Origin: Puniceibacterium sediminis
Lineage (GTDB): Bacteria > Pseudomonadota > Alphaproteobacteria > Rhodobacterales > Rhodobacteraceae
Direction: 5' to 3'
NCBI RefSeq assembly: GCF_900188035.1
Contig: NZ_FZNN01000001.1
Location: 248,001-312,000 of the forward strand
Length of the DNA: 64,000 bases
In this document: positions 1 through 64,000 of the stretch, piece after piece
How positions within the stretch are numbered: position 1 is the stretch's first letter
How the letters are laid out: the number at the start of each line of letters is the position of its first letter
Position numbers and translations under genes: made by a program
The notes under the pieces: generated by a model
What the model saw: the letters and a program-made list of their open reading frames with translations, nothing else
Databases searched by the model: none
What the model was told of the DNA's origin: nothing

Positions 1-240
1 TCCGAAGATCCGGCGCTGATCCGCACCGCTGTCATGGCAGGTGCCCCCGGCGCGCTGGAAGTCGGTGACCGGGCCGAGGCGATCCTGCGCGGCGTCGATG
101 CAATCGGGCCCGGCGATGCGTTGCTGATCTGCGGCAAGGGGCATGAGACGGGGCAGATCGTGGGGGAAACCGTGTTTCCCTTTGACGATGCCGAACAGGC
201 CAGCGTGGCGGTGTCAGCGCTGGATGGGAAATTCGCATGA
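1..240 (+). CDS. murE: MurE ligase, C-terminal end (cut by window start)
   Basis: C-terminal 79 residues of UDP-MurNAc-L-Ala-D-Glu:meso-diaminopimelate ligase, which adds the third residue of the cytoplasmic peptidoglycan precursor. The open frame runs from the first base to a TGA at 238-240. The visible part begins SEDP, which follows the DNPR motif of MurE, and carries the typical GKGHETGQ segment near its end. The ATP-binding P-loop and the N-terminal domain lie outside the window. The stop overlaps the murF start (ATGA, 237-240), which fits translational coupling. Identification rests on this C-terminal motif and on the following murF. Confidence 0.93.
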   Translation, partial: SEDPALIRTAVMAGAPGALEVGDRAEAILRGVDAIGPGDALLICGKGHETGQIVGETVFPFDDAEQASVAVSALDGKFA

Positions 241-1673
241 CCCTGTGGAGTGCATCCGAGGCCGAAGCCGCCACCGGGGGATCCTCGACCATCGAGTGGC
301 AGGCGTCGGGCGTGTCCATCGACACCCGCACTCTGCGGCGCGGCGATCTGTTTGTGGCACTCAAGGCGGCGCGCGACGGGCATGACTTTGTCGCACAGGC
401 GCTGGAGGCCGGAGCGGCCGCCGCGCTGGTCGAACGGGTGCCCGAAGGTGTGGGCGCCGATGCGCCGCTGCTGATCGTGGATGATGTGCAGACCGCGCTT
501 GAGGCGCTGGGGGTTGCATCCCGCGCCCGCAGCCGCGCGAAAGTCGTCGCTGTCACCGGGTCGGTCGGCAAGACCTCGACCAAGGAGATGCTGCGCAAGG
601 TGCTGGGCGGGCAGGGCAGGACCCATGCCGCCGAGGCCAGCTATAACAACCACTGGGGTGTGCCGCTGACGCTGGCACGGATGCCACGGGATACGGAATT
701 CGCCGTGATCGAAATCGGCATGAACCACCCCGGAGAGATCGCACCGCTGAGCCGTATGGCGCGCCCGCATGTGGCGGTGGTGACCATCGTGGCCCCGGCG
801 CATCTGGCCGCCTTCGAGAGCCTTGAGGGCATCGCCCGGGAAAAGGCCGCGATTGTCGAGGGGCTGGAGCCCAATGGCGTGGCGATTGTGAACGGCGATC
901 TGGACACCTCGGGCATCCTGATCGACGCGGCACGTAAAAAGGGCGCCAAGGTCGTGACCTTTGGTGAAAAGCGCAGCAATCACCACCGGGTCAGCGATCT
1001 GCGGATCGGAGATCAGGCGACTGTTGTGCAGGGGCGGGCCTGGCGCACGCCGGTCCTTTACAAGATTTCTGTGCCGGGGCGGCATTTTGCCGTCAACGCC
1101 ATGGCGGTGGTGGCGGTTGCGGGCGCGCTGGGGCTGGACCGCGCGACGGCGCTGGCCGATCTGGGGCGCTGGACGCCCGGCGCCGGGCGCGGCATGCGCG
1201 AAGTCATCGCCATGGATGCGGTCGAAACGCAGATGACCTTCGAGCTGATCGACGACGCCTATAACGCCAACCCCGCATCGATGGCCGCAGCGCTTGAGGT
1301 GCTGGCGGCGGCAGAGGTGCATCACGATCTGGGCCGGGTCAGCAAGGGCCGACGGATCGCCTATCTGGGCGACATGAAAGAGTTGGGCCAATCCGAGGCA
1401 GAACTGCATGCGGCGCTGGCCGGGCAGACGGCGATGAAGGCAATCGACGTGGTGCACTGCGTCGGCCCCCTGATGAAAAATCTGTACGAGGCGTTGCCGA
1501 CCGAAAAGCGTGGACGCTGGAGCGAGACAAGCGCGCAGATGTCCGAAGCGGTGCGCCATGATCTGGACGCCGGCGATGTGGTTCTGGTCAAGGCATCGCT
1601 GAGCATGGGGCTGGGCCGTGTGGTTGACGTGATCCGCAAAATGCGCCAAGGCGCGGGATTGACCGACGCCTGA
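237..1673 (+). CDS. murF: UDP-MurNAc-tripeptide:D-Ala-D-Ala ligase MurF
   Basis: Adds the D-Ala-D-Ala dipeptide to UDP-MurNAc-tripeptide in the cytoplasm, completing the pentapeptide precursor. The protein is 478 residues, usual for MurF. The N-terminal substrate domain contains the DTR segment (around residue 30). The ATP P-loop reads GSVGKTS at 108-114, and the central domain continues with the YNNHWG and [10 protein letters not shown] segments conserved in MurF. The C-terminal domain has [11 protein letters not shown] and YLGDMKELG. The start ATG overlaps the murE stop by 4 bp. mraY follows after 34 bp in the usual dcw order. Confidence 0.97.
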
Positions 1674-1707
1674 GGGCGCACGAGCACGTGAAAAAGGAAA
1701 GAATGAC

Positions 1708-2790
1708 ATGCTGTATTGGCTGACCGGATTGTCGGATGGCGGGGATTTCTTTAACCTTTTCAGGTATATCACCTTTCGCGCCGGTGGGGCCTTCATGACC
1801 GCGCTGGTGTTCGGGTTCATCTTTGGCCAGCCGCTGATCAACGTCCTGCGCCGCACACAGGGCAAGGGCCAGCCGATCCGATCCGATGGCCCCGAGGGGC
1901 ATTTCATCAAGGCCGGCACGCCCACGATGGGTGGGCTGCTGATCGTCGGCGCGCTGCTGACCTCGACCCTGCTGTGGGCGCGGCTGGACAACCCGTTCGT
2001 GTGGATGGTGCTGTTCGTGACCATGTCCTTTGCCGCCATCGGTTTTGCCGATGACTATGCCAAGGTGCGCAAGCAAAGCTCGGCCGGTGTGTCTGGGCGG
2101 GTGCGGCTGCTGCTTGGGTTCCTGATTGCCGGCATCGCCGCCTACTGGGCGTCGCTCTATCATCCGGCTGAGCTGACCAACCAGCTGGCGCTGCCGGTGT
2201 TCAAGAATACGCTGATCAATCTGGGCTGGTTCTTTATCCCGTTTTCGATGTTCGTGATCGTTGGCGCGGCCAATGCCGTGAACCTGACCGACGGCCTTGA
2301 CGGGCTGGCCATCATGCCGGTGATGATCGCGGGCGGCACGCTGGGTGTGATTGCCTATGCCGTCGGGCGGGTGGACTTCACCGAGTATCTGGATGTGCAT
2401 TATGTGCCCGGCACCGGCGAGATCCTGATCTTTTCTGCCGCGCTTATCGGCGGCGGCCTGGGGTTCCTGTGGTACAACGCGCCACCGGCGGCGGTGTTCA
2501 TGGGTGACACCGGATCGCTGGCCCTGGGGGGCGCGCTGGGGGCGATCGCGGTGGCCACCAAGCACGAGATCGTGCTGGGCATCGTCGGCGGGTTGTTCGT
2601 GGTCGAGGCGCTGTCGGTGATCATTCAGGTGCTTTATTTCAAGCGCACCGGAAAGCGCGTGTTCCTGATGGCGCCGATCCATCACCATTATGAAAAGAAG
2701 GGCTGGGCCGAGCCGACAATCGTGATCCGGTTCTGGATCATCTCGCTGATCCTTGCCATCATCGGCCTTGCGACGCTGAAGGTCCGCTGA
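1708..2790 (+). CDS. mraY: Phospho-MurNAc-pentapeptide transferase MraY
   Basis: Integral membrane enzyme that transfers phospho-MurNAc-pentapeptide from UDP to undecaprenyl phosphate, forming lipid I. It is 360 residues with about ten hydrophobic segments. Visible family motifs are KAGTPTMGG (68-76), FADDYAK with the aspartate pair (113-119), NLTDGLDGL (192-200), MGDTGS (265-270) and the APIHHHYE histidine motif (322-329). A purine-rich AAAGGAAAG ribosome-binding site lies just upstream of the ATG. It is followed by a 279-bp gap carrying a dispersed repeat, so murD probably has its own initiation signals. Confidence 0.98.
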
Positions 2791-2975
2791 TCCGGTTCAT
2801 GGCTTGATCCGGCGGAGCGCGCCTCACGGCGCGCGCTGGTTGTCTCGTTGTCGTCGTGCCTCCTCCGCCTCGGCGCCTCTGGCTGGTGTGACGCGCCGCA
2901 TCGTTTGATCGGCTTGTGGCCTGGGTGGTTTCGGGGGTGGTTTCGGGGGCGCGGCCCCCGTCGCCTGATCGGCGC

Positions 2976-3003
2976 CCCCTGGGATATTTTCGGTCAGATG
3001 AAA
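2976..3003 (+). repeat. Dispersed intergenic element, copy 1
   Basis: Degenerate copy of an element seen six times in this window: a C-run, GGGATATTTT, then a CAGATGAAA tail. It follows a GC-rich self-complementary stretch (about 2947-2976) downstream of mraY, in the same orientation as mraY. The rest of the 2791-3069 gap holds a short direct repeat of GTGGTTTCGGGGG (about 2926-2950) and the murD ribosome-binding region. No gene is visible there. Confidence 0.6.
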
Positions 3004-3069
3004 TAGGGTGGCTCTGGCAACGCTGGGCGGGATCGGTTAGCGCTGGAGCAACTGTTTCGAGGGGACATC

Positions 3070-4476
3070 ATGATACCGGTTCAGGGTTTTGAAGGGCAAA
3101 GCGTCGCCGTGCTGGGGCTTGGGCGGTCTGGAATGTCGGCGGCGCGGGCGCTTGTTGCGGGTGGTGCGGTGCCGGTCTGCTGGGACGACAGCCCCGAGGC
3201 GCGCGACCGTGCGGCGGGCGAGGGGTTCGAGCTGCGTGACCTGACCCGGCCCGGTGCCTTTGAGGATATCGCCAGCCTGATGGTCAGCCCGGGTATCCCG
3301 CATCTGTATCCTGCTCCGAACCCGGTGATTTCTGCCGCATGGGCGGCGGGGGTGCCGGTGGACAATGACATCGGGGTCTTCTTCCGGTCGCTCGCCCTGT
3401 CGGGTTGGGACCAGTACGACGTGACGCCGCGGGTTGTGGCCATCACCGGATCAAACGGGAAATCCACCACCTCGGCACTGATCCATCACATTCTGAGCGA
3501 GGCGGGACGCGAAAGCCAGCTGGCCGGCAATATCGGGCGCGGGGTGCTGGACATCGACCCGCCCGGTGAGGCTGGTGTCGTGGTGCTTGAGCTGAGTTCC
3601 TATCAGACCGACCTTGCCCGGTCGTTGACGCCGGATGTGGCGGTGTTCACCAACCTGTCCCCCGATCATCTGGACCGGCACGGCGGATTGGGCGGATATT
3701 TCGCGGCCAAGCGGCGGCTGTTTGCCGAAGGTGGCCCGGACCGTGCGGTAATCGGCGTGGACGAACCCGAGGGCCAGTACCTTGTCAATCAGCTGAGCGA
3801 GGGGCCGGGGGATGACCGGGTGATCCGCGTGTCGTCAGGCCAGAAGCTGGGCGGGCCGGGCTGGGATGTCTTTGTGCACAAGGGGTTCCTGAGCGAGTGG
3901 CGCAAGGGGCGGCAGGTCGCATCCATTGATCTGCGCGGCGTGAAGGGGGTGCCCGGCGCGCATAACCATCAGAATGCCTGTGCCGCCTTTGCGGTTTGTC
4001 GGACGCTTGGTATGGGGCCGCGGCAGATCGAGGCGGCGCTGCATAGCTTTCAGGGGTTGCCGCATCGCAGCCAGATCGTGGCCGAGGCAGGTGGCGTGAC
4101 CTACGTCAACGACTCCAAGGCGACGAATGTCGATTCGGCCGTGAAGGCGCTGCTGGCTTTTGACAACATCCGCTGGATCTGTGGCGGGTTGCAGAAGGAT
4201 GGCGGGCTGGCGGGGCTGGCCCCGGGGCTGGGCCACGTGCGCAAGGCCTATGTCATCGGACGCGAGGCGGCGGGATTTGCGCTTGGCCTTGGCGGGGTGG
4301 AGGCAGAGGTCTGCACCACGATGCAGGCCGCCGTCAGCCGGGCCATGGCGGATGCAGAGCCGGGTGATGTGGTGCTGCTTGCGCCTGCGGCGGCGAGTTT
4401 CGATCAGTATGACAATTTCGAGCAGCGCGGCGATGATTTCACCGCGCTGGTGCGTGGCGGTCTGGGTCTTAGCTGA
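3070..4476 (+). CDS. murD: UDP-MurNAc-L-Ala:D-Glu ligase MurD
   Basis: Cytoplasmic ligase adding D-glutamate to UDP-MurNAc-L-alanine. The protein is 468 residues, normal for the family. The N-terminal Rossmann-like domain begins [14 protein letters not shown]. The ATP P-loop is GSNGKST at 127-133, followed by ELSSYQTD and [10 protein letters not shown], both typical of MurD. The C-terminal domain has NDSKATN and [19 protein letters not shown]. The ATG at 3070 has a GAGGGG ribosome-binding site 6 bp upstream. Its last 8 bp overlap the 3' end of an unrelated gene on the - strand, so the two transcripts converge. Confidence 0.97.
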
Positions 4477-5176
4477 CCACCGGACCCGGACGGTGGTGGA
4501 TGGATTTGCGCAGCGGCGCCAGCAGGTTCATGTAGAGGGCCTGAGGATGCACCACGCCCAGTTGCGCGGGGATTTCGGGCAGATCCAGGATCTTGGCGAT
4601 GGCAAACCGGTGCATGCCGCCGCTGGCCCGCAGAAAGGTGCCATCCCTGCCCAGATGGATCAGAATGCCACCATGTTCGCGGCGGAAATATTCGGGCATT
4701 TCGGCACGGGTCAGTAATCGGCCCAGACGCTGGACATCTTCAAAGACGCGGTCCAGCGCGGCATAGCGGGCCAGCACATCTTCGCGGGTGGCACATCCGT
4801 CGGGGGTATGACCTTTGGAAATGGCGCGCATGAGGCTGTCGTAGAGTGGCGTCTGTTCCCACGGAACCCCCTCGACAAAATGCATCCGGGAACTGTCAAG
4901 CTTCAGGTGGCTCTCAAGACTGTAGCGTTGCAGATCCCAGTCGCCATCCACCACACGCCCGCTTTCGTGGCGCCGCAGGGGGCGTTTGCCGGCATCCTTG
5001 GCGTAGCCGTAGATCACGTCGCGGGGCCGCACATAGATGCATTCATCCGAAAGCGGCGCATCGGGTCCATAAAGCACACGATTCCACCAATCACGCAGCG
5101 CCTTGCGCGGCACATGCGCCTCGATCGTGCGACCCAGGTTCAAGGGGTGCAGGGTGGGGTGATCGGCAAAGGACAT
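4469..5176 (-). CDS. Unknown protein with ParB-like GG.HR motif
   Basis: A 235-residue cytoplasmic protein without signal peptide or membrane segment. I do not recognise a named family. The C-terminal half has a glycine-rich turn followed by histidine-arginine and a hydrophobic helix ([20 protein letters not shown], about residues 189-208). This resembles the D/G-G-x-H-R-x-x-A helix of ParB/Srx-type domains, where it contributes to a nucleotide- or DNA-binding surface. It lies on the strand opposite to murD, overlapping that gene's end by 8 bp, inside the dcw cluster. Codon use resembles neighbouring genes, so the frame looks real. Function is not assigned. Confidence 0.7.
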
Positions 5177-5343
5177 CGGAACGCCGTATGTGAAGAACAG
5201 ATAGCAGTTATATGACGTTTTCTTGACGTTTCAAGATCCGTGCCGCGCGACGCGGTGTTCAGCGGTGCTATTGCGACACGGGATGAATCTGCGTCGGTTG
5301 GGGCGCTGGACGTAGACGGGGGCAGTCGCGCGCCCGCCCGACC

Positions 5344-6528
5344 TCAGCCCGCTGCCGCGCGGATCGCCGTGCCGGCCGCAAAGCCCGACGACCACGCCCA
5401 CTGAAAGTTGTAGCCGCCCAGCCAGCCGGTCACATCGACTGCTTCGCCGATGAAATAGAGCCCCGGCACGGTCTTTGACATCATCGTCGTCGACGACAGC
5501 CCGTCGGTGTCGACGCCCCCCAGGGTCACTTCGGCGGTGCGGTAGCCTTCGGATCCGCCGGGGATCAGCACCCAGCGGTTGAGGGCGTTGGCCAGCGCGT
5601 CGATGCGGCTGTCGGACAGGTCGCCAAGATTGCCCTTGAAATCCATCGTCTGGCCCAGATGTTCGACCAGCCGTGTGGGCAGATGATGGCCCAGTTCGGT
5701 GGTCAGGGCGCGTCGGCCTTCGACCTTTCGTTTGTCGCGCAGGATTTGCGCCAGCGGGGTCGCGGGCAGCAGGTCAACTTCGATGCTGTCGGATTCGCGC
5801 CAATAGCTTGAGATTTGCAGGATCGCCGGTCCGGACAGCCCGCGATGGGTGAACAGCATCGCCTCGTCGAAATGGGTGGCGCCGTGATGGACGCGCACGG
5901 GCAGAGCGACACCGGCAAGCGGGGTGAAACGGTCTTCGGCAAAGGTCAGCGGCACCAGCCCGGGACGGGTTTCGGTCACCGCCATGTCGAACTGCCGCGC
6001 GATGTCATAGGCAAGGCCGGTGGCGCCCATTTTGGGAATCGATTTGCCCCCGGTGGCGACCACCAGATTGTCCGCCGTCACCTGAGTAGTCTTGCCGTCC
6101 TTCTCGATCACGGCGGCAAAGCCTGTGTCGGTCTTGCGCAGATCCTTCAGGCTGGTCTGGAGCCAGAGCTGCGCACCCACCGCCTCGGTCTCGGCCAGCA
6201 GCATGGCGACGATGTCCTTGGCCGAGCGGTCGCAGAACAACTGGCCCAGCGTCTTTTCATGCCAGGGGATGTTGTGACGCTGAACCAGATCCAGAAAATC
6301 CCACTGGGTGTACCGGCTGAGCGCGGATTTGTGGAAATGCGGATTACCGCCCAGGAAGTTGGGGAAATCGCAGTGCATGTTGGTGAAATTGCAGCGCCCG
6401 CCGCCCGAGATGCGGATTTTTTCGCCGGGTGCGCGGGCGTGGTCGATCAGCAGCGTGCCGCGCCCGGCATGGGCCGCCGCCATGAGGCCGGCCGCCCCGG
6501 CACCAAGGATAAGGGTCGTCACTTTCAT
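5344..6528 (-). CDS. BaiN/HI0933-type FAD-dependent oxidoreductase
   Basis: A 394-residue flavoprotein of the HI0933/BaiN (YhiN-like) superfamily, perhaps the PP_4765 subgroup. The N-terminus has the dinucleotide-binding motif GAGAAGLMAA (9-18) followed by the family signature GGGRCNFTN (42-50). The C-terminus ends with the FAD-contacting FIGEAVDVTGWLGGYN stretch and a WAWSSGFAAG helix. Members bind FAD and probably NAD(P)H; the substrate is generally unknown. It lies on the - strand between murD and ftsW and is transcribed away from ftsW, so the 138 bp to ftsW is a divergent promoter region. The link to cell-wall synthesis is position only. Confidence 0.88.
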   Translation of the reverse strand: MKVTTLILGAGAAGLMAAAHAGRGTLLIDHARAPGEKIRISGGGRCNFTNMHCDFPNFLGGNPHFHKSALSRYTQWDFLDLVQRHNIPWHEKTLGQLFCDRSAKDIVAMLLAETEAVGAQLWLQTSLKDLRKTDTGFAAVIEKDGKTTQVTADNLVVATGGKSIPKMGATGLAYDIARQFDMAVTETRPGLVPLTFAEDRFTPLAGVALPVRVHHGATHFDEAMLFTHRGLSGPAILQISSYWRESDSIEVDLLPATPLAQILRDKRKVEGRRALTTELGHHLPTRLVEHLGQTMDFKGNLGDLSDSRIDALANALNRWVLIPGGSEGYRTAEVTLGGVDTDGLSSTTMMSKTVPGLYFIGEAVDVTGWLGGYNFQWAWSSGFAAGTAIRAAAG

Positions 6529-6623
6529 GGCGCCGAATAGCCACGTCGCGGCCCGGCACGCAAGGGCGGGGCGCGTCTTTCCTCTGGCTTGGGTACTTCG
6601 AATTCGCTACACTTGACCTCAGA

Positions 6624-6642
6624 CCCGGAAAACCGGGCGTTT
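6624..6642 (+). promoter_or_regulatory. Small hairpin in ftsW leader
   Basis: A perfect inverted repeat, CCCGG-AAAA-CCGGG (6624-6637), followed by CGTTTT, lies 25-43 bp upstream of the ftsW ATG. The shape resembles a weak intrinsic terminator or a leader hairpin. A similar A-loop hairpin is found in the ftsZ leader at 16000-16014. Whether it acts in RNA is not known. Confidence 0.45.
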
Positions 6643-6666
6643 TGAGGCAGTTTTGGCGGTACTTAC

Positions 6667-7833
6667 ATGACCGAGATGGTTTACGGCACGGTTTCCGTGC
6701 GTGACAGCGAACCTGTGTTGCCCAAATGGTGGCGCACAGTCGATAAATGGTCCCTGTCCTGCATCCTGATGCTGTTCGGGATCGGGATTCTTCTGGGCCT
6801 TGCCGCGTCGCCCCCGCTGGCGGAACGCAACAACCTTGACCCGTTCTATTACGTTCAGCGACAGGCGTTTTTCGGCGGTCTTGCGCTGACGGCGATGTTC
6901 CTGACCTCGCTCGCCTCGCCGGTCATGGTGCGCCGCCTTGCGGTCATCGGATTTCTTATCGCGTTTGTCGCGCTGGCGATGCTGCCGTTTCTGGGCACGG
7001 ATTTTGGCAAGGGCGCCATTCGCTGGTATTCGCTGGGGTTCGCCTCTGTTCAGCCCAGTGAATTCCTCAAGCCCGGTTTTGTCGTCGTGGCCGCGTGGAT
7101 GATGGCCGCCAGCCAGGAAATCAACGGCCCTCCGGGCAAATTGTGGTCCTTTGCGCTGGCAGTCGCCATCGTGCTGATGCTGGCGATGCAGCCCGATTTC
7201 GGTCAGGCCTGTCTTGTGCTGTTCGGCTGGGGTGTGATGTATTTCGTGGCCGGCGCGCCGATCCTGCTGCTGATGGGCATGGCCGGGCTGGTCGTGTTCG
7301 GGGGCAGCATTGCCTATGAACATTCCGAACACTTTGCCCGCCGTATCGACGGCTTCCTGTCCCCCGAAATCGATCCGAACACCCAGATGGGATATGCCAC
7401 CAACGCCATTCAGGAAGGCGGCTTTTTCGGGGTCGGCGTGGGCGAGGGGCAGGTGAAGTGGTCGCTGCCGGACGCGCACACCGATTTCATCATCGCCGTC
7501 GCAGCCGAGGAATACGGCCTTGTGCTGGTGCTTTGCATCCTTGCGATCTATGCCGCCATCGTCGTGCGGTCGCTGATCCGGCTGATGCGGGAACGCGATC
7601 CGTTCATCCGTCTGGCGGGCACCGGTCTGGCCTGCATGTTCGGCGTTCAGGCAATGATCAACATGGGCGTCGCCGTGCGCCTGCTGCCGGCCAAGGGCAT
7701 GACCCTGCCATTCATCAGCTACGGCGGGTCCTCGCTCATCGCGGGTGGAATTGCCGTCGGGATGCTACTGGCCTTTACACGGGTGCGCCCGCAGGGTGAA
7801 ATTGGCGACATTCTAAGGGGGAGAACCCGGTGA
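6667..7833 (+). CDS. ftsW: Septal peptidoglycan glycosyltransferase FtsW
   Basis: Polytopic SEDS-family protein that polymerises lipid II at the division septum together with a class B penicillin-binding protein. It is 388 residues with about ten membrane segments. Family landmarks are the GIGILLGLAASPP first helix, QPSEFLKP (Q-P-S-E-x-x-K), the MQPDFGQ motif and the C-terminal signature NMGVAVRLLPAKGMTLPFISYGGSS, read in sections. The division-cluster position (before murG) favours FtsW over the paralog RodA. It starts the second + strand run of the dcw cluster after the two inserted - strand genes. murG follows 45 bp downstream. Confidence 0.97.
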   Translation: MTEMVYGTVSVRDSEPVLPKWWRTVDKWSLSCILMLFGIGILLGLAASPPLAERNNLDPFYYVQRQAFFGGLALTAMFLTSLASPVMVRRLAVIGFLIAFVALAMLPFLGTDFGKGAIRWYSLGFASVQPSEFLKPGFVVVAAWMMAASQEINGPPGKLWSFALAVAIVLMLAMQPDFGQACLVLFGWGVMYFVAGAPILLLMGMAGLVVFGGSIAYEHSEHFARRIDGFLSPEIDPNTQMGYATNAIQEGGFFGVGVGEGQVKWSLPDAHTDFIIAVAAEEYGLVLVLCILAIYAAIVVRSLIRLMRERDPFIRLAGTGLACMFGVQAMINMGVAVRLLPAKGMTLPFISYGGSSLIAGGIAVGMLLAFTRVRPQGEIGDILRGRTR

Positions 7834-7878
7834 ACACTACATTGAACAAGGCCCCGCACGGTGCCTGCCGGTTGGGTC

Positions 7879-8991
7879 ATGGCTGAGCAGGCAAAACCGC
7901 CGCTGCTGGTGATCGCGGCCGGCGGGACGGGCGGGCACATGTTTCCGGCGCAGGCACTGGCCGAGCTGATGTTGCGGCGCGGCTGGCGGGTCAAGCTGTC
8001 CACCGACGCACGCGGCGCGCGCTACACCGGCGGATTTCCCCATTCGGTCGAGATCGAGCAGGTGGCCTCGGCCACCTTTGCCCGTGGCGGGCTGCTGGCC
8101 AAACTGGCCGTGCCGTTCCGCGTCGCGATGGGTGTCCTTAGCACGGCGGTGCGGATGTACCGCGACCGGCCTGCCGTTGTGGTCGGTTTTGGCGGTTATC
8201 CCAGCATTCCGGCACTTGGCGCGGCTGTGCTGCTGGGCCTGCCGCGGATGATCCATGAACAGAACGGCGTTCTGGGCCGGGTGAATCAGATCTTTTCCAA
8301 ACGGGTGGATATCGTCGCATGCGGCACCTGGCCCACGGTTCTGCCTGATGGGGTCGAGGGCGTGCATGTCGGCAACCCGGTGCGTATGTCGGTCCATGAC
8401 CGGGCCGGGGCGTCCTACATCCCCCCTGGGCATTATCCCATGTCGATCCTCGTGATCGGCGGGTCGCAAGGCGCACGCATCCTGTCGGATGTGGTGCCCC
8501 CCGCCATTGCAGGCCTGCCGATGGAGGCGCTGCGGCATCTGCGCGTCGCCCATCAGGCCCGCGACGAAGACGGAGAACGTGTGGCGACCTACTATGCCGA
8601 ACACGGCATCAACGCCGAGGTGCTGCCGTTTTTCCACGATATCCCTGCCCGGATGAGCGAGGCGCAGCTGGTCATTTCCCGCTCCGGTGCGTCATCGGTC
8701 GCAGATATCAGCGTGATCGGGCGGCCCTCGATCCTTATCCCCTTTGCCGCTGCGGCCAGTGATCATCAGACCGCCAATGCCCGTGGTCTGGTCGACGCCG
8801 GTGCCGCGATCCGTATTCCCGAAGCCAGACTGACCGTCGAATCTCTGTCAGAGGCGATCCTGGCGGTGCTGGACAACCCGGACGGCGCTGTGCAAATGGC
8901 GGGGGCTGCCCTGTCCGAAGGCCGCCCCGACGCGGCAACCGACCTTGCCAATATCGTCCAGGAACTGGCCCTGCAGGAGCCAAAAGTATGA
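7879..8991 (+). CDS. murG: Lipid II synthase MurG
   Basis: Peripheral membrane GT28 glycosyltransferase that adds GlcNAc to lipid I to give lipid II. From the ATG at 7879 the protein is 370 residues and begins [20 protein letters not shown]. The glycine-rich acceptor loop GGTGGH is at 15-20. The later [12 protein letters not shown] and [10 protein letters not shown] segments are the usual donor and lipid-binding motifs. A GTG at 7861 in the same frame would add six residues; I prefer 7879 because MurG proteins of this group begin close to the glycine loop. The stop overlaps the murC start (ATGA). Confidence 0.96.
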
Positions 8992-10415
8992 ACAAGACAG
9001 TCAAAGAGGCCGAGATGATGCACGCCGCAACCAAGCTTCCCGGCGATGTCGGGCCCATTCATTTCGTCGGCATCGGCGGCATCGGCATGTCCGGTATTGC
9101 CGAGGTGCTGTTGAACCTTGGCTATGTGGTGCAGGGGTCCGACCTCAAACGCTCAAAGATCACCGATCGGCTGGAAAACCTGGGCGCCGAGGTGTTTGAG
9201 GGTCAGGCGGCGTCGAATCTGGCCGGGGCCGAGGTTGTCGTGATCTCCTCCGCCATCAAGCCGGGCAATCCCGAGCTGGACGAGGCCCGCCTGCGCGGCC
9301 TGCCGGTGGTGCGCCGGGCCGAGATGCTGGCCGAGTTGATGCGGCTCAAATCCAACATCGCCGTTGCCGGAACGCATGGCAAGACGACGACCACCACGCT
9401 GGTGGCCGAGCTGCTGGTTGCCGGCGGGATTGATCCCACGGTGATCAACGGCGGCATCATTCACAACTACGGCTCCAACGCCCGTATGGGCGAGGGCGAG
9501 TGGATGGTGGTCGAGGCGGACGAAAGCGACGGCACCTTCAACCGGCTGCCCGCGACCATTGCCATCGTGACCAACATCGACCCCGAGCATATGGAACACT
9601 GGGGCGACTTCGACACCCTGCGTAAGGGCTTTTACGACTTCGTGTCGAACATCCCGTTCTATGGTCTTGCCGTCTGCTGCACCGATCACCCCGAGGTTCA
9701 GGCGCTGGTGGGCAAGATCACCGATCGCCGGGTGACGACCTATGGCTTTAACGCGCAGGCCGATGTGCGGGCGGTGAACCTGCGGTATCAAAAGGGCGTC
9801 GCGCATTTTGACATCTCCCTGCAATCCGAGGGGCTGCTGATCGAAGGATGTACCCTGCCGATGCCGGGCGATCACAACGTCTCAAACGCCTTGTCGGCGG
9901 TGGCCGTGGCGCGTCACCTGGGCATGGCGCGGGACGAAATACGTACCGCTCTGGCGGCATTTGGCGGCGTGAACCGGCGCTTTACCCGGGTGGGCGAAGT
10001 GAACGGCGTCACCATCATCGACGACTATGGCCATCACCCGGTCGAGATTGCAGCCGTGCTGAAAGCCGCCCGGCAGGCAAGCGAAGGCCGCGTGATCGCC
10101 GTGCACCAGCCGCACCGCTATTCGCGGCTGTCGTCCCTGTTCGAGGATTTCTGCGCCTGCTTCAACGATGCCGACGTGGTGGCGATTGCCGAAGTCTATG
10201 CGGCGGGCGAGGATCCCATCCCGGGGGCCTCGCGCGACGATCTGGTTGCCGGGCTGATCCGTCACGGCCATCGCCACGCCCGCGCGATCCGCGACGAGGC
10301 GGATCTGGAGCGGCTGGTGCGCGAACAGACCCAGCCGGGCGATATGGTTGTCTGCCTTGGCGCCGGTACGATCAGCGCCTGGGCCAACGCGCTGCCCGGC
10401 AAGCTGGCTGAGTGA
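8988..10415 (+). CDS. murC: UDP-MurNAc:L-alanine ligase MurC
   Basis: First of the Mur ligases, adding L-alanine to UDP-MurNAc. It is 475 residues from the ATG at 8988, which overlaps the murG stop and has CAGGAG upstream. The NAD-like loop GIGGIGMSG is near residues 28-36 and the ATP P-loop GTHGKTTT at 128-135. [10 protein letters not shown] and HQPHRYSR in the C-terminal half are MurC-specific. An alternative ATG at 9018 (beginning [10 protein letters not shown]) has its own AGAGG site 8 bp upstream and fits the usual family N-terminus, so the true start could be 9018. Confidence 0.96.
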
Positions 10416-10469
10416 CGCTGGCGTTGCGTCTGGCGGCGCTGCTATCTGTGCACGGAGGCTGAGCGGCGC

Positions 10470-10754
10470 ATGATCTATGCCGTGGCATTGCTGTGTTATC
10501 TTGGCGCGCTGATCGGCACGCTGGTGGCCGTTCGGCGCGGGTTTGCCCGGTCGATCCGGTGGCTTCTGGTGGTCTGCGCGCTGCTGTTGTCGTGGTCAGT
10601 CTACACCAGTCGGGGGCATCAGGACTGGGATGCCATCGGCTTTGCCATCCTTTCTGTTCTGGTCGTGCTTCCGGTCTTTCTGGGCACTGTAACCGGCGTT
10701 CTGACGGGGGTTTACCGAAGCCGCAAAGACAGGCAGAAGACGCCGCATGGCTGA
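10470..10754 (+). CDS. Small membrane protein between murC and murB
   Basis: A 94-residue protein that is mostly hydrophobic, with three likely membrane segments (about residues 2-20, 30-46 and 56-80) and a basic tail ending [10 protein letters not shown]. It starts 54 bp after murC, and its last 8 bp overlap the murB start, so it is almost certainly co-transcribed and translationally coupled with murB. I do not recognise a named family. The frame has the codon bias of its neighbours. A role near the membrane steps of wall synthesis is only suggested by position. Confidence 0.75.
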
Positions 10755-11694
10755 CCTTCCCCCTGTACGCGGCACGCTGACGCCGGACCGACCTCTTTCT
10801 GATCTCACGTGGCTGCGCGTGGGCGGGCCTGCGGACTGGTTGTTCCAGCCTGCGGATCTGCCGGATTTGCAGGCGTTTCTGGCGGCGCTGGATCCCGAAA
10901 TTGCCGTCTTCCCCATGGGCGTCGGGTCGAACCTGATCGTGCGGGACGGCGGCTTGCGGGCCGTGGTCATCCGGATGGGGCGGGGGTTCAACGGTATCGA
11001 AATCAGCGACACCCGTGTCACCGCCGGTGTGGCCGCGCTTGATGCGCATGTGGCCAAGAAGGCGGCGGTCGAAGGCGTTGACCTGACCTTTTTGCGCACC
11101 ATTCCGGGGGCCATTGGCGGTGCGGTGCGGATGAATGCCGGCTGCTATGGATCATATGTCAGGGACGTGCTGGTTTCCGCGCAGGCCGTGACCCGCGACG
11201 GCGCACTGGTGACGCTGACGCCCGACGATCTGAACCTGCGCTACCGCCAAAGCGACCTGCCCGAAGGCTGGGTGCTGGTCAGCGCGACATTCGAGGCGCC
11301 GCGCGGCGAGCCTGCCGACCTTGCCGAGCGTATGGCCGCGCAGATCGCCAAGCGCGACGCGACCCAGCCGACAAAGGACCGTACCGCCGGCAGCACCTTT
11401 CGCAATCCGGCGGGGTTTTCCAGCACGGGGCGCGCGGATGATGTGCAGGACCTGAAGGCGTGGAAGGTCATCGACGACGCAGGCATGCGCGGCGCGCGCC
11501 GGGGCGGGGCGCAGATGAGCGAGATGCACAGCAATTTTCTGGTCAACACCGGCGGCGCGACGGCTGCCGATCTGGAAGCCTTGGGCGAAGAGGTCCGAAA
11601 AAAGGTTTACCAAAACTGCGGAATACAGTTACACTGGGAAATCATGCGGGTCGGTGAACCGGCGCGCGACGAAGAGGCCGCAAAAGGCCCTTGA
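10747..11694 (+). CDS. murB: UDP-N-acetylenolpyruvoylglucosamine reductase MurB
   Basis: FAD enzyme that reduces UDP-GlcNAc-enolpyruvate to UDP-MurNAc using NADPH. The protein is 315 residues. The FAD-binding stretch [12 protein letters not shown] is at 58-69 and [17 protein letters not shown] at 119-135. Likely catalytic residues are the arginine of RYRQSD (166), the serine of GSTFRNP (216) and the glutamate of HWEIMRVG (298). The lengths suggest the short (type II) MurB form. It overlaps the preceding small membrane protein gene and is followed by an 82-bp gap before ddl. Confidence 0.96.
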
Positions 11695-11776
11695 AAGACC
11701 ATAAAAGACACGGCCACAGGCAGGCCGGACAGAACGATAAGGGCAACAAGCCCGGGACATATTGAGGCGTTTAGGG

Positions 11777-12691
11777 ATGTCGAGCAGGACATTCCCGAAA
11801 GTAGTGGTGTTGATGGGCGGCCCCTCGGCTGAGCGCGAGGTTTCGCTTAGCTCCGGGCAGGAATGCGCAACTGCTTTGCGGGACTACGGATATGATGTGA
11901 CCGAGGTCGATGCCGGCCCGGATCTGGTGCAGCGTCTGACGGACGCCGCGCCCGACGTCGTTTTCAACGCCCTGCATGGCCGCTGGGGCGAAGATGGCTG
12001 TGTTCAGGGCCTGCTGGAATGGCTGAAGATTCCCTATACGCATTCCGGTGTTCTGGCCTCGGCCCTTGCCATGGACAAGGAACGCAGCAAGCAGGTCTTC
12101 CGTGACGCCGGTCTGCCGGTGGTGCAAAGCCTGCTGGCCCCGCGTGACGACGTGCGCCGCACTCATGTCATGCCGCCGCCCTATGTGGTCAAACCGAACA
12201 ACGAAGGGTCGTCTGTCGGCGTCTACCTTGTGCAAGAGGCCGCCAACGGGCCGCCGCAGCTATCCGACGACATGCCCGAGACTGTCATGGTCGAGGCCTT
12301 TGCCCCGGGCCGCGAACTGACGACCACGGTGCTGGGCGACCGGGCGCTGACAGTCACCGATATCCTGACCGACGGCTGGTACGATTACGACGCGAAATAC
12401 AAACCGGGCGGGTCGCGCCATGTGGTCCCCGCCGAGGTCCCGCAGGAAATTTTTGATGCCTGTCTCGATTATGCTCTGCGCGCCCACCGTGCACTTGGCT
12501 GCCGCGGGATGAGCCGGACTGATTTTCGCTGGGATGAATCCCGCGGGCTGGCCGGGCTGATCCTGCTGGAAACCAACACCCAGCCGGGCATGACGCCGAC
12601 CTCTTTGTCACCCGAGCAGGGGCAGACGGTGGGAATTACATTCCCCGAGCTGTGTTCCTGGCTGGTGGAGGACGCGTCTTGCAACAGATAA
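11777..12691 (+). CDS. ddl: D-alanine-D-alanine ligase Ddl
   Basis: ATP-grasp ligase making the D-Ala-D-Ala dipeptide used by MurF. The ATG at 11777 (MSSRTFPKVVVLMGGPSAER) is preceded by GAGG with an 8-bp gap and gives 304 residues. An in-frame TTG at 11762 is less likely. Family motifs are MGGPSAEREVSL near the N-terminus, LHGRWGEDG, KPNNEGSSVGV (ATP-grasp loop) and the metal/product site LETNTQPGMTP. The last has LLET where EVN is common. The 3' end overlaps the ftsQ start. Confidence 0.96.
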   Translation: MSSRTFPKVVVLMGGPSAEREVSLSSGQECATALRDYGYDVTEVDAGPDLVQRLTDAAPDVVFNALHGRWGEDGCVQGLLEWLKIPYTHSGVLASALAMDKERSKQVFRDAGLPVVQSLLAPRDDVRRTHVMPPPYVVKPNNEGSSVGVYLVQEAANGPPQLSDDMPETVMVEAFAPGRELTTTVLGDRALTVTDILTDGWYDYDAKYKPGGSRHVVPAEVPQEIFDACLDYALRAHRALGCRGMSRTDFRWDESRGLAGLILLETNTQPGMTPTSLSPEQGQTVGITFPELCSWLVEDASCNR

Positions 12692-13545
12692 GCCGCGCCG
12701 ACCCCGCACCATCCCGCCTGCGTTACCGCATGCACCGGGTGATGCTGACGCCGCTTTATCGGATATTGCTGCGTGTCGGTCTGCCGCTTGCCATCGTCAT
12801 CGGGGGCACAGCCGCGTGGTTTTCGGTTCAGGCCAACCGCGACGTCGTTTTTGGCATGATCGCCAATGCCCGCGACGCGATCGAACACCGCCCCGAATTC
12901 ATGGTCAAGCTGATGGCCATCGACGGTGCCAGCGACAGCGTTGCCGAGGATATCCGCGAGATCCTGCCGGATGATTTCCCGGTGTCGTCCTTCGATATGG
13001 ATCTGGATGCCATGCGCGACACGGTTGTCGGTCTGGATGCCGTCGAAAGCGCGCGACTGCGTATCCGGCAGGGCGGGGTGCTGCAGGTCGATGTGGTCGA
13101 ACGGGTGCCGGTGGTGGTCTGGCGCAGCGATGTCGGGCTTGAGCTTCTGGATAAAAAGGGCGTGCATGTGGGGCCGGTCGCGCATCGCGCCAATCATGCA
13201 GAACTGCCGCTGATCGTCGGCGATGGCGCCGACGCAAACGTGAGCGAAGCACTGGCGCTGCTGGCGGCGGCGAAACCGCTCTGGCCGCGCCTGCGCGCCA
13301 TGCAGCGGATCGGAGAGCGGCGCTGGGACGTGGTGCTGGACCGGGATCAGCGCCTGCTGCTACCCGAATCCGGAGCGGTTCAGGCGCTGGAACGTGCGAT
13401 AGCGATGGACGAGGCGGTGGACCTGCTTGAACGGGATCTGCAGACGGTTGATCTGCGCCTGCCGCAGCGGCCCACCCTGCGGCTGACCGGACATGCGGTG
13501 CAGGAAATGTGGCAGATGAAGACGATGCAAACTGAGGGAAATTGA
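12679..13545 (+). CDS. ftsQ: Cell division protein FtsQ
   Basis: Bitopic inner-membrane divisome protein linking early and late division proteins. The best start is a TTG at 12679 with a GGAGGA ribosome-binding site 7 bp upstream, giving 288 residues and an N-terminus leading into PAPSRLRYRMHRVML. A GTG at 12652 in the same frame would lengthen it by nine residues. One membrane helix follows (about residues 33-52), then a POTRA-like domain and the FtsQ beta domain (VRLRIRQGG type segment, then LELLDKKGVHV). It overlaps ddl by 13 bp and ends directly before ftsA. Confidence 0.92.
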   Translation: MQQISRADPAPSRLRYRMHRVMLTPLYRILLRVGLPLAIVIGGTAAWFSVQANRDVVFGMIANARDAIEHRPEFMVKLMAIDGASDSVAEDIREILPDDFPVSSFDMDLDAMRDTVVGLDAVESARLRIRQGGVLQVDVVERVPVVVWRSDVGLELLDKKGVHVGPVAHRANHAELPLIVGDGADANVSEALALLAAAKPLWPRLRAMQRIGERRWDVVLDRDQRLLLPESGAVQALERAIAMDEAVDLLERDLQTVDLRLPQRPTLRLTGHAVQEMWQMKTMQTEGN

Positions 13546-14880
13546 ATGATCGAGCTGTATCAATCCCAGCGCGCAATGCGCAACATGCGCAAGGCCGCGA
13601 TGCAGCGGGGTGTAATCGCGGTCCTGGACGTCGGATCGTCCAAGATTGCCTGCCTCGTGCTGCGGTTCGACGGTTCGGAAAAGAGCGGCGAAAGCGACGG
13701 CATCGGGTCGCTGGCCGGGCAATCCGGGTTCCGCGTGATCGGCGCGGCGACGACCCGGTCGCGCGGCGTGCGCTTTGGCGAAATCAACGCCATGGGTGAA
13801 ACGGAACGTGCCATTCGCACTGCCGTTCAGGCGGCGCAGAAGATGGCCCAGATCCGGGTGGATCACGTGATTGCCTGCTTCTCGGGGGCGGGGCCTCGGT
13901 CATACGGGCTGGACGGCAAGGTCGATATCGAAGGCACCACAGTGTCCGAACAGGACATCGCCCGGGTGCTGTCTGCCTGCGACGTTCCGGAATTCGGCGA
14001 TGACCGCGAAATCCTGCACGCCCAGCCGGTGAATTTTGCGCTCGATCACCGCTCGGGTCTGGGCGATCCGCGTGGCCAGCTCGGTCAGACACTCAGCACC
14101 GACATGCACATGCTGACAGTGGACGGCATGGCGATCCAGAACCTCGCCCATTGCGTCAAGCGCTGCGATCTGGAACTGGCCGGCATCGCGTCGTCCGCCT
14201 ATGTCAGCGGCGTTTCGGCGCTGGTCGAGGATGAACAGGAACTCGGCGCGGCCTGTATCGACCTTGGTGGCGGTGCGACCGGTGTGTCGATCTTCATGAA
14301 GAAACACATGATCTATGCCGATGCGGTGCGCATGGGCGGCGATCACGTCACCGGCGACATATCGATGGGTCTGCAGGTGCCGATGGCGACCGCCGAACGG
14401 ATCAAGACATTCTACGGCGGCGTGGTTGCCACCGGCATGGATGACCGCGAGATGATCGAAATCGGCGGCGACACTGGCGACTGGCACCACGACAGGCGCA
14501 CTGTCAGCCGGGCCGAACTGATCGGCATCATGCGCCCCCGGGTCGAAGAGATCCTCGAAGAGGTGCGCGCCCGTCTGGATGCGGCCGGCTTTGAACACCT
14601 GCCCAGCCAACAGATCGTGCTGACCGGTGGCGGGTCGCAAATCCCCGGCCTTGACGGTCTGGCCAGCAAGATCCTTGGCCAGCAGGTCCGTCTGGGGCGC
14701 CCGATGCGCGTGCACGGCCTGCCGCAGGCCGCGACAGGCCCGGGCTTTGCGAGCGCGGTGGGGCTGTGCCTGTTCGCGGCGCATCCGCAGGACGAATGGT
14801 GGGATTTCGAAATTCCGGTCGAACGCTATCCCGCACGCTCGCTCAAACGGGCGGTCAAATGGTTCCGCGACAACTGGTAG
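13546..14880 (+). CDS. ftsA: Cell division protein FtsA
   Basis: Actin-like ATPase that anchors FtsZ filaments to the membrane. It has 444 residues. Phosphate-1 motif is VLDVGSSKIA (about 26-35), phosphate-2 CIDLGGGATGVSIF (about 242-255) and adenosine motif VLTGGGSQIPGL (about 361-372). The C-terminus (SLKRAVKWFRDNW) has the basic-aromatic character of the FtsA amphipathic membrane-targeting helix. The ATG follows the ftsQ stop without a gap, and GAGGGA lies within the ftsQ 3' end. It is separated from ftsZ by an inserted exported-protein gene. Confidence 0.97.
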   Translation: MIELYQSQRAMRNMRKAAMQRGVIAVLDVGSSKIACLVLRFDGSEKSGESDGIGSLAGQSGFRVIGAATTRSRGVRFGEINAMGETERAIRTAVQAAQKMAQIRVDHVIACFSGAGPRSYGLDGKVDIEGTTVSEQDIARVLSACDVPEFGDDREILHAQPVNFALDHRSGLGDPRGQLGQTLSTDMHMLTVDGMAIQNLAHCVKRCDLELAGIASSAYVSGVSALVEDEQELGAACIDLGGGATGVSIFMKKHMIYADAVRMGGDHVTGDISMGLQVPMATAERIKTFYGGVVATGMDDREMIEIGGDTGDWHHDRRTVSRAELIGIMRPRVEEILEEVRARLDAAGFEHLPSQQIVLTGGGSQIPGLDGLASKILGQQVRLGRPMRVHGLPQAATGPGFASAVGLCLFAAHPQDEWWDFEIPVERYPARSLKRAVKWFRDNW

Positions 14881-14993
14881 GAGTGTTCGCGATTCAATCG
14901 AGGGCGTTTCCATAGAATTGGACGCCTTCGGACCCAACTTTGCCGCAATCACCTGACAACAGGCTCCAGTATATCTAGTATTGGAGTTTTAAA

Positions 14994-15596
14994 ATGAGCG
15001 TGTTCAACGCCATTATTGCGGCTGTTATGCTTGCTTTGCCGATGGCGACCCAGGCAGCTACAGTCTCCTACGGTGGTACCAAGGTTGGTGATGGAGCAGG
15101 GATCAACGCGTATACGGGTGTATCCGTTGCGTCAAATCACAGCTCCTACGCCAAAGATTCGACAGAGATCTCGTCAGACTGGGTCTGGATCGACGATCCG
15201 TTTTCGGTCAACACGGCACGTTATTCGTTTCAGTTCGACCTGACCGGGTACGATGTCACCACGGCCAGCCTTTCCGGCATGTGGGGCGTCGACAACTATG
15301 GTGCGATCTACCTGAACGGCAGCGAAATCGCTACGCTGAGTAAATACAACACCAGCAACTTTACCACGATGACGGCATACGGGACGTCTATGTCCAGCCT
15401 GTTTCAGGGTGGCGTCAATACGCTGACCTTTGCCCTGCGGGATGAAACCAGGGTGAACGACGGCGGTCGCGCGGCTTTCCGGGCGACAGCTTCGGTGATC
15501 GCCGATGTTGCTCCAGTGCCATTGTCGACAAGCGCGCTGTTTTTGTTGATTGGCGTCGCGGCAGCGGTCGTGCTGCGCCGCAGGCAGCGCTCTTAA
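14994..15596 (+). CDS. Exported protein with VPLPA/PEP-CTERM-type sorting tail
   Basis: A 200-residue protein with an N-terminal signal peptide (MSVFNAIIAAVMLALPMATQA, likely cleavage after residue 21 or 22) and a beta-rich, low-charge middle. It ends in a tripartite tail: APVPLSTSAL, a hydrophobic helix, then RRRQRS. This is the form of VPLPA-CTERM/PEP-CTERM signals processed by exosortase-type enzymes, so the mature protein is probably moved to the outside of the outer membrane. It lies alone between ftsA and ftsZ, has visibly lower G+C than both, and is followed by its own hairpin. The body family and function are not recognised. Confidence 0.8.
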   Translation: MSVFNAIIAAVMLALPMATQAATVSYGGTKVGDGAGINAYTGVSVASNHSSYAKDSTEISSDWVWIDDPFSVNTARYSFQFDLTGYDVTTASLSGMWGVDNYGAIYLNGSEIATLSKYNTSNFTTMTAYGTSMSSLFQGGVNTLTFALRDETRVNDGGRAAFRATASVIADVAPVPLSTSALFLLIGVAAAVVLRRRQRS

Positions 15597-15619
15597 ATCC
15601 ACCCACTGATGACAAGACC

Positions 15620-15646
15620 AAAGCCGGTCCTTCGCGGGCCGGCTTT
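15620..15646 (+). terminator. Hairpin after the sorting-signal gene
   Basis: Arms AAAGCCGGTCC (15620-15630) and GGGCCGGCTTT (15636-15646) pair over 11 bp with one T-G wobble and a 5-nt loop. The descending arm ends in TTT. It lies 24 bp after the stop of the exported protein and probably ends its transcript. Confidence 0.7.
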
Positions 15647-15999
15647 CCTGCGTGTGCGGACAATCGCCAGCGACGTCGCTTTGCCGAAGAAACCGGATGA
15701 CATTCCGTCGCTAATAGGCGATCTTGGGTCAGCGCCCGTCAGAGGCGCAGTGCATAGCACATAATGAGGCGAAATCCGGTCGAGCAGCGACCATCGAACA
15801 CAAGCAGATTTTTAGCGCGCCCGGCGGATGTCCGGGGGTGCCTGTAGTGGTGCGCTGTAGTTGGGCCACCACAATTAGTCTTGACGCCCCGTTACTGGTG
15901 TATTTCCGCCCAAAGCCCCCACAAATTGTGCCTTTTTTAGATATTTTGCGTGACGTGACCGCCCCGGCGGGTTAGATTTCCTAAAACCTATGGCAGCAA

Positions 16000-16014
16000 G
16001 CCCGAAAAACGGGC
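16000..16014 (+). promoter_or_regulatory. Small hairpin in ftsZ leader
   Basis: Perfect inverted repeat GCCCG-AAAAA-CGGGC 25-39 bp upstream of the ftsZ ATG. Size, A-rich loop and distance to the start closely match the hairpin in the ftsW leader (6624-6637). It could affect mRNA stability or ribosome access; this is inferred from position only. Confidence 0.45.
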
Positions 16015-16038
16015 GGTTAATACAGGCGGAAATTTTAC

Positions 16039-17670
16039 ATGGCACTCAACCTTACTATGCCCGGACAAGAAGACCTGAAACCTCGGATCACGGTGTTCGG
16101 CGTAGGGGGTGCCGGTGGTAACGCGGTCAACAACATGATCGAAAAGGAACTGGACGGCGTCGATTTCGTCGTCGCCAACACCGACGCTCAGGCGCTGCAG
16201 CAGTCCAAGTCGGTGTCAAAGGTTCAGCTTGGTGTGAAAGTCACCGAAGGTCTTGGGGCAGGGGCCCGCGCAAGCGTTGGCGCCGCCGCAGCCGAAGAAA
16301 GCATCGAACAGATCGTCGATCATCTGGCCGGGGCACACATGTGTTTCATCACCGCCGGCATGGGCGGTGGCACCGGAACCGGCGCCGCGCCGATCATCGC
16401 GCAGGCCGCGCGGGAACTTGGCGTTCTGACCGTCGGCGTCGTGACCAAGCCCTTCCAGTTTGAGGGCAACAAGCGCATGAAGCAGGCCGAGGCCGGCGTC
16501 GAAGCGCTCCAGAAGGTTGTCGACACGCTGATCATCATTCCGAACCAGAACCTGTTCCGTCTGGCGAATGAAAAGACCACCTTTACCGAAGCCTTCTCTC
16601 TGGCAGACGATGTCCTCTATCAGGGCGTCAAGGGCGTGACTGACCTGATGGTCCGTCCGGGCCTGATCAACCTCGACTTTGCCGACGTTCGCGCCGTGAT
16701 GGACGAAATGGGCAAGGCGATGATGGGCACGGGCGAAGCCGAGGGCGAAGATCGCGCCATCCAGGCCGCCGAAAAGGCCATCGCGAACCCGCTGCTCGAC
16801 GAAATCAGCCTGCGTGGCGCACGGGGTGTTCTCATCAACATCACCGGCGGGCACGACCTCACCCTGTTCGAACTCGACGAAGCCGCCAACCGCATCCGCG
16901 AAGAAGTCGATGCAGATGCGAACATCATCGTCGGCTCGACCCTCGACGCCTCGATGGAAGGCCGGATGCGCGTCAGCGTTGTGGCCACTGGCATCGACGC
17001 AATGGATGTGAACACCGAAGTTCCCGTGCCGCGCCGTTCGCTGGCTCAGCCGCTCAAGCAGCAGGCTCATGAGGTTCCCGCCGCTCCGGTCGCCAAGCCG
17101 CAGCCTGTTGCGGCCCAGAAGGTCGAGCCTGAGTACGAGGAAGAAGAGCCCTCGCTGTTCGAAGGCATGGCCGGCGCGCAGCGTCATCAGGAAGAAGTGT
17201 TCGAGGAAGACGAGCAGTACGAAGAGGTTGCAGCCCAGGATGACGGCCTGCCGCCCCCGGCCTACAAGCCGAAAGTAGCCCAGTTCCAGCCCCGTTCCGA
17301 AATCGAGGCCGAGCCGGATACCTTTGTCGCGCCCCGTGCTCCGGCCCCCGGCACGCCGTCGGCTGAAACGATGGCGCGTCTTCAGGCCGCTGCCGCGCGC
17401 ACCCGTCCGAACCAGCCGCAGGGCATGGGACGTTCGGCCGCCCCCGCACCGCAAGAACCCGCCGAAAGCGACCGCAATCCGCGCTTTGGCATCAATTCAC
17501 TGATCAACCGCATGACTGGCCATGGACAAGAGGCGCAAGCCCCCCGCCGTCAACAGCCGCCGGTTCAGACCCGCAAGCAGCTGCAGCCGGACCCGATGAT
17601 CGATCAGGAAACCGACGCAGATCAGGAGCGGATTGAAATCCCCGCCTTCCTGCGGCGTCAGGCAAACTGA
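16039..17670 (+). CDS. ftsZ: Cell division protein FtsZ
   Basis: Tubulin-like GTPase that forms the division ring. It is 543 residues, long because of an extended linker typical of alphaproteobacteria. The N-terminal GTPase domain has [13 protein letters not shown] (21-33) and the tubulin signature GGGTGTG (109-115), followed by NLDFADVR of the T7/synergy region. Residues from about 330 to 525 are an acidic and proline/glutamine-rich linker. The C-terminal peptide [12 protein letters not shown] (532-543) is the binding site for FtsA and other partners. A strong terminator follows at 17704. Confidence 0.98.
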
Positions 17671-17703
17671 ACCAAGTCGTTCAGACTGAACACGATGTTA
17701 CAG

Positions 17704-17734
17704 AAACGCCTCCGAATTTCGGGGGCGTTTTTTT
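17704..17734 (+). terminator. Intrinsic terminator of ftsZ
   Basis: Arms AAACGCCTCCGA (17704-17715) and TCGGGGGCGTTT (17719-17730) pair with one wobble around a 3-nt loop, then a T run to 17734. This is a classic Rho-independent terminator and closes the dcw transcript before lpxC. Confidence 0.9.
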
Positions 17735-17914
17735 GTTTTATATCAGCCTATTGCGTGGTGATCTTTAGCGTTGCGCGGGGATGCGCCGACGCAGTGCACG
17801 GTGATGTTTCAGAACGTTGCAATCTTTGATTTGAGACAACAGAGGTGACCCTTTAATTAGTTTCAGAGCGTTAACGGGCTATAAACGTTTTCGCCTAGCC
17901 GTAAGGATTAAGCC

Positions 17915-18838
17915 GTGCAGACCACTATCAGATCAGCGATCTCATTTTCAGGTGTCGGACTCCACTCCGGCAAACCCGCGCGTCTGACCATTCGTCCTGC
18001 CTCGGCCGAATACGGCGTCTGGTTCAAGCGTACGGATATTGCCGTTGGCGATGCCATGGTGCCCGCCCGCTGGGACGCGACCGAACATACACCGCTTTGC
18101 ACACGCATCTTCAACCGCGTCGGCGTGTCTGTCTCGACCATCGAACATGTGATGGCCGCGCTGGTCGGCTGCGGTGTGCACAACGCCCTGATTGAAATCG
18201 ACGGCCCCGAAGTGCCGATCCTTGACGGATCCGCCGCCCCCTTTGTGCGCGGCATTCTGGACCGTGGTGTTCGTGATCTTGATACCGAAGTGCGCGTCAT
18301 CGAAATTCTGGCACCTGTCGAGGTCAGAACCGATCAGGGCTGGGCGCGGCTCGAACCCGGGTCGGGTGGCCTGACGATGGATTTCCACATCGATTTTGCC
18401 GACAAGGCGATCGGAACGCAGAACATGTCGCTTGATCTGCGCAACGGCACCTTTGTGCGCGAATTGTGCGACAGCCGCACCTTCTGCCGTCAGGCGGATG
18501 TGGACGCGATGCGCGAACAGGGTCTGGCGCTTGGTGGCACGATGAACAATGCCGTGGTCGTCGATGGCGACAAGGTGCTCAGCCCCGGTGGCCTGCGCCA
18601 TCCGGACGAAGCCGTGCGCCACAAGATGCTGGATGCGCTGGGGGATCTGGCCCTGGCCGGTGCGCCCATCCTGGGCCATTACACCGGCCACAAGGCGGGA
18701 CACACCCTGACAAACCTGCTGCTGCGCAAACTGTTCAGCACGCCGGGGGCCTTCCGGATGTCCGCCGTATCCGCCGAAACCGCGGCGCGTCTGCCCGGTG
18801 CCGGCGTCAACCGTCACGAGATTCCGGCAGTCGCCTGA
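17915..18838 (+). CDS. lpxC: UDP-3-O-acyl-GlcNAc deacetylase LpxC
   Basis: Zinc hydrolase catalysing the committed step of lipid A synthesis. It is 307 residues from a GTG start at 17915 with GTAAGGA upstream. The N-terminus ISFSGVGLHSGKPA and IDGPEVPILDGSAAPF are family signatures. Expected zinc ligands are visible as H78 (STIEHVMAA), H236 and D240 (HKMLDALGDL), with catalytic H263 in GHKAGH. The 244 bp between the ftsZ terminator and this gene is AT-rich and likely holds its promoter. Its position next to ftsZ matches many proteobacteria. Confidence 0.97.
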   Translation: MQTTIRSAISFSGVGLHSGKPARLTIRPASAEYGVWFKRTDIAVGDAMVPARWDATEHTPLCTRIFNRVGVSVSTIEHVMAALVGCGVHNALIEIDGPEVPILDGSAAPFVRGILDRGVRDLDTEVRVIEILAPVEVRTDQGWARLEPGSGGLTMDFHIDFADKAIGTQNMSLDLRNGTFVRELCDSRTFCRQADVDAMREQGLALGGTMNNAVVVDGDKVLSPGGLRHPDEAVRHKMLDALGDLALAGAPILGHYTGHKAGHTLTNLLLRKLFSTPGAFRMSAVSAETAARLPGAGVNRHEIPAVA

Positions 18839-18877
18839 ACCGTTCGGTATAGCTTCTGACATTGGGTCAGCGGAAAA

Positions 18878-18900
18878 CGGTGCAAAGGCGTTTTGCACCG
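18878..18900 (+). terminator. Hairpin downstream of lpxC
   Basis: Perfect 9-bp arms CGGTGCAAA (18878-18886) and TTTGCACCG (18892-18900) around a 5-nt loop, followed by GAATTTTC. It lies 40 bp after the lpxC stop and 75 bp before bamD, fitting an lpxC terminator although the T tract is short. Confidence 0.65.
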
Positions 18901-18974
18901 GAATTTTCTGTGCTAGGACCGGTGGCAATAGCGGGGCCCGGGGTCCTGCAATACGCAATCAAGGGTGAGCAGGC

Positions 18975-19829
18975 ATGACAGGCGGCAGGTCGCGACTTTC
19001 TGTGATCGGGGCAGTTCTGGTAATGGGCCTGGTGTCGGCCTGTGGCGACCGTGGTGCCACAACCAGCCTGGGCCGAAATCCCGAACTCGAAAATTTCACA
19101 GCTGAACAGATCTATGAGCGGGGCGAGTTCGAACTGAACCGCAACGATCCGACTCAGGCAGCCTTCTACTTTGGCGAGATCGAGCGTCTTTACCCCTATT
19201 CGGACTGGGGCAAACGCGCGCTGATCATGCAGGCCTTTGCCTACCATCGTGACAAGGACTACGAAAACAGCCGTTCCGCCGCGCAGCGCTATATCGACTT
19301 CTATCCGCTTGAAGACGATGCCGCCTATGCGCAGTACCTGCTGGCGCTGTCCTACTATGACCAGATCGAAGAGGTCGGCCGCGATCAGGGGCTGACCTTT
19401 CAGGCGCTGCAGAGCCTGCGCACCGTGATCGAACGCTATCCCGACAGCGAATATGCCCGCTCGTCGATTCTCAAATTCGATCTGGCTTTCGATCACCTTG
19501 CCGGCAAGGAGATGGAGATCGGGCGCTATTATCTCAAGCGCAAGAACTACGCCGCCGCCGTCAACCGGTTCCGCGTCGTGGTCGAAGATTTCCAGACCAC
19601 CTCGCATACCGCAGAGGCGCTGCACCGTCTGGTGGAAAGCTACCTGTCACTGGGGCTGACCGAAGAGGCGCAGGCCGCTGGTGCGATTCTGGGCTACAAC
19701 TATCAGTCCACCGAATGGTATCAGGACAGCTACAAGCTGCTGACCGGGCGCGGGCTTGAACTGAAGGCGTCGGGCAACAACTGGCTGTCCAAGATTTATC
19801 GCCAGATGATCAAAGGGCAGTGGCTCTAG
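18975..19829 (+). CDS. bamD: Outer-membrane assembly lipoprotein BamD
   Basis: Periplasmic lipoprotein of the BAM complex that inserts beta-barrel proteins into the outer membrane. The 284-residue protein has a lipoprotein signal with lipobox VSAC, the modified cysteine being C23. It continues with TPR-like repeats: ENFTAEQIYERGEFELNRNDPTQAAFYFGEIERLYP, read in parts, and RSAAQRYIDFYP are the usual YfiO/ComL repeats. The FQALQSLRTVIERYPDSEYA segment is well conserved. It lies between lpxC and recN, an order often seen in Rhodobacterales. Confidence 0.94.
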   Translation: MTGGRSRLSVIGAVLVMGLVSACGDRGATTSLGRNPELENFTAEQIYERGEFELNRNDPTQAAFYFGEIERLYPYSDWGKRALIMQAFAYHRDKDYENSRSAAQRYIDFYPLEDDAAYAQYLLALSYYDQIEEVGRDQGLTFQALQSLRTVIERYPDSEYARSSILKFDLAFDHLAGKEMEIGRYYLKRKNYAAAVNRFRVVVEDFQTTSHTAEALHRLVESYLSLGLTEEAQAAGAILGYNYQSTEWYQDSYKLLTGRGLELKASGNNWLSKIYRQMIKGQWL

Positions 19830-19833
19830 GTTC

Positions 19834-19854
19834 GGGACGGGCATTCGCCGTCCC
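19834..19854 (+). terminator. Hairpin between bamD and recN
   Basis: Arms GGGACGG (19834-19840) and CCGTCCC (19848-19854) form a 7-bp stem 4 bp after the bamD stop. There is no T tract, so termination is uncertain. The recN ATG lies 15 bp downstream. Confidence 0.4.
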
Positions 19855-19868
19855 CGGGGGAACGTTCC

Positions 19869-21518
19869 ATGCTGCGCGCGCTTGAAATCCGCGACATGCT
19901 GATCATCGACCGGCTGGAACTTGCCTTTCAGCCGGGCCTGAACGTGCTGACCGGCGAAACCGGCGCGGGTAAATCCATCCTGCTGGATTCACTGGGCTTC
20001 GTGCTTGGCTGGCGCGGTCGCGCCGAACTGGTGCGCGCGGGCGCGGATCAGGGCGAGGTGACGGCAGTCTTCGACCTCTCTCCCGATCACATGGCGCGTC
20101 TGGTGCTCGAAGATGCGGGACTGCCCGTCGGCTCAGAACTGATCCTGCGCCGGGTGAACGGTTCCGACGGGCGCAAGACCGCCTGGGTCAACGACCGCCG
20201 CTGCTCGGGCGAGGTGCTGCGCGCCCTGTCGGAAACGCTGGTGGAACTGCACGGCCAGCATGATGATCGCGGCCTGCTGAACCCGCGTGGCCACCGGACT
20301 CTTCTGGACAGTTATGCCGGGCTGGAACAGGCGCTTGATGCGACGCGCAAGGCCTGGACCCGACAGGCCAAGGCGGAAAGGGCACTGGCCACGGCCCAAA
20401 CCGCGCTTGATGCCGTCCGCGCCGAAGAGGATTTCCTGCGCCACGCCGTGGCCGAAATGGAAACGCTCGACCCGCAACCGGGCGAAGAGGCACAGCTTGA
20501 TATGCAGCGCCGCAATATGCAGGGCGCCGAACGCATCCGCGAGGATATCACCCGCGCCCGCGCCGCGCTGGCAGGTGGGGCCGAACAGGCCATGGGGGAT
20601 GCGCTGCGCTGGCTCGAAGGTGTTGCAGACCGGGCCGAGGGCGCGCTCGAGGCGCCGCTGGCCGCGCTGGAACGTGCCATGGTCGAGCTGGGCGAGGCGA
20701 CCGCCGGTGTCGAAAGCTGCCTTGACGGGCTGAACTTTGACCCCCACGCGCTGGAGAACGCCGAAGAGCGTCTCTTTGCCATCCGCGCGCTTGCCCGGAA
20801 ACATCAGGTCGCACCCGATGAACTGGCCGAATTTGCCGCTGGATTGCAGACGAAACTGGCGGCGCTGGATGCGGGCGCTGCGGATCTGGCCACGCTGAAG
20901 GCGGATCTTTATACCGCCAATTCCGACTACGCCGCCGCCGCCGATGCCCTGTCTGCCGCGCGCCGCGCAGCCGCCAGTCGCCTCGACGCGGCTGTCACGG
21001 CGGAACTCGCCCCGCTCAAGATGGAACGCGCGGTGTTCCAGACCGCCATCACCGACGGCCCGGCAGGTCCCGAAGGGCGCGATGTCGTTGCCTTTACCGT
21101 CGCCACAAATCCCGGCGCACCGGCAGGCCCTCTGGGCAAGATCGCCTCGGGCGGTGAACTCAGCCGCTTTCTTCTGGCGCTCAAGGTCTGCCTGTCCAAA
21201 GAGCGTAACCGCGGCGTCACAATGATATTCGACGAAATTGACCGCGGTGTCGGCGGCGCAACCGCGGATGCGGTCGGGCGGCGTCTGTCGGCGCTGGCGA
21301 CGGGCGGTCAGGTTCTGGTGGTCACCCATTCGCCGCAGGTCGCGGCCCTTGGCGCGCATCACTGGCGGGTGGAAAAGCGTGTGGACGGCGATGTGACCAC
21401 CTCGACCGTGGTCCCGCTGGACAGCGCCGCCCGCGAAGGCGAAATCGCCCGGATGCTGGCTGGTGACACCGTCACCGCCGAGGCCCGCGCCGCCGCGCGC
21501 GCGCTTCTCGCAGGCTAG
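19869..21518 (+). CDS. recN: DNA repair protein RecN
   Basis: SMC-like ATPase acting early in double-strand break repair. The protein is 549 residues. Walker A is GETGAGKS (29-36) in the N-terminal head. The central part is long, alanine- and charge-rich coiled coil (about 150-370). The C-terminal head has the ABC signature LASGGELSRFLLALK, usually I/LASGGELSR, and Walker B MIFDEIDRGVGG, followed by the VVTHSPQVAA switch. recN is often LexA-regulated; I could not identify a convincing SOS box upstream. Confidence 0.96.
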   Translation: MLRALEIRDMLIIDRLELAFQPGLNVLTGETGAGKSILLDSLGFVLGWRGRAELVRAGADQGEVTAVFDLSPDHMARLVLEDAGLPVGSELILRRVNGSDGRKTAWVNDRRCSGEVLRALSETLVELHGQHDDRGLLNPRGHRTLLDSYAGLEQALDATRKAWTRQAKAERALATAQTALDAVRAEEDFLRHAVAEMETLDPQPGEEAQLDMQRRNMQGAERIREDITRARAALAGGAEQAMGDALRWLEGVADRAEGALEAPLAALERAMVELGEATAGVESCLDGLNFDPHALENAEERLFAIRALARKHQVAPDELAEFAAGLQTKLAALDAGAADLATLKADLYTANSDYAAAADALSAARRAAASRLDAAVTAELAPLKMERAVFQTAITDGPAGPEGRDVVAFTVATNPGAPAGPLGKIASGGELSRFLLALKVCLSKERNRGVTMIFDEIDRGVGGATADAVGRRLSALATGGQVLVVTHSPQVAALGAHHWRVEKRVDGDVTTSTVVPLDSAAREGEIARMLAGDTVTAEARAAARALLAG

Positions 21519-21584
21519 GGCGGGGGCGCTGCCCCATCGCCGCCGCCTCGCTTCGTCGGCGTGACTCATCGCACCGTAACAGCC

Positions 21585-22958
21585 TCAGACCGGACGGATC
21601 AGCTTGCCCGGATTAAGGATGCCCTGCGGGTCCAGCGCCTGTTTCAACGTGGTCATCACATCCCAGCCTTCGCCGTGTTCACGCTCCATGTATTCCAGCT
21701 TGCCCATGCCGACGCCATGTTCCCCCGTCGCCGTGCCGCCCAGATCCAGCGCCCGCTTCACCATGCGGTGCGACAGCCTGCGCGCCTCGCTCAGCTCCTC
21801 GGGGCGGGTGGGATCGATCAACAGGACGCTGTGAAAGTTGCCATCCCCCACATGGCCCAGAATCGGCCCCGGAATCGACGCCTGCGCAAGATCGGCCTGG
21901 GTTTCCGTCACCGCGCGCGCCAGCCGCGAGATCGGCACGCAGACATCCGTCACCATCGCCCGTGCGCCGGGGCGCGATGCAAGGATGGCGTAATAGGCAT
22001 TGTGCCGCATCGCCCAAAGTGCGCGACGGTCCTCTTCCTTGGTGGACCACTGAAAGCCCAAGCCGTCGTGATCCGCCGCGACTTCGCCAAAGCGGGCGGC
22101 ATCCTGCGCGACAGAATCGGGTGATCCATGGAATTCCACCATCAGGTGGGGGCAGGCGGGCAGGTTGGTCCCGGCATAGGCGTTGAAGGCCGCAGCCGTC
22201 GCCGTATCGACGAATTCGATCCGCGCCACCGGAATGCCCATCTGGATCGTGTCCAGCACGGTATTCACCGCATCCTCGTTGCGGGTAAAGGCGCAGACCC
22301 CGGCCGACACGGCCTCGGGCAGGCCATGCAGGCGCAGGGTCAGTTCGGTGATCAGGCCCAGCGTGCCTTCGGATCCGACCATCAGCCCGGTCAGGTCATA
22401 GCCCGCCGCTGACTTGCGCGCGCGGCCACCGGTGCGGATCACCCGGCCATCGGCCAGCACGACCTGCAGACCCAGCACGTTGTCGCGCATCGTGCCATAG
22501 CGCACCGTGGTTGTCCCCGATGCCCCGGTCGCCGCCATGCCGCCCAACGACGCATTCGCCCCCGGATCGACGGAAAAGAAAAGCCCGGTCGCGCGCAGCT
22601 CTTCGTTCAGCGCCTCGCGGGTCACGCCGGGCTGCACCGCCACATCCATGTCCGCCGCGCGGATTTCCAGCACCTTGTCCATCAGCCGGAAATCGACCAC
22701 CAGCCCGCCGTTTACCGGCAGCGCATGACCTTCAAGTGAGGTCCCCATACCCCAGCCGATAACCGGCATGTCGTGTTCCGCACAGATCCGCATGATCTTC
22801 TGCACCTCCCCGGTGTTCTGCGGATAGGCGACCGCGTCGGGCGGGCTGAGGGAAAAATAGGACTCTGATTGGCCATGCAGGTCCAAATCGGACTTGGAGG
22901 TACTCAACCGTTGGCCTAGAAAAGAACCAAGGGCGGACAGGGCCTGGGGCTGGTACAT
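21585..22958 (-). CDS. FAD-linked D-2-hydroxyacid dehydrogenase (D-lactate/GlcD type)
   Basis: A 457-residue flavoprotein with an N-terminal FAD_binding_4 domain and a C-terminal FAD-oxidase domain, as in D-lactate dehydrogenase (cytochrome) and glycolate oxidase GlcD. FAD-contact segments are GWGMGTSLEGHALP, SVDPGANASLGGMAATGASG and RYGTMRDNVLGLQVVLADG. The C-terminus has GEHGVGMGKLEYM and the ending LDPQGILNPGKL. The presence of only one subunit, with no GlcE/GlcF nearby, favours D-lactate dehydrogenase or a related single-subunit enzyme. It diverges from the ClC gene over a 74-bp promoter region. Confidence 0.88.
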   Translation of the reverse strand: MYQPQALSALGSFLGQRLSTSKSDLDLHGQSESYFSLSPPDAVAYPQNTGEVQKIMRICAEHDMPVIGWGMGTSLEGHALPVNGGLVVDFRLMDKVLEIRAADMDVAVQPGVTREALNEELRATGLFFSVDPGANASLGGMAATGASGTTTVRYGTMRDNVLGLQVVLADGRVIRTGGRARKSAAGYDLTGLMVGSEGTLGLITELTLRLHGLPEAVSAGVCAFTRNEDAVNTVLDTIQMGIPVARIEFVDTATAAAFNAYAGTNLPACPHLMVEFHGSPDSVAQDAARFGEVAADHDGLGFQWSTKEEDRRALWAMRHNAYYAILASRPGARAMVTDVCVPISRLARAVTETQADLAQASIPGPILGHVGDGNFHSVLLIDPTRPEELSEARRLSHRMVKRALDLGGTATGEHGVGMGKLEYMEREHGEGWDVMTTLKQALDPQGILNPGKLIRPV

Positions 22959-23032
22959 GGAATTCTCCGGTCATATCAGGCGCGATCCTAGCCCGGTCGC
23001 CACCTGTGTGAAACCCTGATGACGGAGGTGGC

Positions 23033-24715
23033 ATGGCGCCGGACCTGCAGGTGAAACGACAGTGGCGCAAGGCAACGGCGAGTTGTGGCCGCGGATGGCA
23101 ACTGCTGCGCGAACGCGGTCCCGGTCAGATCCAGTTCTGGTTCATCGCTCTGGCCATCGGAATCGCCGCCGGCACCGCCGCGCTTTTGTTCCGCAAGGCG
23201 ATCGAGACACTGCAAACAGCCCTCTACGGAACCGAAGATGTCAACCTGCTGGCCAGCTTTGCCCAGACGCTGCCGTGGTATTGGGTGCTGCTGATTCCGG
23301 TGGCGGGTGGATTGGTTGTGGGGCTGATCATGCATTTCTTCACACCCGATGGCCGTGTCCGCGCCGTCGCTGACGTGATCGAAGGCGCGGCTCTTTATAA
23401 CGGGCGGGTCGAACGCAAGGCCGGCATCGCATCCATTCTGGCCTCCTGGATCACCCTGTCGACGGGCGGGTCGTCGGGGCGCGAAGGGCCGGTCGTCCAT
23501 ATGGCCGCGATGATGTCGAGCTGGGTCAGCAATCTGATTCACGCCGACGGAATCACCGGACGTGACCTGTTGGGCTGTGCCGTGGCGGCGGCCGTCTCTG
23601 CCTCCTTCAACGCGCCCATTGCCGGGGCGCTCTTCGCGCTCGAAGTCGTGCTGCGCCACTTTGCCCTGCACGCCTTTGCCCCCATCGTCATCGCCTCGGC
23701 CGCAGGGACGGTGATCAACCGGCTGGCCTTCGGCAACGTCACCGAATTCCGCCTGCCCGGCACCACAACGGTCGAATTCTATCTGGAACTGCCGGCCTTT
23801 CTGATACTGGGCCTGGTCTGCGGGCTGGTGGCCGTTGTGACCATGCGCGGCATCTTCTGGGCTGATGACCTTGGCACCCGGCTGCAGCGCGGCCTGAAGA
23901 TGCCGAACCTCTTGCGCCCGGCCACCGCCGGACTGCTGCTTGGCGCGCTGGCAATCTTTTATCCCCATATCATCGGCGTCGGCTATGAAACGACCAGCCG
24001 CGCCCTCACCGGCAACCTGATCCTGCACGAGGCAATCGTCTTCACCGTGATCAAGGTCATCGCCGTGGCGATCACCTTTGCCGGGCGCATGGGCGGCGGG
24101 ATATTTTCGCCCTCTCTGATGATCGGCGCGCTGACGGGAATGGCATTCGGCCTGATCGCCACGGGGCTGTTCCCGGACAATTCCGGCGCCTCGACGCTAT
24201 ATGCCTTGGCCGGCATGGGGGCGGTCGCGGCGGCGGTGCTGGGCGCGCCGATTTCCACCACCCTCATCGTGTTCGAACTGACCGGGGACTGGCAGACCGG
24301 GCTTGCGGTGATGGTGTCGGTCTCGCTGTCGACCAGCCTTGCGGCCCGGCTGGTGGACCGATCCTATTTCCTGACCCAGCTTGAACGCCGCAACATCCAG
24401 CTTGCCGCCGGGCCGCAGTCCTATCTTCTGCGGATGTTCCGGGTCAGCGCCGTCATGCGCAAAAGCGAAGACCTGTCAGAAGAGGACGCCGCGACCTGCG
24501 CCGAGATGATCCAGCAGGCGCTGTTCGTGACCTCATCCTCGACGCTGGCCACCGTTTTGCCGCTGTTTGAACGTACCGGCAATCCATTCCTGCCGGTGGT
24601 TGAACTGCAAGGCACGGACAAGCTGCCGGTGATCCAGGGCGCGCTGTATCATCTGGATGCGCTCAAGGCCTACAACCGCGCACTGGCCGCCACGGCGGCA
24701 GAAGAACACAGCTGA
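23033..24715 (+). CDS. ClC-family chloride channel/transporter
   Basis: Integral membrane ClC protein of 560 residues with about ten hydrophobic segments in the first 430. The central filter motif GSSGREGP is at 146-153 and includes the gating glutamate (E151). GRMGGGIFSPSL matches the third ClC signature. The usual first signature (GSGIPE) is replaced by a DGRVRAVADV stretch. The last 120 residues resemble a degenerate CBS-domain pair and stay in the cytoplasm. A GGAGG site lies just before the ATG. Whether it is a channel or an H+/Cl- exchanger cannot be decided here. Confidence 0.9.
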   Translation: MAPDLQVKRQWRKATASCGRGWQLLRERGPGQIQFWFIALAIGIAAGTAALLFRKAIETLQTALYGTEDVNLLASFAQTLPWYWVLLIPVAGGLVVGLIMHFFTPDGRVRAVADVIEGAALYNGRVERKAGIASILASWITLSTGGSSGREGPVVHMAAMMSSWVSNLIHADGITGRDLLGCAVAAAVSASFNAPIAGALFALEVVLRHFALHAFAPIVIASAAGTVINRLAFGNVTEFRLPGTTTVEFYLELPAFLILGLVCGLVAVVTMRGIFWADDLGTRLQRGLKMPNLLRPATAGLLLGALAIFYPHIIGVGYETTSRALTGNLILHEAIVFTVIKVIAVAITFAGRMGGGIFSPSLMIGALTGMAFGLIATGLFPDNSGASTLYALAGMGAVAAAVLGAPISTTLIVFELTGDWQTGLAVMVSVSLSTSLAARLVDRSYFLTQLERRNIQLAAGPQSYLLRMFRVSAVMRKSEDLSEEDAATCAEMIQQALFVTSSSTLATVLPLFERTGNPFLPVVELQGTDKLPVIQGALYHLDALKAYNRALAATAAEEHS

Positions 24716-24818
24716 GGCGGCGAAATGCAGGTCCGCAATCACCCAAACGCCCGCCGCCCGCAAAAGTGACGGGCCAGCCCAGCTTCAGTTTCAGTCAAGG
24801 ACCGCTTCGAGCCCAAAG

Positions 24819-25151
24819 CTACCGCTTTTCAGCTCCACCTATCGGCTCGTACCAAATCAGAAACTGGTCACCCAGGTCCGCTTGAAGTGTTTTCAGGATG
24901 GCGTTTGCTTCGGTCTCGAACTTATCAAAGTCCTGCTTTGACCAGGGACTGGCTCCACCGGGATTTGTCCAGTCTAAGGCTCCGTCGTGAATTTCTATTA
25001 GCTCGCCCAGTTTTGCCTTTATTTTATTAGATAATGGCAGGGTGCTCTCCAGGTTTGAATAGCCACCAAAGGTGGCTTGAGCCGCCTCATTCATGCCCCA
25101 CAAACAGGGTCCTCCCCATTCAAACATTAGTCGGACTTCGAATTTCGTCAT
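24819..25151 (-). CDS. Unknown small protein, immunity-protein-like
   Basis: A 110-residue acidic cytoplasmic protein from an ATG at 25151 (MTKFEVRLMFEWGGPCLWG); an in-frame TTG at 25163 is also possible. The pattern LPLSNKIKAKLGELIEIHD, then LDWTNPGG and SPWSKQDFDKFE, is reminiscent of small cytosolic immunity-like proteins found near polymorphic toxins, but I cannot name the family. It lies in a patch (about 24780-25510) with clearly lower G+C than the flanking ClC and DUF427 genes, which suggests transfer. No toxin gene is recognised beside it. Confidence 0.55.
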   Translation of the reverse strand: MTKFEVRLMFEWGGPCLWGMNEAAQATFGGYSNLESTLPLSNKIKAKLGELIEIHDGALDWTNPGGASPWSKQDFDKFETEANAILKTLQADLGDQFLIWYEPIGGAEKR

Positions 25152-25192
25152 TGAGAAGATCAAGCCCTCGACCGAAGATTGCTTCGGCGTTG

Positions 25193-25474
25193 CTACAGCT
25201 GAGGCCGCAGTTTTGTCAAAGTCCGCTTCGTCCTCATACTGTTGAAATAGTCCTCCACTGGAAATTCGCGTCTAAATTCCGGAATATTGTTCTTGCTAGC
25301 TGGGCTCTTAAAACCAGTGTTTGCGAAGCGGCCTTTCACAGGAAAAGTGTTCCGCTGATTCCGCAGTTGGCGGTCGCGCACCAACTGTTTCAACAGTATC
25401 TCCGGATAGCGGACTTCAAAAATTCTTGGTGGTGATCTGACCTTCAGAACATCTCGCGGAGATGTATCCGACAT
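25193..25474 (-). CDS. Unknown small basic protein in low-G+C patch
   Basis: A 93-residue frame from an ATG at 25474 (MSDTSPRDVLKVRSPPR), lying 41 bp upstream of the immunity-like gene on the same strand. It is basic, without signal peptide or membrane segment, and I do not recognise a domain. It may be the remnant of a longer gene or the partner of the downstream gene. Lower G+C makes the frame harder to judge by codon bias, so support is weak. The adjoining 25475-25600 holds nothing further that I can identify. Confidence 0.3.
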   Translation of the reverse strand: MSDTSPRDVLKVRSPPRIFEVRYPEILLKQLVRDRQLRNQRNTFPVKGRFANTGFKSPASKNNIPEFRREFPVEDYFNSMRTKRTLTKLRPQL

Positions 25475-25600
25475 ATATTGCCTGCCGAACGCAAAGGCAC
25501 CTCGCAAGCACAGGGCCGATCGCCTTTAGCCCGCCCCCTTGACGCCATAGCGCCGTCTAACCGGGGCGGCCCTTGTCAGAACCCGCCCCAGCCAATGACC

Positions 25601-25945
25601 TCAGACCTGTTCGACCATCACGCCGTCCTGAACGTAAAAGGCGATATAGCCCTTTATGTCCGCCACTTCGGGCTTGGGGTCCTCATAGGACCAGGCGGCG
25701 TCGGTGTAGGTGCGGCTTTTGGACATGATCGAGTAATACGACGCCTCGCCCTTGTGCGGGCAGGTTGTCTTGTGATCGGTGCTGTCCAGCATCGCCATGG
25801 CGATGTCGGCCTTCGGGAAATAGATCACGAACGGCAGATCGCCCTCGGTCAGTTCCAGCGCCTTGTTGCTCTCGCCCAGAACGGCGCCGCCGGCGCGGAC
25901 AACCCATGTGCCCTCGGCGGGCCGGATGGTGATATGTTTCGTCAT
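25601..25945 (-). CDS. DUF427 domain protein
   Basis: A 114-residue protein matching the DUF427 family: the N-terminal ITIRPAEGTWVVRAGGAVLGES, read in parts, is followed by LPFVIYFPKADI, TCPHKGEASYY and a final AFYVQDGVMVE strand. The ATG at 25945 has GGGGAGAG directly upstream, so the longer frame to 25960 is not needed. DUF427 proteins are small beta-rich proteins of unknown function. It precedes pepP by 63 bp of intergenic DNA on the same strand, with pepP located upstream of it. Confidence 0.88.
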   Translation of the reverse strand: MTKHITIRPAEGTWVVRAGGAVLGESNKALELTEGDLPFVIYFPKADIAMAMLDSTDHKTTCPHKGEASYYSIMSKSRTYTDAAWSYEDPKPEVADIKGYIAFYVQDGVMVEQV

Positions 25946-26008
25946 GTCGTCTCTCCCCAAAACTTTGTCTTTGTCTCTTGCCCGTGTAACGGGTTCATGT
26001 CGGATGCG

Positions 26009-27793
26009 TCACAGCGGTTCGGTCGCCGCGATCAGCCAGTCTCTTGCCTCGCACTCGACCAAAGGCTCCAGCCGCGCGCGACAGGTTGCATGATAGGCAT
26101 TCAGCCAATCGGTCTCGGGCCCGGTCAGCATCTCTGTCACGATCAGCCGCCGGTCGATCGGCACATAGGTCAATGTCTCGAAAGACAGCATATCCGGAAC
26201 ACTCGCCCCGGCCAGGGCCGGAGCGCCGGTCACCACAATAAGGTTCTCGATACGGATACCATAGGCACCCTCCCGGTAAAAGCCCGGCTCGTTTGACAGG
26301 ATCATCCCTTGTATCAGCGGCACTGTTCCCGTGCGGGCCAGCCGCTGCGGACCTTCGTGCACACACAGATAGCTGCCCACGCCGTGCCCGGTGCCATGGC
26401 CGTAATCCAGCCCCGCCTCCCACAGCGGCACACGCGCCAGCGCGTCCAGATCGCGCCCGGCCAGCCCCTTGGGCCAGCGCGCCCGGCTGATGGCGATCAT
26501 GCCGCGCAGCACGCGGGTAAAGGCGGCGGCCTCTTCCTCGCCCACATGGCCGACGGCCACGGTGCGGGTGATGTCGGTGGTACCATCGACATACTGCCCG
26601 CCGGAATCCACCAGCAGCAGATGCCCGTCCTCGACCCGCGCATTGGTCTTTTCCGTCACGCGGTAATGCACGATGGCCCCATGTGGGCCAGTACCGCTGA
26701 TCGTCTCGAAACTGATGTCGCGCAGGGCATTGGTGGCGCGCCGCTCTGCCTCCAGGGCGCTTACCACGTCGATCTCGGTCAGGCTGCCCGGCGGCTGGCG
26801 GTCAAGCCAGGCCAGAAACCGCACCATCGCCGCCCCGTCACGCAGATGCGCCGCGCGGGATCCGGCGATCTCGGTCTCGTTCTTGCAGGCCTTGGGAAGG
26901 ACGCAGGGGTCCTGCGCCTCGATCATCTCGATACCGGCCTCGGACAGCGTATCGGCAACAATCACCGGGCAGGTCGCCGGATCAATCGCCACCGGCCCGC
27001 TCAGCGTGGCAAGCACGGCCAGAAAGCTGTCCGGCGATACGACCGACACCCGGGGGCCAAGGTGATCGCCCAGATCGACCAGCTTGGCCTTGTCGATGAA
27101 CAGCGTGACCGTGGCGTCGGCATGCAGCAGGGCAAAGCTATGCGCCACCGGATTGCGCGGAATGTCCGACCCGCGGATATTCAGCAGCCAGGCGATTGAA
27201 TCGGGCAGGGTGATCACCGCCGTATCTGCCCGGCCCAGCCTTGCCGCCAGCCGCGTGATCTTGTCGCCATGCGCCTCACCGGCCAGTTCCGGCGGCTGGA
27301 CAGAGGCCTGGCCGGTGGGTGGTGCCGGCTGATCCTCCCAGATCCGGTCCACAAGGTTTGCGCAACGCTCAAGCGTCACTGTGTCCAGCTTACCCTGTAG
27401 GCTGCGCAGCGGTTCGACCGCATGCAGCCAGGGATCAAACCCGACGCGCCCACCATCCGGCAACGCCTTGGCGATCCACTCGGCCAGCCCCACCTCGGGC
27501 CAGTCGACGGGGGTAAAGACATCGGCCACCTGCGCCTTGACCTGCACCCGGTAGCGGCTGTCGACAAACACACCGGCGCTGTCACGCAGCGCCACGCAAT
27601 ACCCTGCCGATCCGGTGAACCCGGTCAGCCAGGCCAGCCGGTCGTCGCGCGGGGCCACATATTCGCCCTGATGCGCATCAGAGCGCGGCACGATGAACCC
27701 GTCGAGCGTCATAGCCTGCAACGCCTCGCGCAGCGCTGCCAGACGCGCTGGCCCCTGTTCGGGTGATGCGGTTTCCTGAAATGACTGAAACAT
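26009..27793 (-). CDS. pepP: Xaa-Pro aminopeptidase (M24B)
   Basis: A 594-residue cytoplasmic metallopeptidase that removes N-terminal residues before proline. It has the long three-domain form: two creatinase-type N-terminal domains (GFIVPRSDAHQGEY about residue 33, SRYRVQVKAQ) and a C-terminal pita-bread domain. Metal ligands are visible as the two aspartates in LLVDSGGQYVDGTTDITRT, the histidine in GHGTGHGVG, and the glutamates of LSNEPGFY and GIRIENL. The gene symbol is by family; this long form differs from E. coli PepP. It is followed by the DUF427 gene and may be co-transcribed. Confidence 0.93.
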   Translation of the reverse strand: MFQSFQETASPEQGPARLAALREALQAMTLDGFIVPRSDAHQGEYVAPRDDRLAWLTGFTGSAGYCVALRDSAGVFVDSRYRVQVKAQVADVFTPVDWPEVGLAEWIAKALPDGGRVGFDPWLHAVEPLRSLQGKLDTVTLERCANLVDRIWEDQPAPPTGQASVQPPELAGEAHGDKITRLAARLGRADTAVITLPDSIAWLLNIRGSDIPRNPVAHSFALLHADATVTLFIDKAKLVDLGDHLGPRVSVVSPDSFLAVLATLSGPVAIDPATCPVIVADTLSEAGIEMIEAQDPCVLPKACKNETEIAGSRAAHLRDGAAMVRFLAWLDRQPPGSLTEIDVVSALEAERRATNALRDISFETISGTGPHGAIVHYRVTEKTNARVEDGHLLLVDSGGQYVDGTTDITRTVAVGHVGEEEAAAFTRVLRGMIAISRARWPKGLAGRDLDALARVPLWEAGLDYGHGTGHGVGSYLCVHEGPQRLARTGTVPLIQGMILSNEPGFYREGAYGIRIENLIVVTGAPALAGASVPDMLSFETLTYVPIDRRLIVTEMLTGPETDWLNAYHATCRARLEPLVECEARDWLIAATEPL

Positions 27794-27931
27794 GCCTACT
27801 CCTCGTCTTTGCGCGTCAGATTACTGGTTTAGCCAAAGCCCGCCAGTGGAACCTTTGGCTCGCTTCCGCTGCCAAAACGCCAATCGGCCAGACCGAATTT
27901 CCAGATACCGGATCAGAACAGGCAAGCGCCT

Positions 27932-27960
27932 GTTTCATCTGCCCCTGAATTTTCCGGGGC
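27932..27960 (-). repeat. Dispersed intergenic element, copy 2
   Basis: On the - strand it reads GCCCCGGAAAATTCAGGGGC followed by the AGATGAAAC tail, matching the 54.6-kb copies in all but the core. It lies downstream of cobT in cobT orientation and upstream of pepP. The rest of the 27794-28077 gap contains GC-rich inverted stretches (GGGGGCAGCGCCCC near 28005) and no gene. Confidence 0.6.
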
Positions 27961-28047
27961 AGCCGCCCGTCGCGCCATAGTCAGGCCTCTGGCATGATGG
28001 GCGACGGGGGCAGCGCCCCGGATGCGCGGCCCGCATGGCCGCGCCGG

Positions 28048-28070
28048 TCGGATCGGCAAAGCCGATCCGA
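28048..28070 (-). terminator. Hairpin directly downstream of cobT
   Basis: Perfect 10-bp arms TCGGATCGGC (28048-28057) and GCCGATCCGA (28061-28070) around a 3-nt loop, 7 bp after the cobT stop on the - strand. No T tract follows, so it may end transcription inefficiently or protect the 3' end. Confidence 0.5.
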
Positions 28071-28077
28071 AACCAGA

Positions 28078-29955
28078 TCAGGACGCGCGCTTGATTCCCA
28101 TGACCCGGGCCCGTGCCCGTGGGTCGGAATCAAACAGCGATGCCAGCTGCTCGGTCATCGCCCCGGCCAGCTGCTCTACATCGGTGATCGTCACGGCGCG
28201 GTTGTAGTACCGTGTCACATCATGGCCGATGCCGATGGCCAGCAGTTCGACCTGACGCCGCCGCTCGACCATGGCGATCACGTCGCGCAGGTGCTTTTCC
28301 AGATAATTCGCCGGGTTCACCGACAGGGTCGAATCGTCCACCGGCGCACCATCGGAAATCACCATCAGGATCTTGCGCGCCTCGGGCCGGTTCACCATCC
28401 GCCGGTGCGCCCATTCCAGCGCCTCGCCGTCGATGTTTTCCTTCAGCAGGCCCTCTTTCATCATCAGACCCAGGTTCGACCGCGTCCGCCGCCAGGGCGC
28501 ATCGGCCCCCTTGTAGATGATGTGCCGCAGGTCGTTCAGTCGCCCGGGTTGCTGTTCGCGGCCCTCGTTTAGCCACTTTTCACGCGCCATGCCGCCCTTC
28601 CACGCCTTGGTGGTAAAGCCCAGGATCTCGACCTTGACGTTGCACCGCTCCAGCGTGCGCGCCAGCACATCCGCACAGATCGCCGCGATCGAAATCGGCC
28701 GCCCGCGCATGGACCCGGAATTGTCCAGCAGCAGCGTCACCACCGTATCGCGGAACTCGGTGTCCTTTTCGATCTTGAAGGACAGCGGCGTCGTCGGGCT
28801 GACCACCACGCGGGCCAGACGCCCGGCGTCCAGTATCCCTTCCTCAAGGTCGAACTCCCATGACCGGTTCTGCTGCGCCTGAAGACGCCGCTGCAACTTG
28901 TTGGCCAGCCGTGACACCGCGCCCTTCAGCGGTTCAAGCTGCTGATCAAGGTAGGCGCGCAGGCGCTCAAGCTCGACGGGTTCGGCCAGATCCTCGGCCT
29001 TGATCTCTTCGTCATGGGCGCTGTCATAGACGGTGTAATTCGGATCGGCATCGGAAAACGGCTGCGGGGCGGGGGGCTCCATCGGGGCCTCGCCATCGGG
29101 CATCTCGGCCTCGTCGCCCAGCTCCTGATCCGCCAGCTCGTCCATGCTGACCTGAGCTTGCGAACTGTCCTGAGTCTCATCCTGCGACGACTCAGGCGAG
29201 GATTCGGAATCCTCTTCGCCCTCTTCGTCATCGCCGGTGCTATCGGGATCCTGCTCCTCTTCGCCACCGTCTTCGGCCTGATCCTCGGCGGTGTCGTCCA
29301 TGTCGTCCGGGTCATCGCCCAGCTGGTCGCCATACCCGAGGTCCGAAATGATCTGGCGCGCGAACTTGGCGAATTCGCTCTGGTTCGCCAGCTTGTCCTG
29401 CAACGCGTCCAGCGATCCGCCAGCCTGATCCTCGATGAACCCGCGCCACAGATCCATCACGTTCTGCGCCCCCGGCGGCAGATCGCGCCCGGTCGCCAGA
29501 TGGCGGATCAGATAGCCCGCACCAACCGCCAGCGGCACATCTGACGCCTGCTTGACCTGATCATAGCCGCGCCGCGTCGCCTCGTGGGCGATCTTGGTGT
29601 CGATATTCCCGGCCGTTCCCGGCATGTCCCGCGCGCCCATTGCCTCGCAGCGGGCAGTCTCCATCGATTCGTACAGCTCGCGCGCCATGTCACCCGGCGG
29701 GGCGTAACGGCTGTGCGTGCGCGCATCGTGATAGCGGTGATACAAGGCCAGCGCATCCGCCGTGCCACGCGCCAGCAGAACCTCGTCCCGGGTCATGCGG
29801 CGTGACACTTGCGGCAGGCGCATTGAATCGCCGGACACGCCGGACGGGTCGACCGAATAGCTGACCGTCAGGTCGCGGTCGTGCGCCATGACCTTGGTCG
29901 CCTCGGCGAGGGCCTTTTTGAAGGGATCTGCGGGGTTGTCGGATTGCTGAGCCAT
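28078..29955 (-). CDS. cobT: Aerobic cobaltochelatase subunit CobT
   Basis: Subunit of the ATP-dependent cobalt chelatase (CobNST) that inserts cobalt into hydrogenobyrinic acid a,c-diamide in aerobic cobalamin synthesis. From the ATG at 29955 ([20 protein letters not shown]) it is 625 residues. The N-terminal helical part is followed by a highly acidic Asp/Glu-rich stretch (about 200-290) and a C-terminal VWA domain. Its MIDAS motif lies in [13 protein letters not shown]. CobT pairs with the AAA+ subunit CobS encoded 0.9 kb upstream in the same run. CobN, the large subunit, is not in the window. The longer open frame upstream of 29955 has an arginine/proline-rich composition and is not used. 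Confidence 0.95.
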
Positions 29956-30034
29956 ACCCCGACTAATTGGACATCCAACGCTGTTTGACAAGTGCCGATC
30001 TGTCACTGATCCCTGCGGACCCCGGGGGCGGCGT

Positions 30035-30442
30035 TCAGCCCAGCAACAGTGCTTCGCAATGCGCCACGTATTGCGCGGCGGCGCGGGCGGCCTGACGGCG
30101 CAGGCGTTCATCCTGACCAAAGGTGGCGAGGTTGAGCAGACGCGACTGTGCCATCTTCGCCTCGATCCGCCAGTTCAGCAACTCGCGCCCGGTCTGCTCA
30201 GGGCCCGCCGTCGCATCAATCAGGACATCAAACCGGGTGATGGTCACATCCGTCCGCTCCGACGCCGCGCCGTCAAACATCCACTGGAATTCCATCATCG
30301 CCGACATCCGCCCGGCGCAATCGGCAAAGACATATGCCAGATCACGTTTGGCTGCTGGCAGGCCGCTGGCGGGCGCGGATAGCGCGGCGATCCAGATCAA
30401 TGCGGCACACAGGGTGCCCAGAGTGTGGTGCAACTTTGCCAT
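30035..30442 (-). CDS. Small exported protein with terminal cysteine pair (B)
   Basis: A 135-residue protein with a signal peptide (hydrophobic residues about 8-26, ending APASG) and a helical mature part with one cysteine near its start (FADC) and one near its end (VAHC). It resembles the neighbouring 106-residue protein: both share the pattern I-D/E-A-Q/K, then LL, AT, D and RQ, before the final cysteine. The two cysteines may form a disulfide in the periplasm. It lies between that gene and cobT on the same strand, 79 bp before cobT. Not a family I can name. Confidence 0.72.
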
Positions 30443-30540
30443 GCCGGTCAGGATGCGCCCGGAAAACTGGCAAAACGCTTAACCCGGCGCCCGCATCTTT
30501 CTAAAACTGTAAAGAAAGCAGCCGATCAGAACGGCAGGAC

Positions 30541-30861
30541 TCACCCCGCACATAGCTGCATCTGGCGTTCGAAAAGCTGTCTGCTCAGGGGATCATCATC
30601 TTCGACCGTGGCGCGCACCAGCAGGAACATGCCACCCCGCTGCGCATCTATCTGACGATCGGCATCTTTGGGCGACAGCCCGGCGCGGATCGCCATCGCG
30701 CGGTGCCTTGCCGCCTGCCGATCCGCATCACCAATATCGAGATAGGCCGAGACGCGCGCGAAATCCGCGTAGCCCAACCAAAGCGCGGCGCAGGTGACGT
30801 CAGCCTCCTGCGCTGCCGCCGGAGTCGCCCCCAGCAACAGGACCAGCGCGGCCCTTATCAC
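30541..30861 (-). CDS. Small exported protein with terminal cysteine pair (A)
   Basis: A 106-residue protein with a short signal peptide ([18 protein letters not shown], likely cleavage after AAA or AQ). The mature domain of about 88 residues begins [14 protein letters not shown] and ends QLCAG. Its start overlaps the cobS stop by 4 bp (ATGA), so it is translated with cobS. The C-terminal half resembles the next protein (30035-30442), suggesting an old duplication. Why exported proteins lie in a cobaltochelatase operon is unknown; a role in cobalt or corrinoid handling is a guess from position only. Confidence 0.75.
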
Positions 30862-31847
30862 CCGATGCTGAGCGAAGCCGCGCTTTCGGGCAGCTCTTCG
30901 TCAAAGCAGCGCTGATAGAATTCTGCCACTGTCTGACGCTCAAGCTCGTCACATTTGTTGAGGAAGGAGACCCGGAAGGCATAGCCGATGTTGTGGAAAA
31001 TCTCGGCGTTCTGCGCCCAGGCGATCACCGTCCGCGGCGACATCACGGTGGACAGATCCCCGTTCATGAAGGCCGTCCGCGTCAGATCCGCAACCGTCAC
31101 CATCTGGCGCAGGGTCTTGCGGCCCTTGTCAGTGTTGTAGTGCGGGTTCTTGGACAGGACGATCGCCGTTTCGGCATCGATGCTCAGATAGTTCAGCGTC
31201 GCAACCAGCGACCAGCGGTCCATCTGACCCTGGTTGATCTGCTGCGTGCCGTGGTACAGGCCCGTCGTATCCCCCAGGCCGACCGTGTTGGCGGTGGCGA
31301 AGATGCGGAAATACTTGTGCGGTGTCAGCACCTTGTTCTGGTCCAGCAGCGTCAGCTTGCCGTCGGTCTCAAGCACCCGCTGGATCACGAACATCACATC
31401 CGCGCGCCCGGCATCATATTCGTCGAACACGATGGCGCAGGGGTTGCGCAGCGCCCAGGGCAGGATGCCCTCCTGAAACTGGGTGGTCTGCTTGCCATCG
31501 ACCAGCTTGATCGCATCCTTGCCGATCAGGTCGATACGGCTGATGTGCGAATCAAGGTTCACCCGCACCGCAGGCCAGTTCAGCCGCGCCGCCACCTGTT
31601 CGATATGCGTCGATTTACCCGTGCCGTGATAGCCCTGGATCATCACGCGACGGTTGTTGCGGAACCCCGCCAGAATCGCCAGCGTCGTATCGGCGTCGAA
31701 TTTGTAGGTGCTGTCGATGTCGGGCACACGATCTGTCCGGTCGGGAAACCCGTGAACGATCATGTCGGTGTCAATTCCGAAAACCTCGCGAACGTCGATC
31801 TCTTCGGTCGGCTTTGCATTGATGTCGATTGTCGTACCGTCAGCCAT
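30858..31847 (-). CDS. cobS: Aerobic cobaltochelatase AAA+ subunit CobS
   Basis: ATPase subunit of the CobNST cobalt chelatase, forming a ring with CobT. From the ATG at 31847 ([20 protein letters not shown]) it is 329 residues, the usual length. Walker A is GYHGTGKST (72-80), Walker B lies in [14 protein letters not shown], and [20 protein letters not shown] is typical of CobS and related MoxR-type AAA+ proteins. It is the first gene of a - strand run with the two small exported proteins and cobT. The 223 bp upstream to the divergent msrB should carry both promoters. I saw no cobalamin riboswitch there. Confidence 0.96.
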
Positions 31848-32070
31848 GATGAAACCGTCCTTTAGCGTCGCGCAATTGTGTCGTGCCCGTGGTGCAACAT
31901 AACGCGCGAAGGGGCAAGGGGAAGCGCACAAGTTCTGCGTCCGGCGCGGCATGGCTGTCTCTCAATCATGCCCCTGACCACACATTATGGTCGCGTAAAT
32001 GTGCGGCACCCGCTCTTGCTCTGACAGGGGCGGGGCCTGCACAGTCATCCCATCGAAAAGGGAGGATACC

Positions 32071-32535
32071 ATGAACCGACGCCTGTTCCTGACCACCACC
32101 GCCGCCGCCCTCGGGCTGCAAAACGCGCCTGCGATGGCCGCACAGGATTTCGAAATCACCCGCAGCACTGCCGAATGGAAGGCAATGCTGTCGGATCTCG
32201 AATACAAGGTGATGCGCAAGGAAGGCACCGAACGCGCCTTCACCTCGGCACTGAATGACGAAAAGCGCCCCGGGACATTTCACTGCCGCGGCTGTGATCT
32301 GCCGCTTTACGACTCAAATACGAAATTCGACAGCGGCACCGGCTGGCCCAGCTTTTATGCGGCCATCGACGGCGCCGTCGAAAATAAGGCGGATCGTTCT
32401 CTGTTTGGTGTGCGAACCGAAGAACACTGTCGCAGATGCGGATCGCACCTTGGCCACGTCTTTGACGACGGCCCGCCCCCGACAGGCAAACGTCACTGCA
32501 TCAACGGTGTGAGCCTGGTGTTCAAACCCGCCTGA
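32071..32535 (+). CDS. msrB: Peptide-methionine (R)-S-oxide reductase MsrB, exported
   Basis: Reduces methionine-R-sulfoxide in proteins. From the ATG at 32071, with GGAGG 5 bp upstream, it is 154 residues. The N-terminus is a Tat-like signal (MNRRLFLTTTAAALGL, then AMAAQ), so the enzyme probably works in the periplasm. The MsrB domain has zinc cysteines C72/C75 (HCRGC) and C120/C123 (HCRRC), and the catalytic cysteine C143 in RHCINGVSLVF. It diverges from cobS. An extended frame upstream of 32071 is not needed because of the good ribosome-binding site. Confidence 0.94.
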   Translation: MNRRLFLTTTAAALGLQNAPAMAAQDFEITRSTAEWKAMLSDLEYKVMRKEGTERAFTSALNDEKRPGTFHCRGCDLPLYDSNTKFDSGTGWPSFYAAIDGAVENKADRSLFGVRTEEHCRRCGSHLGHVFDDGPPPTGKRHCINGVSLVFKPA

Positions 32536-32646
32536 TCCCCCGGCGGCGTCTCAAACAGTATCCAGCTGCCGGGCGGTTTGGGGCGGCCGCAGGCTGCGAC
32601 CCAACAGCCCAGGCAGCGCCCGGTCTTCACCACCCGGCCATCCAGA

Positions 32647-33270
32647 TCACTTGAAGTTCCGGCTGTCCTTGATCTGATCCCAGGCCCAGACGACCTCTTG
32701 CAGCTGCTCTTCCTGCGACCGGTCGCCGCCGTTGATATCCGGGTGCAGCACCTTGATCAGCCCCTTGTAGGCCTTGCGCACCTCGGCCTTGGTCCAGTGA
32801 TCCTTGCACTCAAGGATCTCGATCGCGCGGCGTTCGGTCGGGGGCAGGCGGCGGGTACCGGTGATCGATTTGCCCGGATTGCGCGTCGCATTGTCGCCCA
32901 GCACCTGATGCGGGTCCTCGATGCCCAGCCGCGACCAGGCCAGCTGCTCGGTGTCGCGGAAATCCTTGGTCTTGCGCTCCCAGACCTTGTCCGATGTGGC
33001 CTGGGCGTTCATCTCGGCCTCGGTCTTGCCGTGGAAGAAGTTCCACTTGAGGTTGTACTCGCGGACATGGTCCTTGCAGAACCAGAAAAAGTCGTCCAGC
33101 ACATCCGGGGCCTTGGGCGCACGGAACTTGCCCGGCTCCTCACAGCCCTCGTGCTCGCACAGCCTCACAGAGGTCGTGCTCTCACCGGACATGCCGCGGC
33201 GCCCGCGTGGATTTTTCTTTTTCGAAGACGACACTGACATGTCGAAACCGAATGGATCTGATTTGCTCAT
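32647..33270 (-). CDS. J-domain protein with N-terminal zinc-like motif
   Basis: A 207-residue protein with a C-terminal J domain: helix II, the HPD tripeptide in LIKVLHPDINGGD, and helix III (EEQLQEVVWAWDQIK). The N-terminal half has a cysteine/histidine cluster (LCEHEGCEEPGKF, then FWFCKDH) that could bind zinc. The protein probably recruits DnaK to a specific client. Its position beside bolA and cobS/cobT is a neighbourhood I recall from Rhodobacterales and Rhizobiales. It diverges from bolA over 74 bp and converges on msrB. Confidence 0.9.
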   Translation of the reverse strand: MSKSDPFGFDMSVSSSKKKNPRGRRGMSGESTTSVRLCEHEGCEEPGKFRAPKAPDVLDDFFWFCKDHVREYNLKWNFFHGKTEAEMNAQATSDKVWERKTKDFRDTEQLAWSRLGIEDPHQVLGDNATRNPGKSITGTRRLPPTERRAIEILECKDHWTKAEVRKAYKGLIKVLHPDINGGDRSQEEQLQEVVWAWDQIKDSRNFK

Positions 33271-33344
33271 GGGAACACCTTTTCGACTCGGACGCCAAAC
33301 TCTAGACTATCCACCGACAGATGACAGAGGTTGAACGCTAAAAA

Positions 33345-33602
33345 ATGACCAGAACTCAGGAAATCGAGACGCGTCTGCGCAAAGCATTCGATCCAAGTGA
33401 ACTGATTGTGCGCGATGACAGCGAAAGCCACCGGGGCCATTCTGGGTTTCAGGAGGGCGGCGAAAGCCATTTTCATGTGGTGATCCGCAGCCCTGCTTTT
33501 CAAGGTCAGTCGCGTATCAGTAACCACCGCGCCGTCCACAGCGCCCTCGGCGCCGACCTCATGGGCCGCATCCACGCCCTGTCTCTGGATCTCGGGGCCT
33601 GA
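33345..33602 (+). CDS. BolA family protein
   Basis: An 85-residue BolA-like protein, a class II KH-type fold that works with monothiol glutaredoxins in iron-sulfur cluster trafficking or as a transcription regulator. Family features are the N-terminal helix ETRLRKAFDPSEL, the SESHRGH segment, the FHVVIRSPAFQG strand with its conserved histidine, and the RAVHSAL helix. It has no CGFS-type cysteine motif. A weak AGAGG lies about 15 bp before the ATG. No glutaredoxin gene is in the window. Confidence 0.92.
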   Translation: MTRTQEIETRLRKAFDPSELIVRDDSESHRGHSGFQEGGESHFHVVIRSPAFQGQSRISNHRAVHSALGADLMGRIHALSLDLGA

Positions 33603-33863
33603 TTCCATCTACCTAAGGTTGTGGTTTTTTATTTAACGCACGTAATGTGTGCGTGGCGGTGGCAATTCCGGCCATTCACCGGGCGGATTCGGTATTTCAC
33701 GTACCATTCGCAGTGCGCCAATTGAAATCAAAATGACTAACACGCTTAAGTGGAGTTGGGCAGGCGGTATTGCTTGCGGGAGGAGAGCCCGGGTCGAGTC
33801 TGCATGTGTCCTTCGGGCCATGAGCAGGCGCGTTCCGCCTTGAACTCGAAAGGTACACCTAAA

Positions 33864-34067
33864 ATGAAGCTCCTGTTCCCGGCCACTCTGGCCGCCCTCA
33901 CACTTGTGCTCGCACCGCCGGTTATGGCCGATGAGGTCCTGCCGGATCTTGGTGGACTCAGCAGCGGCTCGCCAAATCCGGGACTGTCATTTCTATCGAC
34001 CCTGGCATCAAGCACCAGTTCGACAACAAGCACGACATCAACAAGTGCGACCTCAACCACACGGTGA
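33864..34067 (+). CDS. Small exported Ser/Thr-rich protein
   Basis: A 67-residue frame from an ATG at 33864: signal peptide MKLLFPATLAALTLVLAPP with likely cleavage after VMA, a short linker (DEVLPDLGGLSSG), and a tail made almost only of serine and threonine, ending in TTR. No domain is recognised. Upstream, 33603-33863 holds a small inverted repeat (ACGCAC/GTGCGT near 33636) and no convincing gene. The signal peptide and the AAAGG site make the frame plausible, but it could be a decayed or truncated gene. Confidence 0.45.
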   Translation: MKLLFPATLAALTLVLAPPVMADEVLPDLGGLSSGSPNPGLSFLSTLASSTSSTTSTTSTSATSTTR

Positions 34068-34092
34068 TTAACGGCTGTTCATGTCTCTACGT

Positions 34093-34108
34093 CCGCCCTG
34101 CGGGGCGG
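34093..34108 (+). terminator. GC hairpin after the Ser/Thr-rich ORF
   Basis: CCGCCC (34093-34098) and GGGCGG (34103-34108) pair over a 4-nt loop, 25 bp after the stop of the small exported protein. No T tract, so a terminator role is tentative. Confidence 0.35.
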
Positions 34109-34190
34109 GCGCGCAAGGAACGGATGACGCAGCAAATTCCGCAAGGGCCGACCTGCTCACGCTGATCGCCGCCTCTGATCATGGCACGGC

Positions 34191-34256
34191 GCCATACGCC
34201 AGCCATACGGTTGCCATACGCAAACCATACGCCTTCCATACGCCTTCCATACGCCG
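34191..34256 (-). repeat. Six-copy 11-bp phased CGTATGG array
   Basis: Six consecutive 11-bp units, each containing CCATACG on the + strand (CGTATGG on the - strand), at 34191, 34202, 34213, 34224, 34235 and 34246. The heptamer is invariant, while the other four positions vary. It lies 14 bp beyond the gatB stop, so on the gatB transcript it would be read as CGTATGG repeats. A second array with the same heptamer and spacing is at 48164-48214. Spacing close to one helical turn would put all units on one face of the DNA. Confidence 0.85.
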
Positions 34257-34269
34257 ATTTTGCCGGTTT

Positions 34270-35784
34270 TTACAGGCCCAGCTTCGCCGCTACGATGGCG
34301 TTCACCGCCGCCGGGTTGGCCTTGCCGCCGGTGGATTTCATCACCTGACCAACAAACCAGCCCGCCAGTTTCGGATTCTGTTTCGCCTTTTCGACCTGCG
34401 CCGGATTGGCCGCGATGACCTCATCCACTGCGGTTTCGATCGCGCCGGTGTCAGTTACTTGAAGAAGGCCTTTTTCTTTAACGATATCCGCGGGATCGCC
34501 GCCGTCGTTAAACACGATTTCGAACACATCCTTGGCGATTTTGCCGTTGATATCGCCCGATTTGATCAGCGTGATCAGCCCGGCCAGCTGTTTTGGCGTC
34601 ACCGGGGACTCGGAAATGTCCCGATCGTCCTTTTTCAGGCGCCCGAAAAGCTCATTTATGACCCAGTTCGCCGACAGTTTTCCGTCTGAACAAAGGCCGA
34701 CAACCTCTTCGAAGTAAACGGCATTTGCCGTGTCGGCGGTCAGGACAGAAGCATCATATTCCGACAGGCCGAAATCCTTGACGAACCGGGCCTTCTTGGC
34801 GTCAGGCAGTTCCGGAAGCGAGGCCGCGATCGCATCGACCCACTCCTGCTCGATTTCCAGCGGCAGCAGATCAGGATCGGGGAAGTACCTGTAATCATGG
34901 GCTTCTTCCTTCGAACGCATCGACCGCGTCTCGCCCTTGTCTGGATCGTATAGCCGGGTCTCCTGATCGATTTTACCACCGGACTCAAGGATCGCGATCT
35001 GGCGTTTTGCCTCGTAATCAATGGCTTGCTGGATGAACCTCATGGAGTTCATGTTCTTGATTTCGCAGCGCGTGCCAAGATCGCCAAAATCCTGGGACGC
35101 CTGATATTTTTCATATTGCCCGGGACGGCAAACCGAAACGTTCACATCCGCCCGCAAACTGCCGCTCTGCATGTTGCCATCACAGGTGCCAAGGTACCTA
35201 AGTATCTGACGCAGCTTGACAACATAGGCCGCGGCCTCTTCGGGTCCACGGATGTCGGGGCGGCTGACAATCTCCATCAGCGCCACACCGGTCCGGTTGA
35301 GGTCGACGAAGGACATGTTCGGGTCCATGTCGTGGATCGATTTCCCGGCGTCCTGCTCGATATGGATCCGTTCGATCCGCACCAGTCGTGCAATGCCCGG
35401 CTCCATGTCCACCAGCACTTCGCCCTCGCCCACGATGGGGTGGTAAAGCTGGCTGATCTGATAGCCCTGCGGCAGGTCAGGGTAGAAGTAGTTCTTGCGG
35501 TCGAATGCACTGAAAAGGTTGATCTTTGCCTTCAGGCCCAGCCCCGTGCGCACCGCTTGTTCGACGCAGAATTCGTTGATCACCGGCAGCATGCCTGGCA
35601 TGGCCGCATCCACAAAGGAGACGTTGGAGTTCGGCTCCGCGCCGAATTTGGTCGACGCACCCGAGAACAGCTTGGCCTGCGTCGCGATCTGGGCATGGAC
35701 CTCCATCCCGATCACCAGTTCCCAGTCGTGCTTGGCCCCGGCGATAACCTTGGGCTTGGGGGAGTCGTAGCTCAGATCCAGCAT
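34270..35784 (-). CDS. gatB: Asp-tRNA(Asn)/Glu-tRNA(Gln) amidotransferase subunit B
   Basis: Subunit of GatCAB, which amidates mischarged Glu-tRNA(Gln) (and Asp-tRNA(Asn)). From the ATG at 35784 ([20 protein letters not shown]) it is 504 residues. Hallmarks are [30 protein letters not shown], the [17 protein letters not shown] motif and the C-terminal YqeY-like domain ([17 protein letters not shown]). GAGGA 9 bp upstream supports this start over upstream frames. gatA and gatC are not adjacent here. Just past the stop lies the phased CGTATGG array. Confidence 0.96.
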
Positions 35785-35856
35785 GCCTTGCGTCCTCATT
35801 CGTATGAACGCTCCGGTCTTAGGGCAGGTGCCGCTCCGGGGCAAGGGGGCGGGCGG

Positions 35857-37107
35857 TCAGTTGACGATGCGCAAACAGTCCTGTTCAAAGTTGTCCTTGT
35901 GATCATGCTCGATTTCAGATGCAAAATGCCCGGCGAGCGAGGACATGGCGCGCGCACGACCCCTGGCTGCGATCTCTCCATTACCCGTCTGCGGGTTCGT
36001 TTTTGCCTTTGGCAGCGCCGCCGCCCAAACGACCGGATGCAGCTCGCGCAGGTGGTCATGCACGATCCAGTCGAAACAGCCCGAAATTCGGTCGCGGAGA
36101 TCGACCGGTGCGGCCGATTGCGCAAGCGTGAAACCCGTAAAGGCAGCGAGAAGGTTGATGGTATGCTGATCCGAACACCGCGCGACGATGTCGTGCAGGC
36201 CTTCTACGAAGTATTCGGCATCCAGCAGGCCGAATGCCTCTGGATCGACCGCCAGCGCGTCAAAATACACCCATACATAGGCACCGGCACCCCAGATATC
36301 GCGGGTGCGCGCCGCAGTGCGCCGCGCTTCCAGCTCAAGATGCTCGTAACTGCCAAACCAGTGCGGCAGCAGGTAATTGCCCAGATTGCGCATGTGGTTC
36401 GGGTTGTGTGGGTCGAAATCAATAATATCCTCGTAGTCGTCGGCCACCCGCGGGGCAGGGCGCGGATGCCCGACGAGCAGAGCGCAGCGCGCGGCGGCAA
36501 GAGACGGCGCGTCAAGCTCAAAAGGGTCGAAGCTATTGATAATCCGTGCAGCGGTCCGGAAGTGTGCATGGAAAGCGGCCAAACGGTGCGTCAGAATTTC
36601 TTCTGGCCCGCTTTCACCACGCCATTCACAACCGATTTCTATATGCGCTTGAGCGACGACAAGACCGATGCCGTAGTCGTGGGGATAGTCAGCCTGCATA
36701 TCGTCAAGCGTGGCCAAGGCCGCTTTGGTGCCCTGTACATCATCGCGCCGCGCGGCGTCGCGTGCGACTTCCATGGCATCGCCCCGTGCGCCTTGCGCCA
36801 GAAGGTCAACCACTGAGGTGGCACCGGGCGTGGCAAGACGCTGACGGTCGCTTGCGGCGATCAGGCGGGCCAATTCATCCCACCGGCCCTGCCGCGCGAG
36901 GAGTTGGCCGTGCGTGCGATATTGGGCTTGTGCGCATGTCTCCGGCGTCTCGACACGGGTTGTAATGTCGAGGTTAGGCACTAGCGGTGAGGTGTTCGCG
37001 GCGACGGGCGTACGCTGTCCCGGTCGAAACACCGACTTGAGGGCGTTCAATCTTGGGCCAAGTTGCAGGCCCAGCGAGCGGGAGTAAAGGCGATGTGACA
37101 GGTTCAT
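35857..37107 (-). CDS. Unknown 416-residue protein, probably helical-repeat
   Basis: A large cytoplasmic protein without signal peptide, in a frame with the codon bias of the neighbours. I prefer the ATG at 37107 (MNLSHRLYSRSLGLQ); the frame stays open further upstream. The sequence is rich in alanine, aspartate and histidine with helix-like segments (GQLLARQGRWDELARLIAASD) that recall TPR/SEL1-type repeats. Aromatic-rich parts follow (NYLLPHWFGSYEHLE, GAYVWVYFDAL). I do not recognise a named family. It lies 72 bp upstream of gatB on the same strand and diverges from the transglycosylase-like gene. Confidence 0.72.
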   Translation of the reverse strand: MNLSHRLYSRSLGLQLGPRLNALKSVFRPGQRTPVAANTSPLVPNLDITTRVETPETCAQAQYRTHGQLLARQGRWDELARLIAASDRQRLATPGATSVVDLLAQGARGDAMEVARDAARRDDVQGTKAALATLDDMQADYPHDYGIGLVVAQAHIEIGCEWRGESGPEEILTHRLAAFHAHFRTAARIINSFDPFELDAPSLAAARCALLVGHPRPAPRVADDYEDIIDFDPHNPNHMRNLGNYLLPHWFGSYEHLELEARRTAARTRDIWGAGAYVWVYFDALAVDPEAFGLLDAEYFVEGLHDIVARCSDQHTINLLAAFTGFTLAQSAAPVDLRDRISGCFDWIVHDHLRELHPVVWAAALPKAKTNPQTGNGEIAARGRARAMSSLAGHFASEIEHDHKDNFEQDCLRIVN

Positions 37108-37288
37108 CCAGTTATTCTGCCTATACAATCTGGCCCAAAAAGGGCAGCCGCGCGTCACTTGAGTGATATTCTTTCCAAAATTCTTGCAAAGATTTTATAT
37201 AATTTGAAGTCTCTCTTGTTGGGCGGGGCAGCGGCGTCCGGGGGCTCCGACTTGTGCGGCAGCGTGGATGTGAGGCAATGTGGCCGCC

Positions 37289-37957
37289 ATGCTGCGTTTC
37301 GCATTTCTTCTGGCTATGATTCTGGCTCCTCTGAGAGGGTGGGCCACCACATCGCCCGCCTTTCCGCCGCAATCGCCGCTGGCGGTGACCGAATCTCTGC
37401 GTCCGGTCGCACGGTCTGAAAGCCTGCCTGCCGTACGCTGGAGCGATCGGGCGCGCGGCCTGCTGTGGACCCGCGCTTCGGTATCGGCGCTGCGCGGACA
37501 TGCCAGTGATCTGCCCAGAATGGTGCCGCGTGACATTGATGCCTGGTGCCCCGCCTACCGAACGGCCGACAAGGCCAAGCGCGAGGCGTTCTGGGTCGGC
37601 CTGCTGTCTGCCTTGGCCAAACATGAAAGCACCTACCGCCCCAAAGCCGTCGGTGGTGGTGGGCGGTGGTATGGGTTGCTGCAGATCCTGCCGGGAACGG
37701 CGCGCAGCTATGGATGTCGCGCCTATAGCGGCGATGCGCTGATCTACGGGCCTGCTAACCTGTCCTGCGCGCTCAGGATCATGGCGCACACTGTCGCGCG
37801 TGACGGTGTGGTGTCAAAGGGGATGCGTGGTGTGGCCGCTGACTGGGGGCCGTTCCACAACGCGGCCAAGCGTGACGACATGATGTCCTGGACCCGATCG
37901 CAGAGTTTTTGTCGCGCGCTTGACGCCACAAGGCCAAAGGCGCGGCCGATCCCTTAG
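37289..37957 (+). CDS. Lytic-transglycosylase-like exported protein
   Basis: A 222-residue protein with a signal peptide (MLRFAFLLAMILAPLRGWA) and one SLT-like domain. The probable catalytic glutamate is E113 in AKHESTYRPKAVGG, followed by WYGLLQILPGTARSYGC, which matches the GLMQI/P-T segment of SLT domains. Cysteines (WCPAY, YGC, LSC, FCR) suggest disulfides in the periplasm. It should cleave the glycan strands of peptidoglycan. A GTG at 37280 in the same frame is close to GAGG and could also be the start. The gene converges on the acyltransferase gene. Confidence 0.82.
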   Translation: MLRFAFLLAMILAPLRGWATTSPAFPPQSPLAVTESLRPVARSESLPAVRWSDRARGLLWTRASVSALRGHASDLPRMVPRDIDAWCPAYRTADKAKREAFWVGLLSALAKHESTYRPKAVGGGGRWYGLLQILPGTARSYGCRAYSGDALIYGPANLSCALRIMAHTVARDGVVSKGMRGVAADWGPFHNAAKRDDMMSWTRSQSFCRALDATRPKARPIP

Positions 37958-38039
37958 CCAAGGGCCAGTAAATACGGGGCGGTCAGCGCAGTTTGGCCCG
38001 CAATGGCGCGGACCCAGAGCGATCTATCAGAACTTTCGC

Positions 38040-38906
38040 TTAGTATGCCTTGAGCCAGGATGGCTTGCGCGTACTGTCCACCAGAGACACAGCCGGTGCC
38101 CGCGCACCACCCAGTGCCAGCGTCGCGCGACGCAGCATTTCGATGCTTTCATCCGACCGCGCAGGCAGCGCGCTGGCCGAAATCGGCTCTCCCACCGTGA
38201 CACGGTAGGGTTGGCGATGCTTGTTCAGCGTCTCATGGAACAGGGTGATGTCGCGCAGGGTCGGGTGGATTAGGTCGAACAGGTAGAACAGCACCGAATT
38301 GCGGGCGCGGATGTTTACCGGGATCACGGGCAGGTCGAATTTGCGCGCGATCATCGCAGCCGACGCCAGCCAAGGCCGTTCATGCAGCGACAGACCGCGG
38401 CGTTTCGCCAGCCGTCCGGACGGAAAGATGACGCCAAGCCGCCCACCTTCGACCGCCGAGCGGGTAAAGGCCATCGTTTCACGCGTCTTGCCATGGCTGC
38501 GCTTTTCCTGCCGCCATTCGACGGGCGCAATCATGTCTGACATCTGCGGCAGGACGCGCAGGATGTCATGGTTCGCAAAGAAATAGCTGTCCGGCCGCAC
38601 CTTGGTCAGCAAATGGTTCAGGATGATCCCGTCAGCAATCCCGGTGGGGTGGTTCGCCACGATCAATGCCGCTCCGTGACGGGGAACGTGGCCCAGCCCC
38701 GCGACCTCAACGTCGCGCGCCAACAGCTGGCCCATCGCTGCCATGATCTTGTCCGAGGGCATTTCCTCGAACGCGCTGGCAAGCGAGACGGTCTTTTCGT
38801 ACCCGAGCAGGAAGTTCAGGGTGGCGCGAGCATGCCGCGTTCCGGGCCGATCGGCAAATAGCCACGGCGCGCGTTCTTGGATCAATGGGTCGATACGGTC
38901 CTGCAT
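38040..38906 (-). CDS. PlsC-like acyltransferase
   Basis: A 288-residue protein (ATG at 38906, MQDRIDPLIQERAPWLF) with a glycerolipid acyltransferase fold. The catalytic histidine-aspartate pair lies in VANHPTGIADG (H86, D92; one residue longer than the classical HX4D). IFPSGRLAKRRG corresponds to the FPEGTRS-type substrate motif and LPVIPVNIRARNSVLF to the last block. It likely acylates a lysophospholipid or a lyso-ornithine lipid on the inner membrane. The open frame upstream of 38906 continues to 39176, but its composition is poor and overlaps structured intergenic DNA. Confidence 0.8.
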   Translation of the reverse strand: MQDRIDPLIQERAPWLFADRPGTRHARATLNFLLGYEKTVSLASAFEEMPSDKIMAAMGQLLARDVEVAGLGHVPRHGAALIVANHPTGIADGIILNHLLTKVRPDSYFFANHDILRVLPQMSDMIAPVEWRQEKRSHGKTRETMAFTRSAVEGGRLGVIFPSGRLAKRRGLSLHERPWLASAAMIARKFDLPVIPVNIRARNSVLFYLFDLIHPTLRDITLFHETLNKHRQPYRVTVGEPISASALPARSDESIEMLRRATLALGGARAPAVSLVDSTRKPSWLKAY

Positions 38907-39294
38907 ATGGCACTCAGAACAGGTTATTGAAACAGGTCTGTGACAGGGTCGCGCTGTCTGTTCAAGCAGCGCAAGCCCAGGAAAGTGCTGGCTCCCGGCG
39001 TGAGCGGAAAACAGCAAGTCCAATCGGATAACGCGGGCGTGAAGCCGCCGGTTCCTTCGATTTATCGAAAAAAGAGGCGATTGAACAGAGCGAAAGCTCA
39101 AGTTCAATCCTGTTCCGGTCATCAATTGCCTTGGCGACAGATCCGTTATTATCGGATCTGTCTGTGTGATCGGCACAGGGGTCCATCATGTCGAATGCTG
39201 GTCTGGCAGGTATTTCCAAGGATGGGATGGTCGGGGTGGACGAGACGGTGCCCGCCATGCCCCCCGCGCCATCCCGGCCCTGCTCTCCAAAGCT
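38907..39294. ncRNA. 388-bp gap with three consecutive hairpins, possible small RNA
   Basis: Between pepN and the acyltransferase gene (both - strand) lie three inverted repeats. The first is TTCGAT/ATCGAA at 39056-39069. The second is GATTGAAC/GTTCAATC at 39079-39109, enclosing a GAGC-GAAA-GCTC stem with a GNRA-type tetraloop on the + strand. The third has perfect 10-bp arms GACAGATCCG/CGGATCTGTC at 39136-39162. No protein frame is convincing. The set could be a structured RNA, a 3' processing region of pepN mRNA or operator sites. No clear T tract follows any of them. Confidence 0.3.
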
Positions 39295-41844
39295 TTAGCC
39301 CAAAATCCGGCTGACCATCTCCGTCGTGTCACGCGACAAGCTTGGCTGGGCGGCGATGCGTTCCAGCGCGGCCTTCATCAGGGACTGCCGGTCGGCGTCA
39401 TAGCGCCGCCAGGTTTGGAAAGCGGAACACATCCGGGCCGTGGTCTGCGGGTTCTTTGCATCCAGCTTGATCAGCCAATCGGCCAGCAGATCATAACCGG
39501 CGCCGTCCTTGCGGTGGAACCCGGCGTGGTTCATCGCCAGCGCGCCAAAGACCGCGCGGAACCGGTTGGGGTTCTTCATGTCAAAGGCCGGATGTTCGGT
39601 CAGCGCTTTCGCCCGGTCCACCGCCTGTGCGGGATGCGCTGCACCGACCTGCAGGCCGAACCATTTGTCCATCACCAGCCGGTCATCCTTCCACTGGTCG
39701 TGGAAGGATTGCACCGCTTTCGCATCCTTGCCCGCCTGAATAAGCTGGCTGAGCGCCGAGAGCTGCAAGGTCATGTTGTCGGCCTTGTCGAACTGCTTTT
39801 GCGCCGCTTCACCGCCGTCCAGCCGCGTCTGCAGGGCCAGCGCCGCCGCGCCCAGCGAACGCTTGCCAGACTGTTCTGCACTGGGTTCATAGGGCTCCGT
39901 CACCTTGCCCTCAAAGGCTAGCTTGGGCAGCAGATCCCGGAAGGTCCGGGCCATGGTGTCCGCCATGGTTTCCTTGGCCTGCCAGATTTGATCGGGGTCC
40001 GGCGTCACGCCCACTTCGTACAGCGCCTGCGCCAGTTCGGACTGCGACGGCAGGGACAACATCAGCGCGCGAAAGGCCGGGTCGAGGTCATCGTCGCGCA
40101 GCAGCGCAGCCAGGCCGTCAAGATAGGCCTGATCGGGGGCCGCACCGTCGCGCACCATCGCGATAAGGCTGGCGCGGGCAAGGTTGCGCCCCGCTTCCCA
40201 GCGGTTGAATGCGTCCGTGTCATGCGCAAGCAGGAAAACCTGTTCGTCCCGGCTTGCCGCGCGCTCCAGCACCACGGGGGCGGAAAAGCCACGCAGCAGG
40301 GACGGAACGGGTTTGCTCGCCAGATCCCGGAATTCAAAGCTCTGCTCGGCCTCGGTCATCTCAAGCAGCGTGGTTTTCACCACTTCGTCGCCATTGGGGT
40401 TGAGCAGACCCACCGCGATGGGCAGCACCTGCGGCAGCTTTTCCGCCTGATCCGGGCTGGGCGGCGTATGCTGTTTGAAGGTTAGTGTATAAGTGCCGTC
40501 GGCGTAGGCCTCACTGACCGAAAGGCGCGGGGTGCCTGACTGGGAATACCAGCGCTTGAACTGGGTCAGGTCGCGGCCCGTCACATCCTCGAACACCTTC
40601 AGCCAATCCTCGATCGTGCAGGCCTGCCCGTCGTGACGCGCGAAATACAGCTCCAGCGCCTCGGCATAATCTTCGTCACCGACCAGCCGCTTTAGCATGC
40701 CGATCACCTCGGCGCCCTTTTCATATACGGTGGCAGTGTAGAAGTTGTTGATTTCCTGAAACGACTCGGGCCGCACAGGGTGGGACAGCGGACCCTGATC
40801 CTCGGGGAACTGGCGACCGCGCAGGTCGATCACATCACTGATCCGCTTGACCGGGGCCGAACGCATGTCAGAGGTGAACTGCGAGTCGCGGAAAACCGTC
40901 AGACCCTCTTTCAGGCACAGCTGGAACCAGTCGCGGCAGGTGATGCGGTTGCCGGTCCAGTTGTGGAAATACTCATGCGCGATGATCGCCTCGATGCGTT
41001 CAAAGTTCATGTCGGTCGAGGTTTCGGGGGATGCCAGAACGGCAGAGGAGTTGAACACGTTCAGCCCCTTGTTCTCCATCGCGCCCATGTTGAAATCGTC
41101 CACCGCAACGATGTTGAAGATGTCGAGATCGTATTCGCGCCCATACACTTCCTCATCCCACTTCATGGACTTTTTCAGCGCTTCCATGCCGAAGGCGCAT
41201 TTGCCTTCGTCGCCCGGACGCGCCCAGATGTTCAGTTCGACATCCTTGCCCGAACAGGTGGTGAATTCACCGGGGAAATTCACCAGATCGCCGGCCACAA
41301 GCGCAAACAGATAGGACGGTTTGGGCCATGGGTCGCGCCATTCGGCCCAGCCGTCGCCGCTGTCCTTGGGGTTGCCGTTGGACAACAGAACGGGATGCGG
41401 GCCTTCGACGCGCACGGTAAAGACCGACATCACGTCAGGGCGGTCGGGGTAGTATGTGATCTTGCGGAAACCCTCGGCCTCGCACTGGGTGCAGTACATG
41501 CCATTCGACATATACAGCCCTTCCAGCGCGGTGTTGGTTTGCGGGCTGATCTCGACTTCACTCTCCCAGACAAAGGGTTTGTCGGGCACGGCGCAGGTCA
41601 GCCCCTCGGGCGTCACGGTGGGCGTGACCTTCTTGCCGTCGATCTTGGACGACTTCAGGATCAGATCTTCGCCATGCAGGAAGAACGTCTTGTCGGTGGC
41701 CTCCGGATTGGGGGCGAACTTGATGCGGCTCAGGACGCGGGTGCTGGTCGGGGCCAGCCGGAATGTCAGATGGACCTCTTCGACCACGAACCCAAAGGGT
41801 GTGTAATCGCGCAGGTAGATCGTTTGGGGGGCGGCGTCTTTCAT
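39295..41844 (-). CDS. pepN: Aminopeptidase N (M1)
   Basis: An 849-residue zinc aminopeptidase of the PepN type that trims N-terminal residues from peptides in the cytoplasm. The substrate loop GAMENKG is at 254-260. The zinc motif is H290-E-Y-F-H294 within IIAHEYFHNWTGNR, with the third ligand E313 in CLKEGLTVFRD. DUF3458-type domains make up the C-terminal half (EVVKTTLLEMTE and later helical part). Length and motifs fit the proteobacterial enzyme. GGAGAG lies 7 bp before the ATG. It is separated from the next upstream gene by a divergent 127-bp region. Confidence 0.96.
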   Translation of the reverse strand: MKDAAPQTIYLRDYTPFGFVVEEVHLTFRLAPTSTRVLSRIKFAPNPEATDKTFFLHGEDLILKSSKIDGKKVTPTVTPEGLTCAVPDKPFVWESEVEISPQTNTALEGLYMSNGMYCTQCEAEGFRKITYYPDRPDVMSVFTVRVEGPHPVLLSNGNPKDSGDGWAEWRDPWPKPSYLFALVAGDLVNFPGEFTTCSGKDVELNIWARPGDEGKCAFGMEALKKSMKWDEEVYGREYDLDIFNIVAVDDFNMGAMENKGLNVFNSSAVLASPETSTDMNFERIEAIIAHEYFHNWTGNRITCRDWFQLCLKEGLTVFRDSQFTSDMRSAPVKRISDVIDLRGRQFPEDQGPLSHPVRPESFQEINNFYTATVYEKGAEVIGMLKRLVGDEDYAEALELYFARHDGQACTIEDWLKVFEDVTGRDLTQFKRWYSQSGTPRLSVSEAYADGTYTLTFKQHTPPSPDQAEKLPQVLPIAVGLLNPNGDEVVKTTLLEMTEAEQSFEFRDLASKPVPSLLRGFSAPVVLERAASRDEQVFLLAHDTDAFNRWEAGRNLARASLIAMVRDGAAPDQAYLDGLAALLRDDDLDPAFRALMLSLPSQSELAQALYEVGVTPDPDQIWQAKETMADTMARTFRDLLPKLAFEGKVTEPYEPSAEQSGKRSLGAAALALQTRLDGGEAAQKQFDKADNMTLQLSALSQLIQAGKDAKAVQSFHDQWKDDRLVMDKWFGLQVGAAHPAQAVDRAKALTEHPAFDMKNPNRFRAVFGALAMNHAGFHRKDGAGYDLLADWLIKLDAKNPQTTARMCSAFQTWRRYDADRQSLMKAALERIAAQPSLSRDTTEMVSRILG

Positions 41845-41971
41845 TTCCGGTCTCTCCTGAATTCGCAGCGCAGGCCCTGATCGTATGGAACCGCGTCATT
41901 TGTCCGAGTGTTAGGTCCGTGAAACGGACGCTGCAACAGCGTTCCCACTGTTTTTTGGAAAGGTCTCTCCT

Positions 41972-42169
41972 ATGTCTGCACCCGATACAAACACGACAAC
42001 CGAAGAAAAGCGGCACAAACCTTCGATTCTGGGAATGAAGGCGGTGCTGATCTTTGTCGCCATTCTATTGGTTGGCTGGCTTGTCTGGACAGTGAGCGCC
42101 GCCGACGCTCCAGACGGCGCAAAGGCGCAGATCGACGGGCGCACCGGCGAAGAGGTTCAGACGGAATAG
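41972..42169 (+). CDS. Small single-pass membrane protein
   Basis: A 65-residue protein: a polar Thr/Lys-rich N-terminus (MSAPDTNTTTEEKRHKPS), one membrane helix (about residues 23-43), and a short acidic tail ending EEVQTE. GGAAAGG lies about 10 bp before the ATG. I do not recognise a family. It is divergent from pepN and stands alone, with a terminator-like hairpin 100 bp downstream. Confidence 0.65.
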   Translation: MSAPDTNTTTEEKRHKPSILGMKAVLIFVAILLVGWLVWTVSAADAPDGAKAQIDGRTGEEVQTE

Positions 42170-42600
42170 CCTTTCGGTGACATGGTTGGTCGTTCTGACA
42201 TAGGCCACGTTTCTGTTGGAATTTCGCGCACCGGCGTGCAGCTGATTCATTCTATTTTCTAACCAGATAACTGACGGTCTGATTGTACATCGGGCCGTCA
42301 GTTTTCGTTTCTGTGATGTCCGCTTTCAGTACGGACATACATCATGCCAGTCACCGAAGCCGGTGAAATCTCTGCACAGAAGCGATACATCATTCTTTGT
42401 CTGGCGCAGTGGCGAGCACGGGTCCGGGATGGATTCCCCGGTTGTGAGGATCGTTGTCGCAATTTGCGAAGGCAGGCGGCAGAATGGCGGAATGAGCACT
42501 TTGAACCGCTTCTGATCAGCTTCGCCTGTTGCCTATCGGAAACTCTTTTTCTAATGATGCACACAATTGCATACCGAACAAATCCTAGGGGGAGGCCGAC
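42170..42600 (+). other. 431-bp gap upstream of glcB
   Basis: Contains the terminator at 42269-42305, then AT-richer DNA up to glcB. An open frame at 42344-42604 lacks a ribosome-binding site and is not supported. ATGCA-CACAAT-TGCAT (42557-42572), a perfect short inverted repeat 28 bp before the start codon, may be an operator for a regulator of glyoxylate metabolism. GGGGGAGG (about 42589-42595) is the ribosome-binding site of glcB. Confidence 0.45.
42269..42305 (+). terminator. Intrinsic terminator-like hairpin
   Basis: Arms AACTGACGG (42269-42277) and CCGTCAGTT (42295-42303) are perfect. The stem can extend inward by two pairs, one a wobble, and the descending arm ends in TTTT. It probably terminates the transcript of the 65-residue membrane protein gene. 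Confidence 0.7.
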
Positions 42601-44754
42601 ATGACAACACGTATCACCCGATCCGATCTTCAGATCGACGAAATCCTGTATTCCTTCATCGAAGAAAAGGCATTGCCGGGCACCAATGTGTCTGCGGACA
42701 TATTCTGGCAGGGGTTGTCGGATCTGATCCACGATTTCGGGCCTCGCAACCGTGCCTTGCTGGAAACGCGCGCCAAACTGCAAACCCAGATCGACGGCTG
42801 GCACATCAAGCGGCGCAACCAGCCGCATGATCACGAAGCCTACAAGGCCTTCCTGGCCGAGATCGGTTACCTTCTGCCCGAGGGTGATGACTTCGAGATC
42901 GACACCGCAAACGTTGACCCCGAGATCGCCACCGTGCCGGGGCCGCAGCTGGTCGTGCCGATCACCAACGCGCGCTATGCCCTGAACGCCGCGAATGCCC
43001 GCTGGGGCAGCCTGTATGATGGTTTTTACGGCACGGACGCCATGGGCACACCAGCGCCCAAGGGCGGCTATGACAAGGGCCGTGGTGCGCGGGTCGTGGC
43101 GCGGGCGCGGGTTTTCCTGGACGAGGCATTCCCGATTGATGGCGGCAGCCACGCGGATGCGCGCCGCTATCACATTCACAACGGCGCCCTGCTGGTGGAT
43201 GACATGCCGCTGGTCGATCCGTCGAAATTTGTGGGCTACAAGGGGCACCCCCGTGCACCCGAAGCGGTGGTGCTGCGCAACAACGCACTGCACGTTGAAC
43301 TGGTGTTTGACCGCACCCACCGGATCGGCAGCCGGGATCAGGCCGGTCTGGCTGACGTCCAGATGGAAAGCGCGATTTCCGCCATCATGGACTGCGAAGA
43401 TTCCGTCGCCTGCGTCGATGGTGAAGACAAGACACAGGCCTATGCCAACTGGCTGGGCTTGATGAAGGGCGATCTGGAAGAGACCTTCGAGAAGGGCGGC
43501 GAGAGCCTGACCCGTGCGCTGAACGCGGACCGGGTCTATACCGCGCCGGACGGTGGCAAGGTGGCCCTGAAGGGGCGCGCGCTGATGCTGATCCGCAATG
43601 TGGGTCATCTGATGACGAACCCCGCGATCCTTGACCGTGACGGCCACGAAGTGTTCGAAGGTCTGATGGATGCAATGATCACCGCGGTGATCGCCAAGCA
43701 CGACCTTGCCCGCGTGGGCGGCAATTCGGTCACCGGATCGGTCTATGTGGTCAAGCCCAAGATGCACGGCCCCGAAGAGGTCGCCTTTGCCGACGAGACC
43801 TTCAGCTTTGTCGAAAAGGTTCTGGGCATGCCGCAGAACACCGTCAAGCTGGGCATCATGGACGAAGAACGGCGCACCTCGGTGAACCTCAAGCAATGTA
43901 TCCGGGCGGCGAAATCGCGCGTGGCCTTTATCAACACCGGGTTCCTTGACCGGACCGGGGACGAGATCCACACCTCGATGGAGGCCGGTCCGTTCAGCCG
44001 CAAGGATTTCATCAAGCGCAAGGCCTGGATCGGCGGGTATGAAAACCGCAATGTCGATATCGGTCTGGAGTGCGGATTGTCCGGCAAGGCCCAGATCGGC
44101 AAAGGCATGTGGGCGATGCCCGACATGATGGCCGCGATGCTTGAACAGAAGATCGAGCATCCCAAGGCCGGCGCCAACTGCGCCTGGGTGCCGTCGCCCA
44201 CCGCCGCCACGCTGCACGCGCTGCATTATCACAAGATCGACGTATTCGCCGTGCAGGCACGTCTGCGCAAGGGCGGGCGGCGTGCGCATGTGGACACCAT
44301 CCTCGACATCCCGCTGGCGGCGTTCCAGAAATGGTCCGAAGATCAGGTTCTGCGCGAGGTCGAGAACAACGCACAGGGTATTCTGGGCTATGTTGTGCGC
44401 TGGATCGATCAGGGCGTAGGCTGTTCCAAGGTGCCGGACATCAACAATGTGGGCTTGATGGAGGATCGCGCGACCTGCCGGATTTCAGCGCAGCACATCG
44501 CCAACTGGCTGCACCACGATGTGGTGAGCGAGGCCACGGTGATGGAAGTCATGCGCAAGATGGCCGTGGTCGTGGACGGTCAGAATGCCGGGGATCCGGC
44601 CTATCGCCCGATGGCACCGGACTTTGGCAGCATCGCGTTTCAGGCGGCCTGTGATCTGGTGTTTCGCGGGCGCGTGCAGCCTTCGGGCTATACCGAGCCG
44701 GTGCTTCATGCCCGCAGATTGCAGCTCAAGGCCGCCTCACAGAAGGCTTCGTGA
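42601..44754 (+). CDS. glcB: Malate synthase G
   Basis: Condenses glyoxylate with acetyl-CoA to malate in the cytoplasm. The 717-residue length is diagnostic for the monomeric G form (the A form is about 530). The sequence has [29 protein letters not shown] near residues 120-148, read in parts, [32 protein letters not shown] and [19 protein letters not shown]. The C-terminal region includes [27 protein letters not shown], also read in parts. It is followed by a GlcG-like gene, echoing the glc locus of E. coli, but no glcDEF genes are adjacent. Confidence 0.97.
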
Positions 44755-44763
44755 CAAGGGGAT

Positions 44764-44784
44764 GAGGGGGCTGTCGGCCCCCTC
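44764..44784 (+). terminator. GC-rich hairpin after glcB
   Basis: Perfect 8-bp arms GAGGGGGC (44764-44771) and GCCCCCTC (44777-44784) over a 5-nt loop, 9 bp after the glcB stop. No T tract follows, so it may only partly separate glcB from the GlcG-like gene 51 bp downstream. Confidence 0.45.
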
Positions 44785-44835
44785 GGGTACCTTCAGGCGC
44801 GCATGGAAAGAGAAGAAACAGGGATTGGAGACGAT

Positions 44836-45264
44836 ATGGCCGGGATTTCACTGAGACGGGCGCGGACGATCATTCGCAAGGCGCTGGAGCATGGCAAAGC
44901 CGCGGGGATGAACCCGCTGACGGCCATCGTGCTGGATGCGGGCGGGCATGTGATCGCGTTCGAGCGTGAAGACGGCGCGAGCCCGGGGCGGTTCCAGATC
45001 GCGCAGGGCAAGGCCTATGGATCCATCATGCTGGGCATGGCGGGCACGGCGCAGATGAAGCGTGCCGAGGCGCAGGCCTATTTCATCGCCGCTGCCGGGG
45101 CGGCCTATGGCGGGCAGATGATCCCGGTGCCGGGCGGTGTTCTGGTACGTGATGCCAAGGGGGCCGTGATCGGCGCAGTGGGGGTCACCGGTGATTCGTC
45201 GGAAAATGATGCAGCCGCCGCAAAAGCGGGCATTGAATCCGTGGGTTTGAGCGCCGAAATCTGA
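44836..45264 (+). CDS. GlcG/HbpS-like (DUF336) protein
   Basis: A 142-residue protein of the GlcG/HbpS (PF03928) family. Landmarks are the N-terminal SLRRARTIIRKALEHG helix, LTAIVLDAGGHVIAFEREDGAS, and the C-terminal VPGGVLVRDAKGAVIGAVGVTG with the SSENDAAAAKAGI helix. Some members bind haem or cob(I)alamin-like cofactors; others sit in glycolate operons without known function. The ATG at 44836 has GGAG 7 bp upstream; a longer start at 44803 lacks this. Position after malate synthase suggests a link to glyoxylate/glycolate use. Confidence 0.86.
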   Translation: MAGISLRRARTIIRKALEHGKAAGMNPLTAIVLDAGGHVIAFEREDGASPGRFQIAQGKAYGSIMLGMAGTAQMKRAEAQAYFIAAAGAAYGGQMIPVPGGVLVRDAKGAVIGAVGVTGDSSENDAAAAKAGIESVGLSAEI

Positions 45265-45331
45265 GCCGCTCTTTTCCATTCCTTCAGGGTAGCTTATGTA
45301 ATGTGCATTCGACTATCCTGAAGGGGGCACC

Positions 45332-46108
45332 ATGACCCGTCCGATCGTTGGCATCATCGGCAACCAGCATCTGTTGAACGACCAGTATCCGGCCCATGCC
45401 GGCGGCTCGATGAACTCCGAGGCGGTGGCCTGTGTGGCGGATTGTGTGCCGCTGCTGATTCCCGCCGATCCGCGGTTCATGTCGGTCGATGAACTGCTTG
45501 AGGCCTGCGATGGGTTCGTTCTGACCGGCGGACGGCCCAATGTGCATCCCGAAGAATACGGCGAAGAGGCGACCGAGGCGCATGGTGCCTTTGATCGCGC
45601 CCGCGATGCCATCGTGTTGCCGCTGGTGCGCGCCTGTGTCGAGCGGGGACAGCCCTTTCTGGGCATCTGCCGCGGCTTTCAGGAGGTGAACGTGGCCATG
45701 GGCGGTTCGCTTTACCCTGAAATCCGGGACCTGCCGGGGCGGATTAACCACCGGATGCCCCCCGACGGCACGCTGGAAGAGAAATTTGCCCTGCGCCATG
45801 TGGTGACTTTCACCGAAGGGGGGCCGTTTTCCCGCCTGATGGGGTCGCAGGAGGTCATGACCAACACGCTGCACGGGCAGGGGATCAAGCGCCCCGGCGC
45901 GCGGGTTGTGGTGGATGGCCATGCCCCCGACGGCACGCCAGAAGCCACCTATATCGAGGGCGCGACGGGTTTTACCCTGTCGGTTCAATGGCATCCGGAA
46001 TGGGATGCGGCGAACGATCCCGTCTCGCGCCCGCTGTTTACGGCCTTTGGGGATGCTGCGCGGGATTGGGTGGCGGCCAAGGCGTTTCCGGGTCGGAAAT
46101 CGGCCTGA
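45332..46108 (+). CDS. Class I glutamine amidotransferase-like hydrolase (PuuD/C26 type)
   Basis: A 258-residue peptidase C26-family protein related to gamma-glutamyl-gamma-aminobutyrate hydrolase PuuD. The nucleophile elbow GICRG has C113. The rest of the catalytic triad is in VQWHPEW (H221, E223). The N-terminal strand GIIGNQHLLNDQYP and the GFVLTGGRPNVHPEEY segment also fit. Such enzymes release GABA or other amines from gamma-glutamyl conjugates in polyamine breakdown. No other puu genes are adjacent, so the substrate is open. It converges on kynU. Confidence 0.86.
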   Translation: MTRPIVGIIGNQHLLNDQYPAHAGGSMNSEAVACVADCVPLLIPADPRFMSVDELLEACDGFVLTGGRPNVHPEEYGEEATEAHGAFDRARDAIVLPLVRACVERGQPFLGICRGFQEVNVAMGGSLYPEIRDLPGRINHRMPPDGTLEEKFALRHVVTFTEGGPFSRLMGSQEVMTNTLHGQGIKRPGARVVVDGHAPDGTPEATYIEGATGFTLSVQWHPEWDAANDPVSRPLFTAFGDAARDWVAAKAFPGRKSA

Positions 46109-46148
46109 GCCGACACCGGGTTCCTGCCGGGCTGGTGTGACCGACCGC

Positions 46149-47342
46149 TTAGGTCACCGCCTTGCGCTCCAGAAATTCAGGCCGGTCCCACAGCGCCCCG
46201 CGCAGGATCCGTGTCAGCACCCCGACCGCCTCGTCCACATCCTTTTCGCTGGTGTAAAGCGGCGTGAACCCAAAACGCATCACATCGGGCGCGCGGAAGT
46301 CGCCGATCACCCCGTCGGCAATCAGCGCCTGAATCACCGCATAGCCGTGTTCGAACCGGAACGAAACCTGCGAGCCGCGCAAGTCAGAATCGCGGGGAGA
46401 ACAAAGGCTTAGCTGTGGGCAATGCTCCTCGACCCCGGCGATGAACCTTTCGCAGAGCGCGATCGACCGGGCGCGAACGTCCGCCATGTCGACCTTGTCC
46501 CAGACATCCAGAGCGACCTCTAGCGCCGTCAAATGCAGCACGGGCGGGGTGCCGACGCGCATGCGTTCGATGCCCTTGCCGGCGTCATATCCTTGCTCAA
46601 ACGCAAAGGGGCGGGCGTGGCCCAGCCATCCGGCAAGTGCGGGCTGGGCGGTTTTGGCATGGCGCGGGGCGACGTAGATGAAGGCCGGGGCGCCGGGGCC
46701 GCCGTTGAGGTATTTGTAGGTGCATCCGACAGCGAAATCCGCGCCAGCGCCCGCCAGATCAACCGGAATCGCACCGGCGGAATGCGCCAGGTCCCAGACG
46801 GTGATCACGCCGTGTTCATGCGCCTTTGCGGTCAGTTTCGCCATGTCGTGCTTGCGGCCCGTAGTATAGCCGACCTCGGTGATCAGGGTGACGGCGATTT
46901 CGTCGGTGATGGCATCCTCGACCTCTTCGGGGGCGACGATGCGCAGTTCCAGACCGTTGCCAAGCAGGTTCACCAGCCCTTCGGCCATGTAGAGATCGGA
47001 AGGGAAGTTGCCGGAATCCGACAGGATCACCTTGCGATCTGGGTTGAGTTTCAGCGCCGCTGCCAGCGCCTGAAACACCTTGATCGACAGGGTGTCGCCC
47101 ATCACCACATGGCCCTTTTCGGCGCCGATCAGCCGCGCGATGCGGTCGCCGACACGGGTGGGCTGGGCCATCCAGCCAGAGGCATTCCAGCCGGCGATCA
47201 GCTGTTCACCCCATTCGTTCTCCATCATCTCCATGACCCGCGCCGGGGCCATTTTAGGTAACGGCCCCAAGGAGTTACCGTCAAGATAGATCATCCCCTG
47301 GGGAAGGTGGAACTGATCGCGTGTCCAGTTGAAATCGGTCAC
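46149..47342 (-). CDS. kynU: Kynureninase
   Basis: PLP enzyme cleaving kynurenine to anthranilate and alanine in tryptophan breakdown. It is 397 residues. The N-terminal IYLDGNSLGPLP and VMGDTLSIKVFQAL are family hallmarks. The PLP lysine is K210 in VGCTYKYLNGGPG, with D184 and H187 in WDLAHSAGA contacting the cofactor. The start overlaps the stop of the upstream SDR gene by 4 bp (ATGA), so both are co-translated. Tryptophan dioxygenase and formamidase genes are not in the window. Confidence 0.95.
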   Translation of the reverse strand: MTDFNWTRDQFHLPQGMIYLDGNSLGPLPKMAPARVMEMMENEWGEQLIAGWNASGWMAQPTRVGDRIARLIGAEKGHVVMGDTLSIKVFQALAAALKLNPDRKVILSDSGNFPSDLYMAEGLVNLLGNGLELRIVAPEEVEDAITDEIAVTLITEVGYTTGRKHDMAKLTAKAHEHGVITVWDLAHSAGAIPVDLAGAGADFAVGCTYKYLNGGPGAPAFIYVAPRHAKTAQPALAGWLGHARPFAFEQGYDAGKGIERMRVGTPPVLHLTALEVALDVWDKVDMADVRARSIALCERFIAGVEEHCPQLSLCSPRDSDLRGSQVSFRFEHGYAVIQALIADGVIGDFRAPDVMRFGFTPLYTSEKDVDEAVGVLTRILRGALWDRPEFLERKAVT

Positions 47343-48094
47343 ATCTCACCTCCTGCGATCTGGATCGCCTGTCCGTTTACGCTGCCTGAATGGTCGCCGC
47401 ACAGCCAGAGCGCGGCCTCGGCGACCTCTTCCGGGGTGATCAGACGGCCGTGGGGGTTGGCGCCGTCCATGACGGCGTGGGCCTCAGCCTCGGACATGCC
47501 GGTGCGGGCCATGATGCGGGTGATGTTCTGCGGCACGATGTCGGTATCGACATAGGCGGGGCAGAGCGCGTTGAAGGTATAGGGCTTGCCCAGAGAATCC
47601 GCCGCAAGCGCGCGGATCAGGCCGATCAGCCCGTGTTTGGACGCGGAATAGCAGGGGGCGCCCTTGAGACCCTTGACCCCCGCGATGGAGGAGACGGCGA
47701 TCACCCGGCCCCAGTCGGTTTCGCGCATCGACATCAGGGATTCGCGGATGGTGAGAAACGCGCCGTCGAGGTTGGTCGCCATCATGGTCCGCCAGAAGTT
47801 AAGGTCGGTCTTGTGAAGCGCGCGGCCTTCGGCGATTCCGGCGTTGGGGACGCAGATCTGCACCGGTCCGCGGGCCGCGACGGCTGTGGCGACGCCGGTG
47901 ACGACGGAATTTTCGTCCATCACATCAATCACTTGCGCAAAAAGGCCTTGGGTTTGTGCGGCCTCGTCCAGCTTGTCCTTGCGCCGACCGGTTATGGTGA
48001 CCTGCGCGCCATTGGCAGCCAGGGCACGGGCAATGGCAAGGCCGATTCCGGTGCCGCCACCTGTGACAAGTGCATGTTTCCCTGCGATATTCAT
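47339..48094 (-). CDS. SDR-family dehydrogenase, coupled to kynU
   Basis: A 251-residue classical short-chain dehydrogenase. The cofactor loop TGGGTGIG is at 11-18, NAG at 84-86, and the catalytic set S136, Y149 and K153 lies in VSSIAGVKG and CYSASKHG. The C-terminus (ALWLCGDHSGSVNGQAIQIAGG) is typical. The ATG at 48094 has GGGGGAGG 6 bp upstream. It resembles 3-hydroxybutyrate or 3-hydroxyacyl-CoA dehydrogenases. Tight coupling to kynureninase suggests a step in the breakdown of anthranilate or its CoA ester; this is inferred. Confidence 0.87.
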   Translation of the reverse strand: MNIAGKHALVTGGGTGIGLAIARALAANGAQVTITGRRKDKLDEAAQTQGLFAQVIDVMDENSVVTGVATAVAARGPVQICVPNAGIAEGRALHKTDLNFWRTMMATNLDGAFLTIRESLMSMRETDWGRVIAVSSIAGVKGLKGAPCYSASKHGLIGLIRALAADSLGKPYTFNALCPAYVDTDIVPQNITRIMARTGMSEAEAHAVMDGANPHGRLITPEEVAEAALWLCGDHSGSVNGQAIQIAGGEM

Positions 48095-48538
48095 CTGTGC
48101 CTCCCCCGATTTCACAACAGGTTAGCCGAGCGGTCAGCGGTGGCAAGGCGATGTGAAATGACCGGTATGGAACCCGTATGGTTTGCGTATGGAAAGCGTA
48201 TGGCTGGCGTATGGCTGCCAAGCGCCAGGATGCATTGGCCGGGTGCGACCCAGAGTCGCGTATCGCGTGGCTGCGTGGCGGTTTCGGGCGGGGCAGAGGC
48301 CCCCGGATGCCGCGTGTTGCAACGTTTCCAATAGGAAACACGCCAAAATCAAAGCAAGGATGTTGCGAGCCACCGCTGACATGCGCAACATACGTATAGG
48401 TGGATTAAACTCCACGGCAGTCTATGGTCTACAACCGCAAGCAAGCTTGTCTGAGCTAGGTCAGCACGGTAGACCCATCAGTGAATGGGTCGCCGCTGCC
48501 TAAAAGGGCGCCGTCTGACGCAAGAGGGGAATTAAGAC
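48095..48538. other. 444-bp divergent region between SDR-kynU and pntAB
   Basis: Besides the phased array it contains a perfect hairpin GTTTCC-AATA-GGAAAC (48324-48339) and an AT-richer part from about 48390 to 48440 that probably carries the pntA promoter. AGAGGGG near 48523 is a likely pntA ribosome-binding site. No gene is supported in it. Confidence 0.5.
48164..48214 (+). repeat. Five-copy 11-bp phased CGTATGG array
   Basis: CGTATGG at 48175, 48186, 48197 and 48208, preceded by GGTATGG at 48164, all at exact 11-bp spacing. The same heptamer and spacing occur at 34191-34256 on the opposite strand. This array lies 70 bp upstream of the SDR-kynU start and 325 bp upstream of pntA, so it could influence either promoter. 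Confidence 0.85.
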
Positions 48539-50113
48539 GTGAAAATTGGAACGCCAAAGGAAGTGTTTGACGGCGAGGCACGGGTTGCCATGACGCCGGA
48601 ATCAGCACGGATGCTACAGAAGCTGGGCTATGACTGTGCCATTGAGGCCGGGGCCGGGGTGGCCGCAGGTTTCATGGACGAGGCCTATGCCGAAGCCGGG
48701 GTCGAGGTTGTGCACGGCGCAGAAGCGCTGTGGCGGGGGGCTGATGTCATCGCAAAGGTGCGCCCGCCCTCGGACGCCGAAGTAGGGATGCTGACGGCGG
48801 ACAAATTGCTGATCTCGTTTTTCTGGCCGGCCCAGAATGGTGACCTGATGCAGGCCGCCGCGAACAAGGGTGCCAGCGTCATCGCCATGGACATGGTGCC
48901 ACGCATCAGCCGGGCGCAGAAGATGGACGCGCTAAGCTCGATGGCCAATATCGCGGGCTACCGTGCGGTGATCGAGGCGGGCAACAACTTTGGCCGTTTC
49001 TTTACCGGTCAGATCACGGCGGCGGGCAAGGTGCCCCCGGCCAAGGTGCTGGTCGTCGGTGCCGGTGTGGCAGGCCTTGCCGCCATCGGGACATCCACCG
49101 CGCTGGGCGCGATCACCTATGCCTTTGACGTGCGCCCCGAAGTGGCCGAGCAGGTCGAGAGCATGGGCGCCGAGTTCGTCTACCTCGATTTCGAGGAAAC
49201 CGCCAAGGACGGCGCTGAATCGGGTGGCTATGCGTCGGTATCCAGCCCGGAATTCGCGGCGGCCCAGCTGGCCAAGTTCCGCGAGATTGCGCCCGATATC
49301 GATATCGTCATCACCACGGCGCTGATCCCGAACCGCGAAGCCCCCGAGTTGTGGACCAAGGATATGGTCGACGCGATGAAGCCGGGGTCGGTGATCATCG
49401 ACCTTGCGGCGGAAAAGGGCGGCAACTGCAAATTGACGGTGATGGATCAGAAGATCGTCACCGACAACGGTGTCACGATCATCGGCTATACAGATTTCCC
49501 CAGCCGGATGGCGACGCAATCCTCGACCCTGTATGCGACCAACATCCGCCACATGATGACGGACCTGACGCCGGACAAGGACGGCCGCGTCAATCACAAC
49601 ATGGAGGATGACGTGATCCGCGGGGCGACGATTGCCCATGCGAACGAGATCACATTCCCGCCGCCCCCGCCCAAGGTAAAGGCGATCGCGGCGCAGAAGC
49701 CCAAGGAAAAGGTCAAGGAAAAGACCCCCGCCGAGAAGCGGGCAGACGAGGTGGCGGCGTTCAAGGCGCAGACCAAATCGCAGGTCACTTTGCTGGCTGT
49801 GGGCGGCGCGCTGGTGCTGTTTGTCGGGCTGTTCGCCCCGGCGAGCTTCATGCAGCACTTTATCGTCTTTGTGCTGTCGGTGTTCATCGGCTTCCAGGTG
49901 ATCTGGGGTGTGGCGCACAGCCTGCACACGCCGCTGATGGCGGTCACGAATGCGATTTCGTCGATCATCATCCTGGGTGCGCTGATGCAGATCGGGTCGG
50001 GGTCCTGGCTGGTGATCCTGCTGGCGGCGCTGTCGGTCTTTATGGCGGGCATCAACATTTTCGGCGGTTTCCTCGTAACACGGCGCATGCTCGCCATGTT
50101 CCAGAAATCGTAA
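48539..50113 (+). CDS. pntA: NAD(P) transhydrogenase subunit alpha
   Basis: Membrane-associated subunit of the proton-translocating transhydrogenase, which uses the proton gradient to make NADPH from NADH. It is 524 residues from a GTG start at 48539. The N-terminal NAD(H)-binding domain I begins MKIGTPKEVFDGEARVAMTP and has the dinucleotide loop VVGAGVAGLAAIG (about residues 177-189). A Lys/Pro-rich linker leads to about four membrane segments (residues 420-520). This single-chain alpha form is like that of E. coli; the split PntAA/PntAB form is not used. pntB follows after 12 bp. Confidence 0.97.
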   Translation: MKIGTPKEVFDGEARVAMTPESARMLQKLGYDCAIEAGAGVAAGFMDEAYAEAGVEVVHGAEALWRGADVIAKVRPPSDAEVGMLTADKLLISFFWPAQNGDLMQAAANKGASVIAMDMVPRISRAQKMDALSSMANIAGYRAVIEAGNNFGRFFTGQITAAGKVPPAKVLVVGAGVAGLAAIGTSTALGAITYAFDVRPEVAEQVESMGAEFVYLDFEETAKDGAESGGYASVSSPEFAAAQLAKFREIAPDIDIVITTALIPNREAPELWTKDMVDAMKPGSVIIDLAAEKGGNCKLTVMDQKIVTDNGVTIIGYTDFPSRMATQSSTLYATNIRHMMTDLTPDKDGRVNHNMEDDVIRGATIAHANEITFPPPPPKVKAIAAQKPKEKVKEKTPAEKRADEVAAFKAQTKSQVTLLAVGGALVLFVGLFAPASFMQHFIVFVLSVFIGFQVIWGVAHSLHTPLMAVTNAISSIIILGALMQIGSGSWLVILLAALSVFMAGINIFGGFLVTRRMLAMFQKS

Positions 50114-50125
50114 GGGGGCAGAGCA

Positions 50126-51559
50126 ATGGAATTCGGATTTACAACGGCGGCCTATGTGGTCGCGGCGGTGCTCTTCATCCTGTCGCTCGGCGGTTTGTCG
50201 GGTCAGGAAAGCGCGAAGCGGGCCGTCTGGTACGGCATCACCGGCATGGCGCTGGCGGTTGTCGCGACGCTGATCGGCCCCGGTTCGGGGCTGTGGCTGG
50301 CATCGCTGGTGCTGGTCGCGCTGGGCGGGGCCATCGGCTATCAGCTGGCCACCAAGGTGCAGATGACGCAGATGCCGGAACTGGTCGCGGCGATGCATTC
50401 GCTGGTCGGTCTGGCGGCGGTCTTTGTCGGCTACGTCGCCCATATCGAAATGGGCCGCGTGATGGCGATGGACGAAACCCAGCGTGCCGCGCTTGAGGGC
50501 TTTGCCGCCCTTCTGGCGCACAAGCAGCCGGTCGAAGTGTCGATCCTGCGGGTCGAGCTGTTCCTCGGGATCTTTATCGGGGCGATCACCTTTACCGGGT
50601 CGGTCATTGCCTATGGCAAGCTGGCGGGCAAGGTATCCTCGGCGGCGGTCAAGCTGCCGGGTGGGCATATGCTCAACATCGCGGCGGCGGCGGTCTCGGT
50701 CATCTGCCTTATCTGGTACTTCAACACCGGCGGGTTGTTCCCGCTGTTCCTGATGACGCTGGCGGCGCTGTTCATCGGCTACCACCTGATCATGGGCATC
50801 GGCGGCGCGGACATGCCTGTCGTTGTGTCGATGCTCAACAGCTATTCAGGCTGGGCGGCGGCGGCGATCGGTTTCAGCCTTGGCAACGATCTGCTGATCG
50901 TGGTTGGCGCGCTGGTCGGCTCAAGCGGTGCGATCCTGAGCTACATCATGTGCAAGGCGATGAACCGGTCCTTTGTGTCGGTCATCCTGGGCGGCTTTGG
51001 CGGCCCGGCGGGTGAGCAGATGGCGGTTGAGGGCGAACAGATCGCCATCGACGCCGATGGTGTGGCAAGCGCGCTGGAAGAGGCGGATTCGATCATCATC
51101 ATCCCGGGCTACGGCATGGCCGTGGCACAGGCGCAGCAGAACGTGGCCGAACTGACCAAGCGTCTGCGTGCCAAGGGCAAGGTCGTGCGTTTCGCCATTC
51201 ACCCCGTCGCGGGGCGTCTGCCGGGGCACATGAACGTGCTGCTGGCCGAAGCCAAGGTGCCCTATGACATCGTGCTGGAGATGGACGAGATCAACGACGA
51301 TTTCCCCACGACCGACGTGGCCATCGTCATCGGGTCCAACGACATCGTGAACCCGGCGGCGCAGGACGATCCCAATTCGCCCATCGCCGGGATGCCGGTG
51401 CTGGAGTGCTGGAAAGCCAAGCAGGTGTTCGTGTCCAAGCGCGGGCAGGGCACCGGTTATTCCGGCATCGAGAACCCGCTGTTCTTCAAGGACAACACGC
51501 GGATGTTCTATGGTGACGCGAAAAAGTCGCTGGATGAGTTGCTGACAAAGATTTCCTGA
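50126..51559 (+). CDS. pntB: NAD(P) transhydrogenase subunit beta
   Basis: The partner of PntA, 477 residues. The first 270 residues hold about nine membrane helices of the proton channel, starting [19 protein letters not shown]. The C-terminal NADP(H)-binding domain III has [35 protein letters not shown] (in parts), [14 protein letters not shown] and the final [23 protein letters not shown] lies 7 bp before the ATG, and a strong terminator follows at 51584. Confidence 0.97.
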
Positions 51560-51583
51560 GGCACCGCCTTAGGACGCTACTGG

Positions 51584-51612
51584 AAAGCCCCGCCCGAAAC
51601 GGCGGGGCTTTT
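51584..51612 (+). terminator. Intrinsic terminator of pntAB
   Basis: Perfect 11-bp arms AAAGCCCCGCC (51584-51594) and GGCGGGGCTTT (51601-51611) around a 6-nt loop, followed by TTC. It lies 24 bp after the pntB stop. Confidence 0.92.
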
Positions 51613-51764
51613 CGCATTCCGGGGCGGTGAACGGCGACAGGCGGCTCGGGTGTCATGCTCAAGGAGTTTGGCGTTGAGATCGGGGCGGACTTCTGTCAGG
51701 CGCGCAGCGCATGGTCGGCCTGGAGCATCGCCGCCCGAGAATGATCTTTGTACGGCGACACGAT

Positions 51765-51790
51765 GAATCCTTCCTGCGAATCCTTCCTGC
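51765..51790. repeat. Tandem 13-bp duplication
   Basis: GAATCCTTCCTGC occurs twice back to back (51765-51777 and 51778-51790) in the gap before the HEPN-like gene. It looks like a replication-slippage duplication. The rest of 51613-51847 shows no gene; GGAGGGGGG near 51823 lies about 20 bp before the next start. Confidence 0.7.
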
Positions 51791-51847
51791 CCCTATCATT
51801 CCCGGCCGCTTAGCTTAAGGGAGGGGGGACGCTACGGAGAATGAACG

Positions 51848-52360
51848 ATGACAACATCACAGGATGTGCCGACACTGATTGCGGCAGCGCAGGCAAAAGC
51901 AAAGATATCCGAAGACAGAATTTCGGAAATTCGGGATCAGTTGGAAGGGCAGGCGAAGTCCGACGCCCAAGTAGAAGAGCTTCGCGCCGCGAATGTCGCG
52001 CTTGAATTGGCTGCGGTTGATATCTTCACCCTTTTCGAGGGGCGCATGCAGAATCACTTCAAACGGGGTCCGTTTTCGCGAAAATTAAGATCAGCTCTTC
52101 TGGATAGCGGAGAGACGGATCTGGCCGATAGAGTTCACGAATATTATCTGGCGATCAACGTGCTCAAACACGGAAAAGGCGCGAGCTATCGGGAATTGCT
52201 CAATACTCCGACCACACTTTTTCATGTGAAACCTGCCGAAAGCACCACATCACAAGAAGAAAACGCGCCTTCAGCCCTGATAGATGTTGGCGTGCCGGGC
52301 TTTTTTGACGGGCTCGCCACAACGCTACTGCAGGCTCACCAGTTTCTTGAAAACCGGTAG
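51848..52360 (+). CDS. Unknown helical protein, HEPN-like
   Basis: A 170-residue, largely helical cytoplasmic protein. The N-terminus is coiled-coil-like and charge-rich (SEDRISEIRDQLEGQAKSDA). The middle part IFTLFEGRMQNHFKRGPFSRK and the segment EYYLAINVLKHGKGASYREL resemble HEPN-type domains. Those carry a short polar motif with arginine/histidine near a turn and often act as RNases or RNA-binding partners in defence and toxin-antitoxin systems. The classical R-x4-6-H pattern is not clear here. G+C is lower than in the flanking pntB and DUF3422 genes, suggesting transfer. Function unassigned. Confidence 0.65.
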   Translation: MTTSQDVPTLIAAAQAKAKISEDRISEIRDQLEGQAKSDAQVEELRAANVALELAAVDIFTLFEGRMQNHFKRGPFSRKLRSALLDSGETDLADRVHEYYLAINVLKHGKGASYRELLNTPTTLFHVKPAESTTSQEENAPSALIDVGVPGFFDGLATTLLQAHQFLENR

Positions 52361-52441
52361 TTTCCCGAGCGTTATTTATCAGAACGACTAAGCGATGCGC
52401 TGCGAATGCAGCGTCATCGAGTGAGAAGGTCCACACATCCG

Positions 52442-52915
52442 ATGTCTGAGCCCTGCATGAAAGTTGTGTTGGTCACGCCTGAAATTCCCTACAACACGGG
52501 CGCAATTGGGCGGACCTGCGTTGCGTTGAACCTGGAGCTGATTTTGATCAAGCCCTACGGGTTTTCCCTTGCCGAGAAAGCCGTGCGGCGGGCCGGGACC
52601 GACTACTGGAAATATGTTCACCTCAGCGAATATGACAGTTGGGAAAGCTTTCTGGATGATCGCAAGCCACGCCCCGAAAGTCTGTTCTTCTTCGAAGAGC
52701 ACGGCGAACAAACACTTTACGATCCTGACTATCAACAGGATGCCTATCTGGTATTCGGGTGTGAATCCAAAGGCCTGCCATTGGCGATACTGGATGGGAT
52801 GGAAGATCGGACATTCAGTTTACCGATGCTCGATTCACGCGTCCGATCGCTCAATTTGGCAAATGTAGCCACAGCAGTTGTCTATCAAGCTATGCGTACT
52901 CAGCTGGGCGGCTGA
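52442..52915 (+). CDS. trmL: TrmL-type tRNA (cytidine/uridine-2'-O-)-methyltransferase
   Basis: A 157-residue SPOUT (SpoU/TrmH) methyltransferase of the TrmL group, which methylates the 2'-O of nucleotide 34 in some tRNAs. The N-terminus VVLVTPEIPYNTGAIGRTC matches motif 1, VFGCESKGLP motif 2, and RSLNLANVATAVVYQAMR motif 3, together forming the SAM-binding trefoil knot. GCESKGLP replaces the commoner GPE(T/S)RGLP. The ATG at 52442 is chosen; 52457 (MKVVLV) is also possible. Composition is lower in G+C than most neighbours. Confidence 0.9.
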   Translation: MSEPCMKVVLVTPEIPYNTGAIGRTCVALNLELILIKPYGFSLAEKAVRRAGTDYWKYVHLSEYDSWESFLDDRKPRPESLFFFEEHGEQTLYDPDYQQDAYLVFGCESKGLPLAILDGMEDRTFSLPMLDSRVRSLNLANVATAVVYQAMRTQLGG

Positions 52916-53252
52916 AAGCAGCCAATAGCGACAGGGCTGGCTATGCCTGTAACCTCCGCGCTCATGCACGGACGGCGCGAACGCCCTCTTTTCCTCTGTG
53001 GGTAAACTGGCTGCATTCGTGGGTTTCTGGTGTTCCTGACAACAGCGCAGCAGCAAGGGGCCGGAGGCGTGTGTATCGACCGCTGCAACGGCGGTCGGCG
53101 GGCTGGACGGTGCTGTCATGATCGCAGGGACGAAGCCCCGGCGCGCGGCGGTATGCGGTTGCGCACCGACAAACCCATGAAACACAACAGACTTTTTCTT
53201 TACATGACGCGGGGGCGGCGGTACGCCAGAGGGGTACAGAGCGGACTGAGCC
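52916..53252. other. 337-bp gap before the DUF3422 gene
   Basis: Several short open frames occur on both strands, but none has a ribosome-binding site or codon bias that I would accept. An AT-rich spot (ACTTTTTCTTTACATGACG near 53190-53210) may be part of the promoter of the DUF3422 gene. I see no RNA gene or repeat. Confidence 0.4.
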
Positions 53253-54551
53253 ATGCCCCCGATCCAAGATCACCCCCTGCGATTCAAGCTTGCCAACGAA
53301 TTGCACGCCCGCCCGTTTCCATCGCTTAAGGCGCCGTGCCGGGCGGTGTTTCTGGCCATCAAGAAACCGCACGATGCCGCATCGCGGGACAAGTCGCTGG
53401 ACGTAAAGCACCTGACCGACCTGCTGGACCGGTACGGCACCGCGCATCCGCAGCCGGGGGCGACGCATTTTTCCGACCGCATCGGCCAGCATGTTCTGAA
53501 ATGGGAACAGCACACCGAATTCGTGACCTACACGGTGTTTTTCAGCGGCGTCACGCCGCGGGTCTTTGATCCGTCGGATTTCGATGTCTTTCCTGCCGAA
53601 TGGCTGGCTGCGGCGCCCGGGGTGCGGATCACCTCGGCGCTGATCCGGGTCTGCGAACGGGTGGATGACGATGTGATCGGTGAACAGATCGACGACTGGT
53701 TTGTCCCCGAAAGCCTGGCGGTAAGCAGCGTGATCGACGATGAGGCGGTGATTGCGGGCGATTTCCGCATCGATCCCGCGGGCCATCTGCGGTTTGCGGT
53801 CTTTCCGCGCCCGCATGTGGGGGAACGCCGGATCGGGCGGATCGTCCAGCGGCTGTGCGAGATCGAGACCTACAAGATCATGTCGATGCTGGGCTTTTCG
53901 CGGGTGCGCGAACTGGCTCCGAGGATGAGCGAGATCGACAGCGAGCTGTCCAAGCTGATGGTCGCGATGACCGAGGGCACCGGCCCGGCCGAGGACACGC
54001 TGAAATCCCTGCTGTCCGTTTCGGCCGAGCTTGAGTCGCTGTCGGCGCAGGCGTCGTTCCGGTTGGGGGCGACGGGTGCCTATGAGGCGATCGTGGGCCA
54101 GCGTATTCAGGTGCTGCGCGAGGCGCGCTGGCGCGGGCGGCAGACCTTTGCCGAGTTCATGATGCGCCGGTACGACCCGGCCATGCGGACGGTCAAATCC
54201 AGCGAACTGCGGCTTGCCAGCATGGCGAACCGGGCGATGCGGGCCGGGGATCTTTTGCGCACACGGGTTGAGGTTGAGCGGTCCGCTCAGAACCAGCAAT
54301 TGCTGGAGGGCATGAACCAGCGCGCCGACATGCAGCTGCGTCTGCAGCACACGGTCGAGGGGCTGTCGGTCGTGGCGATCAGCTACTACGCGGTGTCGCT
54401 GGTGTCCTACCTGCTGTATCCGCTGGCCGATGTTGTCGGCATCTCAAAGGGGCTGCTGACGGCGCTTGCGACCCTGCCGGTTTTCGCAACGGTCTGGCTG
54501 ATGATCCGCCGGATCCATAACCAGATAGAAAAGCAGGGCCCGGAAAGCTGA
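53253..54551 (+). CDS. DUF3422 family membrane-anchored protein
   Basis: A 432-residue protein matching DUF3422. The N-terminus (DHPLRFKLANELHARPFPSL) is the signature region. The middle has FVTYTVFFSG and MLGFSRVRELAPRMSEID, followed by a long coiled-coil-like helix region (about 225-365). Two membrane helices lie near residues 370-390 and 400-418, with a basic tail (RRIHNQIEKQG). The family is common in Rhodobacterales and has no established function. It ends in front of a dispersed repeat copy in the same orientation. Confidence 0.88.
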   Translation: MPPIQDHPLRFKLANELHARPFPSLKAPCRAVFLAIKKPHDAASRDKSLDVKHLTDLLDRYGTAHPQPGATHFSDRIGQHVLKWEQHTEFVTYTVFFSGVTPRVFDPSDFDVFPAEWLAAAPGVRITSALIRVCERVDDDVIGEQIDDWFVPESLAVSSVIDDEAVIAGDFRIDPAGHLRFAVFPRPHVGERRIGRIVQRLCEIETYKIMSMLGFSRVRELAPRMSEIDSELSKLMVAMTEGTGPAEDTLKSLLSVSAELESLSAQASFRLGATGAYEAIVGQRIQVLREARWRGRQTFAEFMMRRYDPAMRTVKSSELRLASMANRAMRAGDLLRTRVEVERSAQNQQLLEGMNQRADMQLRLQHTVEGLSVVAISYYAVSLVSYLLYPLADVVGISKGLLTALATLPVFATVWLMIRRIHNQIEKQGPES

Positions 54552-54600
54552 CCTTTGCGCCTTTGGCGCGCGCCGGAGTGAGGGGCCGGCCCCTCACTCT

Positions 54601-54627
54601 CCCCGGAGTATTTGGGGGCAGATGAAA
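54601..54627 (+). repeat. Dispersed intergenic element, copy 3 (inverted pair, left)
   Basis: 27-bp element beginning CCCCGGAGTATTTGGGGG and ending CAGATGAAA, in + orientation downstream of the DUF3422 gene. It is identical, as reverse complement, to 54771-54797. A GC-rich palindrome (GGGGCCGGCCCC, about 54580-54591) precedes it. The whole convergent gap 54552-54859 contains the two copies and no gene. Confidence 0.85.
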
Positions 54628-54770
54628 CAACGAAAAGATTTTGTTAACCACGCGCTGCCACCATGGAGTCACGGTACAGGCGGGAGCGCCGATGACCGTG
54701 GCAGATGAAGCTATGCTTCATAGTCGGCCCGTGGCACTGCTGCGGGCCGATCCTCATAACACGTCTTCGT

Positions 54771-54797
54771 TTTCATCTGCCCCCAAATACTCCGGGG
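54771..54797 (-). repeat. Dispersed intergenic element, copy 4 (inverted pair, right)
   Basis: Exact reverse complement of 54601-54627, so on the - strand it reads CCCCGGAGTATTTGGGGG plus the tail. It lies downstream of the YeeE/YedE gene in that gene's orientation. The two copies face each other across 143 bp and could pair over all 27 bases in a readthrough transcript. Confidence 0.85.
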
Positions 54798-54859
54798 AGT
54801 CCGCGCTTGCGCGGGCGGGGCAGAGCCCCAAATGTGGCAGAGATAGTAATGCGTTACCT

Positions 54860-55906
54860 CTAGGGGCGGGCACGCAGCGGTGTCACCGATTGCCCCAGCA
54901 CGGCGTTCATGGTCAGGGCACCCGCTGCGATCGAGGCCAGTGCCAGTACGGCGGCGAGCGACAGCGTCGGGATGCCCGACAGGCCCGCGCCGATGGTGCA
55001 ACCACCTGCCAGCACGCCGCCCACGCCCATCAGCACGGCGCCAGAGGCGTAGCGGCCGGTTTCGCGCGGGGTCGAGAAGGACTGCCAGCGGAAGCTGCCG
55101 AACACCAGCGACGAGACCAGCGCGCCGAGGAGCGTGCCACCGATCAGGCCCACACCAAAACCCGCAGGGATCGAGGTCGAGGCCACGACCCAGAACAGTG
55201 TCTCGGCAAAGGGCGAGGTGAAGGAGAAGGACTCCATCGCGATGGGGTCGAAGTCATCATAAAGGACGTAGCCCGTGCCGACCCAGGCCAGCGGCACCAG
55301 CGCGCCGATCAGCGCCGCCAGAACCAGCGTACGGCGGCGGTTGCCCGAAGTGAGACCAACCCACAACGCCGCCAGCGCCAGAACGGCGGTCCAGAACAGC
55401 GCGCCACCGGGCAGTGCGGCGAGCGATACGGCATCGCCCAGCGGCAGGGTGTAGGCGCCAAGTGTGGTGCGCAGCGGGGCAAGTACGCCCTTGAGCGTGG
55501 CATGGGCGGTGATGGCGAAGAGTATCAGCACGAACAGCCCGCGCAGGTTGCCGCCGCCCGTCAGCACGGTCAGCCGCGAAACGCAGCCACGGGTCAGCAC
55601 CATGCCCGCACCGAACAATGCGCCCCCCAGCGCGATGGCCAGAACCGGCATGTCGGGGGTCATGAAACGGTGGTCGGAAAAGTCGATCCAGCCCTGATAA
55701 ACCGCGAACTGGGTGCCAAGGATCGCCACGGCCAGCGCCGTCATCCAGACGCCCAACGCCTCGCGGCGGTCATCGCCCACAAGGCTGCGGCGAAAGCAGA
55801 AGCGGGTGCGCTCGGCCAGGATGCCAAAGACAGCGCCCAGGATCAGGGCAAAGATGACGACCACTTGCGGGGCGGTCAGGGTTTCGAATCCGAGCTCTTC
55901 GAACAT
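54860..55906 (-). CDS. YeeE/YedE (DUF395) sulfur-compound transporter-like protein
   Basis: A 348-residue polytopic membrane protein with two YeeE/YedE halves and about nine hydrophobic segments. Conserved cysteine sites are visible: RFCFR (C37), RGCVSRL (C108) and GGCTIGAGLSG in the C-terminal half. In related TsuA-type proteins such cysteines pass thiosulfate through the membrane, so transport of a reduced sulfur compound is likely. The ATG at 55906 (MFEELGFETLTAPQ) is preferred over a longer frame. No sulfurtransferase (tusA/yeeD) gene is adjacent. The 246 bp upstream to the DUF1289 gene holds nothing further that I recognise. Confidence 0.9.
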   Translation of the reverse strand: MFEELGFETLTAPQVVVIFALILGAVFGILAERTRFCFRRSLVGDDRREALGVWMTALAVAILGTQFAVYQGWIDFSDHRFMTPDMPVLAIALGGALFGAGMVLTRGCVSRLTVLTGGGNLRGLFVLILFAITAHATLKGVLAPLRTTLGAYTLPLGDAVSLAALPGGALFWTAVLALAALWVGLTSGNRRRTLVLAALIGALVPLAWVGTGYVLYDDFDPIAMESFSFTSPFAETLFWVVASTSIPAGFGVGLIGGTLLGALVSSLVFGSFRWQSFSTPRETGRYASGAVLMGVGGVLAGGCTIGAGLSGIPTLSLAAVLALASIAAGALTMNAVLGQSVTPLRARP

Positions 55907-56152
55907 TGGAGGGTCTCCGGAATGTTGTTTTCCGGCCCTGATGTCGAGAGCTGCGGCGGGATGCAAGTCTGTTTGCGTTCAGATGCGCGGTGCGCAGAAG
56001 AACGTTGTTCCGGGATTCGGCATGAGGAGGAACAATGTCACCCGTTTGCCGGTTTGCGCCGATTGCCGGTTGCAGCCGGGTGGGGGCGACCGGGGCGGGG
56101 CGTCTTATTTGCGTTTGGGGCCCTGTGGCGGCGGATTCCGGGGGGGACCCTG

Positions 56153-56386
56153 TCAGTTGCGGTTGAGGCGCGCGGCGCGACCGCCCCGGCGTTTGGTCAG
56201 CTGCCCCTGACGGGAGGGCAGTTCGGCCATCACGGTATGGCGTTCCTCGGGGGGCATTTTCGACCAGCGGGTGATTTCGTCGATGGTGCGCAGGCAGCCG
56301 GTGCAGAGCCGCGATTCCGGGTGGATGACGCAGATCTTGATGCAGGGGCTTTCAACCTCGTCGCGGGTCCAGATGTCGTCGCTCAT
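56153..56386 (-). CDS. DUF1289 protein
   Basis: A 77-residue protein with the DUF1289 pattern of four cysteines: C15 and C19 (SPCIKIC), C28 and C31 (LCTGC), followed by LRTIDEITRWSKMPPEER. The cysteines probably bind a metal or an iron-sulfur cluster. The basic C-terminus (KRRGGRAARLNRN) suggests nucleic-acid contact, which is inferred. Its start overlaps the ruvX stop by 4 bp (ATGA), so it is co-translated with ruvX. Confidence 0.9.
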   Translation of the reverse strand: MSDDIWTRDEVESPCIKICVIHPESRLCTGCLRTIDEITRWSKMPPEERHTVMAELPSRQGQLTKRRGGRAARLNRN

Positions 56387-56874
56387 TCCGGGGTGCCTTT
56401 GGCGTTTCGGCGGATGTGGTCCAATCGGTCCAGCACGCCCTGAAGGATATAAGAGGCCGCCACATGGTCGATCACTTCGGCGCGGCGTTTGCGCGATGTA
56501 TCGGCTTCGAGCAGGGCACGTTCCGCGGCCACGGTGGACAGGCGTTCGTCCCAGAAGGTGATCGGTCCCGGCCAGAGCCGTTCGAAGTTGCGCGCAAAGG
56601 CGCGGGTGGACTGGCAGCGCGCGCCCTCAGAGCCATCCATGTTGCGCGGCAGGCCCAGCACGACCCCGGCCACGTTGCGGCCTGCGATCAGTTCCTGCAG
56701 GCGGGCGGCGTCCAGCGTGAATTTCTTGCGCCGGACGGTTTCAAGCGGGGTGGCGACGGACAGCAGCCCGTCGGACGTGGCCACGCCGATGGTTTTTTCG
56801 CCAAGGTCCAGCCCAAGGATGGGCCGGCCGCGCGGTAGCAGGGGGGCGAAGTCGTCGATGGTTTCGATGATCAT
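56383..56874 (-). CDS. ruvX: Putative pre-16S rRNA nuclease YqgF/RuvX
   Basis: A 163-residue RNase H-fold protein of the YqgF family, implicated in maturation of the 16S rRNA 5' end. The first catalytic aspartate is D23 in ILGLDLGEKTIGVA. GLPRNMDGSEGARCQ and FWDERLSTVAAERAL hold the further conserved residues, and the last acidic pair is in RAEVIDHVAASYILQ. The ATG at 56874 follows AAAGG; in-frame upstream starts exist, but the extension is proline/arginine-rich. It is followed by the DUF1289 gene. Confidence 0.93.
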   Translation of the reverse strand: MIIETIDDFAPLLPRGRPILGLDLGEKTIGVATSDGLLSVATPLETVRRKKFTLDAARLQELIAGRNVAGVVLGLPRNMDGSEGARCQSTRAFARNFERLWPGPITFWDERLSTVAAERALLEADTSRKRRAEVIDHVAASYILQGVLDRLDHIRRNAKGTPE

Positions 56875-56934
56875 GGGCGCGGCACCTTTGCGGGGCATGG
56901 CAGGGGGGCGCTGGCCCCCGTCCTGCGGACCCTG

Positions 56935-56960
56935 CCCGGGCAAATTATCGGCAGATGAAG
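56935..56960 (+). repeat. Dispersed intergenic element, copy 5
   Basis: Degenerate copy CCCGGGCAAATTATCGGC followed by AGATGAAG, preceded by a GC-rich inverted stretch (GGGGGGCGCTGGCCCCC, about 56903-56919). It lies between ruvX and ccmI but in the opposite orientation to both, unlike copies 1-4. Confidence 0.5.
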
Positions 56961-56977
56961 CTGCCGGGGTATGGAGG

Positions 56978-58225
56978 TCATTGCGCGATACCGGCGTTTG
57001 CGGCCCCTTCGCGGACGATCTTGAGCGCCTCTTCGTCGCCTGCAAAGACCTCTTTGGCGTTGTCCCAGATCGCGATGGCCTGAGCCTGATTGTCCAGCAC
57101 GCCGTAGGCACCGATCAGCCGGGCCCATTCCTGCGGTGTGCCGCCCTCGGTCGCCAGCCGGTCGGACAGGCGCGCGACCATGCCTTGGATCATCTGGGTG
57201 CGCTGTTCGGGCGTCATGTCGGCGGCAGAGGCCACGTCATCCTGACCAGGGCCGGGAAGGGCCGGGCCGGGCAGCGGGATGGCGGTTTCCGGCAGGCGGT
57301 AGTCGTTGACGCCGGCGCGCAGGGCCATCTCTTCTATCTGGCTGGTGATCGGGGGCACCCATGGGTCTGTGGGGGCACTTTCGCGCAGCAGGTTGTCCCA
57401 GAGCCGGAAGGCGGCATCGGGGCGGCCGGTCTGCGCCAGCATCAGCCCGCCATAGTAGCGCGCAACGCCGTTGCCGGGGTCGCGGGTCATGGCGGCGTCC
57501 AGTGCAGCCTCGGCCTGGGGCGAGACATAGCCGCCGGCGGCCAGCACCATCATATCGGCCAGATCGGCGTAATCCTTGGCGGTGGCTTCATCGCCCTTGA
57601 GCCGCAGGATCTGTTCCTGCGCCTTGTAGGCCTTGGTGAAATTGCTCAGGGCGGCTTCGCTCCGGGCGAGCAGGATGTGGCCCTGCAGATCATCGGGGCG
57701 TTCGGCCACGGCCGCGCGCAGGCGGGTCACGAGTTCGGCGTATTCCGGTGGTGCATCGGTGGGGCTGGTCGCGGGAACCTGGGATTCAGCCTCTTGCTGG
57801 CTGGGGCGGTTTTCCCGTGCCTGCGCGGCTGCGGCGATGCGGTCCTTCAGGCCAAGGTCGCCGTATCCGGGCGCGCCAAGCCGGGCATAAAGCCAGAAAC
57901 CCCCGCCCAGAAGCGATGCCGCAACGACCACCGCCATGACCAGAGCCACACCGCGCGGCTGTGTATCCCCGCCGGTGTCGCCCTGCACCTGCGCATCCGC
58001 AGTCAGCAGGCGGCGCGAGACTTCGGCGCGCAGGCGTTCGCCATCTTCCGGGCTGATCGTGCCGCGGGCAAGGTCGCGTTCAACCTCGCGCAGCTGGTCG
58101 CGGTAAACCTGCATGTCGAAGGCCTGCACCGGCCCGGTGTCGCGACGCCCGCGCAGCAGTGCCGTCACCAGCAGGCCGGTCATTGCCAGCGCCAGCGCGG
58201 CACAGAGGCTCCAGAACAAAATCAT
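56978..58225 (-). CDS. ccmI: Cytochrome c biogenesis protein CcmI
   Basis: A 415-residue inner-membrane protein of cytochrome c maturation system I, presenting apocytochrome c to the CcmFH haem ligation complex. It has an N-terminal membrane helix (about 2-24), the cytoplasmic VYRDQLREVERDLARGTISPED helix (in parts), a second helix (about 92-112) and a periplasmic TPR part (RPDDLQGHILLARSEAALSNF onward, in parts). This is the CcmI/CycH topology. No other ccm genes are adjacent in the window. It diverges from soxB. Confidence 0.92.
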   Translation of the reverse strand: MILFWSLCAALALAMTGLLVTALLRGRRDTGPVQAFDMQVYRDQLREVERDLARGTISPEDGERLRAEVSRRLLTADAQVQGDTGGDTQPRGVALVMAVVVAASLLGGGFWLYARLGAPGYGDLGLKDRIAAAAQARENRPSQQEAESQVPATSPTDAPPEYAELVTRLRAAVAERPDDLQGHILLARSEAALSNFTKAYKAQEQILRLKGDEATAKDYADLADMMVLAAGGYVSPQAEAALDAAMTRDPGNGVARYYGGLMLAQTGRPDAAFRLWDNLLRESAPTDPWVPPITSQIEEMALRAGVNDYRLPETAIPLPGPALPGPGQDDVASAADMTPEQRTQMIQGMVARLSDRLATEGGTPQEWARLIGAYGVLDNQAQAIAIWDNAKEVFAGDEEALKIVREGAANAGIAQ

Positions 58226-58235
58226 GCGGTCTCCT

Positions 58236-58254
58236 CAACCGAAAATATCCCCAG
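58236..58254 (-). repeat. Dispersed intergenic element, copy 6 (partial)
   Basis: On the - strand it reads CTGGGGATATTTTCGGTTG, close to the core of copy 1 (GGGATATTTTCGGTC) but without the AGATGAA tail. It lies 10 bp upstream of the ccmI start codon, so it overlaps the ccmI leader. Confidence 0.45.
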
Positions 58255-58414
58255 CCAGACATGTAATGCGCGCAGCCCCGTGACAAAAGGGCAAAACCCC
58301 GACATCGTGACGCATGTCGCAACTGCGCGATGTTGTGACGGTTGCAGCAGTGGGGGAATTGGTGCACCGGTCCACATATCGCCCAAGCCCACCCGTGGAT
58401 CAGAATCGAGTGCC

Positions 58415-59662
58415 ATGAAACGCTATTCCGCCTTTGCCATCGCCCGAGAAGCCCTGCGTCACCACACCGGATGGGAGCGCGCCTGGCGCAAGGCGACGCC
58501 CAAGAAAAAGTACGACGTGGTGATCGTCGGTGCGGGGGGGCATGGTCTTGCCACGGCCTACTACCTTGGCAAGAATCACGGGATCAAGAATGTCGCGATC
58601 CTGGAAAAGGGTTGGCTGGGCGGTGGCAACACCGGGCGCAATACCACGATCATCCGCTCGAACTACCTTCAGGATCCGTCTGCGGCGATCTATGAAAAGG
58701 CGCGGTCCCTGTACGAGACGATGAGTCAGGACCTGAACTATAACGTCATGTTTTCGCCGCGTGGCGTGATGATGCTGGCCCAGACCCATCACGAGGTGCG
58801 TGGATACGAACGCACGGCGCACGCCAATTCCCTGCAAGGTGTCGAGACGCAATTCATCGGCCCGGAAAAGGTCAAGGAGCTGTGCCCGATCATCCGTCTG
58901 GACGGACCGCGCTATCCGGTTCTGGGGGCGCTTTATCAGCCGCGCGGTGGCACGGCGCGCCACGATGCGGTGGCCTGGGGCTATGCGCGGGCGTGCTCGG
59001 ACATGGGCATGGACATCATCCAGCAGTGCGAAGTGACCGCAGTACGCTCGGACGCGGGCAAGGTGCGCGGCGTGACCACCACCATGGGTGACATCGACTG
59101 TGACAAGCTGGCCATTGTTGTCGCGGGCAATTCGGGTGTGCTGGCCGATATGGCCGGGTTCCGCCTGCCGATTGAATCGGTCGCGCTGCAGGCGCTGGTG
59201 TCCGAGCCGATCAAACCGGCGATGGACGTGGTCATCATGGCCAACACCGTGCACGGCTACATGTCGCAATCCGACAAGGGCGAGATGGTCATTGGCGGCG
59301 GCACGGACGGGTACAACAACTACACCCAGCGCGGATCGTTTCACCATGTCGAGGAAACCGTGCGCGCCCTGATCGAGACCTTTCCGATGCTGTCGCGGCT
59401 CAAGATGCTGCGCCAGTGGGGCGGGATCGTGGATATCACCGGTGACCGTTCGCCGATCATTTCGAAAACACCGCTGGGCGGCTGTTTCATCAACTGCGGC
59501 TGGGGCACCGGCGGGTTCAAGGCGATCCCCGGCTCCGGCTGGGCCACGGCCGAGATGATCGCGCAGGGCGCCCCCGGCCCGCTGGCATCGGCCTTTGGCC
59601 TCGAACGCTTCCGCGAGGGTCGGTTCATTGACGAATCCGTTGCCGCCGGGGTGGCGCACTGA
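58415..59662 (+). CDS. soxB: Sarcosine oxidase subunit beta
   Basis: FAD-carrying catalytic subunit of heterotetrameric sarcosine oxidase, which oxidises N-methylglycine to glycine with release of hydrogen peroxide and transfer of the one-carbon unit to tetrahydrofolate. The ATG at 58415 (MKRYSAFAIAREALRHHTGW) gives 415 residues, as expected. The FAD loop is VVIVGAGGHGLATAYYLGKNHG (in parts; about 35-56). GWLGGGNTGRNTTIIRSNY and the C-terminal INCGWGTGGFKAIPGSG are conserved in SoxB. The frame is open far upstream, overlapping ccmI, but that part is not coding. soxD and soxA follow. Confidence 0.97.
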   Translation: MKRYSAFAIAREALRHHTGWERAWRKATPKKKYDVVIVGAGGHGLATAYYLGKNHGIKNVAILEKGWLGGGNTGRNTTIIRSNYLQDPSAAIYEKARSLYETMSQDLNYNVMFSPRGVMMLAQTHHEVRGYERTAHANSLQGVETQFIGPEKVKELCPIIRLDGPRYPVLGALYQPRGGTARHDAVAWGYARACSDMGMDIIQQCEVTAVRSDAGKVRGVTTTMGDIDCDKLAIVVAGNSGVLADMAGFRLPIESVALQALVSEPIKPAMDVVIMANTVHGYMSQSDKGEMVIGGGTDGYNNYTQRGSFHHVEETVRALIETFPMLSRLKMLRQWGGIVDITGDRSPIISKTPLGGCFINCGWGTGGFKAIPGSGWATAEMIAQGAPGPLASAFGLERFREGRFIDESVAAGVAH

Positions 59663-59690
59663 TGTCTGCGATCTGTCCCCCGGCCCGCGC

Positions 59691-59706
59691 AGGCGAAAAT
59701 TCGCCT
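59691..59706 (+). terminator. Small hairpin after soxB
   Basis: Perfect arms AGGCGAA (59691-59697) and TTCGCCT (59700-59706) with a 2-nt centre, 29 bp after the soxB stop. No T tract. It may mark the 3' end of a soxB transcript or act as a protein site. Confidence 0.35.
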
Positions 59707-59731
59707 CTGCCGGTTATCTTTGAGATGGGCG

Positions 59732-59757
59732 GGAACCGAATGCCGTCGACGATTGTT
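59732..59757 (+). promoter_or_regulatory. Possible ECF/stress-sigma promoter
   Basis: GGAAC (59732-59736), 17 bp, then TGTT (59754-59757), 35 bp before the ATG of the small membrane protein. This resembles the EcfG-type consensus GGAAC-N16/17-CGTT of alphaproteobacteria with one mismatch. GGAAC and a following GTTCC also form an inverted repeat, so a regulator site is an alternative reading. Confidence 0.35.
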
Positions 59758-59792
59758 CCAATTGCAACAACGCATTGCAAAGGAGCGCCGTC

Positions 59793-60080
59793 ATGGCCGA
59801 ACCCTACACCACAACACAGACCCCGCCGCCGTCCAACACCACAACCACGACCACCACGCGCTCTGGCGGCAACACCGGCATCGCCTTTGTCGTCGGCATT
59901 CTGGTCGTCGTTGTGGCGGTCCTTGCCTTTGTCATATTCGGCGGTACAGCGGACAATTCCGATGACCTCAACATCACCATTGATGGCGCAGGCGAAGCGG
60001 CCAATGACGTTGGCACTGCGCTTCAGGGCGCTGCCAACGCTGTCGAAGGCGTTGCCAAAGACGCAACCGGCGGCAACTAA
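59793..60080 (+). CDS. Small Thr-rich single-pass membrane protein inside the sox operon
   Basis: A 95-residue protein: a threonine/proline-rich N-terminus (MAEPYTTTQTPPPSN), one strong membrane helix (about residues 28-50), then an acidic, alanine-rich helical tail (DGAGEAANDVGTALQG). AAGGAG lies 9 bp before the ATG. I do not recognise a family; the tail recalls small stress-type membrane proteins. It separates soxB from soxD, has a promoter-like sequence upstream and a strong terminator downstream, and may be an independent transcription unit. Confidence 0.72.
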   Translation: MAEPYTTTQTPPPSNTTTTTTTRSGGNTGIAFVVGILVVVVAVLAFVIFGGTADNSDDLNITIDGAGEAANDVGTALQGAANAVEGVAKDATGGN

Positions 60081-60111
60081 CCCCGCCACCCGTACCACAG
60101 TTCTGAACCCG

Positions 60112-60143
60112 ACCGGTCGCACCTGCCGTGCGACCGGTTTTTT
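60112..60143 (+). terminator. Strong intrinsic terminator between soxB and soxD
   Basis: Perfect 11-bp arms ACCGGTCGCAC (60112-60122) and GTGCGACCGGT (60128-60138) over a 5-nt loop, then a run of six T ending at 60143. It lies 31 bp after the small membrane protein gene and 33 bp before soxD. Confidence 0.92.
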
Positions 60144-60176
60144 GCTGTCCGCCCTCCGCCCGGAAAGTGTCGTGTC

Positions 60177-60506
60177 ATGCTGATCCTTGAATGCCCCTAT
60201 TGCGGCGTCCATGCCGAAGAAACCGAACTTCATGGCGGCGGAGAGGCGCATCTGACACGGCATGGCCCCGAAAGCTCGGATCAGGATTTTGAGGGCTACC
60301 TGTTTCAGCGCGAAAACCCGCGCGGCGTGCATTTTGAACGCTGGCGGCACGTCCATGGCTGCGGCAAGTGGTTCCATGCCGCGCGCTGCACCGCGACGCT
60401 CGAAGTATTCGGCACCTACAGTGCCCAGACATCCGAGCCGCCACAGCATATCCGCGACCGTATCAGCGCAAAACGCCCCGGCTGGTCATGGAGGGAGCTC
60501 GCATGA
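60177..60506 (+). CDS. soxD: Sarcosine oxidase subunit delta
   Basis: Small zinc-binding subunit of heterotetrameric sarcosine oxidase, 109 residues. The N-terminal LILECPYCGVH has two cysteine ligands (C6, C9), and further Cys/His residues are in HVHGCGKWFHAARC. The segment FEGYLFQRENPRGVHFERWRH, read in parts, is typical of SoxD. Its stop overlaps the start of a 20-codon frame (ATGA) that leads to soxA. GGAAAG lies about 12 bp before the ATG. Confidence 0.95.
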   Translation: MLILECPYCGVHAEETELHGGGEAHLTRHGPESSDQDFEGYLFQRENPRGVHFERWRHVHGCGKWFHAARCTATLEVFGTYSAQTSEPPQHIRDRISAKRPGWSWRELA

Positions 60507-60565
60507 CGCGCCCCGCCATTTCAAATACGCAAGATACGACCCCAACCACCAGCGCAGAGGTCTAA
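60503..60565 (+). CDS. 20-codon ORF between soxD and soxA
   Basis: ATG at 60503, overlapping the soxD stop, with GGAGGG 7 bp upstream, then 20 codons to TAA at 60563-60565, only 3 bp before the soxA ATG. The peptide begins MTRPAISNTQ and is polar and threonine-rich. The good ribosome-binding site and tight spacing suggest it is translated and couples soxD to soxA translation. No known peptide is recognised. Confidence 0.45.
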   Translation: MTRPAISNTQDTTPTTSAEV

Positions 60566-60568
60566 GAC

Positions 60569-63500
60569 ATGAGCACCCGTCTCGCCACCGGCGGCCGCCT
60601 GACCGACCGCACCAAGCAGATGAAATTCCGTTTCAACGGCCAGCAGATGCGCGGCGTTGAGGGTGACACGCTGGCCTCGGCCTTGCTGGCCAATGGTCAG
60701 TTGATGATGGGGCGCAGTTTCAAATATCACCGCCCGCGCGGCCCGGTCGCCAGCGGTTCCGAGGAACCCAACGCCCTTGTGAACCTTGGGCAGGGGGCGC
60801 GGTTCGAACCGAACCAGCGCGCGACGACCACCGAACTTTTTGACGGGTTGGTTGCAGCCAGCCAGAACCATTGGCCCAGCCTGCAGTTCGACGTGGGTGC
60901 GATCAACACGCACCTGTCACGTTTCCTGCCCGCCGGTTTCTATTACAAGATGTTCATCCATCCGCGCCCCTTGTGGAAGCACGTGTACGAACCTTTCATC
61001 CGCCGGTCCGCCGGTCTGGGTGCCGCGCCCGATGCAGAAACGGTGGATGCCGATACCTACGAACATTTCTATACCTTCACCGATGTTCTGGTGCTTGGCG
61101 GCGGTGTGGCGGGCCTTCAGGCGGCGCTGACGGCGGCCCGGTCTGGCGCGCAGGTTCTGCTGCTGGAGCAGAACGCCCATTGGGGCGGTCGCACGCCGGT
61201 GGACGGTGGCGAGATTGACGGAAAACCTGCCGAACAGTGGATCAAGGACACCGTTCAGGCGCTGGAAGCCATGGGGAATGTCACCCTGCGCAGCCGCACC
61301 ATGGGGGCAGGGGTCTATGACCACGGCTATGTGCTGGGGTATGAACGTCTGACGGACCACGCACCGGAAACGCCCGGGCCGCGCCACCGGCTGTGGCGCA
61401 TCCGCGCGCAGCAGATCGTGACCGCCACCGGGGCCATCGAACGCCCGCTCAGCTTTGCCGGCAATGATGTGCCCGGTGTGCTTCTGGCCTCGGCGATCCG
61501 CGACTATGTGGTGAACTACGGCGTGTCGATCGGGGATCGTACTGTCGTCGTCACCAACAATGACGATGCCTACCGCACCGCGATCTGTCTGCATGGACAC
61601 GGGTTGAACGTGCCGGTGATCATCGACGCGCGGATGCAGGGCGGCGGTGCGCTGATGGCGCAGGCCGAGGCGCTGGGCATTCGCGTCCTGAAGGGCAAGG
61701 CCATCGCAAAGGTCAAGGGCACCCGCAAGGTGACCGCGGTCGAGATCTGCGATCAGGCGGGCGAGGGCGCGGTGCTGGAAACCATCCCCTGCGATGCGGT
61801 TGCCATGTCCGGCGGCTGGTCCCCGGTGGTGCACCTGTGGTCCCATTGCGGCGGCAAGCTGAGCTGGGACGAGGGCAACGCCTTTTTCCGCCCGGACCTG
61901 TCGCGCGCCCCGACCAGTCACGACGGTGCCCCCTTTGTCATCCCGGCCGGTTCGGCCAACGGCTATATCCAGCTGAAGGATACTCTTGCCGACGCCACCA
62001 CAGCCGGGTCCAGCGCCGCCACAGCCGCCGGTCATCAGCCCAAGGTCGGCACCCTGCCGCAGGTTGCGCCGCGCGAAGAGGCGGCGATGCTGCCGGTCTG
62101 GCTGATGCCGCAGGGGGCCAACGTCAAGTTGCGGTCCAAGGCATGGCTCGATTTCCAGAACGACGTAAAGGTGTCCGACATCCAGCTTGCCGCGCAAGAG
62201 GGGTATGAATCGGTTGAACACGCCAAGCGCTATACAACGCTCGGTATGGCGACGGATCAGGGAAAGCTGAGCAACATCAACGGTCTGGCCACGCTGTCGG
62301 CGGCCCTGGGCGAGGCGATCCCAAGCGTTGGAACAACCACCTTCCGCCCGCCCTATACGCCGATCTCAATGGGGTCGATTGCCGGGCAGGCGCGCGGTGA
62401 CATCTTTCAGCCAGTGCGCGAGACTCCGCTGCACGGCTGGCACGAGGCCCACGGCGTTCACTGGGAACCCGTCGGTCAGTGGCGTCGCCCCTACAGCTTT
62501 GTACAGCAGGACGAGACGGTCGAACAATCCGTCAACCGCGAGGTGAAGGCTGCGCGCGACAGCCTTGGCCTGCTGGATGCATCGACGCTGGGCAAGATCG
62601 TGGTCAAGGGGCCGGATGCGGGCAAATTCCTCGACATGCTTTATACCAACATGATGTCCACGCTGCCGGTGGGCAAATGCCGCTATGGCCTGATGTGCAA
62701 CGAAAACGGGTTTCTGATGGATGACGGCGTTGTCGCGCGGATGTCTGATGATACCTGGCTGTGCCACACCACCACCGGCGGGGCCGAACGCATCCACGCC
62801 CATATGGAGGAATGGCTGCAAACCGAATGGTGGGACTGGCAGGTCTACTGCGCCAACGTGACCGAGCAATACGCCCAGATCGCCGTGGTTGGCCCCAACG
62901 CCCGCAAGCTGTTGGAGAAACTCGGCGGCATGGATGTCAGCCGCGAAACGCTGCCCTTCATGCAGTGGGCGGCCGGGACGCTGGGCGGTTTCCCGGTGCG
63001 GATCTTCCGGATCTCCTTCTCGGGTGAGCTCAGCTATGAAATCGCCGTGCCTGCGTCGCAGGGCCTTGCGCTTTGGGAACGGCTGCACGCCGAAGGCGCG
63101 GAATGGAACGCCACCCCTTATGGCACCGAGGCGCTGCACATCCTGCGGGCCGAAAAGGGTTTCATCATGATCGGGGATGAAACCGACGGCACGGTGATCC
63201 CGCAGGATCTGGGGCTGGGCTGGGCTATTTCGAAGAAAAAGGCCGACTATATCGGCAAGCGCGCGCAGGCCCGCAGCCATATGACCGATCCGACCCGCTG
63301 GCAGCTTGTCGGGCTTGAGACGGTGGACGGCTCGGTTCTGCCCGATGGCGCGCTGGCTGTGGCATCGGGGACGAATGCCAACGGCCAGCGTCATACCCAA
63401 GGGCGGGTCACGTCGACCTACCATTCGCCGACGCTGAACCGCGGGATCGCCATGGGGCTGGTGCTGAACGGCCCGGATCGCATGGGCGAGGTGCTGGAGT

Positions 63501-63586
63501 TCACCAAGCTTGACGGGACCACCATCCCGACGAAAATCGTCAATGCCGTGTTCTTGGACCCGGAAGGGGAGAAACAGAATGTCTGA
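60569..63586 (+). CDS. soxA: Sarcosine oxidase subunit alpha
   Basis: The 1005-residue large subunit. The N-terminal part has a ferredoxin-like segment (MKFRFNGQQMRGVEGDTLAS, about 15-34) that lacks iron-sulfur cysteines. The NAD-binding domain has VLGGGVAGLQAALTAARSGA (about 176-195) and a second loop TGAIERPLSFAGNDVPGV. The C-terminal third is a GCV_T-like folate domain (LGLLDASTLGKIVVKGPDAGKF in parts, and LSYEIAVPA) where the methylene group meets tetrahydrofolate. The ATG at 60569 has AGAGG 11 bp upstream. Its 3' end overlaps soxG by 8 bp. Confidence 0.97.
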   Translation: MSTRLATGGRLTDRTKQMKFRFNGQQMRGVEGDTLASALLANGQLMMGRSFKYHRPRGPVASGSEEPNALVNLGQGARFEPNQRATTTELFDGLVAASQNHWPSLQFDVGAINTHLSRFLPAGFYYKMFIHPRPLWKHVYEPFIRRSAGLGAAPDAETVDADTYEHFYTFTDVLVLGGGVAGLQAALTAARSGAQVLLLEQNAHWGGRTPVDGGEIDGKPAEQWIKDTVQALEAMGNVTLRSRTMGAGVYDHGYVLGYERLTDHAPETPGPRHRLWRIRAQQIVTATGAIERPLSFAGNDVPGVLLASAIRDYVVNYGVSIGDRTVVVTNNDDAYRTAICLHGHGLNVPVIIDARMQGGGALMAQAEALGIRVLKGKAIAKVKGTRKVTAVEICDQAGEGAVLETIPCDAVAMSGGWSPVVHLWSHCGGKLSWDEGNAFFRPDLSRAPTSHDGAPFVIPAGSANGYIQLKDTLADATTAGSSAATAAGHQPKVGTLPQVAPREEAAMLPVWLMPQGANVKLRSKAWLDFQNDVKVSDIQLAAQEGYESVEHAKRYTTLGMATDQGKLSNINGLATLSAALGEAIPSVGTTTFRPPYTPISMGSIAGQARGDIFQPVRETPLHGWHEAHGVHWEPVGQWRRPYSFVQQDETVEQSVNREVKAARDSLGLLDASTLGKIVVKGPDAGKFLDMLYTNMMSTLPVGKCRYGLMCNENGFLMDDGVVARMSDDTWLCHTTTGGAERIHAHMEEWLQTEWWDWQVYCANVTEQYAQIAVVGPNARKLLEKLGGMDVSRETLPFMQWAAGTLGGFPVRIFRISFSGELSYEIAVPASQGLALWERLHAEGAEWNATPYGTEALHILRAEKGFIMIGDETDGTVIPQDLGLGWAISKKKADYIGKRAQARSHMTDPTRWQLVGLETVDGSVLPDGALAVASGTNANGQRHTQGRVTSTYHSPTLNRGIAMGLVLNGPDRMGEVLEFTKLDGTTIPTKIVNAVFLDPEGEKQNV

Positions 63587-64000
63587 GCCCGTAAGCGCCC
63601 TGAACGCCGCCGCCTTTGACGGTCTTGCTCATGTGCAAGAGGCCGGACTGCATGGCATGATCACCCTGCGCGGCGATCACGCTGATGCTGATTTTGCCCA
63701 GGCTGTGGCCGATGTCGCCGGGGTCGCCATGCCCGACCAGCGCGAGGTTGTGTCGGGTGGCGACACGTCTCTGATCTGGATGTCGCCGGACGAGCTGCTG
63801 CTGCTGTGCCCCTACGCAGAAGCGGGCGAAACGGTCACAAAGCTGACCGAGGCGCTGGGCGATACCCACGCGCTTGCGGTGGATGTGTCCGACGCGCGGG
63901 TGGTCTTTACCCTGACCGGGACCCATATCCGCGACGTCATCGCCAAACTTGCCCCGGTGGACATGTCGCCAGCGGCGTTCCGCCCCGGCATGGTGCGCCG
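63579..64000 (+). CDS. soxG: Sarcosine oxidase subunit gamma (cut by window end)
   Basis: First 140 codons of the gamma subunit gene. The ATG at 63579 overlaps the end of soxA, with GGAAGGGGA upstream (63561-63569). The visible part has a GcvT-like region (TSLIWMSPDELLLLCPYAEA) and VDVSDARVVFTLTGTHIRDVIAKL (in parts), ending in the LAPVDMSPAAFRPGMVRR segment usual for SoxG. The C-terminus lies outside the window. The order soxB-D-A-G is the usual operon order. Confidence 0.92.
   Translation, partial: MSEPVSALNAAAFDGLAHVQEAGLHGMITLRGDHADADFAQAVADVAGVAMPDQREVVSGGDTSLIWMSPDELLLLCPYAEAGETVTKLTEALGDTHALAVDVSDARVVFTLTGTHIRDVIAKLAPVDMSPAAFRPGMVR

Follow-up and report, generated by a model that had tools for sequence, protein, structure and literature searches.

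Conserved, polar CCATACG arrays predict one-way GC-skew domains in Puniceibacterium sediminis and other Rhodobacterales

Introduction

What is a run of six CCATACG heptamers, set at a constant helical phase beside gatB, doing on the chromosome of Puniceibacterium sediminis? A first-pass annotation of the window (the whole 64-kb stretch of DNA analysed here) read it as a sign of selection for one face of the DNA, as for a cooperatively bound protein. That reading is supported by the strict 11-bp phase, by the constraint on the heptamer and by the composition of the spacers, although binding itself is inferred. The even spacing of such arrays and their link to strand composition, described below, go beyond what was noticed at that stage. 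GC skew in bacteria is normally taken as a single signal running from oriC to ter. Rhodobacterales show GC-skew peaks of unknown cause (PMC9836097). No earlier report of CCATACG arrays was found in the open-access literature.

Results

Two arrays in the window

Array 1 (Table 1) has the six heptamers in exact 11-bp register that were first described, separated by the spacers CCAG, GTTG, CAAA, CCTT and CCTT. It adjoins gatB as claimed, lying 3' of the gene; the distance from the last heptamer to the stop codon is 16 bp and not 14 bp. An array is found 3' of gatB in P. antarcticum as well. The recurrence reported at 48164 is indeed a second 11-bp array, with four exact units, while the unit at 48164 itself, at the low-coordinate end, is a deviant one. 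With up to two mismatches allowed, the window holds 10 heptamer-pair matches against a mean of 0.36 in shuffled windows. Gene calls were made with a simple caller of our own, so gene contexts are approximate throughout. A 105-residue open reading frame convergent with gatB (33750-34067, + strand) has a signal-peptide-like start and a Ser/Thr-rich tail; it has no Pfam match.

Table 1. Features of the window (window coordinates).
Feature	Position	Strand	Remarks
Array 1	34192-34253	+	six exact CCATACG; starts 34192, 34203, 34214, 34225, 34236, 34247
3' tail of array 1	34254-34260	+	CCGATTT
gatB	34270-35784	-	PF02934, PF02637; stop codon at 34270
Short-chain dehydrogenase gene	47339-48115	-	predicted start ~50 bp from array 2
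Array 2	48164-48214	-	five units: CCATACG at 48208, 48197, 48186, 48175; CCATACC at 48164
pntA-like transhydrogenase gene	48539-50113	+	flanks array 2 on the opposite side, at 324 bp
Array 1 skew domain	18000-35300	-	G>C along CGTATGG strand; contig C45 266-284 kb; limits approximate
Array 2 skew domain	42000-60000	+	positive GC skew along CGTATGG strand; limits approximate

A dispersed set of polar arrays

Both window arrays are members of a dispersed set of 60. The P. sediminis genome (4.64 Mb in 69 contigs) contains 166 exact CCATACG-N4-CCATACG pairs, 83 on each strand, and no match to the reversed-pattern control. The 60 fetched arrays, located on 19 of the 69 contigs, hold all of these pairs, so that no exact pair of the genome seems to lie outside them. 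The first-pass annotation had proposed a genome scan and would have been refuted by finding only the two window loci without conservation; 60 loci, conserved in many Rhodobacterales genera, contradict that outcome. Among the properties that it wished to see checked, intergenic position (58 of 60) and conservation (22 of 28 orthologous, see below) hold; the pairs are split equally between the strands. The 50 contigs without an exact pair amount to about 1.1 Mb, roughly a quarter of the genome, and may be extrachromosomal replicons; a search for repABC markers gave no match anywhere, its controls being equally without match.

The usual array has four to six units, the outer ones being degenerate (CCATACC, CCATATG, CCAGACG). 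The arrays are polar, because AG precedes the first exact heptamer in ~90% of them and a CCGTTTT-like tail often follows the last one (many P. sediminis arrays). Spacers take 43 distinct forms among 221, yet they are constrained: the third base is A or T in 97%, in roughly equal shares, and the first is C or G in 88%, a composition as for minor-groove contact in double-stranded DNA, so far as base preferences alone can indicate. Different arrays have no more than a few bases of flank in common. Like plasmid iterons and the 11-bp repeats of ParR/parC, the arrays are direct repeats in helical phase with four to six units; unlike these, they are chromosomal and dispersed, with no adjacent rep or par gene.

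The architecture is closest to the boxes of the OmpR/PhoB family (the Pho box of PhoB, the PhoP box), which likewise have a 7-bp core and a 4-bp spacer and run head-to-tail at 11 bp; the likeness is architectural only. PhoP of Mycobacterium tuberculosis recognises 7-bp direct repeats whose spacer is strictly 4 bp, and its oligomers can cover three and four consecutive repeats (PMC4832192). Successive same-strand heptamers no more than 40 bp apart meet this geometry in 166 of 176 cases in P. sediminis (the others are at 12 bp, three cases, and 22 bp, seven cases) and in 223 of 223 in other genomes.

Conservation and taxonomic spread

The arrays are retained at orthologous positions. After duplicate loci are taken once, P. 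antarcticum SM1211 has 28 arrays, of which 22 lie 0-29 bp from the projected position of a P. sediminis array, all in the same orientation. Between the orthologous arrays of the two species the heptamers are 94.1% identical, the spacers 63.6% and the flanks 79.3%; the heptamers look to be under selection, as far as a comparison of sequences can tell. The first-pass statement that only the heptamer is invariant while the other four positions drift is thereby borne out, with the reservation on spacers made above. Its argument against simple slippage also stands, as spacers turn over while heptamers stay, contrary to what slippage would do.

The same comparison bears on the possibility that the arrays are a REP-like, MITE-like or slippage-made repeat without function. 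They are short, dispersed, intergenic and repeated, and patchy among genera, as such a repeat would be. A functionless repeat would not be expected to keep its heptamers better than its flanks while its many different spacers turn over, to hold orthologous positions, or to be over-dispersed along the chromosome with so little common flank, and we regard this explanation as barely tenable. REP/BIME and MITE elements were rejected as candidates on the same grounds of spacers that differ among copies and little common flank, and since only direct repeats occur. CRISPR was rejected too: a CRISPR has repeats of about 20-50 bp and unique spacers roughly as long, against a 7-bp repeat and a 4-bp spacer here. 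The first-pass annotation had seen no resemblance to CRISPR or REP either.

Spaced pairs occur in 22 of 397 genomes of the family, in some only once. Large array sets are found in scattered Rhodobacterales genera, among them Pseudooctadecabacter jejudonensis (G165), Marinosulfonomonas, Maritimibacter, Amylibacter and Pararhodobacter. Three genomes of the same genus (G002-G004) have no arrays, degenerate ones included, and no other tandem heptamer family with a period of 7-24 was found in stretches of G002 and G003. Three-unit arrays are also present on contigs (L148, L165 and L169) binned as Gemmatimonadetes, Balneolales and delta proteobacterium metagenome-assembled genomes, which are probably misbinned Rhodobacterales contigs; on L165 the orientation of the array and the skew have the same sign. 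BLAST against phages and plasmids gave no similar array. Two-unit matches are many among the IMG/VR matches listed, and three exact units occur in seven IMG/VR contigs (L379, L390, L401, L432, L462, L463 and L478), which may be of host origin or belong to phages that infect array-bearing hosts.

Genomic placement and spacing

Nearly all arrays are intergenic, in a genome with a coding density of 84%. Gene contexts of the 56 classified arrays are near background (36 co-directional, 11 convergent, 9 divergent); many arrays are within 150 bp of a gene start, and 13 are directed against a pair of co-directional genes, near a 3' end. The 23 sampled proteins encoded beside or near arrays are functionally unrelated and include gatB, transhydrogenase, MipZ, ArgG, RadC, ScpB, TGT and transporters. 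A search for a protein gene recurring next to arrays across genera found none.

These data do not sit well with the arrays being operators of a global transcription factor of OmpR/PhoB type, each regulating a neighbouring gene. The box-like architecture, the intergenic position and the proximity of many arrays to gene starts would all suit an operator. The arrays are however not tied to promoters, the 11 between convergent genes and the 13 near a 3' end being poorly placed for regulation; the neighbours are unrelated housekeeping genes and therefore a regulon is unlikely, so that the second mark of an OmpR/PhoB-type box, presence in the promoters of a coherent regulon, is not met. Sixty evenly spaced sites linked to strand composition would be unexpected for a regulon, and no binding protein is known. 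We consider the operator reading improbable.

The arrays are over-dispersed along the chromosome: among 41 gaps the shortest measures 11.6 kb, and none falls below 11 kb where 8.4 are expected; the arrays of P. jejudonensis are likewise over-dispersed (P 0.0002 on the coefficient of variation). A chromosome-wide, fairly even distribution with a core that is kept while adjacent bases drift recalls the uptake sequences of Haemophilus (USS) and Neisseria (DUS). Uptake sequences are short single sites, present in hundreds to thousands of copies per genome at about one every 1 kb, and 60 multi-unit arrays do not match this; unlike them, the arrays recur about every 50 kb and go with polar skew domains. 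In one genome (G069, which has dnaA at 1 kb of the main contig) a 1.4-Mb stretch (C1:652000-2031000) is free of arrays of three units with up to three mismatches, the rest of the chromosome being array-bearing.

Arrays mark the start and direction of skew domains

At 56 of 58 arrays in P. sediminis and at 19 of 20 in P. antarcticum, the local GC skew over 12 kb has the sign opposite to that of the CCATACG strand. In other genera the same holds at 49 of 53 arrays where the skew is at least 0.02. All arrays fit this rule on contig C45 (12/12), to which the window belongs, and in Pseudooctadecabacter (7/7). The skew changes sign at, or close to, arrays whose orientation differs from that of the preceding one, often in an abrupt jump (452 kb of C45; 400 kb of P. 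jejudonensis). The window itself is an example: skew on the + strand is negative from ~20 to 36 kb, flips to positive just to the right of array 1 and is still positive beyond array 2. The left edge of the array 2 domain is ~5 kb before the array and less sharp than average.

Read along CGTATGG, the mean skew rises in a step ~1 kb ahead of the array, keeps a level of about 0.1 for several kb and then declines across 20-40 kb; the decay kernel is gone by 40 kb in C45 and reaches somewhat further in Pseudooctadecabacter. The step stays at about -1 kb whether the first upstream gene is long or short. Some skew is present upstream of arrays too, and the downstream excess is 0.043 in P. sediminis (Wilcoxon p 8e-7), with p 0.003 in P. 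antarcticum and p 0.03 in other genera. On the CGTATGG strand T exceeds A as G exceeds C. Transcription was rejected as the source of the skew, since the bias is carried by intergenic DNA and by third codon positions of genes in both orientations. A conserved, polar and evenly dispersed element thus predicts a one-way skew domain.

A polar motif whose G-rich strand coincides with the locally G-rich strand could be one that guides replication in line with the main forks, as KOPS/AIMS or Chi do; these too are short polar motifs with a strand preference. The count of 56/58 at first suited such an alignment, which was dropped because the skew reverses together with the arrays at many points of a contig. 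Array orientation changes every few tens of kb, repeatedly within single contigs of 450 to 830 kb, and so ignores the main forks. In G069 the arrays at 14-221 kb point one way and those at 472-652 kb the other, both groups being on one side of dnaA. Orientation therefore fails to track replication from oriC to ter, as KOPS/AIMS would, and KOPS and Chi are dense single sites, unlike 60 arrays. A role in guiding the main forks is highly improbable.

Does the array cause the skew?

Causation by the arrays is unproven. The data are correlative, the array itself is C-rich, and arrays could be kept where a prior strand bias suits them. On such a passive account, domains of strand bias pre-exist and a C-rich array is gained, or kept, on the C-rich strand, as composition alone would make likelier; the skew peaks without known cause reported for Rhodobacterales (PMC9836097) would supply the domains. 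Single heptamers outside arrays have little bias or none, with a weak trend in C45 (13/19) and no trend in Pseudooctadecabacter (15/28). Nor does a passive account lead one to expect an asymmetric profile with its step ~1 kb before the array and decay downstream of it, or sign flips that fall where the arrays are.

Comparison with array-less relatives points the same way. At identical aligned bases, downstream skew is 0.084 in P. sediminis and 0.019 in the relatives, whereas upstream skew is 0.065 and 0.047, respectively; skew is weaker in the array-less G003, though it varies along the chromosome in the array-less G002 too. We hold passive orientation to be unlikely. Inversion was ruled out as a source of the flips in the window, because the segment with both arrays is collinear with G002, a comparison limited to this one site. 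Among exchanges, C-to-G is raised 1.66-fold and C-to-T 1.30-fold; as the asymmetry is strongest for C/G and not confined to C-to-T, simple deamination of an exposed single strand is not the whole story.

Regression on its own is weak evidence. R2 is 0.488 for C45 and 0.447 for the Pseudooctadecabacter stretch, but with so few arrays per stretch random placement or random signs give mean R2 values of 0.15 to 0.3; the observed value is equalled in C45 by the best random set of signs and can be exceeded in Pseudooctadecabacter by both kinds of null. The number of exact units does not correlate with the strength of the skew.

Discussion

A model with many one-way starts

We propose that the arrays serve one sequence-specific protein as polar binding platforms dispersed over the chromosome, and that each array sets where a one-way DNA process starts and which way it runs, a model to which we give an even chance; binding and process are inferred, and no protein has been identified. 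In this model a single sequence-specific DNA-binding protein would occupy the head-to-tail heptamer sites of an array. The process would begin ~1 kb upstream, cross the array and continue for 20-40 kb along the CGTATGG strand, which it would enrich in G over C and in T over A. What can be read directly from the data is a compositional trace that starts ~1 kb upstream of the array and points along the CGTATGG strand; that a process starts there is inference.

What the process might be is less certain. Tentatively, the chromosome of certain Rhodobacterales would have ~60 polar start sites, tens of kb apart, at which DNA is opened, copied or exchanged one way, either as starts of directional transfer or recombination or as many unidirectional secondary replication starts. 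The start of a strand-specific transfer or recombination tract is a possibility, if a doubtful one; were such tracts to start at arrays, even spacing would follow from drive, as has been argued for uptake sequences (PMC7811141). Secondary replication that starts in one direction only, or fork restart, is doubtful to a similar degree, and we see the two readings as about equally likely. Ordinary extra forks alone are less likely, because the array effect (~0.1) exceeds the constant term (0.034) in C45, though this too is an inference.

Transfer has a particular form in this family, the gene transfer agent (GTA), and the arrays could be its pac-like packaging starts, with exchanged tracts running one way from each. 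DNA packaged by the Dinoroseobacter GTA has several peaks, which suggests that packaging starts at discrete sites (review PMC11841831); a one-way process that decays over tens of kb, that is over several headfuls, would resemble the skew profile, and start sites that propagate themselves become evenly spaced, on the argument made for uptake sequences (PMC7811141). Dependence on GTA genes has not been found, however, and no GTA site of this kind is known. The GTA marker domain is present in 349 of 397 family genomes, yet an array-bearing genome (G115, six pairs) has no GTA_TIM match, so a GTA is not required in the genome unless its loss, which is not excluded, was recent. A GTA-type terminase occurs in all members of the genus, array-bearing and array-less, and the small terminases of GTAs are without a specific DNA-binding domain (PMC6854486). 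The space where a GTA small terminase would lie, examined by a crude listing of open reading frames, gave no support. Packaging starts are a very improbable explanation.

Returning to the polar binding platforms, their interest is that a short, conserved and dispersed element predicts the start and direction of skew at a scale of 20-40 kb in several genera. If the element drives the skew, an activity in these bacteria processes DNA in one direction from many fixed starting points, and some of the unexplained GC-skew peaks of Rhodobacterales have a possible cause. Among the array-bearing species, P. jejudonensis and P. antarcticum are culturable. To our knowledge, no such activity has been described in any bacterium.

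Arrays as RNA

As RNA the arrays have no match in Rfam. Their folds are near those of shuffled sequences for the CCATACG strands (z -0.1 and -1.2) and modestly better for the CGTATGG strands (z -2.2 and -1.6). The transcript of the CGTATGG strand (window 34182-34275, - strand, z -2.2) folds slightly better than its shuffles because CGUAUG can pair with itself through two G-U pairs.
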